Source of the DNA: Ignavibacteriales bacterium
GTDB lineage: Bacteria > Bacteroidota > Ignavibacteria > Ignavibacteriales > Melioribacteraceae
Reading direction: 5' to 3'
Assembly: GCA_016177735.1 (NCBI GenBank)
Contig: JACOUS010000016.1
Span: forward strand, 1-40,666
Length of the DNA stretch: 40,666 bases
The notes beneath the pieces were generated by a model, which was given only the letters and a program-made list of their open reading frames with translations, ran no database searches and was not told the DNA's origin. The position numbers and the translations under genes were made by a program. Below, piece by piece: positions 1 to 40,666 of the stretch (position 1 is the stretch's first letter; each line of letters begins with the position of its first letter).

Positions 1-702
1 AAAGAGTTATGCCATTTTACTAATTATACTCTCAGAATCAACTGCTGATTTTTGAAGTCTCCAATTTTTCAATGAACTTTCTTTGCTTGCTTTTCAACTG
101 CCTTTGGCTTCGTTCAACTATTACTTATACTGCCAAATATCCGTCTATCACTCCGGCAGTATGTGTGATAGATTCTATCAAAAAGTTCTTTTTCACTTTA
201 TATTCTAATTTTCTCGCCGGATATCACTCACACTATTAAAGAATGATATCCAGCGGACTTTTTACCCCCATAACAGTTTTCAAAACATGTGTGTTGCAAG
301 TTGTTAAATCTATTCCAAAAAATTTCTTTTGTGTTTTGGTTTTGCGTTTCAACGGAATGAAAACGATTTGTTCGAAAAGGTGGAAGAAGTTTTGTGTAGT
401 TCAGATTAGCGGAAGAAGAAATCATTAATGCCCTCATCAATTTTTCTTCTGTCATGAATGCTGTTCACGGCATCCGTGAAAGTGTTTCAAAAATTTGAAA
501 TCAAGTTAATTCAAGTTCGGTTTTTTGTCAATTACATTATTCGAAGGACGTGTGTTAATTTTTGTTTTTTAATTGCGACTAAAGCCGAGAGAAAAGGGTT
601 GATATAGTTAAAGGTCGCGGCAATGGAAGTTATCCAAAAATAAATTGTGCGCAACTCCAGTTGTAAAACAAACTACGTGCTGAGGCCTTGAAGGTGTAGT
701 GC
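1..702. other. Non-coding or undetermined left end
   Basis: I see no convincing gene here. The only open frames are about 60-75 codons, lack a recognisable domain and have poor start contexts. The stretch contains inverted repeats: ATACTGCC at 127-134 against GGCAGTAT at 155-162, an alternative pairing CTATCAC/GTGATAG at 145-171, and GGATATCA at 219-226 against TGATATCC at 244-251. These could be decayed repeats or the end of an upstream unit cut by the window edge. Confidence 0.5.
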
Positions 703-1401
703 TTATTTCTTTTTCTCCTCAAAAAAACTATCCGGCATGCCTTTGTTTATTTTGTAGTTCGAATATGTAACAATCACACTGCCGGATAATTCCGATCTAT
801 CGCGCCACCTGATATTATGCTCGTCCTGATCGTCTTTGTTTCCGGGAGAAGCATTTTGCTGCTGGGATTTCTCCGCACTGAAAGTGAATTTCAACTGCGA
901 AGGCAGACCGAGATTTTTGTTGTCGTAAGATAATTCAATTTTTACAGTGCCGGCGCGTTTGCTTGTTGTTTCTATTTTGCGGATAACAGATTGTGCTTGC
1001 TCAATCCATAAAGTGGAAAGTACGATTCCGGCTGAATCGCTTTCGGGAATTATTTTTACAACATCAAGTTTGCTGCCGTCAACCGTTTCTGTTTTTACAT
1101 AAATCGCAGTGTACTTTCCGTTCAGAAATTGTTTCGGAGAAAAATTCAGGCTCTGCTTTGGCAGCATCGCAAAACCTTTCGAGTCTATTTTTACTTTATC
1201 GGGTTGTTTGAAATATATTTTCGCTTTTGTATCGGGCATCTTCACAAATTCAAAATCGAGTTTGATGCTCACATCAACTTCGTAATCGCGGACGGCATCA
1301 AATTTCTTTTTGACGGCATCGAGAATTTTTTCGGCATCTTTAGTCTGTGCAAATAAAGTTGAGACGCAAAGAACAAAAAACAAAAGCAAAAACTTTTTCA
1401 T
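703..1401 (-). CDS. LolA-like outer-membrane lipoprotein-sorting / periplasmic protein
   Basis: The protein is 232 residues. The start is set at the ATG whose complement ends at 1401, because GGAGG lies 5 bases upstream and a signal peptide (MKKFLLLFFVLCVSTLFAQ) follows at once; the frame runs 11 codons further upstream without a ribosome site. After the signal peptide the pattern is that of LolA/LppX-like lipid-binding proteins: an amphipathic helix (EKILDAVKKKFDAVRDYE) and then beta strands typical of a half-barrel (KIYFKQPDKVKID). LolA shuttles lipoproteins across the periplasm, but many relatives bind other lipids, so the substrate is not known. It follows the ABC-2 exporter genes on the same strand after about 150 bp. 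A role linked to that exporter is inference. Confidence 0.65.
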   Translation of the reverse strand: MKKFLLLFFVLCVSTLFAQTKDAEKILDAVKKKFDAVRDYEVDVSIKLDFEFVKMPDTKAKIYFKQPDKVKIDSKGFAMLPKQSLNFSPKQFLNGKYTAIYVKTETVDGSKLDVVKIIPESDSAGIVLSTLWIEQAQSVIRKIETTSKRAGTVKIELSYDNKNLGLPSQLKFTFSAEKSQQQNASPGNKDDQDEHNIRWRDRSELSGSVIVTYSNYKINKGMPDSFFEEKKK

Positions 1402-1465
1402 TATTTCCTCCAACGCATTTAAAGTCTGTTGCAAAACTCTCTGCTTACTTTGCGGTTAAAAACAG

Positions 1466-1506
1466 TTCACGCAAGGAGCGCATAGTTAAAACGCAAAGAT
1501 CGCAAG
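1466..1506 (+). repeat. Dispersed ~40-bp repeat, copy 1
   Basis: This segment begins TTCACGCAA, continues with GTTAA and ACGCAAAG, and ends CGCAAG. It matches the reverse complement of 17998-18034 apart from small insertions and substitutions. It lies between the ABC-2 permease gene and the LolA-like gene. No coding role is visible. Confidence 0.45.
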
Positions 1507-1552
1507 GGAAAAAACAACATTTCAAATTATGCAGCATGTTCTTTAAAGCCGT

Positions 1553-2389
1553 TCAGCTTAAAATATCTTTTTTCAAAAAGATGTACGTTGTAATTAAATA
1601 AAGTCCGAGAATGTGTCCGCCGAGAACTAGTCCCGATCTTAAAACATCGGCATAATCAACCGGGTCGTTGAAAAAATTATTCCACAAAGTCATGTGTGAA
1701 GTAAAAAAGTAGGGCGAAAGATTCTGCAGAAAATCGACCGGCAGTGCGGAAAGAACCGCGAGTATTATTATCAATGCCATCGTTGCAACAATGGGACCGA
1801 TAGCATTTTCAACCAACGAAGAAAAGAAAAACGATACGGCGAAGACAGTACCCATGCTTAGCATCGCAAATAAATATGCGGATGCGAAGCGCCACAGTAC
1901 ATCATCGGCGGCAAAAATTATCAGCTTGCCGCGGAACGATAAAAGTTCGCCGGTTCCGAAAATCAAACAGCTAACGCCCAAACTTAAAAATGCAAGCCAT
2001 GCTAAAAGTGCAGTAACGTAAATAAATCCGGCTAAAAATTTTGCAGTAACAACTTGAAATCTTGAAACCGGTCTCGTGAGCAGCATCCGGTAAGTTCCGG
2101 CAGTTGCTTCGCTTGCAAGCAGATCGCCGCCGACAAGTACAATCAAAAACGGAATATGGATAAAGAGGGAATTCAAAATAAGATTTGCAACGAGATAGCC
2201 GTTAAAAAGATTTCCGACAATTAAAAATGAATCCTGGAAACCTCTCGTTAGTGATTTGATGTAGCCGTCGCCGGTAAAATAGAGTGCTGCTTGAACAATG
2301 GGCACGAGAACACCGATAGCGATAATGCCGATGTATGTTCTCCACTTCTTAAAAATTTTCTGAAGTTCAACATAAATTAGTGTGCTCAT
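1553..2389 (-). CDS. ABC-2 type transporter permease
   Basis: This 278-residue membrane protein has about six hydrophobic segments (around residues 17-37, 55-85, 105-135, 160-185, 190-215 and 245-270). The motif GTYRMLLTRPVSRFQVVTAK is the cytoplasmic loop typical of ABC-2 / NosY-like permeases. Its ATG overlaps the stop of the upstream ATPase gene by 4 bases (ATGA), so the two are translationally coupled and form one exporter. The substrate cannot be read from sequence; relatives export drugs, lipids or polysaccharides, or act in gliding and NosY-type systems. Confidence 0.85.
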   Translation of the reverse strand: MSTLIYVELQKIFKKWRTYIGIIAIGVLVPIVQAALYFTGDGYIKSLTRGFQDSFLIVGNLFNGYLVANLILNSLFIHIPFLIVLVGGDLLASEATAGTYRMLLTRPVSRFQVVTAKFLAGFIYVTALLAWLAFLSLGVSCLIFGTGELLSFRGKLIIFAADDVLWRFASAYLFAMLSMGTVFAVSFFFSSLVENAIGPIVATMALIIILAVLSALPVDFLQNLSPYFFTSHMTLWNNFFNDPVDYADVLRSGLVLGGHILGLYLITTYIFLKKDILS

Positions 2390-3309
2390 CTGCCGCCCCC
2401 TTCCGTTATTTTCAAGAAATAATCTTCGAGAGAGCGAACCGGGATAACCGCGCTGATATTAACACCGTTCTCGATAAAGTGTCTGTTCAAATCGGCAATC
2501 TCTTTGTTCGGCATTTCGAGTATCAACTGGTTTTTCTCTTTTGTTTTAAAACATTTATTCCACATAGTGAAGTTGAGAACGTTCATAGCTTTTTCAACAT
2601 CATCGGTTTCAAACGTAACGGAAACTTTATCGGTGTTGAGCAGTTCATCAACCGTTCCTTCAACTTGAGTTGTTCCTTTGTTGATGATTATCATTCTCGA
2701 AGCGATGATTTCAACTTCTCTCAAAATATGCGATGAAAGGAAAATGGTTTTATTTTTTTCTCTGCTGAGGTAAAGAATCAAATCGCGTATTTCTTTCATG
2801 CCTTGCGGATCGAGCCCGGTAGTCGGTTCATCAAGAATAATCAATTCGGGATCGTGCATCAAAGCTTGGGCAATTCCGAGCCGCTGTTTCATTCCGTGCG
2901 AATATGTTTTCACCTTGCTTTTGTAACGTTTTGCCAAACCGACAAGTTCGAGCATCTCCATAATTTTTTTCTTTGAAGTATCCGCGCCGGAAAGTCTGCC
3001 GAGTATTTCCAAATTTTTGTAAGCGGAGAGGTACATATAAAAATCCGGCTTTTCAACAATCGCACCGACTTTGCGTAAAATCTTTTCCCGGTTCCCGTTA
3101 AGCGGCATACCGAAAATTTTTATTGTACCCGCTGTGGGTTTGATTAATGATAACAACATGCGGATGGTTGTACTTTTGCCGGCTCCGTTCGGTCCTAAAA
3201 ATCCAAACACGTCGCCGCGGTAAACGTTGAGATCGAGATTGTTAACGGCAACAAGGCTCTTAAATTTTTTTGTGAGTCCGCGTACTTCTATGATTTGATC
3301 AGAAACCAA
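2386..3309 (-). CDS. ABC transporter ATP-binding protein (ABC-2 exporter)
   Basis: This 307-residue ATPase powers the permease encoded next. Visible motifs are Walker A GPNGAGKST (residues 39-47), the signature YSHGMKQRL, Walker B LIILDEPTTGLD and the switch histidine in FLSSHI. The last 80 or so residues form the accessory C-terminal domain seen in CcmA/NatA-type ATPases. The start codon is TTG (complement of 3307-3309) with GGAGG 4 bases upstream; no ATG is nearby. It is the first gene of a minus-strand set of ATPase, permease and LolA-like protein. Confidence 0.9.
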   Translation of the reverse strand: MVSDQIIEVRGLTKKFKSLVAVNNLDLNVYRGDVFGFLGPNGAGKSTTIRMLLSLIKPTAGTIKIFGMPLNGNREKILRKVGAIVEKPDFYMYLSAYKNLEILGRLSGADTSKKKIMEMLELVGLAKRYKSKVKTYSHGMKQRLGIAQALMHDPELIILDEPTTGLDPQGMKEIRDLILYLSREKNKTIFLSSHILREVEIIASRMIIINKGTTQVEGTVDELLNTDKVSVTFETDDVEKAMNVLNFTMWNKCFKTKEKNQLILEMPNKEIADLNRHFIENGVNISAVIPVRSLEDYFLKITEGGGR

Positions 3310-3416
3310 TTAACCTCCGAATCGTTAGCAATTGAGACGGTACTGAAGTGTTATTGTTTTATTTTTTTATAGAACGGGGCGCAGAGTTTGTGTGAGAAAT
3401 TTGTTACTAGTAACTG

Positions 3417-3485
3417 CCTCACCTTTTTCAAATTAAGTCATTCTCCTTACTATGGAGAGGTTCGCCTCGGCGAATTAGGGTGAGG
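3417..3485. repeat. Nested palindromic intergenic repeat (REP-like)
   Basis: The outer arms CCTCACC (3417-3423) and GGTGAGG (3479-3485) enclose two further hairpins: TCTCC/GGAGA (3442-3446 with 3454-3458) and TTCGCC/GGCGAA (3461-3466 with 3469-3474). A single strand could fold into a three-way structure. It lies between two minus-strand units, downstream of the AmpG-like gene's upstream neighbour and upstream of the ABC ATPase. The rest of 3310-3576 shows no gene. Confidence 0.6.
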
Positions 3486-3576
3486 TCGTTAGCAGCCAAT
3501 ATTCAAACACCTCTATAACTTTATCCAAGATTTTTTCATTTACAGTTAAGTCTCGCTTCGACTTACAATGTAAAAT

Positions 3577-5376
3577 TTATTCTACTTCCATTTTCTTTTT
3601 TCCGAAGAGAGCATTTATCGGAATAAACTTTGCAATGATGAAAGACGGAATTGTAGCAACGCAGACCCAAACAAAAAAGTGTTTGTACCCGATCGCTTCC
3701 TGAATTATTCCGCTGAACATGCCGGGCACCATCATTCCGAGCGCCATAAACCCGGTTGCGATTGCGTAATGTGACGTTTTGTACTCGCCTTCGGAAAGGT
3801 AAATCATATAAATTGTGTAAGCCGTAAATCCGAAACCGTAACCGAGCTGTTCGATTGCAACGCAAGCATAAATAATCCATTTATCAACCGGCTGAACATA
3901 CGACATATAAACGTAAACAAGATCCGGCAAGTTGATTGCAATAAGCATCCACCACAACCATTTTTTTAATCCGTTTCGAGAAATAGCAAATCCGCCGAGT
4001 ATGCCGCCGAACACTAATGCAATAATTCCGATTGTACCGTAAATGAAACCGACATCGGAGGTTGTTAATCCAAGTCCGCCCGCGCTGCGTGGATCAAGCA
4101 TAAAGGGTGAAGCCATTTTCACAAGCTGCGATTCACCCAATCGATAGAGAAGTAAAAATCCGATGACGATCAGAATTTTTTCTTTTTCGAAAAATCTAAA
4201 AAATGTTCTGAAGAATTCTTTCATCATCGAACTGCTGTATGAACGCGCGGCTGATTTATCGTTAGCCGGCTGGGGCAGAATGAAACGATGATAAACAAAA
4301 AATAAAATGAACAATACAGCCGCAGTTGCAAATGTGAACGACCACGCGATCGGAATTTTTTCGGATTGAATTTTGAAAACCGCTTCTGCCTTTTGCTGAA
4401 TTGAGGGATCGAGTTGAATAACAGCGAATGCCGGTTTATTCCAATTGTGCGAAGTGAACTTAAATGTCTTTCCTTCAATAACCGAAATGCCGTCGTTCCC
4501 TTCAAAATAATCGAGGTTCACTGTATATTCATCGCCGTCATCCGGTTTTTTGGAAAGATGAAATTTTACAATTCCCACATTGCCGACAAGTTCGTTATTA
4601 ATTGATGTATCGGGCGGAATCAGTTCGTCTGCAGTAAAGCCGTTCATGATGTTAAACTTGCGTGCAAAGTTTGTATAGAAATCGAGCGACTCTTTCGTAA
4701 TCGGTTTCGTGCTCACTTCCAATTTGGATGGTTTGGTAATAACTCTCAAACTTCCCGGCAAAGATTTTACCGGAACCGAATCGACTTGAATTGTTTTCTC
4801 AAAAAACTTTTGCGGATTGGCAATTACTTTCACTTCTGCCGGCGAAACGGAAAAACTGCTTTCAAGATATCCGGCAAGAATGACGAGCAATCCTTGTCCA
4901 AAAACCATTGCTATTCTATAAAATGTACTTCTTATTCCAACAAAAAAAGATTGCTGGCTTTCATTCAGTGCAATCATGTAAAAACCATCGGCGGAAATAT
5001 CATGCGTTGCAGAACTGAACGCAAGAAGCCAGAAGAAGAGAAGTGTGAATTGAAAAAAATCCGGCGCCGGTATTGTTAACGCAACACCCGCCATTCCGGC
5101 TCCGATGATAAACTGCATCGTTGTTATCCAGTATCTTTTCGTTTTAAAAAGATCAACAACCGGGCTCCACAGAGGTTTTATTACCCACGGCAGGTAAAGC
5201 CAGCTTGTGTAAAGTGCAATATCCGCATTTGAAATACCAAGCCGCTTGTACATGATCACGGAAACAGTGATCACAATTACGTACGGAAGACCTTCGGCAA
5301 AATAAAGTGTCGGTATCCAGCCCCATACGTTTTTGGGTTTTGGTTTCTCTTGTAATGTAGATTTTCTAACGATCAT
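3577..5376 (-). CDS. AmpG-like MFS transporter with large inserted extracytoplasmic domain
   Basis: The protein is 599 residues from the chosen ATG (complement of 5374-5376). That ATG overlaps the end of the kinase gene by 11 bases; the frame runs 17 codons further upstream, wholly inside the kinase gene. The opening WGWIPTLYFAEGLPYVIV and the following DADGFYMI-like stretch (SADGFYMIALNES) recall AmpG/PAT-family permeases, which import anhydromuropeptides or related solutes. Ordinary AmpG proteins have 400-500 residues. Here roughly 180 residues of soluble, strand-rich sequence (about residues 170-350) split the two halves. Pairing with a sugar kinase suggests import of an amino sugar or muropeptide, which is inference. 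Confidence 0.75.
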   Translation of the reverse strand: MIVRKSTLQEKPKPKNVWGWIPTLYFAEGLPYVIVITVSVIMYKRLGISNADIALYTSWLYLPWVIKPLWSPVVDLFKTKRYWITTMQFIIGAGMAGVALTIPAPDFFQFTLLFFWLLAFSSATHDISADGFYMIALNESQQSFFVGIRSTFYRIAMVFGQGLLVILAGYLESSFSVSPAEVKVIANPQKFFEKTIQVDSVPVKSLPGSLRVITKPSKLEVSTKPITKESLDFYTNFARKFNIMNGFTADELIPPDTSINNELVGNVGIVKFHLSKKPDDGDEYTVNLDYFEGNDGISVIEGKTFKFTSHNWNKPAFAVIQLDPSIQQKAEAVFKIQSEKIPIAWSFTFATAAVLFILFFVYHRFILPQPANDKSAARSYSSSMMKEFFRTFFRFFEKEKILIVIGFLLLYRLGESQLVKMASPFMLDPRSAGGLGLTTSDVGFIYGTIGIIALVFGGILGGFAISRNGLKKWLWWMLIAINLPDLVYVYMSYVQPVDKWIIYACVAIEQLGYGFGFTAYTIYMIYLSEGEYKTSHYAIATGFMALGMMVPGMFSGIIQEAIGYKHFFVWVCVATIPSFIIAKFIPINALFGKKKMEVE

Positions 5377-6298
5377 ATTTATTTGCCGGGTTTGATTCGT
5401 AATATTTTTTTGCGAGCAAAACCGCACCGAATTCGGGGGGATGTTCCGCTTTTTTTATTCGAACATTTTTGAAATCATCTTTGATCTTATTTGTCAACAT
5501 CGTTGAATAAAAATTTTTGTTTGATAACAAACCGCCCGATAAACACAAATTAATCTTGTTTGCCTTCAATAATTTTATTGCTGCTTTGAGATGATCGGTC
5601 AATGCGCTGCATTCTTCTTCTAAAATTTTGAGTGAATGTTTGTCCCCGGATCGAGCCGCATCGATTACAAGCGGTGCAGCGGAAGCGATATCAAAATTAT
5701 CCGAGTAAATTTTTGTGATAAGTTCATCGCGTGAGCCGATATTAAATTTTTTGTTGATCAAACCCGGCAGAATTGAATTAGTAATTCTTTTATCAATCAT
5801 TTTTGCTGCTGTAGATAAGCCCTTCTTCCCGATTGAGTAACCGCTTCCTTCATCGCCTATTAATTTTCCGTAACCTCCGATGCGGATAAAATTTCCTTCG
5901 CTGTCTTTTCCAAAAAGAATCGAACCGGTTCCGGCGATTAAAATGATTCCCGGTTTTCCCGAAAATGCACCTTCGACAGCCGCATGAGCATCACTGATAA
6001 TCTCGAAATTGTTTAAAACAATTTTCTGTTCTGCCGCTTGCTTGATGATTTCTTGTTTTAATTTTTTTTTGTGAAGTTCTCTGCCGGTTCCGGCAATGCC
6101 TGCTGTTATGAATGCTATCTTTTTCTTCCGGGATATCTTTTTGATTAAGCCAAGCATTGTTCGTGCAGATTTTCCGAAGCCGGCTGTTAAAGGATTAGCT
6201 GCGCCGCCTTCGATGGTTTGAAGTATTCGAAGATTATCATCGGCTAAAATTGATCTGGTTTTTGTTCCGCCGCCGTCTATTCCTATGAAATAGTTCAT
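5366..6298 (-). CDS. BadF/BadG/BcrA/BcrD-type ATPase, probable N-acetylglucosamine kinase
   Basis: This 310-residue protein has the ASKHA (actin/hexokinase) fold. The N-terminal phosphate loop is FIGIDGGGTKTRS (residues 4-16), the second phosphate motif is LIAGTGSILFG, GDEGSGYSIG is typical of the GlcNAc kinase branch, and CLSGGLLSN is the adenosine loop. The family includes human-type NAGK and bacterial glucosamine/GlcNAc kinases, and also the benzoyl-CoA reductase activases. This one lacks the Cys ligands of the iron-sulfur activases, so a sugar kinase is favoured. It overlaps the start of the AmpG-like transporter gene by 11 bases. Together they fit uptake and phosphorylation of cell-wall amino sugars. 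Confidence 0.85.
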   Translation of the reverse strand: MNYFIGIDGGGTKTRSILADDNLRILQTIEGGAANPLTAGFGKSARTMLGLIKKISRKKKIAFITAGIAGTGRELHKKKLKQEIIKQAAEQKIVLNNFEIISDAHAAVEGAFSGKPGIILIAGTGSILFGKDSEGNFIRIGGYGKLIGDEGSGYSIGKKGLSTAAKMIDKRITNSILPGLINKKFNIGSRDELITKIYSDNFDIASAAPLVIDAARSGDKHSLKILEEECSALTDHLKAAIKLLKANKINLCLSGGLLSNKNFYSTMLTNKIKDDFKNVRIKKAEHPPEFGAVLLAKKYYESNPANKYDR

Positions 6299-6522
6299 TT
6301 CGCAATAGCTATTGGATGATTACGAAGATATGTAAAATCAATAGAATTAAAAAATTGAGCGGCATAACATAAGTAAAGAGAAATCTTTGTTAATAATATT
6401 GATTGCTTTCAAGATTAAATGTAGTTAGATTCTCCCGCAGTAATAATCCCAAATATTTTCCGCCGAAAAATCTGCCGTTCTTCAATAAAAGAGTTCCAAC
6501 AATAAAATAAATAGGAGTAAGT

Positions 6523-6948
6523 ATGATTTCCAAAAAACTACTTCTCTTGTTGGCTCTATTATTGCTCTTCTTTACTCTCGGATGCGAGAAAGAAGACAAC
6601 CCAGTCTCTCCGGAAGACCAAGTTATCGGTACGTGGGTGTTAACAAAAATAATATATACAACGCCCAACGGCACCATCGAGTTTACCCCGGAAGCCGCAA
6701 GTATTTCAATCACGCTTGTAATTAACAGCGATCACACTTTTTCTGCTAATGTTACACAAGATGATAGTACCGAAACTATTGTTGGTACGTGGAATGTAGA
6801 AAACGGCAAAGTTACTATTGAGAGCACCGCCGATGTGGAACCACAGGTAATGGATTACTCAATTGAAGGCGATGTTCTCAGAATGACAATTAATTACACG
6901 GATGATACCGGCACGCAAACCGTCACACTTGTATTTAACAAGAAGTGA
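6523..6948 (+). CDS. Lipocalin-like lipoprotein, paralogue 1
   Basis: This 141-residue lipoprotein has a signal peptide ending in the lipobox FTLGC (Cys21), so it should be membrane anchored. The mature part, with VIGTWVLTKI and later VGTWNVENGKVTI, resembles the small lipocalin-like domain found in many Bacteroidota lipoproteins, where a GTW motif opens a beta barrel. A GGAG site sits 7 bases before the ATG. It is followed after 24 bp by the YbaK-type gene, then by a paralogue at 7573. No ligand can be named. Confidence 0.75.
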   Translation: MISKKLLLLLALLLLFFTLGCEKEDNPVSPEDQVIGTWVLTKIIYTTPNGTIEFTPEAASISITLVINSDHTFSANVTQDDSTETIVGTWNVENGKVTIESTADVEPQVMDYSIEGDVLRMTINYTDDTGTQTVTLVFNKK

Positions 6949-6972
6949 ATATTAAAAATTCGGGAGGTAGTT

Positions 6973-7446
6973 ATGCCGTCAACAAAACTAAAAGAGTTTC
7001 TCGATCAGCACAAAGTAAAATATGTGACGATCAAACACTCGCTTGCATACACTGCTCAGGAAGTCGCGGCATCGGTTCATATTAAAGGAAGAGAACTTGC
7101 CAAAACCGTGCTCGTAAAAATTAACGGGCGGCTTGCGATGTGTATTGTTCCGGCTTCGTTCAAAATAGATTTTGAGAAGCTCAAACAAATTTTGGATAAC
7201 CCGCATGTTCGTCTTGCAAACGAAGTCGAGTTCAAAGATAAATTTCCCGAATGCGAAGTCGGCGCAATGCCTCCTTTCGGCAATCTTTATAACGTTGAAG
7301 TTTTTGCGGATGAAAAACTTGCCGATGACGAAGAGATTGCATTCAACGCCGGCACACATACCGAACTTGTCCAAATGTCGTACAAAGATTTTTTAGATTT
7401 AGTTAAACCCAGAACGATGCAGTTTTCTTTTCCGTCAAAACTGTAA
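6973..7446 (+). CDS. YbaK/EbsC-type aminoacyl-tRNA deacylase
   Basis: This 157-residue protein spans a single YbaK/ProX-like editing domain. These enzymes hydrolyse mischarged aminoacyl-tRNA (for example Cys- or Ala-tRNAPro) in the cytoplasm. Seen here: the start of the fold around HSLAYTAQEVAAS, the conserved lysine in LAKTVLVK, and the GxMPPFG loop (GAMPPFGNLYN) that lines the substrate pocket. Length is normal for the free-standing family. A GGAGG site lies 6 bases before the ATG. The exact tRNA edited cannot be told from sequence. It lies between two lipocalin-like lipoprotein genes, probably without functional connection. Confidence 0.88.
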   Translation: MPSTKLKEFLDQHKVKYVTIKHSLAYTAQEVAASVHIKGRELAKTVLVKINGRLAMCIVPASFKIDFEKLKQILDNPHVRLANEVEFKDKFPECEVGAMPPFGNLYNVEVFADEKLADDEEIAFNAGTHTELVQMSYKDFLDLVKPRTMQFSFPSKL

Positions 7447-7572
7447 ATGTGCATCAGCAAAACCAGTTTTATTTTTGCCGCTGTCTTGAACTGATTGAGA
7501 AATGTTTATACATTTGCCGTGAGCATTATCGGCTCACATATCTTAATATATTCAGTTTGCGGTTTATAAAGA

Positions 7573-8010
7573 ATGAACATAAATGTTAGAAAAATACTTG
7601 CGCTGTTGGCAGTAATCAATTTGCTGGTAATTACTGCTTGCAAAGAAGACGATAACCCGGTATCTCCGGGAAATAATCTTGTGGGAACGTGGGTATTAAC
7701 AAAGATTTATTTAACACAATTTAATAATGCAGAAATAAAACCTGGAGATTACGATATCAGCGCAACATTCGATATGAAAAGCAATGGAACATTTACGGCA
7801 ATAGAAAATTATTCCGGTGAAGCAGATACAACTTCGGGAACATGGAGCGAAGCCGGCGGAAAAATTAAATTAACGGCTACTGTTGACGGAGTGAATCAAA
7901 CGGAAGAACTCAGCTACACTTTGCAAGGTAATCTGCTTTTGGTAGATACGACGATCGAGATGCCGACGTTCGGGGAACAGCCGGTGAGATTAGAGTTTAC
8001 TAAACAATGA
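7573..8010 (+). CDS. Lipocalin-like lipoprotein, paralogue 2
   Basis: This 145-residue lipoprotein has a signal peptide and the lipobox VITAC (Cys23). It is clearly paralogous to the gene at 6523: both carry DNPVSP followed by GTWVLTKI just after the lipid anchor, and both have a second GTW (SGTWSEAGGKIKL here). The shared pattern shows a local duplication with the YbaK-type gene in between. The start has no strong ribosome site. The gene is followed by a strong intrinsic terminator at 8032-8066. Confidence 0.75.
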   Translation: MNINVRKILALLAVINLLVITACKEDDNPVSPGNNLVGTWVLTKIYLTQFNNAEIKPGDYDISATFDMKSNGTFTAIENYSGEADTTSGTWSEAGGKIKLTATVDGVNQTEELSYTLQGNLLLVDTTIEMPTFGEQPVRLEFTKQ

Positions 8011-8031
8011 GCACTCAATAAATTTTAATCG

Positions 8032-8066
8032 AACCCGGTTTTATAAAAATAAAATCGGGTTTTTTT
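8032..8066 (+). terminator. Rho-independent terminator
   Basis: A 13-bp stem (8032-8044 with 8049-8061, containing AACCCGG against TCGGGTT with one G-T pair) closes an AAAA loop and runs directly into six T residues (8061-8066). It starts 22 bases after the stop of the second lipocalin-like gene and should end that plus-strand unit. Confidence 0.88.
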
Positions 8067-8417
8067 ATGCTTCATCGTTTTGAGAGGTTAAGTAAAACGG
8101 AGAAATTACCTAATTATTGTTGATAATTTTTTGATTAATCTTAACTTATTTAGTTGAATTTTGGTTTTTAATTTGCATTTATTGCAATCCGGTATAAAAA
8201 TTTTTTGAAAATAAGAGAGCTGTCTCAAACTTTTCTTAGGTTATCTGATTAAATCGAGTAATAACTTGCTTGTAGGTACAGCAAAAAAAATATCGAGTAT
8301 CATTTGTAAAGCATATAAATTTTTGGGGATGACCGATCTTGCAAGAGTTTTAATCATGTCGAGAAAGTTTGTGACAGAAGTGGAAAATAATTTGAAATAT
8401 ATAAGGAGTTCTATCCG
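8067..8417. other. Intergenic region upstream of the SPFH gene
   Basis: This is very AT-rich DNA with no open frame worth calling. It should contain the promoter for the SPFH/fusion operon, but I could not identify a convincing promoter. A good ribosome site (AAGGAG) occurs at the right end, 10 bases before the ATG at 8418. Confidence 0.5.
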
Positions 8418-9374
8418 ATGGAGATTGTTATTGGCATTATAATATTAGCTGCTGCTATTCTAATATTAGCCGAGTACCGTATAAAAAAACCGGGACAAAT
8501 AATACTTTACGAATCGAACGGATTGGTAAAGTACCGCAAGTTGCGGTTTTATCCCGTGCATTTCAGTTTGAGTATTCCGAACACAACATACACGCTTTCA
8601 TCTGTTGTTGAACCGGAAGCAAAAGGAAAGATCGGTTTGATTGTTAAACTGACCGCTACAATTACGCCCTCGCTTGAAAATATTTCCAAGCTTGTGAGAA
8701 TCGGCGGCTGGGGGAAAGATACTTTAAGCGAAGCAGCAAAAGAACTTGATGTTATTCTGCAAGGAAAGGTTAAAGAGTTTACTGAAAATTACGATGTCGA
8801 AGGAGTCAAGTCCGAGAAAATTTCAAATTATCTGGTTGAACAGATGAAAGATGTGCAGACACAGCTTGGCTTGGAAATTCTTTCGCTCACCATTCAATCC
8901 GTTGAACCGGCTGATAAAAAAATTGCCGAAGCAATCAGGCAGAAAGAAGCTTCGCGTATTCTTGAAGAGACTGAAAAAAATAATCAGCAAATTCGAATCC
9001 ATACGGCACAATTAAAATTAAAAGCCGATGAAGAAATTCTTCGATACGAACACGAGCTCGAAGTAAAAAAATACCAGTTGAAAGAAATCGAGGAAGAAAA
9101 AGAAGCAGCGCTCGCATTGAAAAAATTGAACGAACAAGTCAAACGCGATAAAATCAAACTTGAGATTGAGAAAGAAGAGATGGGCATGTTCAAAAACAAT
9201 CCCGAACTTTTGCTTTTAACTCCTCAAGTTGCGCGGCTGGCTGAAGCAAGCCAGAATTTAAAGAATGCGAGAACAGTTGTTTCGCTCGGCGATATTGAAA
9301 ACGGTTCGCAGTTGGTTGAGATGCTGAAAAATTTTCTCGGCGGATTGCTGCAGATTTCAAACCCGAAGAAATAA
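8418..9374 (+). CDS. SPFH/band-7 domain membrane protein
   Basis: This 318-residue protein has one N-terminal membrane segment (residues 2-20), then a band-7/SPFH-like domain (about 25-175) with the typical EILSLTIQSVEPADKKIAEAIRQKE end, and a highly charged coiled coil (about 175-265, rich in Glu and Lys). The C-terminal 50 residues are less charged. Stomatin, prohibitin and flotillin relatives form oligomeric rings in membrane microdomains and hold proteases or other partners. The next gene begins 20 bp downstream, so the two are probably co-transcribed; a physical link with the fusion enzyme is only a possibility. Confidence 0.75.
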   Translation: MEIVIGIIILAAAILILAEYRIKKPGQIILYESNGLVKYRKLRFYPVHFSLSIPNTTYTLSSVVEPEAKGKIGLIVKLTATITPSLENISKLVRIGGWGKDTLSEAAKELDVILQGKVKEFTENYDVEGVKSEKISNYLVEQMKDVQTQLGLEILSLTIQSVEPADKKIAEAIRQKEASRILEETEKNNQQIRIHTAQLKLKADEEILRYEHELEVKKYQLKEIEEEKEAALALKKLNEQVKRDKIKLEIEKEEMGMFKNNPELLLLTPQVARLAEASQNLKNARTVVSLGDIENGSQLVEMLKNFLGGLLQISNPKK

Positions 9375-9394
9375 TAATCCACTAAGGAATTTTT

Positions 9395-12300
9395 TTGAGT
9401 ACAAAGAACAACATAGAAAAATTTTTTGAACTAAAGCCGGTAAAGCCCGGCAAGATTTCCGAAATAAGCGAAGCAACAGCCGCATCATTTGTGCCGCCGG
9501 CGGAAAGAGTAAATTTCCATATTGGCAACCCCGTTCAAGATGAAAGATTAACTTTCTATTATTTGCGCACTGTTTTAAAATTGCAGTCAAAGAACGAAGA
9601 AAATTTTTCATCCGGATCGCTGCTCAAAGAACTCGATTGGCTGCCGGAACACGAAAGAAGAATAAAATTTTTACACACGTTAATTAAAAACAGTGCACCC
9701 TATTCACCGCGCGGCGGTTACTCAATTAAAAACCCGGTTCCGCTCATCAAAAAATTTCATAAATGGATCAACGAGGAACAGGAAGAACCGCTTCTTTACG
9801 ATACCGGAGAAAAATCTGGCAATAGAGAAATTGTAATTTCGAGCGGTGGAGTTAATGAATCTTTGCGGATTCTTTTTCATTCTTTGAATTCATACCTCGC
9901 AAATCTGCCGGCTAAAATTTTTCTGTACGGCTGGGCATTCATTCCGCAAAGTGATTTTAGCTCGCTCAATTTTTCGCAATTACCTGAAAGCGAATCCGAT
10001 GCATTTGAAGAACTGAATAATTATCTGCAGAAGCAAAACAACGAACCGGTTTATCTTCTTCTCGGTAAAATTTTTTCGGAAGATATCAGAAGAAAACTTA
10101 GAAACATTTGTCTCGAACGTCCCCTCTTTTTTATCGAAGTAAACGATGCACCGAATCATCTTTCGCTTGCGAGGGAAGCGAAACTTAAGAACCGCGTTTT
10201 AAGAATTATTACGCCCGGATTTATTTCATCGAAGCTGAAAGATTCTTCGATTGTGTTTGCTGCCGGCATTCATGAACTGTTGAAAATTTTCGAATCGGTG
10301 CACTTCCAGTTAAAAGGAACACCGAGCGCATCGGAAATAGAACTTTTACAATATTTAATTGATAATGCCGATGAGATAGAAAAAATTTCAGATAAACAAT
10401 TTCATGATAGCGATGAAGAACCCGATGTAAACTATCCTTCATTATTTCCGCAGACAGCGGTTTATAAAAGTTTGCAAGCCGCAGAGAATGCCGCAAAAAT
10501 ATATCAACAAAAAATTGAAAAGCTGTTAACGAGCGTTGAAAACTTCAGCGGAAAAATTGCCGGCTCTAATTTTCATGAATTGATTTCAACAGACTATTTT
10601 GCGAACAAAGATGCGAATGAAATACTCGATGAATTTTTCAGTAACATCGATAATCCGAAGTGGAACGATGAAGCAATTAAAAGTTTCGCCGGTGTTTTTG
10701 CGAAAGCACACCCGGAATATTCAATAAAAAATCTTGAAGTGGCAAGCGGCTCATCACGAACCGCACTCGCTTTGCTCGGATTTCATTGCGGGATCTCCGA
10801 AGTCGTTACATGCGATTACAGCTGGACTTACGAACACTGCTTCCCGAAATCTACATTCGTTCCGTTAACTGATGAATTCGAACTTGATGTTGACGGGATA
10901 ATCACTGCGGCGGAAAGCAAAATCAACAATGGCTCGGCAAAGCAAAACGTTGCAGTCGTGATTAATAATCCGCACAATGCAAGCGGAAAAATCTTCCGCG
11001 AAAAAGATTTGAAAAATCTTTTAACAAGAACGCTCAACAAAAACATTCTTGTTATTGATGACCTCGCATATCAGAATGTCTTGCCGGAAGATTCTTTGAA
11101 AGGTCCGAAGACTGTTAAACAGCTTGCGCTCGATTTAATTCGTGAAGGAAAAATCTACAAAGAGCAGCTCGAGAATGTAATTACCGTTCATTCGCTTTCG
11201 AAGACCGATTGCTTTGCCGGTGCGCGGCTTGCTGTTGTAGATATTTCGAACAAGAAGCTCGCGGAAAAATTTCACAAACTGAATTCTGCAATCAAGCCGA
11301 ACATTGCCGCAATTCTTACTGCATATTTATTTTACCGTAACGATGAGGGGTGCATAAATAAATTTTGGCTGCTGAGGAACCGGATTTTCAAAGCAAAGAT
11401 GAAGGCGCTTGAGGAAGCTTCTGCCGAACTGCCCGAAGCGCGCAATCAATTCAAAATATTTATTTCGCGTCCGCAAGGAAGTATGTACCCGCGCATGATG
11501 ATAGAAAATCTTCCGGACGGACTTTCGCTTGATTGGCTGTCATCCGGATTGGCGGCTCAAGGAATCGGACTTGTTCCGCTTTCCGCATTTGCGAGAACAT
11601 CAAAAGGTTTTGAACTCGCAAGAAAATCTTTCCGGCTTACACTCGGCGGAACCGATACTCCCGAAATCCTTTTGAGAAAAACACGGCGTGTGCTGATCGA
11701 TTTGAACCGTCTCGTTGCAGAAGAGAAAGCCAAATACAACAAGCAGACTTTTGCGGTAAAAACAATCGGCAGAAAAAATAATTTTTATTTTGATTCGGCA
11801 GTTTCGTTAAAGAATAGTTTCTTTGATGAGTTGAAAGAATTATGTATAAAAAATGCTCCGGCGTTAATGAAGAATTTTTCGGATGAAGCAGATGAAAAAA
11901 TTCTCTCGCAAAGATTTGTAAATAAGTATCTGCCGGAAAGGCTTGAAACATTCAAACAAATTTTTGAAGACCGGCTCGATCTATCGCTCGATTATCTCTC
12001 GTTGATCAATTCCGAAGGAAGCAAAATTTTACAAACGCAGCTTGAGTTCGAATTATACAAAGACAATCTTGCCGACCGTTCGGAAGCCTTCCGTAAAAGA
12101 ACTTTCGACCGGACTGTTCACCCGACACAACTTTTTGCAATTGATGCTGATATTCTTTTCAATGCCGCATTCGATAAAATTTTGCGGAATGAAAAACCGT
12201 CCGGAAAATTAATTTATAATCTGTGCGAAAATTTAATCGAAGAATATCTCGGCAAAAATGTTGCGATCAATTCCGCGAAAGAAGGCGAAGAACTTGTCTG

Positions 12301-14986
12301 CGATCTCCGCTCGATTATCGGCGCAGAACAATTTTCATCTCTCTATTCGAAAGAACCGAATCAAACACTCCTTTCATTTTGGGGCGATTGGGACGGAAGC
12401 AACAGACCATCCGGACAAGGACACCGGCTCGTTGCCGCGGCGCTGATCGAAAATGTTAATTCGCTTTCCGGTATCATCAAATCAATTCTCTCGATTGATA
12501 AAAGTGTTCATGTCGATCCGTTGTTGATTGATGAAATTAATCAGCTCGGTAGTACGAATAAAAATTTTTGGGACTTGCTGAATCATATTACTTCGCTGAC
12601 AAATCAGCTTGAGAAAAGATACAAAAGCGTTTTACCGTTCAATGTTGAATCGAACCGCTGGCGAAAACTTGGAATGAAACTCGGTGTTGCTCAAGACCCG
12701 ATCATCAAACTTTGGCAGCACAACGACAGTCTCGAACAAAAAATGTTTGAGATGCGCAGTGAACGCAGAAAAAAACTTGAGTACTATTTCAGGTTCAACA
12801 AAGATTTGCGAAAAGCACTCAACAGTTTGATCCCGTTTATTTTAAAACATTCATCGCATCCGAAGTTGATGCTGAAAGCCGGTTTTTACCGTGATGTATT
12901 AAAAAGATTTGCGCTCACGCCGCGCATTCATCAAAGATTGATCACTGCAAAAGATCAATTTTCGATCAACACAACCGTTCACAATATTTTTGAAATCAAT
13001 ACACTTTCGGGAACATACGGCAACCCCGGAATGGTGATGGGCTTGCAAGTCAGCATGTCAACAAATGCTGAAGCTTTAATCTCGCTCGATAAAAAATTTG
13101 TTTCCGAAAGGGAAAAAGTTTTGAGGAACAACGCCGATGTTATTCCGAAAGTTTGGTCGATCCCGCTTTTCGAAGATTTGAAAACCGTTTCAAAAATTGA
13201 AGAGTATCTCGATAAAATTTGGGATTATGCAGTGCACAGCAGAAGTATTGATCAGGAAGCCAAAGACCGTTTTTCGGAAATCATGTGCGAAGTATTTATT
13301 GCCGGCTCGGATTTGAGTCAGCAAGTGGGGCAGACAGCCTCCGCTCTTTTGTACAACACGGCAAAACATAAAACAATTGAGTGGCTCGCTAAAAAAGGTC
13401 TCGTTGATAAAGTGCGAATCAAACTTGGAAGCGGCGAACCGATGCAGAGACAAGGCGGTTACTATGCAGATTTTTCAAGCAAGCCGGCGTTCATCAAAAA
13501 TGAAGTTAACAAAAAACGTTTTGAAGAATATCTGAAAGACTCGACAATTAAAAGCACGGAGTTTGCAGTCTCGCCTCTGCACGGAGTTTTTGCCGGCGGT
13601 GATTTGAGAACTTTGCAAAGTGCAGTTTCCGAAAAACTTAGATATCTCAGCACGGAAAGCCGCGCACAGCTTCTTTACCATTTGAAAAAGACTCAGGATT
13701 TTTATCACTCGGAATTAATTAGAGCCGCCGAGCCGTTCATCGATACACGGCTTGTTTACGAATCCAAAAGCCTGAAAGAATTGGAACGGCTGACGCTTGG
13801 AAAAAATGATGAAGTTTATCTTGCATTCTCAGAATTAACGAAGAAAAATTTTCAGCAGATAATTTACGGAAGCGAAGATGATGTGGTCGGCATTCACATT
13901 ATTTCGTATTTCCTTTCGCGTGCAACTCCGGTTTTGAGGGATAGACCGGTTGAACGTCCTTCAAGAAGCAACGGCGATAATAAAGGTCAGAAAATTCTGG
14001 AGAGGATTGCTTCGACAATTCCTCTTTGCAAACACGGAAGTTTGCTGCGCGCAATCAGTCACAACAAAGCGCAAACTTTTATTCTCGGTGTCAATCAATT
14101 AACAACGGGATTGTTCCGCGCGCTCAATCAATTTTCGCAGATGGAGTTTGTCGGCGGAAACGGATACCAGCTTCTTCACGAAAGAATTCTTCCGCATCTG
14201 CCGGTTTATGAAATTCTGCAGACGACTCGAATCTTTCAAGACAAAGAACTTATTCATCTCAATAAATTTTCTAATTCATTCCCGGCTGGAATTACAGCGT
14301 TTACACTTTTGAGAGAAGACATGGATTCGATGGAAATTTTTATTCCGCTTCTTCAAAAAGAATTACTGCGCCGCCACGGAATAAATGTTTCCGAATTTTT
14401 CAAAGGAGATAATTTTATTTACGAACTACTGCCAACACTGCGCCCCGACCTTGCAGTGTTGATTCAGCCTGATCTTTTCAATACCGATCGGCAGAATGTT
14501 GTAAAGGAAATTAAGTATGAAATTCCGGCTGACTGGCTTGAAGAATTTTCCGCTCTGCTCGATGTGCCGGGAAAAATAAATTATTGGCGGAACCTTACAT
14601 GGAAACTTCTCGAAGAGCCGATCAAAAATCAGGTTAAATCGTTTGTTGAACTTGCGATTGCACTCAACACTCTTTCGAAAGATATCGACACGAGAGAATT
14701 TACATCTGCTGCGGCTTCCGTCAAGAAAACAAAATTCGAAACATCACTTGCGGATCTTTTAAAAGGGAAAGTAGATGATTCGATGCGCGAGTTTTTAACA
14801 GCGGCTGTGCAGTATTTAACCCGCTTGCCGGCTGAAATGGTTGAAGTGCCGATTGATATCGTCCGCGCGCTCAAAGATGTAGAACGAATTCTCCGCATCG
14901 AAGAACAAGCGTTGAGCAAAAAGAAACAAGAATTGCTCAACTTCTACTTACTGCAAATTGCCCGGCATGTTGGTGATAACGGATAA
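9395..14986 (+). CDS. Giant PLP aminotransferase / phosphoenolpyruvate carboxylase-like fusion protein
   Basis: The protein has 1863 residues and starts at TTG (AAGGA 6 bases upstream). Residues about 400-760 form a fold-type I aminotransferase: NNPHNASGK (524-532), IDDLAY (554-559), SLSKTDCFAGAR with the PLP lysine K603 and R611, and R747 in FRLTLGG for the substrate carboxylate. Residues about 30-330 look like a second, degenerate copy (HIGNP at 42-46) with no obvious PLP lysine. Residues about 780-1860 resemble PEP carboxylase: TVHPTQ (H909, compare TAHPTE), WGDWDG (996-1001, compare GGDRDGNP), IPLFED (E1260), GSDLSQQVGQ (D1306), KLGSGEPMQRQGG (R1352, compare the GRGGxVGRGG loop) and LLRAI (R1552). 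The alignment is by eye. One chain could make oxaloacetate and transaminate it to aspartate; several PEPC residues are changed, so activity is uncertain. Confidence 0.72.
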   Translation: MSTKNNIEKFFELKPVKPGKISEISEATAASFVPPAERVNFHIGNPVQDERLTFYYLRTVLKLQSKNEENFSSGSLLKELDWLPEHERRIKFLHTLIKNSAPYSPRGGYSIKNPVPLIKKFHKWINEEQEEPLLYDTGEKSGNREIVISSGGVNESLRILFHSLNSYLANLPAKIFLYGWAFIPQSDFSSLNFSQLPESESDAFEELNNYLQKQNNEPVYLLLGKIFSEDIRRKLRNICLERPLFFIEVNDAPNHLSLAREAKLKNRVLRIITPGFISSKLKDSSIVFAAGIHELLKIFESVHFQLKGTPSASEIELLQYLIDNADEIEKISDKQFHDSDEEPDVNYPSLFPQTAVYKSLQAAENAAKIYQQKIEKLLTSVENFSGKIAGSNFHELISTDYFANKDANEILDEFFSNIDNPKWNDEAIKSFAGVFAKAHPEYSIKNLEVASGSSRTALALLGFHCGISEVVTCDYSWTYEHCFPKSTFVPLTDEFELDVDGIITAAESKINNGSAKQNVAVVINNPHNASGKIFREKDLKNLLTRTLNKNILVIDDLAYQNVLPEDSLKGPKTVKQLALDLIREGKIYKEQLENVITVHSLSKTDCFAGARLAVVDISNKKLAEKFHKLNSAIKPNIAAILTAYLFYRNDEGCINKFWLLRNRIFKAKMKALEEASAELPEARNQFKIFISRPQGSMYPRMMIENLPDGLSLDWLSSGLAAQGIGLVPLSAFARTSKGFELARKSFRLTLGGTDTPEILLRKTRRVLIDLNRLVAEEKAKYNKQTFAVKTIGRKNNFYFDSAVSLKNSFFDELKELCIKNAPALMKNFSDEADEKILSQRFVNKYLPERLETFKQIFEDRLDLSLDYLSLINSEGSKILQTQLEFELYKDNLADRSEAFRKRTFDRTVHPTQLFAIDADILFNAAFDKILRNEKPSGKLIYNLCENLIEEYLGKNVAINSAKEGEELVCDLRSIIGAEQFSSLYSKEPNQTLLSFWGDWDGSNRPSGQGHRLVAAALIENVNSLSGIIKSILSIDKSVHVDPLLIDEINQLGSTNKNFWDLLNHITSLTNQLEKRYKSVLPFNVESNRWRKLGMKLGVAQDPIIKLWQHNDSLEQKMFEMRSERRKKLEYYFRFNKDLRKALNSLIPFILKHSSHPKLMLKAGFYRDVLKRFALTPRIHQRLITAKDQFSINTTVHNIFEINTLSGTYGNPGMVMGLQVSMSTNAEALISLDKKFVSEREKVLRNNADVIPKVWSIPLFEDLKTVSKIEEYLDKIWDYAVHSRSIDQEAKDRFSEIMCEVFIAGSDLSQQVGQTASALLYNTAKHKTIEWLAKKGLVDKVRIKLGSGEPMQRQGGYYADFSSKPAFIKNEVNKKRFEEYLKDSTIKSTEFAVSPLHGVFAGGDLRTLQSAVSEKLRYLSTESRAQLLYHLKKTQDFYHSELIRAAEPFIDTRLVYESKSLKELERLTLGKNDEVYLAFSELTKKNFQQIIYGSEDDVVGIHIISYFLSRATPVLRDRPVERPSRSNGDNKGQKILERIASTIPLCKHGSLLRAISHNKAQTFILGVNQLTTGLFRALNQFSQMEFVGGNGYQLLHERILPHLPVYEILQTTRIFQDKELIHLNKFSNSFPAGITAFTLLREDMDSMEIFIPLLQKELLRRHGINVSEFFKGDNFIYELLPTLRPDLAVLIQPDLFNTDRQNVVKEIKYEIPADWLEEFSALLDVPGKINYWRNLTWKLLEEPIKNQVKSFVELAIALNTLSKDIDTREFTSAAASVKKTKFETSLADLLKGKVDDSMREFLTAAVQYLTRLPAEMVEVPIDIVRALKDVERILRIEEQALSKKKQELLNFYLLQIARHVGDNG

Positions 14987-15250
14987 ATCACAAAAAACGA
15001 ATCCCAAATAACAAGTAAATAATCAAGAAGCAAATCACAATGCCCAAACAAATTCCAATACTCAATTCTCGAATACCAAACTGAATCATGATTAGTTCGC
15101 GAGTGTATTTCATGTTTTATTATTTGTTTATTGTTGTTTGAAAATTGATGATTGGTTGTCGTTTGTGATTTGTAGTTTGAGATTTATTCCCCGGTGCTTG
15201 ACATGTGGTAATTAATTGTTGATTGGATTTTGTTATTTGGAATTCCCGGT
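14987..15250. repeat. Imperfect long inverted repeat between convergent genes
   Basis: CCAAATAACAA at 15004-15014 pairs with TTGTTATTTGG at 15230-15240, and CAAATCACAA at 15031-15040 pairs with TTGTGATTTG at 15163-15172. Similar A/C-rich words recur through the left half and G/T-rich words through the right half. The spacer lies between the fusion gene (plus) and the histidine kinase gene (minus), so it may be a bidirectional terminator or a decayed repeat element. Confidence 0.5.
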
Positions 15251-16585
15251 TCAGAGTACGATAGTGAAAACAGTTTCTTCATTCGGTTTTGACTGCGCCC
15301 AAATACTTCCGCCGTGAGCACGTATTATACTTTGTGATATACTCAGCCCGATTCCAGACCCATCTTTTTTTGTGCTGAAGAAGGGAACAAAAATTCTATC
15401 GAGAATTTCTTCGGAGATGCCCGGACCGTTATCGGCAACTTTTAACATCGCGCGTCCGCGGTCGTTTATTTCCGCACTCAATTTTATTCTGCCGTTCGAA
15501 GAATTTGAAAGAGCTTGCAAGGAATTTTTTATCAAATTGATCAGTACATGTTCGATTAAATCGGGATCGGCAATCAATTCCAAATTTTCCGGTTTGATTG
15601 AAAACGTAAACTCTGTTTTGTTTGATGCCGTAAGCGATTCACCCAGCAGTCTAATCCGGTAAAATAATTCGGAAGCTTTCACTGTTTGAAAATTCGGTTT
15701 CGGAATTTTTGATATATCGCGGAATTTATTCACAAAGTTTATCAATCCTTCGCTTCTTCTTTGAATTGTATTCAGCGCATCGTTTATATCATTGAAATTT
15801 TCGTTCTGAAATTGATTCGATCCGGCATTCTCTTTAATCATTCCGCTTGCCGTTGAAGCGAGAGATGAAATCGGTGTAATGGAATTCATAATTTCGTGAG
15901 TGAGAACGCGGATCAATTTCTGCCACGCTTCAATTTCTTTTTCTTCGAGTTCAGGCTGAATGTTGTAGAGCGAAATCAATTTGAAATCCTGTTCCTTCAT
16001 TCTGAATGCGGTGCTGTAAATCATCAACTGAATGATTTCGCCGTTATCAACAAACTTAAATGTGCTTTTCGTTCCGGTCTGCAATTGAAAAAGAAATTTT
16101 CCCAAATCGTTCCCGGCTTTATCGAGATCGGAAATATTTTTTAGATGAGAAACTTTGAGCATCTTCTTTGCCGATTTGTTGAAAAGTTCTACATCACCTT
16201 TTGCATTGAAAGAGACGAGACCGATTCCAACGTGTTCAACAACTGTCTGCAGATAGCGGAGACTCTCTTCTTTTTCGAGCCGTGCTTTCCTAAAATTATT
16301 TAATACTTTTTCAAGTTCATCGGAAAGTTCTTTGAAAGATTTTCCCGAATCGGCAATTGTAATGTTCTGTGAAAAATCCGAGTAATTAATTCCTTGAAGG
16401 AATCTTACAATTTCTCTGTTTGTTGAATCGGCAAATTTAATCAGCAGAAAAATTTGTGTAACTGCAGCAGCAAAAAAAAATAAAACAAATACGGCTGAAG
16501 ACTCAGAATAAAAATATGAGATGAAAAATATATTTAGCGCAAGCAGAAGCAGCCGAATGACTATTTGCAGTCTGAAATTTTTCAC
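15251..16585 (-). CDS. NtrY-like sensor histidine kinase
   Basis: This 444-residue kinase has two N-terminal membrane segments (about residues 7-52), a linker, a PAS-like domain (about 105-205), then the phosphoacceptor helix VLTHEIMNSITPISS with H230, and the ATPase domain with NLIKNSLQAL (N box), DNGPGI (G1), FFSTKKDGSGIGLSIS (F and G2 boxes). The start is GTG (complement of 16583-16585), one base after the stop of the response-regulator gene, so the two are coupled. It should phosphorylate the NtrC-type regulator encoded just upstream. The signal is unknown; the short periplasmic part suggests membrane or cytoplasmic sensing. Confidence 0.9.
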   Translation of the reverse strand: MKNFRLQIVIRLLLLALNIFFISYFYSESSAVFVLFFFAAAVTQIFLLIKFADSTNREIVRFLQGINYSDFSQNITIADSGKSFKELSDELEKVLNNFRKARLEKEESLRYLQTVVEHVGIGLVSFNAKGDVELFNKSAKKMLKVSHLKNISDLDKAGNDLGKFLFQLQTGTKSTFKFVDNGEIIQLMIYSTAFRMKEQDFKLISLYNIQPELEEKEIEAWQKLIRVLTHEIMNSITPISSLASTASGMIKENAGSNQFQNENFNDINDALNTIQRRSEGLINFVNKFRDISKIPKPNFQTVKASELFYRIRLLGESLTASNKTEFTFSIKPENLELIADPDLIEHVLINLIKNSLQALSNSSNGRIKLSAEINDRGRAMLKVADNGPGISEEILDRIFVPFFSTKKDGSGIGLSISQSIIRAHGGSIWAQSKPNEETVFTIVL

Positions 16586-16586
16586 A

Positions 16587-17951
16587 TCACAGTCCGTGTT
16601 TTTCCATTCTGCGGTAAAGCGAAGAGCGCGTCAATCCCAATTCTTTAGCGGCTTTGGAAACATTGCCGTTGTGCTTCAGCAAAACTTTTTGCATTGTTTT
16701 CTTTTCGAGTTCATCGAGATTAAACGTATCCGACAACCCGTGTTCCGTTTTTATGGAAACGGAGCCGAGGTAAATATCGTCCGGCTGAATCAAATCGGAC
16801 TCGCAGAGAATTACACTTCGTTCGATAACATGCTGAAGTTCGCGCACGTTGCCGTGCCATGCGTAGTTCTCAAATTTTATCATTGTGCGCGGATCGATTT
16901 GCAAATTCGGTTTGTCATATTTCCTTTTGAAGATAGATAGAAAATTTTCCGCAAGCAGTGGAATATCGCCTTTCCTTTCGCGCAGAGGCGGCAGATGAAT
17001 TTCTACCGTGTTGATTCTGTAAAGCAAATCTTGCCGGAATCTGTTCGATGAAACTTGTTCGTAAATCGGAATGTTGGTTGCGCAGATTAATCGTATATCA
17101 ATTTTGTTCTGTTTGTTCGAGCCGAGCCGCGTAACTTCTTTGTTCTGAATTACAGTAAGAAGTTTCGATTGAAGATTCATCGGAATGTTTCCGATCTCAT
17201 CGAGAAACAAAGTTCCGCCGGATGCAATTTCAAATCTGCCGGGACGGTCTTCCTTTGCATCTGTAAAAGCACCTTTAACGTAACCGAACAATTCGCTTTC
17301 GAAAAGAGTTTGTGTTAACGAGCCGATATCAACATTCACAAAAATTTCTCCTTCTCTCAAAGAATTTTTGTGAAGCGCGCGTGCAACAAGTTCTTTGCCC
17401 GTTCCGTTCTCGCCGAGTATCAAAACATTTGCGTCCGTTGCCGCAACTTTTGCAATTGTGCGGAAAACTTTCTGCATCGGTTCGGAAATCCCGATCATTT
17501 CGGCAAATCCATTTTCGGAAAGTCTATTTATGTAGTGCTGTTTTGTTTTAATTTTTTCGAGTTCGATACGCGAACTGCGGAGTTTGTACGCCGATGAAAA
17601 TGTTGCAAGCAGTTTTTCATTCTGCCACGGTTTAAGCACGAAGTCCGTTGCACCTTCTTTGATGGCTTTCACTGCAGTATCAACATCGCCGAAGGCAGTG
17701 ATGAGAACGACAACGGCTTGCGGATCGATCTTTAAAATTTCTTTCAGCCAGTAAAATCCTTCGCTGCCGCTTGTTGTGTCTTGCGAAAAATTCATATCGA
17801 GAAAAATTACATCGAAGCTGCCTTCGCACATTAGTGAGGGAATTTGTTCCGGATCTTTTTGCGTAACGATGACCGATGCATAATTTTTCAGCAGAAGTTT
17901 GAGCGTGAGGAGAATATCTTCATTATCGTCAATGATTAATACTTTGGGCAT
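16587..17951 (-). CDS. NtrC-family sigma-54-dependent response regulator
   Basis: The protein has 454 residues in three domains. The receiver (1-120) has D8/D9, phosphoacceptor D52, T85 and K107. The AAA+ domain (about 150-385) has Walker A GENGTGKE (180-187), the sigma-54 contact loop ELFGYVKGAFTDA and Walker B GGTLFLDEIGN. The C-terminal Fis-type helix-turn-helix is NVSKAAKELGLTRSSLYRRM. It activates sigma-54 RNA polymerase when phosphorylated by its partner kinase. It is divergent from the HlyD/MacB-type export cluster across a 346-bp spacer that contains a possible sigma-54 promoter, so that cluster is its likely target (inference). Confidence 0.93.
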   Translation of the reverse strand: MPKVLIIDDNEDILLTLKLLLKNYASVIVTQKDPEQIPSLMCEGSFDVIFLDMNFSQDTTSGSEGFYWLKEILKIDPQAVVVLITAFGDVDTAVKAIKEGATDFVLKPWQNEKLLATFSSAYKLRSSRIELEKIKTKQHYINRLSENGFAEMIGISEPMQKVFRTIAKVAATDANVLILGENGTGKELVARALHKNSLREGEIFVNVDIGSLTQTLFESELFGYVKGAFTDAKEDRPGRFEIASGGTLFLDEIGNIPMNLQSKLLTVIQNKEVTRLGSNKQNKIDIRLICATNIPIYEQVSSNRFRQDLLYRINTVEIHLPPLRERKGDIPLLAENFLSIFKRKYDKPNLQIDPRTMIKFENYAWHGNVRELQHVIERSVILCESDLIQPDDIYLGSVSIKTEHGLSDTFNLDELEKKTMQKVLLKHNGNVSKAAKELGLTRSSLYRRMEKHGL

Positions 17952-17997
17952 AGCATTTATAAATATTTATTGGAACAGTATTGTGCGAATTTTGTTC

Positions 17998-18034
17998 TTG
18001 CGTGCTTTGCGTTAACATTGCGTATTTGCGTGAA
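17998..18034 (-). repeat. Dispersed ~40-bp repeat, copy 2
   Basis: Read on the minus strand this begins TTCACGCAA, continues through GTTAACGCAAAG and ends CGCAAG, matching 1466-1506 with a few differences. It lies upstream of the response-regulator start. Confidence 0.45.
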
Positions 18035-18251
18035 CAAGATTCGCCTTCGGCGGATGCAATGAACACAAAGGAAATCAATTACAATCGTGCCAAACTTTTT
18101 CATTACAAATTCCACTTCAATTTAATCAAAAGCAAAATTATTTGTTCGTTAGCGGACAGCATTGAACGAAGGCGGACAGAATCTAAAAAAGACAAAATGA
18201 ATGATTTAAGGTGATGTTGTGAAAAAGAAACGAATTGCAATTCAGGACTTC

Positions 18252-18267
18252 CGGCACGGCGATTGAA
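18252..18267 (+). promoter_or_regulatory. Possible sigma-54 promoter (-24/-12)
   Basis: CGGCACGGCGATTGAA matches the consensus TGGCACG-N4-TTGCA at the GGCACG block and TTG, with exact spacing. The usual GC of the -12 element is GA here, which weakens it. It lies 30 bases before the HlyD ATG, a sensible distance, and next to a gene for a sigma-54 activator. Confidence 0.35.
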
Positions 18268-18297
18268 TATCATGGCAGAAAAATAATTAGGTAAACG

Positions 18298-19548
18298 ATG
18301 GACCGTGTAATCGAAAAGAAGATGTGGACGAAAAAAAGAATTGTGCTGCTTTCATCCGCCGCTCTTTTCGTTTTGTTTGCTCTCTACACATTTGTCTTGA
18401 GCGATACGAGCAGCAAGCTGAATGTTGAAACGGAAAGACTTACAATCTCGGAAGTTAAACGCGCCCCGTTTCAGGAATATATTCCGGTCACCGGAACTGT
18501 TGAACCGATACAAACTTTTTTTCTTGATTTATCCGACGGCGGAAAAGTAGTCGGAAAATATTTGGAAGAAGGCGCGATGCTGAATATCGGAACGCCGATA
18601 ATAAAATTGGACAACCCGAATCTCTCGCTTCAAGTGTTGAGCACACAATCGAATTTTGTACAAGCACAAAGTATTTCGCGGCAGACAAGATTGGGTTATG
18701 AGCAGAATATAATTACCAGACGAAATCAAATGCTCGACCTGAATTTGAATCTTCTTATCCAGGAAAGAACTTACAAAAACAACAAAGTGCTTTATGAAAA
18801 AGGAATGATATCGAAAAATGAATTTGACGAAAGCAGAGAGAAGTATGAAACGATGCTCAAAAGTTTGGAGCTTGTGAAAGAATCGTTGAAGAAAGATTCG
18901 CTCACGTATATTCAGCTTGTTCGGCAAGGCGAATCCGATGTTGAAATGTCTAAAAATTATTTGACGCTCGTTCAAAATCAGCTTGCGAATTTAACGGTGA
19001 GTGCACCGATTAAAGGACAGTTGACATCGCTCAATTGTGAGATCGGGCAGTCGGTCGGCGCCGGTTACAGACTGGGGCAAATTGATAACATCGATTCCTT
19101 CAAAGTCCGAACGGAAATAGATGAGCATTACATTTCAAGAATTACGGAAGGACAAACAGGCGAGTACGAATTCGACAGCAAAATTTATACGTTGAAAATA
19201 AAAACAGTTTATCCGCAAGTTACCAACGGAAGATTTTATGTCGATATGATTTTTACCGGCAAGCAGCCGAAAGGAATCCGCAGAGGACAAACAATGCACA
19301 TAAAACTTCAGCTCGGCGGACTTTCCGATGCACTGCTTATCGAAAGCGGCGGATTCTTTTCTACAACCGGCGGTCAGTGGATTTTTGTTGTGGATAAATC
19401 CGGCACGTTTGCTGTGAGAAAACAAATAAAAATCGGCAGACAAAACCCGCAGTACTATGAAGTGCTCGAAGGTTTGAAAGCCGGCGAGAAAGTAATTACA
19501 TCATCGTACGATAATTATAACGAATACGACAAATTAGTATTGCAGTGA
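18298..19548 (+). CDS. HlyD/MacA-type periplasmic adaptor subunit
   Basis: This 416-residue membrane fusion protein links an inner-membrane ABC transporter to an outer-membrane channel. There is one N-terminal membrane helix (about residues 15-35), the first lipoyl-like half (GKVVGKYLEEGAMLNIGTPI), a coiled-coil hairpin (about 105-215), the second lipoyl half (APIKGQLTSLNCEIGQSVGAG), then beta-barrel and membrane-proximal domains ending in EVLEGLKAGEKVITSSYDNY. It heads a cluster with two permease and two ATPase genes. No TolC-type gene sits in this cluster; the channel would have to come from elsewhere. Confidence 0.88.
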   Translation: MDRVIEKKMWTKKRIVLLSSAALFVLFALYTFVLSDTSSKLNVETERLTISEVKRAPFQEYIPVTGTVEPIQTFFLDLSDGGKVVGKYLEEGAMLNIGTPIIKLDNPNLSLQVLSTQSNFVQAQSISRQTRLGYEQNIITRRNQMLDLNLNLLIQERTYKNNKVLYEKGMISKNEFDESREKYETMLKSLELVKESLKKDSLTYIQLVRQGESDVEMSKNYLTLVQNQLANLTVSAPIKGQLTSLNCEIGQSVGAGYRLGQIDNIDSFKVRTEIDEHYISRITEGQTGEYEFDSKIYTLKIKTVYPQVTNGRFYVDMIFTGKQPKGIRRGQTMHIKLQLGGLSDALLIESGGFFSTTGGQWIFVVDKSGTFAVRKQIKIGRQNPQYYEVLEGLKAGEKVITSSYDNYNEYDKLVLQ

Positions 19549-19575
19549 TTCCGGATGCTTGATAACGGAGGAAAA

Positions 19576-19800
19576 ATGTTTGGCAGCTATCTAAAAATAA
19601 TTTTGCGAAATTTAATCAGGCACCGGATTTTTTCTTTTATCAATGTTATAGGCTTAGCAGTTGGAATAACATGTTTTGTTGTGCTTACTCTTTTTGTAAT
19701 TGCCGGATTAATTGCACTGCTGATTGCCCTTGCAACGGTGAGTTATCAATCAATCAAAGCGGCGCTTGCAAATCCTGTGGAGGCTCTTCGATACGAATAG
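19576..19800 (+). pseudogene. Internally deleted FtsX/MacB-type permease remnant
   Basis: The frame encodes about 75 residues from the ATG at 19576 (GGAGG just upstream). It joins a typical permease N-terminus (MFGSYLKIILRNLIRH...INVIGLAVGITCF) directly to the last 30 or so residues of such a permease (GLIALLIALATVSYQSIKAALANPVEALRYE). The second part is almost the same as the end of the full permease at 23266-25563, at DNA level too. Around 700 residues are missing and the reading frame stays open. It is most likely a deletion relic of a third permease, though a two-helix micropeptide cannot be excluded. A start at 19555 is also possible. Confidence 0.82.
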
Positions 19801-19814
19801 TACGTAGTGCGAAG

Positions 19815-19837
19815 ATCCCGATGCTTTTTATCGGGAT
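19815..19837. repeat. ATCCCGAT/ATCGGGAT hairpin, copy 1
   Basis: Eight-base perfect arms (19815-19822 and 19830-19837) enclose a 7-base T-rich loop. The same arms with a similar loop occur at 25578-25600, and the core CCCGAT/ATCGGG recurs at 38097-38117. It directly follows the permease remnant. Confidence 0.65.
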
Positions 19838-19893
19838 TGATAGTTTGAAATATGAATAACAACTCTATACGCCAAGCGTTTAAGGAGGTAAAC

Positions 19894-22257
19894 ATGTTTA
19901 AAAATTATTTTAAAACGGCATTCAGGAATGTTGTTAAATATAAGGGGCATACTCTTATAAACATTGCCGGTCTTGCAGTCGGTATCTGTGCCGTGATGCT
20001 TATCTATCTTTACATTTCTTTTGAGTTGAGTTACGATTCGTTTCACAAAGGTTCGGAAAAAATATTTAGGGTTTCCGTAATAAATGAAATAAAAGATAAA
20101 GGTACTTCCGAAGGTGCTGTATTTCTAGATGCGCTGGCTCCCGTGATAAAAAACGAAATTCCGGAAGTAGAACAAACCGTACGTGTGTCGGATGAGAAAC
20201 CGGGTTTGCTATCGAACGGTCAAAAACAAATCCAGATTAATTCCGCGAGATATGCCGATTCAACTTTTCTAGATATTTTTTCTTTTGAGTTACTAATGGG
20301 TAATCACAAACAAATTCTGAATAAACCTTTTACCGCGCTGCTAACTGAAGAAACGTCCGATAAATTGTTCGGCAATAAAAATCCAATAGGACAAATTGTT
20401 GACTTCAACGATTTGCAGTTTGAAGTAACGGGAATAATTAAGAATCCTCCGTTAAATTCTCACCTCAAATTTAATATGCTTTTATCGTTCGGCTCGCTTT
20501 ATCAGATGAAGAATGTTTTTATGGGCTGGAATGGAGGCAACCAGTATATAACTTACGTTAAATTAGTTAATAAAAATCGGAGTGAAACGGTTGACAAAAA
20601 ACTTGTTCCGTTAATGTGGAAGTACCTGAATAAAAAGTTGAAACCGTTTGGATGGAAATTTACAGCATACCTTCAACCGTTAAAAGAGATCCATCTAAAG
20701 TACGACGACCAAAACCAAACACGGCTTATAAATATTTTTGTCTTTTCAATCGTGGCTATATTTATTCTGTTGATAGCTTGCATAAATTATATCAACCTGA
20801 CAATTGCCGGTTCGTTGAAACGCAGCAAAGAGGTTGGCGTTAAAAAAGTTTTTGGAGCTTCAAGGATTGAGCTGATAAAACAATTCATCGCCGAATCGTT
20901 TTTGATAATAATCATTTCGTCCGTTATTTCGATAGCCGGTTTATATTTGATAATACCTTCCTACAAAAAATTCATCGGCGATTTTTTCAATACGGATATT
21001 TTGATAAGCATAAACAGCATTGCTGTTTTTGCCGGCGGTGCAGTATTAATCAGCTTAATTGCAAGTTTGTACCCGGCATTTTATTTATCGCGGATGACCC
21101 CGCTTGCCGCTATTAACGAAAATAGATTACAGCGCTCATCAAAATTCAACATTCGGAATGCATTGATTCTTCTTCAGTTTGTAATTTCAATCGGGATGAT
21201 CTCTTCAACGCTGATAATTTCCTCGCAATTGTCCTTTGTTAAGCATCGGGATTTGGGTTTTCGGAAAGAAAATATTTTTGTTCTTGGATTGAACAGCATC
21301 GAAAGCCGTGCAAAATATCTTACAATTAAAAATGAAATCTCAAAAATTACGGGCGTCCAAAAAGTTACGGCAACTTCTGCAATTCCCATAAACGGTTTTA
21401 CGAGCAACGGGTATTTGGTAGAAGGACAAAATGCACCCAACATAATTAATGTTGTGGATGCCGATAAAGATTTTCTCGATACATATAAAATTAAATTGAT
21501 CAGCGGGAGAAATTTTTCAGAGGATTTCGGTACCGATAAAGATTCATATCTCGTAAACGAAGAATTTGTAAAACAATATGGATTGAAAAACCCTCTCGGC
21601 AAAACAATTAACCGGAACTCACCGCACAAAATTATTGGTGTTGTAACTGATTTTAGCTTTGCTTCGGCGTATGAAAAAATTTCTCCGCTTATTATCACAA
21701 GCCAGCCGGAATCCGGCAGTTTTAATTATTTGTCCGTGGTGATTAATTCTATAAACATAGTAGAAGTTATTAGTGCGATTTCGAAAACGTTTGAAAATAT
21801 TTGTCCCGATACCCCATTTGATTACAAGTTTTTGGACGAAGCATTGGCACAAGTTTACCATGACGAAGCGAACTTCAGAACTTTGTTTGTCTATTTCTCT
21901 TCTTTATCGATTTTAATATCAATCACCGGACTACTCGGACTAACAATCTTTTCGTTGACGCAAAAAAGAAAAGAGATAGGCATCAGAAAAGTTTTGGGTG
22001 CTTCGGTAATAAATATTATTAAACTCGCATACAAAGAGTATTTACTCATTATACTTACTGCATTTGTAATAGCCTCGCTTCTTTCAAAATATTTTATGGA
22101 CGTGTGGCTTGAGAAATTTGCGTTCAGGATTGAACCGTCATTAGGATTGTTTTTATTATCCGGATTGATTGCAATAGTAATTTCGTTTATCACTGTTACT
22201 GTTTATACTGTGAAAGCGGCGATGGCTAATCCATCGGATAGTTTGAGATATGAATGA
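19894..22257 (+). CDS. MacB/FtsX-type ABC transporter permease 1
   Basis: This 787-residue permease starts at the ATG at 19894, with AAGGAGG at 19882-19888; the frame extends 14 codons upstream without a ribosome site. Layout: a first membrane helix with HTLINIAGLAVGICAVMLIY, a periplasmic MacB_PCD domain (about 45-270), three helices with the FtsX motif SKEVGVKKVFGASR, a second helix and periplasmic domain, then the last FtsX unit with RKEIGIRKVLGAS and the end AMANPSDSLRYE. This is the duplicated 8-helix form common in Bacteroidota. Such systems export peptides or lipoproteins or act in mechanotransmission; the substrate is unknown. The ATPase gene follows. Confidence 0.88.
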   Translation: MFKNYFKTAFRNVVKYKGHTLINIAGLAVGICAVMLIYLYISFELSYDSFHKGSEKIFRVSVINEIKDKGTSEGAVFLDALAPVIKNEIPEVEQTVRVSDEKPGLLSNGQKQIQINSARYADSTFLDIFSFELLMGNHKQILNKPFTALLTEETSDKLFGNKNPIGQIVDFNDLQFEVTGIIKNPPLNSHLKFNMLLSFGSLYQMKNVFMGWNGGNQYITYVKLVNKNRSETVDKKLVPLMWKYLNKKLKPFGWKFTAYLQPLKEIHLKYDDQNQTRLINIFVFSIVAIFILLIACINYINLTIAGSLKRSKEVGVKKVFGASRIELIKQFIAESFLIIIISSVISIAGLYLIIPSYKKFIGDFFNTDILISINSIAVFAGGAVLISLIASLYPAFYLSRMTPLAAINENRLQRSSKFNIRNALILLQFVISIGMISSTLIISSQLSFVKHRDLGFRKENIFVLGLNSIESRAKYLTIKNEISKITGVQKVTATSAIPINGFTSNGYLVEGQNAPNIINVVDADKDFLDTYKIKLISGRNFSEDFGTDKDSYLVNEEFVKQYGLKNPLGKTINRNSPHKIIGVVTDFSFASAYEKISPLIITSQPESGSFNYLSVVINSINIVEVISAISKTFENICPDTPFDYKFLDEALAQVYHDEANFRTLFVYFSSLSILISITGLLGLTIFSLTQKRKEIGIRKVLGASVINIIKLAYKEYLLIILTAFVIASLLSKYFMDVWLEKFAFRIEPSLGLFLLSGLIAIVISFITVTVYTVKAAMANPSDSLRYE

Positions 22258-22355
22258 TTTTGGATGCAAGATACCGGATGCTTGCCAGAGATAGAAATAT
22301 AAGATGGAATATGTGAACAACAATTTGTCAATTAAACAATTACACGGAAAATATA

Positions 22356-23018
22356 ATGATTAAGCTAACTAACCTTTCCAAGTACTACGAAAACAAATTT
22401 GTAAAAACTTTTGTGCTGAGGAATATCAATCTTGAAATTGAAGAAGGCGGGTTTGTTTCGATAATGGGTCCGTCCGGCGCGGGCAAATCTACTTTGCTTC
22501 ATATCCTCGGCATGCTCGATTCTCCTTCGGAGGGCGAATATCATTTTTATGATGAAACAGTTCACAAAATGAAAGAGAAAAAACTTTCCGAGCTTCACAA
22601 GTCCTATCTCGGATTTGTATTCCAGCAGTACCATTTAATTGACGAACTGACGGTTTATGAAAATCTTGAAACGCCTCTTCTCTACAAAAAAATAAAAAGC
22701 GATGAACGTAAAGGAATGCTTGCAGATATTCTCGACCGTTTCAACATCGTTGCAAAGAAAGATTTATTCCCGAATCAGTTATCCGGCGGACAGCAGCAAA
22801 TTGTTGCAATCGCACGTGCAATAATTACAAAACCGAAATTAATTCTTGCGGACGAACCGACCGGCAATCTTCACACCGATCACGGAAAAGAAATTATGGA
22901 AATGCTCAAAAAGCTGAACAATGATGGAACAACAATTATTCAGGTCACTCACTCGGATCTGAATGCAAAGTACGGAAACAGAATCATCAAATTAAAAGAT
23001 GGATGGATTGAGAAATAA
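22356..23018 (+). CDS. MacB/LolD-type ABC ATPase 1
   Basis: This 220-residue ATPase has Walker [10 protein letters not shown] (38-46), Q-loop [17 protein letters not shown], signature LSGGQQQ, Walker [12 protein letters not shown] and switch VTHSD. The FVFQ...L.ELTVYENL pattern is that of the LolD/FtsE/MacB branch that partners FtsX-type permeases. The D-loop region reads NLHTDHG where NLDS is usual, so the aspartate normally after NL is a histidine here; this is worth checking but need not abolish activity. It is paired with the permease at 19894. Confidence 0.9.
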
Positions 23019-23063
23019 AGAATGGAAGAAGGAAAATGGAAAATGGATGATCAAAAAGTCATT

Positions 23064-23134
23064 TCGGGTTTACCCGACCAAGTCGGGTTTACCCGACCAA
23101 GTTGGGCTTACCCGACCAAGTCGGGTTTACCGGG
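23064..23134. repeat. 19-bp tandem repeat with palindromic core
   Basis: Three complete 19-bp units (23064-23082, 23083-23101, 23102-23120) and a partial fourth (23121-23134) follow head to tail. Each has the form TCGGGTTTACCCGACCAAG; the third has two changes. Each unit contains the self-complementary core CGGGTTTACCCG. The unit length is not a multiple of three, and the stretch lies between an ATPase gene and the next permease gene, so it is not coding. Confidence 0.85.
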
Positions 23135-23265
23135 AAATGAAAGACATGAGAGGCAAGATGCTTTCTGGATTCTCGATACCGGATGCTGGATTTTGAAACA
23201 CGAAACTAAAAACTCCAAACTCAAAACATGGAGTTTGTAATACGTAACAATTAACGGAGAAAAAA

Positions 23266-25563
23266 ATGTTCCGGTATTTAATCAAACAGTATGTAAGAAA
23301 TATTTCAAGGCGAAAACTCTTTTCGTTTATTAATGTAACCGGGCTTGCTTTCGGAATTGCGTTTATAATTTTAATCGGGCAGTTCGTTTATTACGAATTC
23401 AATTACAACACAGGGTTGAAAAATATCGATAATATCTACCGGCTTGTTGATGTTGGCGCAAATAATTACGACGCCGATTACAGAATCAAAGATCAAATTC
23501 TTGCAAGTGTGCCCGGCGTTAAAAACGTTTCTATTTTGAATAAATATGGAACGGATGCAAATGCCGGCGGCAAAGTTTTTCAAATCAAAGATATGCTTGT
23601 TGTTGACCGGAATTTCTTCGACATATTTAATTGCACATTTATTCACGGCAATGCCAAGTATGCATTGAATACACTTGATGATGTTGTGTTGACCGAAACG
23701 ACGGCGAAAAATATTTTCGGCACCGCAGATGCTGTCGGAAAAACTCTCCGGCTCAATCATAAATACGATATGCTTGTAACCGGTGTCGTTAAAGACTTGC
23801 CGGAGAATCTCAGCTTTAATGCCGAGATTTTTGTGAATGCAGTGAACTCGCCGAAACAACGGCTCTTTTATAAAATGTCGTGCCTTTCATTCGACCAGTG
23901 CAAATATCCTTTCGATGTTTTTGTGGAAGTAGAGAAGAACGCAGACGTAAAAAAAATTGAGGCGCAGATAGCTTCGCTCAATAATATTAACAGTTATCTC
24001 TTCCCGAAAAAAATTAAGCTTACTCCACTGAAGACAAATTATTTTAATACTGGGTTCGATGATAGTAATTTGATGCACGGTAATGTTGAGTTGATAAAAA
24101 TTCTCTCCGTAATTGGTGTGATAATTCTTTTGCTTGCAGTTGTAAACTTTGTGAATCTCGCAACTGCCGCTTACCGATACCGGTTAACCGAAATGGGCGT
24201 AAAAAAATGTTTGGGCGCGAACCGTTCTACTTTAATAAAACAATTGTTGATCGAAGCACTTTTTACATGCACAATTTCATCATTGCTCGGAATTATTCTT
24301 GCGGTTCTTTTTCTTCCTTACTTCAATCGGTTTGTTGATAAGCCGCTCGCTCTGCAAATTTTTAATGACCCGGTCTTTTTCATTTTGTTTGCCGGATTCA
24401 TTTTGTTTCTCGGCATCGCAGCCGGATTTTTACCGGCAGTTGTCTTGTCGAAAATTTCTCCTATCCAGCTTTTTAAGTTGAATCCCTACTTAAAAGGAAC
24501 CGGCAAAAAATACAGAGGAGTTCTCACCGTGTTTCAATTTGCCGTTACAATAATTTTAATAAGCGGATTGATTGTAATTACAAAACAGATCGATTTTGTA
24601 AAACACAAAGATTTGGGATTTAATACAGAAAAATTGTTGTACCTGAAAATCCATTTTACACTTAAAGACCGTCTTCAGGTTATTGAAAATAAATTACGGC
24701 AGTACCACGGCATTAAATCTCTTACAAAAACATTGGGAAGACCCGGTGAAATTCGAATGTTTATGCAGAATTATGAAACAATACTAATTGATTCAACTTC
24801 GTTAAAAGTTTTTGGCATCGAGATTATTAAGGGAAGAAATTTATTGGCTGGCGATGTGGACAAAGCATGTCTTGTTAATCAAACGGCGCTCAAAAATTTT
24901 AAGGGCGGTGATTTTATAAATCAGAAAGTGAATGGAAAAGAAATTGTTGGTGTTGTTTCGGATTTTCATTACTCATCGCTTTACAATGAAATTGGGCAAT
25001 TGGCTTTGATGTACAATCCGAATTGGAGTGTTTGTGATATTACAATGAGAGTCTCCGGACCAATCGGCAATGCGATCAGTTACATCAAAAAAACATGGGA
25101 AGAAATTTGTCCCGATTACCCGCTTGAGTTTGGTTTTTACGATGAAAATTTTGCAACGATGTATAAAAAAGAAGAAAACCTTGCTGCACTTGTAAGCATA
25201 TTTTCAATTCTTGCTGTTGTTATTTCTTGCATGGGAATTTTCGGCTTGTCGATTTTTCAATCGGAACAAAGAATAAAAGAAATCGGTGTGAGAAAAGTAT
25301 TGGGCGCCGATGCCCGCGAAATAATTTTACTACTCACAAAAAGTTTTTCCAAGTGGGTGATCATTGCAAATGTAATTGCAATTCCGGTCGCCTATTATTT
25401 TTTAAATCAGTGGCTCGAAGATTTTGCGTACAGAATAGAAATAAGCTGGTGGATTTTTGTACTGTCCGGGTTGATTGCACTGTTGATTGCACTTGCAACA
25501 GTAAGCTTTCAGGCAATCAAAGCGGCGATGTCAAATCCTGTGGAGGCTCTTCGATATGAGTAA
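23266..25563 (+). CDS. MacB/FtsX-type ABC transporter permease 2
   Basis: The protein is 765 residues, with GGAG 7 bases before the ATG. It has the same duplicated architecture as permease 1: first helix with LFSFINVTGLAFGIAFIIL, a periplasmic MacB_PCD domain, FtsX helices with TEMGVKKCLGANR, a second periplasmic half, and a last FtsX unit with IKEIGVRKVLGADA and AMSNPVEALRYE. Its C-terminal coding sequence is the close relative of the tail of the remnant at 19576-19800. It is paired with the ATPase at 25869. Two permease/ATPase pairs behind one adaptor suggest either a heteromeric exporter or two exporters sharing the adaptor. Confidence 0.88.
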   Translation: MFRYLIKQYVRNISRRKLFSFINVTGLAFGIAFIILIGQFVYYEFNYNTGLKNIDNIYRLVDVGANNYDADYRIKDQILASVPGVKNVSILNKYGTDANAGGKVFQIKDMLVVDRNFFDIFNCTFIHGNAKYALNTLDDVVLTETTAKNIFGTADAVGKTLRLNHKYDMLVTGVVKDLPENLSFNAEIFVNAVNSPKQRLFYKMSCLSFDQCKYPFDVFVEVEKNADVKKIEAQIASLNNINSYLFPKKIKLTPLKTNYFNTGFDDSNLMHGNVELIKILSVIGVIILLLAVVNFVNLATAAYRYRLTEMGVKKCLGANRSTLIKQLLIEALFTCTISSLLGIILAVLFLPYFNRFVDKPLALQIFNDPVFFILFAGFILFLGIAAGFLPAVVLSKISPIQLFKLNPYLKGTGKKYRGVLTVFQFAVTIILISGLIVITKQIDFVKHKDLGFNTEKLLYLKIHFTLKDRLQVIENKLRQYHGIKSLTKTLGRPGEIRMFMQNYETILIDSTSLKVFGIEIIKGRNLLAGDVDKACLVNQTALKNFKGGDFINQKVNGKEIVGVVSDFHYSSLYNEIGQLALMYNPNWSVCDITMRVSGPIGNAISYIKKTWEEICPDYPLEFGFYDENFATMYKKEENLAALVSIFSILAVVISCMGIFGLSIFQSEQRIKEIGVRKVLGADAREIILLLTKSFSKWVIIANVIAIPVAYYFLNQWLEDFAYRIEISWWIFVLSGLIALLIALATVSFQAIKAAMSNPVEALRYE

Positions 25564-25868
25564 TATCGAAGACCGACATCCCGATGCCCTTTATCGGGAT
25601 GGAAGCACCGAGATACGAATGATTCTGGATACTGAATGCAAGATACTGGATGCCGGCAAAGGAACTCGAAACGATCGGCAAGTACGAAAGATGATTTTTG
25701 ATTTACGAATTACGATTTACAAAAACCGTCTTTTATCGAGCATCTTCGAGGTGTTTTATGGACGAGTATCCAGCATATACGCAGCGGCTTTCATGCAGTA
25801 CGCGCAAGGTTAAGAATGACGCACTTTGACGCGATGAAAAATTAAACAAAATAAATTAGGGAGCAGAA
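25564..25868. other. Spacer with repeats between permease 2 and ATPase 2
   Basis: The 305 bp contain the second ATCCCGAT/ATCGGGAT hairpin at 25578-25600, then degenerate copies of GATACTGGATGC (25619-25655), and low-complexity ATTACGATTTAC-like words near 25690-25720. The short frame through this stretch is made of repeat DNA and is not called. Confidence 0.55.
25578..25600. repeat. ATCCCGAT/ATCGGGAT hairpin, copy 2
   Basis: The perfect 8-base arms at 25578-25585 and 25593-25600 are identical to those of the copy at 19815-19837. Like that copy, it lies within 20 bases of the end of a permease coding sequence. Confidence 0.65.
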
Positions 25869-26558
25869 ATGATTCGCACAGTTAATCTCAAAAAAATCTT
25901 TAAGACGGAAGAAGTTGAAACAACGGCACTCGATAACGTGAGCATCGAAATTAACGAAGGAGAATTTGTTTCGATAATGGGTCCTTCGGGATGCGGCAAA
26001 TCTACATTGATGAACATACTCGGACTTCTCGATAATCCTTCCGGCGGCGAATATACTTTTCTTGGAACGGAAGTATCGAAATATTCCGAGCGCCAGCGTG
26101 CACTAATGCGCAAGCAGAATATCGGCTTTGTGTTTCAGAGTTTTAACTTGATCGATGAATTAACCATTTATGAAAATGTTGAACTGCCGCTTCTGTATTT
26201 AAAAACTTCCGTTTCGGAAAGAAAGAAAAAAGTGGAAAGCGTTTTGGAAAGAATGCAGATCATGCACCGGCGCAATCATTTTCCGCAGCAGTTATCCGGC
26301 GGACAGCAGCAGAGAGCCGCAGTTGCACGCGCACTTGTCGGCAGCCCCAAAATTATTTTAGCGGATGAACCGACCGGCAACCTCGATTCAACGCACGGCG
26401 ATGAAGTAATGAAAATGTTAACCGAACTTAACGAAAGCGGAACAACAATTGTGATGGTAACGCACTCGCCCACATATGCAGAGTACGGTCACCGCGTAAT
26501 TCATTTGTTCGACGGCAAAGTTGTAACGGAAAATTTCAAATCGGCTTTTCATGTGTAA
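25869..26558 (+). CDS. MacB/LolD-type ABC ATPase 2
   Basis: This 229-residue ATPase has Walker A GPSGCGKST (38-46), FVFQSFNLIDELTIYENVELPLLY, signature LSGGQQQRAAVARAL, Walker [14 protein letters not shown] and VTHSP. All motifs are canonical, unlike ATPase 1 where the D-loop differs. A GGGAG site lies 5 bases before the ATG. It is the last gene of the export cluster and should power permease 2. Confidence 0.92.
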   Translation: MIRTVNLKKIFKTEEVETTALDNVSIEINEGEFVSIMGPSGCGKSTLMNILGLLDNPSGGEYTFLGTEVSKYSERQRALMRKQNIGFVFQSFNLIDELTIYENVELPLLYLKTSVSERKKKVESVLERMQIMHRRNHFPQQLSGGQQQRAAVARALVGSPKIILADEPTGNLDSTHGDEVMKMLTELNESGTTIVMVTHSPTYAEYGHRVIHLFDGKVVTENFKSAFHV

Positions 26559-26724
26559 TTCTTTTTTGGGGGGGAAAGTGACTCCCGGAAATTCGCCAAA
26601 ACCTTGTGGTCGTCATGAAAATTTAGTGAGTAATTTTCCTACCGTTTGCTGTGAAAACAACTTTACAAGTTATTGTTTGTTGTGAATCGTTCTGCTAATT
26701 TCTTATAGCATTATATCATAATTA

Positions 26725-26733
26725 TTACAGCAA
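26725..26733. repeat. Left target-site duplication of MITE
   Basis: TTACAGCAA, repeated exactly at 26894-26902 on the other side of the element. The bases beyond both copies differ, so the duplication is exactly 9 bp. Confidence 0.75.
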
Positions 26734-26893
26734 CCCGTTGTGTGAATTAATTTGTAAACCGTTGAAACGGTTTTGTTTTTTATTTTTTATCCATTAACAC
26801 ACGGCTTAAGCCGTGTGTTAATAAAGATCAATTCGCTTTTGCACAACTGTTTTAACAGTTTTTTATTCTTGTTTCCCTAATTCACACAACCGG
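26734..26893. mobile_element. 160-bp MITE-like non-autonomous element
   Basis: The ends are 16-bp terminal inverted repeats: CCCGTTGTGTGAATTA at 26734-26749 and the complement of CCGGTTGTGTGAATTA at 26878-26893, matching at 15 of 16. A 9-bp direct duplication TTACAGCAA flanks it. Inside are three hairpins: AAACCGTT/AACGGTTT (26756-26773), a perfect 30-bp palindrome centred on GGCTTAAGCC (26793-26822), and AACTGTT/AACAGTT (26845-26860). There is no room for a transposase. Nine-base duplications are known for IS1 and for IS4 relatives, but I cannot name the parent. It lies 18 bp before the brnT start and separates that gene from its older upstream DNA. Confidence 0.8.
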
Positions 26894-26902
26894 TTACAGC
26901 AA
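26894..26902. repeat. Right target-site duplication of MITE
   Basis: TTACAGCAA, identical to 26725-26733. It ends 9 bases before the brnT ATG at 26912. Confidence 0.75.
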
Positions 26903-26911
26903 TTTTATTGT

Positions 26912-27195
26912 ATGTATTTTCAATGGGATCAAAATAAGAATCAGTACAACATCAGAAAGTATAAAGTTTCTTTTGAGGAAGCTAAAAAGTTTTTTTTTTT
27001 GATGACAATGCAAGACTTATATCCGATCCGGAACACCCGGCATCTGAAGAGCGTTTTATTCTTTTAGGGATATCGAGCAAATTAAGACTCCCAATTGTTG
27101 TGCATGCTTATAGAGAAAAAGATGATATCATTCGAATTATCTCTGCAAGAAAAGCAGCTAAATCGGAAAGCAAATACTATTACGAGGTGAAATAA
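26912..27195 (+). pseudogene. brnT: BrnT-type toxin gene with frameshift at a T11 run
   Basis: The first part from ATG 26912 reads MYFQWDQNKNQYNIRKYKVS then FEEAKKFFF. The frame is lost at eleven T residues (26990-27000) and stops at TAG 27065-27067. The sequence resumes in another frame from 27001 (DDNARLISDPEHPASEERF, then LGISSKLRLPIVVHAY and IIRIISARKAAKSESKYYYE) and ends at 27193-27195. Together these are a full BrnT, a RelE-like ribonuclease toxin of about 90 residues. The downstream half is well conserved, so the break is recent, a sequencing error, or corrected by slippage on the T run. The antitoxin gene starts one base after the stop. Confidence 0.85.
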
Positions 27196-27196
27196 A

Positions 27197-27409
27197 ATGA
27201 AAAAAGAATATGACTTCAAAGGTTCTATCAAAAACCCTTATGTAAAGAAACTTAAAAAACAGATCTCAATTCGTATCGAAAAAGAAACCGTTGAATATTT
27301 TAAAAAAATAGCTTCTGAAATTGACATCCCGTACCAGAATTTAATGAACATGTATTTGAGAGAATGCGCACAAAATAATTTTAAACCGAACATCCACTGG
27401 CAAAAATAA
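27197..27409 (+). CDS. brnA: BrnA-type antitoxin
   Basis: This 70-residue protein has the BrnA/CopG-like ribbon-helix-helix shape: KKLKKQISIRIEKETVEYFKKIASEIDIPYQNLMNMYLRECAQ, where the strand QISIRI and the following two helices bind DNA as a dimer. The family neutralises BrnT and represses its own operon. The order toxin then antitoxin, with one base between stop and start, is the usual brnTA arrangement. The gene is intact although the toxin frame is broken. Confidence 0.88.
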   Translation: MKKEYDFKGSIKNPYVKKLKKQISIRIEKETVEYFKKIASEIDIPYQNLMNMYLRECAQNNFKPNIHWQK

Positions 27410-27584
27410 AAATTCTTAACGCTCTCTGATTAAATAGTCTTGGTTCGCTCTTAGCGCAATTGCGTGTATTACCTTTTACTTACATAGGCAAGAATTGTAG
27501 TTGAAATTGATTGATACCTGCTCACTATTTGAAAGAACTTTTCTACCTTCGGCAGAGCGGCAAAGAATTTTTTCCCTATAGCTT

Positions 27585-27613
27585 GTTCCGCCGTTTATTG
27601 GCGGGACTTTTTT
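27585..27613 (+). terminator. Hairpin followed by T run, possible terminator; also a dispersed CCGCC/GGCGG repeat
   Basis: An 8-bp stem GTTCCGCC (27585-27592) / GGCGGGAC (27600-27607) with loop GTTTATT is followed by TTTTTT. It lies 176 bases after brnA, between it and a convergent gene. The same stem with a similar loop recurs at 34522-34540 without a T run, so it may be a repeat that acts as terminator here. The rest of 27410-27694 shows no gene. Confidence 0.45.
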
Positions 27614-27694
27614 ACTTACCTGTCCGGCTCTGACGGATTAAAGAGGTTATGCTTCATTGCAGAGACAACCAATTTAAAATATTAGCCTAATCTA

Positions 27695-28045
27695 TTATAA
27701 ATGGATGCCAAACTTGCCAAGTAAAAATATCATTATGTAATAGAGTAAAACCATGGTAATAATTGAGATTGATAGCGCCAGGTAGAAATCAATTTTCATT
27801 TTGAGTAAAACCGGCAAAACAAGAAATAGAGAAAGAGAAGGAATAACCAGCCAGAAAACACTTGTGGACAATTGTGAAATCTTTTGAGTGTCTTTTGTGT
27901 CTATGTATAACCAGATCATTGCTATAACAGATAAGAGAGGAACGGAGGCAAGAATGCCTCCGATTAAAGAACTTTTTTTAGATGCTTCGGAAACAACAAC
28001 AATTAAGACAGCCGAGAGAGCGACTTTAATTATGTATTGAAGCAT
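27695..28045 (-). CDS. DUF3147-like small membrane protein
   Basis: This 116-residue protein has four predicted membrane helices (about 3-23, 27-47, 62-82 and 88-110). The pattern SEASKKSSLIGGILASVPLLSVIAMIWLYIDT matches the DUF3147 family as I recall it: a conserved first loop, then SVPL and an IWLY-x-DT motif. The function of that family is unknown. The ATG follows the RND pump stop codon after two bases, so it is the last gene of the metal-efflux operon and may assist the pump; that role is inference. Confidence 0.75.
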   Translation of the reverse strand: MLQYIIKVALSAVLIVVVSEASKKSSLIGGILASVPLLSVIAMIWLYIDTKDTQKISQLSTSVFWLVIPSLSLFLVLPVLLKMKIDFYLALSISIITMVLLYYIMIFLLGKFGIHL

Positions 28046-28047
28046 AT

Positions 28048-31000
28048 TTAAATTTCCTTTCCATACTTATGGTAAAGTGCCGGCAGCACAATCATATTCA
28101 ATGCAGTTGAAGTAATCAAGCCACCGAGGATAACAATTGCCATCGGCGCTTCTATTTCTTTACCGGGTTCACCGCTGCCAAGAACGAGCGGAATTAATGC
28201 AAGTCCAGCGGTTATAGCGGTCATTAAAATAGGATTTAACCGTTCCAATGAGCCTTGAACAATTGCATCGGTAAACTCCTTTCCTTCCTTTATGAGATTC
28301 TGAAAATGGGAAATCATTAAGATTCCATTTCGTGTGGCAATTCCGAATAGAGTAATAAAACCAACTAGAGAAGCAACGCTGATTATTCCATCTGAAAGAA
28401 ATACAGACCAAACACCGCCGATTAGCGCAAGGGGAAGATTAATTAAAATGAAAAGCGCCGACTTGATATTTCCAAACTGAAAAAAGAGAATTAAAAAGAT
28501 TATACCCAATGAAACCAAACTAAGCATAGTAATTATTTTAGTCGCTTCTTGTTCGCTTTCAAACTGTCCGCCGAACTCAACAAAATAACCTTGCTCAAAT
28601 TTGATATTCTTTTCGATGTTGTTTTTCATTTCATCTACAACGCTACGTAAATCTCTTTCGGAAACATTTGCTTGGACAACAATTTTGCGTTGAACATTTT
28701 CCCGGCTTATGCGGTTTGGACCTTTTTCGTTTACTACCTCTGCAAGCTGAATTAAAGGAACCTTCGCACCGGAAGGAGTATCGAAGAGAGCATTTTGTAT
28801 CTTTTGAATGTTGCCCCGGTTGTTCTCGTCAAAACGGACTACCAAATCAAAAGTATTTTGCCCTTCACGGATTTCAGTTGCCGCTTCTCCATTAAAACCG
28901 ACATCAATCGCATCGGCTAATTCACCAACAGTAATACCATAACGAGCCATAGCAACACGGTTGAATTTTATTTTTGTCTGCGGGACTTCAACTTCTTGAT
29001 CAACGGCAACATCCACTGCGCCTTGAACTTTTTCCATCTCAGTTTTTACCATTTGGGAGTAAGTTCTCAACTGCTGCAAATCTTTGCCGAATATTTTAAC
29101 GGCAATATTAGCACGTGTTCCGGAAAGCATGTGATCAATCCGGTGACCGATTGGCTGACCAATTGTGACGTTTGTTCCGGGAAGAGCAGCAAGAGACTTT
29201 CTAATATCTGTTATAAATTCTTCTTTAGTCTTTTCATCCAATTCGAAGCGGACATCGAGCTCGGCACCGTTAACGCCTTGGGCATGTTCATCAAGTTCGG
29301 CTCTACCGGTTCTGCGTGCGGTTGATTTGACCTCCGTGTGAGAAAGAATAATTTCTTCTGCAAGGTTTCCGATCTTATTCGATTCTTCAAGAGAAGTTCC
29401 GGGTAAAGTAACTAAACTTAATGTTAGCGAACCTTCGTTAAATTCAGGCAGAAATGATCTTCCAAGAAAAGGAATAATTGCAATGGTTAGAATAAAAACA
29501 GTGAGTGAAGAAACAAGTATTGTCTTAGGATGCTTTAGCGTGAAGTTAAGCGTCCTTTTGTATAAGGTTTTTAATTTTTCAACAAGCCATGTATCTCCTT
29601 CTTTCTTCATAAAGTTTGCTTTTGGCAGCAGGTAGTATGAAAGAACAGGCGTTACTGTTAAAGCGACAAGGAGAGAAGCAAAAATTGAAGTAACATAAGC
29701 ATAACCCATCGGGCGGAGTAATCTTCCTTCAACACCGCTTAAGAAAAACAGAGGTAAGAAAACAATTACAATAATCATTGTGGCATTAACCATCGGTGCA
29801 CGAATTTCTTTGGACGCTTCATAAATAATTTGCAGAGCGTTTTTCTTTTTAGAATCGCTGGATGAATTGTTTCCTTTCAATCTACGGAAAACATTTTCTA
29901 CATCGATAATCGCATCATCCACAAGTGCGCCTATTGCAATTGCAATTCCGCCAAGAGACATTGTGTTAATCATGATATTGAAGAATTTGAAAATGATAAT
30001 CGTGATGATAATTGAAAGAGGAATTGCCAGAACAGAAATAAAAGTAGTTCTGAAATTCCATAAGAAAAAAAAGATTACAATTACTACAAGGATAGCTCCA
30101 TCCCGCAGTGCGCTTAGAACATTTTCGATAGACACTTTTATAAAATCCGACTGCTTAAAAATATCTGAGTCGATCTCAATTCCAGGCGGAATTGTTTTTC
30201 TTATTTCATCGAGTGTCGATTCAATTTTTCTTGTGAGTTCTAAAGTATTTGTTTGTGGTTGTTTCTGAACCGTTAATATTACAGCCTGACTCGCATTTTT
30301 AGAACCGTCACCTATTTTAATTGATGGACCGATTTTAATATCGGCAATAGCATTCATAAGAACGGGAACATTTCCGCGCATTGCAACAACACTGTTTTTA
30401 ATATCTTCAATATCACGCACACGTCCGATTCCACGTATCAAATATTCGCTTCCGGAATCCATATAAGCTCCGCCGGAGGAATTTTCATTCGACTGTTCGG
30501 CGGCTTTCATCACCTCGTTAAGAGAAATATTGTATGATGAAAGTTTTTCGGGGGAGATTAATATCTGATACTGCTTTACTGTGCCGCCGATTGGAATAAC
30601 TTGTGATACACCGCTAATAGAAAGCAGACGCCTCCGTAAATCAAAATTTGCAATTGTGCGTAAATCCATTTCGTTTAGATTCTGCGGATTATTTTTTTTA
30701 TCGATGCTTAAACTGACAAGCATAATCTCACCCATTATGGAAGAGATTGGCGCTAGCTGCGGATTATCTACGCCTTTAGGCAAAGTGGCTGCGGCATTTT
30801 GAATTTTCTCGTTTACAATTTGCCGGGCAAGAAAAATATCGGTTCCCCAATCAAACTCAACCCAAACTATTGAGATACCGGCTGCGCTGGATGAGCGGAC
30901 ACGTCGAACATCGGTTGCCCCGTTTACGGCAGTTTCAACTGGGAATGTTACAAGAGTTTCTATTTCTTCCGAAGCCATTCCGTGCGCTTCTGTTATTATT

Positions 31001-31143
31001 GTAACTGTAGGGGCAGTGAGATCCGGGAAAACATCTACTGGCATATCTATAGCGATAAATGTTCCGGCGATAAGCAGTATTATTGCCGATACCAGAACAA
31101 TCAGTCTTTTCTGAAGTGAAAATTGAATTAATTTATCAAACAT
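28048..31143 (-). CDS. CusA/CzcA-family heavy-metal RND efflux pump
   Basis: At 1031 residues it has the normal length for the heavy-metal efflux (HME) RND branch. The first helix is followed by the porter domain opening DMPVDVFPDLTAPTVTI, typical of HME pumps. The fourth helix carries GALVDDAIIDVENVFRRLK with the paired Asp residues of the proton relay. The second half repeats the layout, with GQFESEQEATKII and GIATRNGILMISHFQN. It should form a trimer in the inner membrane and export metal cations using protons. Whether it prefers Cu/Ag or Co/Zn/Cd cannot be settled by eye. A GAGG site precedes the ATG. It lies 15 bp after the adaptor gene. Confidence 0.92.
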   Translation of the reverse strand: MFDKLIQFSLQKRLIVLVSAIILLIAGTFIAIDMPVDVFPDLTAPTVTIITEAHGMASEEIETLVTFPVETAVNGATDVRRVRSSSAAGISIVWVEFDWGTDIFLARQIVNEKIQNAAATLPKGVDNPQLAPISSIMGEIMLVSLSIDKKNNPQNLNEMDLRTIANFDLRRRLLSISGVSQVIPIGGTVKQYQILISPEKLSSYNISLNEVMKAAEQSNENSSGGAYMDSGSEYLIRGIGRVRDIEDIKNSVVAMRGNVPVLMNAIADIKIGPSIKIGDGSKNASQAVILTVQKQPQTNTLELTRKIESTLDEIRKTIPPGIEIDSDIFKQSDFIKVSIENVLSALRDGAILVVIVIFFFLWNFRTTFISVLAIPLSIIITIIIFKFFNIMINTMSLGGIAIAIGALVDDAIIDVENVFRRLKGNNSSSDSKKKNALQIIYEASKEIRAPMVNATMIIVIVFLPLFFLSGVEGRLLRPMGYAYVTSIFASLLVALTVTPVLSYYLLPKANFMKKEGDTWLVEKLKTLYKRTLNFTLKHPKTILVSSLTVFILTIAIIPFLGRSFLPEFNEGSLTLSLVTLPGTSLEESNKIGNLAEEIILSHTEVKSTARRTGRAELDEHAQGVNGAELDVRFELDEKTKEEFITDIRKSLAALPGTNVTIGQPIGHRIDHMLSGTRANIAVKIFGKDLQQLRTYSQMVKTEMEKVQGAVDVAVDQEVEVPQTKIKFNRVAMARYGITVGELADAIDVGFNGEAATEIREGQNTFDLVVRFDENNRGNIQKIQNALFDTPSGAKVPLIQLAEVVNEKGPNRISRENVQRKIVVQANVSERDLRSVVDEMKNNIEKNIKFEQGYFVEFGGQFESEQEATKIITMLSLVSLGIIFLILFFQFGNIKSALFILINLPLALIGGVWSVFLSDGIISVASLVGFITLFGIATRNGILMISHFQNLIKEGKEFTDAIVQGSLERLNPILMTAITAGLALIPLVLGSGEPGKEIEAPMAIVILGGLITSTALNMIVLPALYHKYGKEI

Positions 31144-31158
31144 ATTTTCCTCAAATTT

Positions 31159-32655
31159 TTAGTGAACGTGACCTTGACCGATAGCTGATTCGGGAGAAAG
31201 AGCAGCAAGCCGAACTTGATACGCTCCTTTGGTAACAACACGTTCTCCCTCTTTCAAACCCTCAAGGACTTGAATGTAGCCGCCATCTGAAATGCCGGTT
31301 TTAAGAATTCTTTTTTCGAAAGCTTCTCCTTCTACTTCAACATAAACAGTGTGCATTCCATCTTCATCAATTATTGCGCTTTCCGGCACAGCGATGCACT
31401 CTTGTTTCACTCCATTCTTTATGAAAACCTCTGCATACATACCAACCTTGATTTTATTTTGAGGATTACTGAATTCGAAATAAACCGGGACAGTTCTGTT
31501 CGCTAAGTTCAGACTTGATGAGACTGAAATTTTTCTTCCGTTAAGTTCACTTATGCGTAATTCCTTTTCGTATCCTTCTATTTTGAAAGAAGCATCTTTG
31601 GAATTGTCTGCATCTTCGAATTTGCTTGCCGGAACATTAGTTTTTAGAATTAATCTTGCCGGATTTATAATTGTAACAAGTTCTTGTCCGCTGTTAATTT
31701 GGCTGCCCAGATTAACATTGATGTTCTCAACATAACCATCGATTGGCGAAACAATTGCATAACCATTGTCGGTAAATTTAATTTGATCAATCAGAGAATT
31801 GTAGCTTGCTTGTTTAGATTCGAAATCGAATTTAGATTCATCTAATCGTTTTTGTGCTGCGGCTTTTCTATCGAATAAATTTTGCACTCTTTCATATTCA
31901 GATTTAGCAAGCAAGTAACCGCTTTTTATTTTTTGAATATTCGAGTTTGCATCTGCCGATGGAGAGATGTTAAGAAGAACAGCTCCTTTTTTAACAAACG
32001 AACCAGGATTCGGAAAGTTGGGATTGTTTTTGGGAAGAATAATTCCGGCAACGGGCGAAACTACCTTGGAATAAAATTCCGGCTTAGCAATTATTTCTCC
32101 GGTAACCGGAACAGATGATTGAAGTTCGCGCTTTATAACCGGTTCAGTTGCAAAATCAATTTTCCATTGCTGTTCTTTTAAGAAAGAGATGAGAGAAGAT
32201 TTTTCTTCTTCGTTTTTAGGCGCTTCACTTGCAGAAGAATAAACCACTACATCTTTCACAACAATTTTATCCGATACTTGAGCGCCGCTTAAAGTCATTG
32301 TCATAGTATAGTTGCCGGGTGAATTAAATTTTATCACCGGTGTATAAATTCCGGCACGAGCTGGTTTTTCTTCATTCGCGGTTATTTTATTCCCGGATTG
32401 ATTTACAAACTCAATTGCTAATGTTCCTTGAGTAACCGCTTTAAAATCTTTTAAGTCGGTTAAGTGAATTAGAAACTTAACTTCGGTTCCAACTATAAGC
32501 TGCGGATATTCCATAAACACTTCTGTTGAGCTGTTGAATTGTGTAACAGAAATATTGCTTGCTGTATGCTCTTTGTTCTCAACGTTTTTATCGGAACATC
32601 CAAATATGGCAACCGCGAGGAGAACCAATAATACTTTATAAGAATTAATAATCAT
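31159..32655 (-). CDS. CusB/CzcB-type RND periplasmic adaptor lipoprotein
   Basis: The chosen ATG (complement of 32653-32655, AGGTG 6 bases upstream) gives 498 residues; a GTG three codons earlier overlaps the ribosome site and is less likely. The signal peptide ends in AIFGC, so it is lipid anchored. An extra N-terminal domain (about 30-150) with a beta-sandwich pattern (EYPQLIVGTEVKFLIHLTDL, then AGIYTPVIKFNSPGNYTMTM) precedes the adaptor core: lipoyl half, short coiled coil (KSGYLLAKSEYERVQNLFDR), second lipoyl half SPIDGYVENINVNLGSQINSG and barrel. It bridges the RND pump to the TolC-type channel. Confidence 0.9.
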   Translation of the reverse strand: MIINSYKVLLVLLAVAIFGCSDKNVENKEHTASNISVTQFNSSTEVFMEYPQLIVGTEVKFLIHLTDLKDFKAVTQGTLAIEFVNQSGNKITANEEKPARAGIYTPVIKFNSPGNYTMTMTLSGAQVSDKIVVKDVVVYSSASEAPKNEEEKSSLISFLKEQQWKIDFATEPVIKRELQSSVPVTGEIIAKPEFYSKVVSPVAGIILPKNNPNFPNPGSFVKKGAVLLNISPSADANSNIQKIKSGYLLAKSEYERVQNLFDRKAAAQKRLDESKFDFESKQASYNSLIDQIKFTDNGYAIVSPIDGYVENINVNLGSQINSGQELVTIINPARLILKTNVPASKFEDADNSKDASFKIEGYEKELRISELNGRKISVSSSLNLANRTVPVYFEFSNPQNKIKVGMYAEVFIKNGVKQECIAVPESAIIDEDGMHTVYVEVEGEAFEKRILKTGISDGGYIQVLEGLKEGERVVTKGAYQVRLAALSPESAIGQGHVH

Positions 32656-32666
32656 TTTAATCACCT

Positions 32667-33890
32667 TTATTTGTTTTCATTAATCGGGGAAATTGCCGAG
32701 ACGTTTTCCAGTTCAAAAATGCTTTGATAATATTTTATCTCGAGTTCCTTGTTCAGTATAATTCCATCCTTATATGCGTTCAGCCCGTCAATAAACTCCA
32801 CAAGTGAAATTTCTCCTTGTTCGTAAGAATAAGCGGCGGATGTAAAAACATTTTGAAGCCGGAGATCATTTTTATTTGTGATCAACGCTTCGTATTGTTT
32901 ATACTTAGCAAAGGATGTTTGGACTTCCGTCTCGATTTGGTTTATTAGATATTCTTTTTGTTGTTTAAGAATATTGAGATCCGCTTCCGATTGCTCAATT
33001 TCCAACTGGTTTCTTTTGAAAAGTGGTATTTCAAAATTCAACTGGAACACTGAGCCGGAGTAATTATCCAGCTGTTTCTTGTAACCGGCAGTCAAATTTA
33101 TATTAGGAATTATTTTCAATTTATTGTGGGAAAGGAAAGCGGATTCACTTTCGATAAGTTGTTCTACCGCCTTCAAATCTTTCCGGTTTTGAAGTGCCGT
33201 TTTTAACAGATCTTCGTTTGATTGAGTAATGCTTTGTAATGACTGTATAGGAATTGTTTTAAGTTCTTTATCAGCATCGTAACCAATCAACAACTTTAAT
33301 TGAATAAGGAAACTATTTCGCTGAAGCTCAATTTCTTTGACTTCGGTTCTGAGCTTGTTCGCTTCGATAAGAATTCGTTGAAGTACGTATTCTGATATAT
33401 CTCCTTCTATCAATCGCTGTTTAGATGTTGAAGCGATTTCATCAATCTTAACCAGTGCGTTATCTAAATCTGCCGAGAGTTGTTCATAGAAATGATATTC
33501 CACATATGCATTTTGAACTTGGAATATGATGCTGCGCTTTGAGTTATCTAATAGCAAACGCTTCGCTTCTAATGATTTTTCTTTAGAATCAATATTACTC
33601 CATCGATCCCACAAAAAATTTAGCGGTAGTGATCCGCTCGTTATCCATTCTCCGATTTTGGCATTATTCAGCTTTAGATCTTCGCGCGAATAATTGAAAA
33701 TAGGATTTGGAATTCGTGAAGATTCATTAAAGCGCGCCTCCGATTTTATGATAAGAGAATACTGCTGCTGCAGTTCGATGTTTTTATCTAATGCTTGATA
33801 AATTGCTTCATCAAGCGAAATAGTTGTCTGTGCTTGTAATTGAATTATACAAAGCACGGATATAGCAAATACGAGACGGGATAGTCTCAC
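32667..33890 (-). CDS. TolC/CusC-family outer-membrane efflux protein
   Basis: This 407-residue protein starts with GTG (complement of 33888-33890) and GGAGG 4 bases upstream. A signal peptide (about 20 residues, ending LQAQ) is followed by long alternating helices typical of TolC: TISLDEAIYQALDKNIELQQQ at the first repeat and NRKDLKAVEQLIESE at the second. It should form the trimeric outer-membrane channel of the metal-efflux complex. It is the second gene of the operon and is 11 bp before the adaptor ATG. Confidence 0.9.
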   Translation of the reverse strand: MRLSRLVFAISVLCIIQLQAQTTISLDEAIYQALDKNIELQQQYSLIIKSEARFNESSRIPNPIFNYSREDLKLNNAKIGEWITSGSLPLNFLWDRWSNIDSKEKSLEAKRLLLDNSKRSIIFQVQNAYVEYHFYEQLSADLDNALVKIDEIASTSKQRLIEGDISEYVLQRILIEANKLRTEVKEIELQRNSFLIQLKLLIGYDADKELKTIPIQSLQSITQSNEDLLKTALQNRKDLKAVEQLIESESAFLSHNKLKIIPNINLTAGYKKQLDNYSGSVFQLNFEIPLFKRNQLEIEQSEADLNILKQQKEYLINQIETEVQTSFAKYKQYEALITNKNDLRLQNVFTSAAYSYEQGEISLVEFIDGLNAYKDGIILNKELEIKYYQSIFELENVSAISPINENK

Positions 33891-33935
33891 GTTACCTCCG
33901 GGGTGAATTAAATTATTAATAAATATTTAGAAGTA

Positions 33936-34370
33936 TTAAGCGACTAAAACGAAAGGGGGTGAAACGTTGTTTGCGGAATGGACACACTTATTCTTAAGAA
34001 TTTTCCAGACTTGTAAATCTTCTGTAATATTTACTACACTTGATTCACTTTGAAACTTAATGCTATAAAAAATAATAGATACAAGCTCGCTATCGGGAGA
34101 ATTGATTTGACGCGGAGGAAGATTACTTATTACAGCATTAATTACTAATGGATGGTTGTGTTCGTCATTTCGATGTAGGGTATGATGGCACTCAGCAGCA
34201 TTTATCTTTTGCGCGCTCTCTTTAAGTAAATGAGAATGATATTCTTCTTGTCTTCCGTCCGCTGATATCTTATAATGATGATGAAAAAATGGTGATAGCA
34301 GATAGAAAGTCAGATATAAAAAAGAAAATGCATATATAAAAATGTTATTTTTTCGAGTTAATTTTTTCAT
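33936..34370 (-). CDS. His-rich small membrane or secreted protein heading the metal-efflux operon
   Basis: The protein has 144 residues from the ATG whose complement is 34368-34370. The frame continues 61 codons upstream, but that part is repeat-like DNA without a ribosome site. A membrane helix or signal sequence (about 10-29) is followed by a histidine-rich stretch: FHHHYKIS, EEYHSHLL, ECHHTLHRNDEHNHP. Such clusters bind metal ions. Small His-rich proteins often sit in front of cus/czc operons, so it may bind the pump's metal in the periplasm (inference). I recognise no named family. Confidence 0.65.
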   Translation of the reverse strand: MKKLTRKNNIFIYAFSFLYLTFYLLSPFFHHHYKISADGRQEEYHSHLLKESAQKINAAECHHTLHRNDEHNHPLVINAVISNLPPRQINSPDSELVSIIFYSIKFQSESSVVNITEDLQVWKILKNKCVHSANNVSPPFVLVA

Positions 34371-34444
34371 AATAGTGAAACAAATATATTCCTTTGAACA
34401 AACAAAAACTATTAGCAAACGGTAAGTTCTATGAAATTTTCGAA

Positions 34445-34679
34445 GCATAACGTTGCTGCTAAGTCGCCGCCCAGAATTTACCCGCCGTTTATTGGAAGAC
34501 AGCAATGCCGCTTTGAACTTGCCCGCCGTTTGTTGGCGGGAAACAACTGCCAATAATTATTAAAAAATTTATTTAACAGAACTACTTTGCACAAGAAACT
34601 TTACACGGAACTACAAAGCCAATAATTACAAAAATACCAAATGCGAATACGGCGACCGCTTGATTGGCTTGTTATACGC
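34445..34679 (-). repeat. attC-like cassette repeat, copy A
   Basis: This is one of three same-direction repeats of about 190-235 bp. The ends are GCATAACG (34445-34452) and GTTATACGC (34671-34679), inverted to each other. The inner arms AAG-TCGCC (34461-34468) and GGCGACCGCTT (34651-34661) pair only with a 3-base bulge, so this copy is less regular. The shared body ACAGAACTACTTTGCACAAG and following words matches copies B and C. Inside, CCCGCC/GGCGGG at 34522-34540 forms a hairpin. It lies 27 bp downstream of the hamB stop (minus sense). The rest of 34371-34706 has no gene. Confidence 0.6.
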
Positions 34680-34706
34680 GTTTTATTTCATAACCATAAT
34701 TCATTG

Positions 34707-37001
34707 TTATTGATTTGTATATATAACTTTTTCAACTCTATCAAATATTTTTTTTTCATAATTATCAAAAGTATTTTTTATCTCATTAGAATAATTGGGA
34801 TTTTCGTAGCATTCTAATACTTTGTGTGGAACTCCATAATCACTAGCAAGTCTACCTTTATCGGTAATAGCATTGTATTCTAGTTTTAGCAATAATCTGT
34901 CTATACCTAAAACATCATCATAAGCAATATTTTCTTCCTTAGATTTAACAAATCTATACATTAGATTAAATACACCCAGATACTTGACTGCGTGATATTT
35001 CAATATATTGTAAATGAAATCCGCTGTGTCTCTAATTGCAGAATCGACTTTTTCGCCATTTTCTATTTTATAATTCATTGAGCCTATGAATCCATCCCTA
35101 AGATAAAAATGTAATAGATATACAAATAGCGAGTATTCATTTAGACTAAAGTTGCTTAATACTTTTTTCTGTATATAAAATTTCAACTTGTCATTCTTTA
35201 CAATTGGCTCAATCACATTTAGAATTACTTGCAATCCATCATAATCAATTGCAAAAGGATAGTTAATTCTTGATATAAATTGTCTAATTTTTGTTCTATC
35301 GTCTTGGGATAATATTAAAATTGAGTCATAAATTGCAATTTTATCTTTGCGACTTACTACTTTAAAACGCTTTATTATTTCTTCAGGTATTTGACGATTT
35401 TCTTGTTCCGTTTGTATGTCAACTTTTTTTATTTTGTCATCGTCAACAAGATATTGATCGTCAGTATAAAATAAATCAATTTCATCCTTGATTGAATCTA
35501 TGTCATAATTCTTGTGCTTGATACCATCAGTTTCAGAATTTATTGTATCCATAAAATCATTTTTTAATACAAATACTCGACCACTATAATGGAACAAAAA
35601 TCTTCCCGCACGACCAGATATGTTTTTTGCATCAAACTTCTTAAGATTTTTATTGCCCTTTTTATTATGTAAAACAATAATGTTTTTTGCTGATGTATTT
35701 ACACCTTCTGTTATGGTGGTTGTCGAAAATAGTGTTGTTAGTTGACCTTCGTTAAATAAATCTATTATTTCTTTTTGGATATACTTAGGTATTAAGCCGT
35801 GATGAATTCCAATGCCTTTTTCTAGAGCACCAATAAGAACCCATTCTGCGTGAAAGTTTAATTTAATATGTTGGATAAAGTCATTGTATTTGGAAGAATC
35901 CCAATTATTATTTATGTCAGAATCAATTATATCCTTTGAATATTTTTCAGCAGATGATTTCCTGAAACAATAAACAATACTATTCTCACCCTTATTTGAA
36001 ATACCATTTAATAAAGACAATAGTCTTTGCGTTTTTTGCGGACCTTCGAATTCAATTTTAAAACCTTCTTCGATATCAAGTTTTTTACCAGATTTTATCT
36101 GGAAGTAATTTTTATTAACAGTTTCTATTTTGTTATAGTCTAAAAGTTTTATCTGGTTTGATGTTAGGAAATTATCGAAGGATTTGTTTGTATTTCCATT
36201 GAATTCTATATAAGGTCCAGCGAATAGAACATCAGTATTATTTGTCAATGAATAAAACACAGCAATTCTATAAGCTACATCTCGCTCATTTTCTTTTGTT
36301 TGTTCATCGATCACGAATTCATTGTCTATTTTGTAGACTTCATCGACAAATACAAAATCAAAGTTTAGCTGAGTGGAGCTCTTTTCTATAAAAGAAAGGA
36401 ATCTTTCTGGAGTATATATGAATAAATTATTTTCGCCAATATCTTTTACTTCGCTTAAAGTATGTATTGAATAATTATTTTTAAAGAAAGAGAACTTATC
36501 ATCAGATACTATTCTTTCTAAGTTTTCAGATAGTAATGCAATCGTAGGGAACAACAGTACGATATTTTTATAATTCATTTTTTTAATAATTTCATAAACA
36601 ATAAATGTTTTCCCAAAGGAAGTGCTTGCTGAAAGAAAGTAACGATTTAGTTTCCCACTTTCATAAAAATCAATTATCTCATTTTGATATTTATGGACTT
36701 TTACATCAATGTCTGTATGTAAAGTGCTCTCATAAAACATCGAGGAAAAGGTGTTGAGGTCAAAGGAATTTATATACTCAATATCTTCTTGAAACTTTTT
36801 TAGCAAGTCATAATATTGTGGGATTCCAATAATATTGGAAATATATTTTAAAAATTTTAGGTCTCCCTCTGTTAAATTAGTTTCTTTAATAATATCATAA
36901 TAATGACAAATTGACTCAATTAATTGATTGTCATCAAGAGAACCTTTTCTAAATAAATTTATTTTTGCTATGACATTAGCACTTTCTTTGATTCTATCCA
37001 C
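34707..37001 (-). CDS. hamB: Hachiman defence helicase HamB
   Basis: This is a 764-residue superfamily 2 helicase. Motif I is STSFGKT (126-132), motif Ib TPER (197-200), motif II is DEVY (220-223) in place of DEAD/DEAH, and motif VI is NISGRAGRF as in Ski2-like enzymes. The start is GTG (complement of 36999-37001), overlapping the hamA end by 34 bases; no ATG is close. In Hachiman systems HamB senses damaged or invading DNA and releases the HamA nuclease. Identification rests on the helicase type plus the DUF1837-type partner. The DNA is visibly more AT-rich than the flanking operons, consistent with horizontal transfer. Confidence 0.85.
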   Translation of the reverse strand: MDRIKESANVIAKINLFRKGSLDDNQLIESICHYYDIIKETNLTEGDLKFLKYISNIIGIPQYYDLLKKFQEDIEYINSFDLNTFSSMFYESTLHTDIDVKVHKYQNEIIDFYESGKLNRYFLSASTSFGKTFIVYEIIKKMNYKNIVLLFPTIALLSENLERIVSDDKFSFFKNNYSIHTLSEVKDIGENNLFIYTPERFLSFIEKSSTQLNFDFVFVDEVYKIDNEFVIDEQTKENERDVAYRIAVFYSLTNNTDVLFAGPYIEFNGNTNKSFDNFLTSNQIKLLDYNKIETVNKNYFQIKSGKKLDIEEGFKIEFEGPQKTQRLLSLLNGISNKGENSIVYCFRKSSAEKYSKDIIDSDINNNWDSSKYNDFIQHIKLNFHAEWVLIGALEKGIGIHHGLIPKYIQKEIIDLFNEGQLTTLFSTTTITEGVNTSAKNIIVLHNKKGNKNLKKFDAKNISGRAGRFLFHYSGRVFVLKNDFMDTINSETDGIKHKNYDIDSIKDEIDLFYTDDQYLVDDDKIKKVDIQTEQENRQIPEEIIKRFKVVSRKDKIAIYDSILILSQDDRTKIRQFISRINYPFAIDYDGLQVILNVIEPIVKNDKLKFYIQKKVLSNFSLNEYSLFVYLLHFYLRDGFIGSMNYKIENGEKVDSAIRDTADFIYNILKYHAVKYLGVFNLMYRFVKSKEENIAYDDVLGIDRLLLKLEYNAITDKGRLASDYGVPHKVLECYENPNYSNEIKNTFDNYEKKIFDRVEKVIYTNQ

Positions 37002-37867
37002 GATATGACATCACTTTTTATTTGTTTAACTTCATTTAAAGGTAGTAGTATAAAAAATATTGAATATTCGACCGATAAATTAAATGATACATTAGTATAA
37101 TTATCACTAATATGTAGTGGAATTTGTTTTATACTGTTGTCATATTCTTCTTCCCCTTCAAATAAAATCAAAATTGGATAAACTAATTTTATGTTATGCT
37201 TTTTTAATTGTTCACAAACATTTATTTCTGGATTTGATTCCCATTCATTAATCACATTTTCAATTTGACTATTCTCAACATTTAGATTGTTTTTATGATT
37301 TGCGACAATAGCAATTATATTTTTATCTAAATAATCGTCAGATATTGCATTTTCTATCTTTCTCAATACATCATCTATTCCACTTTTATAATTTTTGTGA
37401 AATTTTGTTTCACCAAACCATAATTCCAAATTACCACCCCTTTCTAGTAGATGATACGAATCATAGCCTTTGGTTTCAGTGTTTTCTAATGGATTATAAA
37501 AATAACCCCTCGCAATTAGTGGTTTTACTCCCAACAAGATGTGCAAAATGGAATAAAGTAGTACTTCGCCAAAGAAACCATATTTTATTTTAGTATCATC
37601 GTCGGCGGCTTCATTGTACCTCAGCTTAGATTTAAGTGCAACAACTAGTAACTTTTGATAATCTTTATCTATCAGTTCATACTCATTGAATGAATATTCT
37701 ACGATAGAGTTATAAATAATATTTTTAATAGCTTCCATATCATTTGCAGAATAACACTTGTCAGAATCAGTGGTGATTATTGTTTTAGGAATACCTTTCG
37801 AATCGTTTGGCAAATCATATTCGAAAACAATAGTCTGCTGAATAAGATTTAATAAAGCATCTCTCAT
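36968..37867 (-). CDS. hamA: Hachiman defence nuclease HamA (DUF1837)
   Basis: This 299-residue protein has the restriction-nuclease-like pattern of HamA: GFFGEVLLYSIL (E101), then GYDSYHLL (D136) and ELWFGETKFHKN, where E153-x-K155 is the D/ExK catalytic pair. HamA proteins carry the DUF1837 domain and form a complex with HamB; on activation they cut DNA and cause abortive defence. The hamA-hamB order and 34-bp overlap fit the known two-gene operon. The unit is bounded on both sides by attC-like repeats. Confidence 0.83.
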   Translation of the reverse strand: MRDALLNLIQQTIVFEYDLPNDSKGIPKTIITTDSDKCYSANDMEAIKNIIYNSIVEYSFNEYELIDKDYQKLLVVALKSKLRYNEAADDDTKIKYGFFGEVLLYSILHILLGVKPLIARGYFYNPLENTETKGYDSYHLLERGGNLELWFGETKFHKNYKSGIDDVLRKIENAISDDYLDKNIIAIVANHKNNLNVENSQIENVINEWESNPEINVCEQLKKHNIKLVYPILILFEGEEEYDNSIKQIPLHISDNYTNVSFNLSVEYSIFFILLPLNEVKQIKSDVISWIESKKVLMS

Positions 37868-37926
37868 TTTAATAAATTACCTATGTTGAAATTAGTTTGT
37901 GTAGATAGTTAAAAAGAAAATACTAT

Positions 37927-38147
37927 GCGTATAACGGCGTTGCCGATAAGCGGCGCCCCAAAACCAGAATGCCGAACAATACCAACAACTTTTTATTTAT
38001 TAAAATATTTATTCGACAGAACTACTTTACACAAGGAACTTTACACGGAACAACAAAGCCATTAATTTCGAAAATGCCGAGTGCGAAAACAGCTTGCCCC
38101 GATGTTTTTTATCGGGGGCGTCCGCTTTGATTTGCGGGTTATATGGC
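37927..38147 (-). repeat. attC-like cassette repeat, copy B
   Basis: The outer arms are TATAAC (37930-37935) and GTTATA (38138-38143). The inner arms are AAGCGGCGCC (37948-37957) and GGCGTCCGCTT (38117-38127): all ten bases pair if T38121 is left out, as for the extrahelical base of attC. The body ACAGAACTACTTTACACAAG matches the other copies. A CCCGAT/ATCGGG hairpin (38097-38117) overlaps the inner arm. It sits between hamA's start (60 bp away) and the stop of the beta-propeller gene, leaving no room for a further gene. Confidence 0.62.
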
Positions 38148-38149
38148 AT

Positions 38150-40321
38150 TTATTTTAAAAGTAACATTTTTCTTGTAGAGCTTTTTAAACCGACCAATAA
38201 ACGATAAAAATATATTCCACTTGATAATTTACGCCCATCAAATATTACTTCATATTTACCAGCATTTAGATATTCACGGATTAATTCTTTTATTTCCTTG
38301 CCCATTGCATCGTAAACGGTCAATACTATTTGGGAACCTCTATTCAATGAAAAAAATATCTTTGTATTGGGATTAAATGGATTGGGGAAGTTTTGTTCGA
38401 GTGAATACAAATCTGGAATTCTTTCAAGATTACTAATGCTAGTAGTAGAATTTAGAGTTCGGAATACACCTCCTTCTGTACCAGCAAATATATAACCATT
38501 TGGGCTGCATGCTATACTTTTAACCCAAAGATTTGATAGGCCACTATTTTCATATTTCCATGTCTCGCCTGTGTCTAATGAATGACGAATACCTCCAGGA
38601 TTTGTTAAGCCTAAAAAAACATCACCTAGTGAATTTGCAGTTAGAGTATATACAAAATAGTTATCATCCGAATGAGTCATCTTCCAAGAGTTTCCATTAT
38701 CGGTCGATTTAAAAGCAGTTCCTGAAGTAATATATAAAGTTTGATTTTGACCAAAAGCAATGTCATATATTACACTTGCAGCTTCCTCAAACAACTTTAA
38801 CCAGGTATTTCCATAATCAATTGAGCGATAAAGAGTAGCTGCATATCCTTCACGACCTGAGGCAAATATTTGATCCTGAGAATTTATTCCAAGGCGGATA
38901 TCAGTACTTGCGGGATAAGAGTTTATTTTATCCCAAGTATTACCATTATTAGTTGAACGAAGTATTCCTCCACTGGAAGTACCAATAAAAATATGACCTT
39001 TAGAATTACATGCGATAGACCTAATAAAGAAATCTGAAAGGCCGAGATCCAACCAAGTCTCTCCATTGTCTGTAGACTTATAAAAAGCATATCCACCACC
39101 TAAAGTTCCTGCATAAATATCTCCATTATTGTTACATGCCAATGAATAAATTACAGACAACGTTTTACCTTCACTAACACATTTCCAAGTTGTACCATTA
39201 TCCATTGATCTATAAATACCACCCCATTCTGTACCAACAAATACATGACCTAAATTGTTAAAAATTATTTCACTTATAGTATAATTAATTGAACCAAGTC
39301 CAGAATCAGATTCAAACCAGTTTTCTCCACTATCAACAGTTTTAAATAAGCCATCGTCCGTAGCAGCAAGTATTTCACCATTTTTTAATGTTAGTAAATA
39401 ATTTATTTTTGGTTGCGAAGAATTAAAACCTCTATCTTTTTCTGACCAATTTATAAAATCATTGTTTATAAATTTACCATAATAACGAAAAACGCCAGTA
39501 TTAGTACCTGCAAATATATTTCCTTGATTATCCATACATACTGAATTTACTGCTGATGGAGAAGGTGTATTAATAGCTAATTCTCGCAATCCTCCCTGTG
39601 GAGTATTAGTTTTATAAACTCCCCCTTCTGTACCTACTATCATATTATTATAACTATCAACTATTATCGAATTTAGTTGTGATTTAGGATTAAGCATCAA
39701 ATGCATGTTCCAATTCTCACCATTATCAGTAGACTTCCATATATCAATAGAAATCTCTGTTACACTTTTAATACCTGCGTATAGAGTCCCATCATTACCA
39801 ACACACAAAGTTTTAAAGTTTGGTTTTTTAAAATATGGCATTATTATTTCCCAATTTTCACCGTTATCAGTTGATCTAAGATTACCAATATTTGTACCAG
39901 CGACAACAATATTATTCGGTAAAGCAATTATACAGTAGCATTCAAAATTTAGATATAGATAATATCCTGCATCCAACCATTTCCAATTTTTACCATAGTC
40001 TCTTGTACGAAAAATCCCATTGTAACAACCGACATAGATTTCATCATTATTTCTTACTGAAATAGAATTAACAGCTCCAATAAATCCCACAAATTGACTA
40101 TCCGGTTTCACACCTATTGCTGGACCAATATTTTCCCATGAATTCCCAGAATCTGTAGACCTAAAAATACCATTACGATCTGTACCAGCATAAATATCTC
40201 CGGCTGGACTTTGGGTAAGCGTTGTTATTATCCCACCTTTTGGTCCAACAAATTTCCAATATTTTTGTTGTCCTTGTAAAGATATGGTAGCTAGGATAAA
40301 AATGAATACTATCATTCTCAT
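38150..40321 (-). CDS. T9SS-exported Asp-box beta-propeller protein
   Basis: This 723-residue secreted protein has a signal peptide at 1-18 and GGAGG 6 bases before the ATG. About eleven Asp-box motifs of the form S-T/x-D-x-G-x-x-W follow (for example STDSGNSW, STDNGENW, SMDNGTTW, SIDYGNTW), each at the turn of a beta-hairpin, with recurring IYAGT/IFAGT strands; this is the sortilin/Vps10-like or sialidase-type propeller. The last 85 or so residues, from SLEQNFPNPFNPNTKI to KMLLLK, are a T9SS type A sorting domain (export and cell-surface anchoring). No catalytic residues can be assigned. It lies between attC-like repeats B and C. Confidence 0.88.
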   Translation of the reverse strand: MRMIVFIFILATISLQGQQKYWKFVGPKGGIITTLTQSPAGDIYAGTDRNGIFRSTDSGNSWENIGPAIGVKPDSQFVGFIGAVNSISVRNNDEIYVGCYNGIFRTRDYGKNWKWLDAGYYLYLNFECYCIIALPNNIVVAGTNIGNLRSTDNGENWEIIMPYFKKPNFKTLCVGNDGTLYAGIKSVTEISIDIWKSTDNGENWNMHLMLNPKSQLNSIIVDSYNNMIVGTEGGVYKTNTPQGGLRELAINTPSPSAVNSVCMDNQGNIFAGTNTGVFRYYGKFINNDFINWSEKDRGFNSSQPKINYLLTLKNGEILAATDDGLFKTVDSGENWFESDSGLGSINYTISEIIFNNLGHVFVGTEWGGIYRSMDNGTTWKCVSEGKTLSVIYSLACNNNGDIYAGTLGGGYAFYKSTDNGETWLDLGLSDFFIRSIACNSKGHIFIGTSSGGILRSTNNGNTWDKINSYPASTDIRLGINSQDQIFASGREGYAATLYRSIDYGNTWLKLFEEAASVIYDIAFGQNQTLYITSGTAFKSTDNGNSWKMTHSDDNYFVYTLTANSLGDVFLGLTNPGGIRHSLDTGETWKYENSGLSNLWVKSIACSPNGYIFAGTEGGVFRTLNSTTSISNLERIPDLYSLEQNFPNPFNPNTKIFFSLNRGSQIVLTVYDAMGKEIKELIREYLNAGKYEVIFDGRKLSSGIYFYRLLVGLKSSTRKMLLLK

Positions 40322-40666
40322 AACCTTCCTCCATAATTAAATAAAATAATTAAGGCACATAACGGTGTTGCCGATAAGCGGCGCCCCAGAACAGGAACAC
40401 CGAATAACCGCAACAACTTTTTATTTATTAATAATTTTATTTAACAGAACTACTTTACAAAGCAACATTACACGGAAGAACAAAGCCAATAATTACACAA
40501 ATGCCAAATGCGAATACGGCGTCCGCTTGATTGGCTTGTATGTTTAATCTCATCAAAAAGAACTACACATATTGATAATAATTATTTACTGTTGGGAAGA
40601 GAAGGGTGAACGGCTAGGTCTTTAAGAACCTGTTAACCAGTTTCTTCCTTCCCATCGGGTTAAAGT
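40322..40666. other. Right-end spacer
   Basis: It holds attC-like copy C (40355-40545) and then about 120 bp with no gene. GGGAAG (40594-40599) can pair with CTTCCC (40648-40653) around a 48-base loop that includes a GTTAAC hairpin; no T-loop (TTCGA) or other tRNA mark is present. The window ends here, so what follows is unknown. Confidence 0.4.
40355..40545 (-). repeat. attC-like cassette repeat, copy C
   Basis: The left end is GCACATAAC (40355-40363). The inner arms AAGCGGCGCC (40376-40385) and GGCGTCCGCTT (40518-40528) pair fully with T40522 unpaired, as in copy B. The right outer arm reads TTGTATGTTT, lacking one T compared with GTTATGT, so the outer pairing is damaged. The body ACAGAACTACTTTACAAAGC matches copies A and B. 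It starts 34 bp before (upstream of) the beta-propeller gene. Confidence 0.58.

Follow-up and report, generated by a model that had tools for sequence, protein, structure and literature searches.

Phosphoenolpyruvate (PEP) carboxylase (PEPC) and aspartate aminotransferase both act at the PEP-pyruvate-oxaloacetate node. A review divides PEPC into a bacterial/plant and an archaeal type, comprising four groups, and in its excerpted text mentions no fusion to an aminotransferase (PMC8100219). The bacterial/plant type (PF00311) is represented by E. coli Ppc; the archaeal type (PF14010; PDB 3odm) is a free-standing protein of about 490-570 aa. Extracts from the aminotransferase literature describe fusions of another kind: the Mycoplasma penetrans methionyl-tRNA synthetase carries an appended aminotransferase (PMC7694997), and the excerpted text of a review mentions only fusions other than the one described here (PMC9309667). 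Among bacterial SPFH membrane proteins, loss of the HflK-HflC complex lowers the abundance of the metabolic enzyme IspG, and the excerpted report contains no pairing with one large metabolic enzyme (PMC12005517).

The locus described here lies in a 40,666-nucleotide stretch of Ignavibacteriales DNA, analysed as a whole and referred to as the window. It joins an aminotransferase to a PEPC-like C-terminal domain within one protein and places an SPFH gene directly ahead of it. The C-terminal domain has PLFE, SD, and GxGxxxxR in common with both PEPC types. With the bacterial/plant enzymes it also shares TxHPT(E/Q) and, by eye only, GDxDG, RP, and LRAI in matching order, but E. coli K546, H579, and R581 are replaced, the family cut-off is not reached, and there is no match along the full length. 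With the archaeal type it shares VF.A before SD and a His-Pro motif, but the domain is about 1080 aa long, falls below the family cut-off, and is joined to an aminotransferase. Residues 438-755 are like class I/II (subgroup I) aminotransferases in all PLP residues and in domain order, but are without the usual N-terminal arm and are accompanied by a 400-residue N-terminal part and the C-domain. The M. penetrans protein is likewise a natural fusion of an aminotransferase with an enzyme using or feeding it; the present fusion differs in partner, reaction order, and organism. As with HflK-HflC, a bacterial SPFH protein is tied to a putative metabolic enzyme, but it is a different SPFH protein. 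Among the matches listed in a search of the open-access literature, no description of an aminotransferase-PEPC-like fusion was found.

The fusion gene and its aminotransferase half

The fusion gene contains no stop across its 1863 codons and is separated by 20 bp from the gene that precedes it (Table 1); the alignment of homologues reaches as far as the same start position. The preliminary description had proposed a single chain carrying K603, R611, R747, H909, W996-G1001, E1260, D1306, R1352, and R1552, and translation of the frame placed every one of these residues as given. All were invariant in an alignment of 25 full-length homologues (the window, 23 from the whole-genome search, and G300, a side hit of PF00311), except for G997, which was nearly so (at least 90%). 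The same residues held in 64 N-parts and 74 C-parts. The scan that gathered the C-parts started from the patterns DRTVHPTQ and F[IV]AGSDLSQ, so the conservation of H909 and D1306 among them is partly by construction; in the 25 full-length homologues it is free of this bias.

Table 1. Features of the fusion locus, with positions in the window and the evidence for each
Feature	Position	Strand	Evidence
SPFH/Band_7 protein, 318 aa, hydrophobic N-terminus	8418..9374	+	PF01145 27.1 bits vs cut-off 23.6
Fusion gene, 1863 aa, TTG start	9395..14986	+	kept as one frame in relatives
N-terminal domain, residues 1-345	9395..10429	+	hhalign 23.0 vs aminotransferases, 2/100 shuffles as high
Fold-type I aminotransferase domain, residues 438-755	10706..11659	+	PF00155 E 1e-13; hhalign Prob 98.8, E 8.2e-17
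K603, PLP lysine	11201..11203	+	aligned to SLSK lysine; invariant in 64
PEPC-like domain, residues 784-1863	11744..14983	+	core and His-motif profile matches
H909, counterpart of E. coli PEPC H138 (TVHPTQ / TAHPTE)	12119..12121	+	0/60 shuffles as high
R1177, by-eye counterpart of E. coli R396 (TPRIHQ / DIRQ)	12923..12925	+	motif by eye; invariant in 74
PEPC core segment, residues 1253-1356 (PLFED, GSDLSQ, GSGEPMQRQGG)	13151..13462	+	hhalign 43.3, E 2.6e-5
R1552, by-eye counterpart of E. coli R713 (LRAI)	14048..14050	+	motif by eye; region without statistical support

PF00155 was the sole Pfam match over cut-off (residues 468-750, 51.7 bits against a cut-off of 19.7), and a match of this type was present in 25 of 25 full-length members. 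When residues 380-793 were aligned by hhalign with 29 aminotransferases of relatives, N528, D556, Y559, K603, R611, and R747 fell on PLP residues, each invariant in 64 sequences; W477 is presumably the counterpart of the aspartate aminotransferase tryptophan. With a match far above chance, residues 438-755 are identified by sequence as a PLP fold-type I aminotransferase, and this part of the preliminary description is borne out by both profile matches and by the invariant PLP residues. The match begins at residue 438, corresponding to about position 68 of an ordinary aminotransferase, and the usual N-terminal arm was not seen there. No NCBIfam aminotransferase model was over its cut-off among the matches listed (25 of 44); the best were hisC, valine-pyruvate, and aspartate transaminases, with the aspartate aminotransferase models reaching 32.5 bits against a cut-off of 550.

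An additional part of about 400 residues lies ahead of the aminotransferase domain. Within it, residues 1-345 hold the arm-like motifs FHIGNP and PYxPRGG (Y103 invariant) and weakly match aminotransferases at 140-167 and 290-323, in the expected order. In a comparison of residues 1-345 with residues 380-793, 4 of 100 shuffles did as well (hhalign), and separation by HMMER was poor, with AUC values of 0.70 (decoys) and 0.59 (reversed sequences). Residues 1-345 are possibly a degenerate aminotransferase copy that has no PLP lysine; we speculate that such a dead copy may complete the active one.

The SPFH partner and the metabolic neighbourhood

The gene preceding the fusion, first of the pair, encodes an SPFH protein whose hydrophobic N-terminal stretch was judged by eye. 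Its pairing with the fusion is new in this analysis and goes beyond the preliminary description, as do the spread outside Ignavibacteria and the N-terminal 400 or so residues. An SPFH gene adjoined the fusion upstream, on the same strand, in 88 of 92 loci; these remained from 111 (31 with G handles and 80 named, two sets that overlap and are not independent) once 19 with less than 1 kb upstream were left out. Two of the exceptions (L070, L114) have the SPFH gene farther upstream, ahead of the first part of a split fusion gene, and for the other two (L140 and L147, Bryobacteraceae) no SPFH gene was seen upstream. Across 294 genomes of the class, the SPFH protein was found in 40 (E 1e-5) and the fusion in 40, with both in 39 (Fisher p 2e-46, relatedness ignored). 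One genome (G200) had the SPFH protein only, its match stopping 46 bases short of a contig end, which would leave any next gene off the contig; another (G261) had the fusion only, in pieces on a short contig stretch. The fusion and the SPFH protein are genetically coupled. A defence system was considered as a candidate and set aside; PADLOC gave nothing for either protein.

Neighbouring genes offer some metabolic context. In L075, L077, and L106 (labelled acidobacterium) the fusion is followed after 92-167 bp by an aminotransferase gene and then by a PEP carboxykinase gene, and in L138 such a pair starts 2 kb from the fusion; Pfam identification of the pair covers the aminotransferase of L106 and the carboxykinase of L077 only. 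The best NCBIfam model for the L106 aminotransferase is aspartate aminotransferase, below cut-off. In a Bryobacterales genome a canonical PEPC gene (L105:8932-11739, minus strand; PF00311 E 2.1e-216) lies convergent to the fusion, about 130 bp after it, so that 5 of the 80 named loci have neighbours of these kinds. The window's genome holds an aminotransferase-PEP carboxykinase-aminotransferase cluster on another contig than the fusion (G000:C17:1669-6478), and such a cluster occurs near the fusion in L075, L077, and L138. Because the aminotransferase-PEP carboxykinase pair is also found away from the fusion, including in the window's genome, the adjacency is a hint only.

Downstream of the fusion in the window are genes for a histidine kinase and a sigma-54 regulator. 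The window further contains a gene for a free-standing aminoacyl-tRNA editing domain between two lipocalin-like genes (6523-8010, plus strand), MacB-type ABC exporter genes with an HlyD-like protein (18298-26558, plus strand), and an AcrB-type efflux set with HlyD and OEP genes (28048-33890, minus strand).

Canonical PEPC over cut-off was present in 66 of the 294 class genomes and in 9 of the 40 carriers of the fusion, where 9.0 were expected; the two are thus independently distributed, and replacement of canonical PEPC by the fusion was not seen. Neither PF00311 nor PF14010 gave a match over cut-off in the window's genome, where the best sub-threshold match is the fusion itself; that genome also contains other genes resembling aspartate aminotransferase. 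The sole full archaeal-type PEPC among the 294 genomes is a 508-aa frame (L165, genome G196). PEPCs of about 850 aa, with the PF00311 match in two pieces and low scores, were found in L039 (G207), L040 (G199), and G071; in L039 and L040 the usual C-terminal NTG is NSA.

The PEPC-like domain and its possible reaction

A core segment corresponding to E. coli 496-590 was chosen from the region where canonical and archaeal-type PEPC match mutually. The profile of this common segment matched 74 C-domains at Prob 74.7, with an E-value (Table 1) that is somewhat optimistic because the alignment of the fusion to that region had already been seen before the segment was chosen; none of 100 column shuffles scored as high (maximum 25.2), and the reversed profile gave 20.0. 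Used as an HMM on 74 fusions, 74 reversed fusions, and 1646 decoys, the core ranked fusions in 49 of the top 50 places, the remaining one being a real PEPC among the decoys (AUC 0.9985 over the 789 decoys giving any match; best E 1.1e-5). Full alignments of canonical and archaeal-type PEPC gave hhalign scores of 34.3 (shuffle maximum 31.9) and 31.5 (shuffle maximum 31.3), each with 0 of 100 shuffles as high, and small PEPC alignments matched weakly, in the right register. The full canonical HMM separated fusions with an AUC of 0.92 from decoys and 0.88 from reversed sequences (best fusion E 0.0042), and the full archaeal-type HMM hardly did so (AUC 0.63).

Ahead of the core, similarity to canonical PEPC peaked at TVHPTQ/TAHPTE, with a score that 0 of 60 shuffles reached; against the archaeal type this region gave no match (17 of 60). 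After the core no signal was seen: 24 and 22 of 60 shuffles scored as high against the two PEPC types. Of the PEPC-like domain as first described, the active-site segment and H909 stood up to profile comparison, and outside them the C-domain is without statistical support. The preliminary description took the lack of any profile or structural match of the C-part to PEPC as grounds against it; a profile match does exist, limited to the active-site segment. In profile comparison the two known PEPC types also resemble each other in the core alone, so silence outside it is no argument against kinship.

The core segment holds counterparts of E. coli E506, D543, and R587, around E1260, D1306, and R1352. 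Ten core columns are conserved in both known PEPC types, and the majority of fusions keep nine of them. Where the types differ, the fusion follows the archaeal type in having F and A ahead of SD (VFIAGSD, against VFFARSD and VMIGYSD), and the replacement of K546, H579, and R581 is likewise as in archaeal-type PEPC. We take the named E. coli residues to have the functional roles usually assigned to them.

We tentatively favour, at a little short of an even chance, a bifunctional enzyme in which a third, archaeal-leaning type of PEPC and an aminotransferase would make aspartate from PEP on an SPFH membrane scaffold. The C-terminal half, a putative deeply diverged PEPC nearer the archaeal type in its core, would form oxaloacetate from PEP and bicarbonate; the aminotransferase half would transfer an amino group, probably from glutamate, onto that oxaloacetate to yield aspartate, and carbon would be channelled from PEP to aspartate. 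The SPFH protein encoded upstream would probably contact the enzyme physically and hold it at the membrane in an oligomeric scaffold. This reading is supported by the core match, the nine conserved columns, the H909 motif, the rank of PEPcase_2 (see below), and the invariant PLP residues, as well as by the occurrence of the fusion across phyla, the SPFH coupling in 39 of 40 carriers, the four PEP carboxykinase loci, and the absence from the window's genome of any PEPC, canonical or archaeal-type, that passes cut-off. It is weakened by the three replaced E. coli residues, by the silence of the C-domain beyond the core and His motif, by the independent distribution of canonical PEPC, by the other genes resembling aspartate aminotransferase in the genome, and by the results of the wider searches given below together with the poor separation by the archaeal-type HMM.

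The very strong divergence of the C-domain, in which the core segment and His motif alone are detectable, would also suit a PEPC fold and metal site that carry out another reaction, the product of which the aminotransferase would convert into another amino acid. An aminotransferase domain below every NCBIfam cut-off among the matches listed, with three different transaminases as best models, is compatible with such an enzyme. We regard this as unlikely, though by no means negligible, since the residues kept are those common to both true PEPC types and the PEP carboxykinase and aminotransferase neighbours in four loci point to the PEP-oxaloacetate-aspartate node. Less probable still is that one half is catalytically dead and has a sensing role: the PEPC-like domain could, for example, regulate the aminotransferase upon binding PEP or aspartate, the SPFH protein serving as membrane anchor. 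The loss of K546, H579, and R581 would fit such a role, and malic enzyme offers a precedent in its fused inactive phosphotransacetylase domain, which is regulatory (PMC8100219, in extract), but neither set of catalytic positions varies, across 64 N-parts and 74 C-parts drawn from several phyla, and conservation of the C-part equals or exceeds that of the N-part (mean column identity 66% vs 61%).

In the wider searches, the two PEPC families proposed earlier as a check on the C-terminal part stayed below their cut-offs: PF00311 gave the fusion 13.0 bits against 22.4 in the window's genome, and PF14010 gave the single sequence 12.3 bits against 25 (E 0.062). No Pfam cut-off was reached in residues 784-1863, a PDB search with the C-domain profile returned no match at E 1, and a contig profile scan of genomes with the single fusion sequence as query returned nothing. 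PF14010 matched the fusion frame in 3 of 20 carrier genomes (14.6-19.4 bits), on profile positions 166-252; frames of 912-945 aa in the same 20 genomes, presumably canonical PEPC, scored 13.8-21 bits, and canonical PEPCs elsewhere up to 31.8 bits. The reverse search of PEPCs with the fusion HMM fell short of significance (best E 1.5, five reversed sequences ranking higher), and Pfam matches of single members were noise-like (ANG-1 in 11 of 44, PEPcase_2 in 3 of 44). The failed reverse search, this noise, and the lack of a profile match over the full length speak for chance resemblance or convergence on short motifs in an unrelated, all-new domain, but the shuffle, reversal, and decoy controls make that very improbable. 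With the family consensus, moreover, PEPcase_2 came first among 24736 Pfam models (E 0.02), while the noise families, among the other three models listed, fell to E 0.96 or worse. Sub-threshold PF00311 matches to fusion frames in nine genomes (G300 and eight of the 31 sub-threshold matches in the whole-genome searches) all lay on profile positions 468-621, and the two true PEPC types likewise match each other in this core only.

Spread of the fusion and its significance

A search with residues 781-1863 found the fusion in 40 of the 294 class genomes. It was one open frame of 1848-1933 aa in 30 of these, and in pieces or cut in the other ten (G015, G058, G105, G131, G211, G251, G255, G261, G267, G281). 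When named genomes were scanned with the family alignment, 149 relatives were found and the best 80 kept; 64 of these 80 loci had the two halves at full length in a single frame (1846-1961 aa, counted stop to stop, so that the real proteins may be shorter). Twelve loci were fused and cut by a contig end, and L112 was fused and truncated near a contig start. The three loci without the aminotransferase part in the same frame were L077, which lies at a contig end, L114, which has its other half in the preceding frame, and L138, which is broken near a contig start. In L143, a second frame of 62 aa (14468-14653, plus strand), similar to the final residues of the fusion, follows the full gene at a distance of about 1.4 kb. 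No stand-alone C-domain was demonstrated, the pieces in G211, G261, and G255 being too short to tell.

By submitter label, the 74 C-domains placed in a tree were from Ignavibacteriota (26), Chloroflexota (22), Bacteroidota (8), Acidobacteriota (8), Calditrichota (6), and Caldisericota (1), with three, the window included, without a group. In this tree, built by a quick method, Acidobacteriota formed one clade and Chloroflexota needed two changes. Among 251 Chloroflexota genomes, three carried the fusion family, in frames of 1864-1913 aa. One carrier (G149) has the fusion in one frame on a single contig of 3300414 bases, exactly the length published for the closed chromosome of Melioribacter roseus (PMC3534657, in extract), and a canonical PEPC elsewhere in the genome. 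The excerpted genome paper contains the words pyruvate carboxylase and PEP carboxykinase, and 'PEP carboxyl(ase)' is absent from it (PMC3534657).

These observations support the view that an aminotransferase and a PEPC-like domain were joined naturally and long ago, and that the fusion is widespread in relatives, as the preliminary description had suggested, and extends across phyla; in most relatives the two halves lie in one frame and not in separate genes. Although the named carriers are mostly metagenome-assembled genomes, a local assembly join of two separate genes is refuted by the full-length single frame in most named loci and class genomes and by the single contig of M. roseus chromosome length.

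A bolder form of the favoured reading, which we consider possible but doubtful, is that a third class of PEPC exists solely inside an aminotransferase enzyme of about 1870 residues, its active copy perhaps completed by a dead one, which together with a dedicated SPFH protein at the membrane would form a channelled PEP-to-aspartate machine shared by several phyla. If the bifunctional reading is true, the single-chain link would be a way for bacteria to commit carbon to aspartate without release of oxaloacetate, and would add a lineage to the PEPCs. Because family models recognise the fusion as an aminotransferase only, any such oxaloacetate-making capacity of the carrier genomes may be overlooked. 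Through its strict tie to the fusion, the SPFH protein would allow the function of a bacterial SPFH scaffold to be tested directly in organisms available in culture (M. roseus, Stygiobacter electus).
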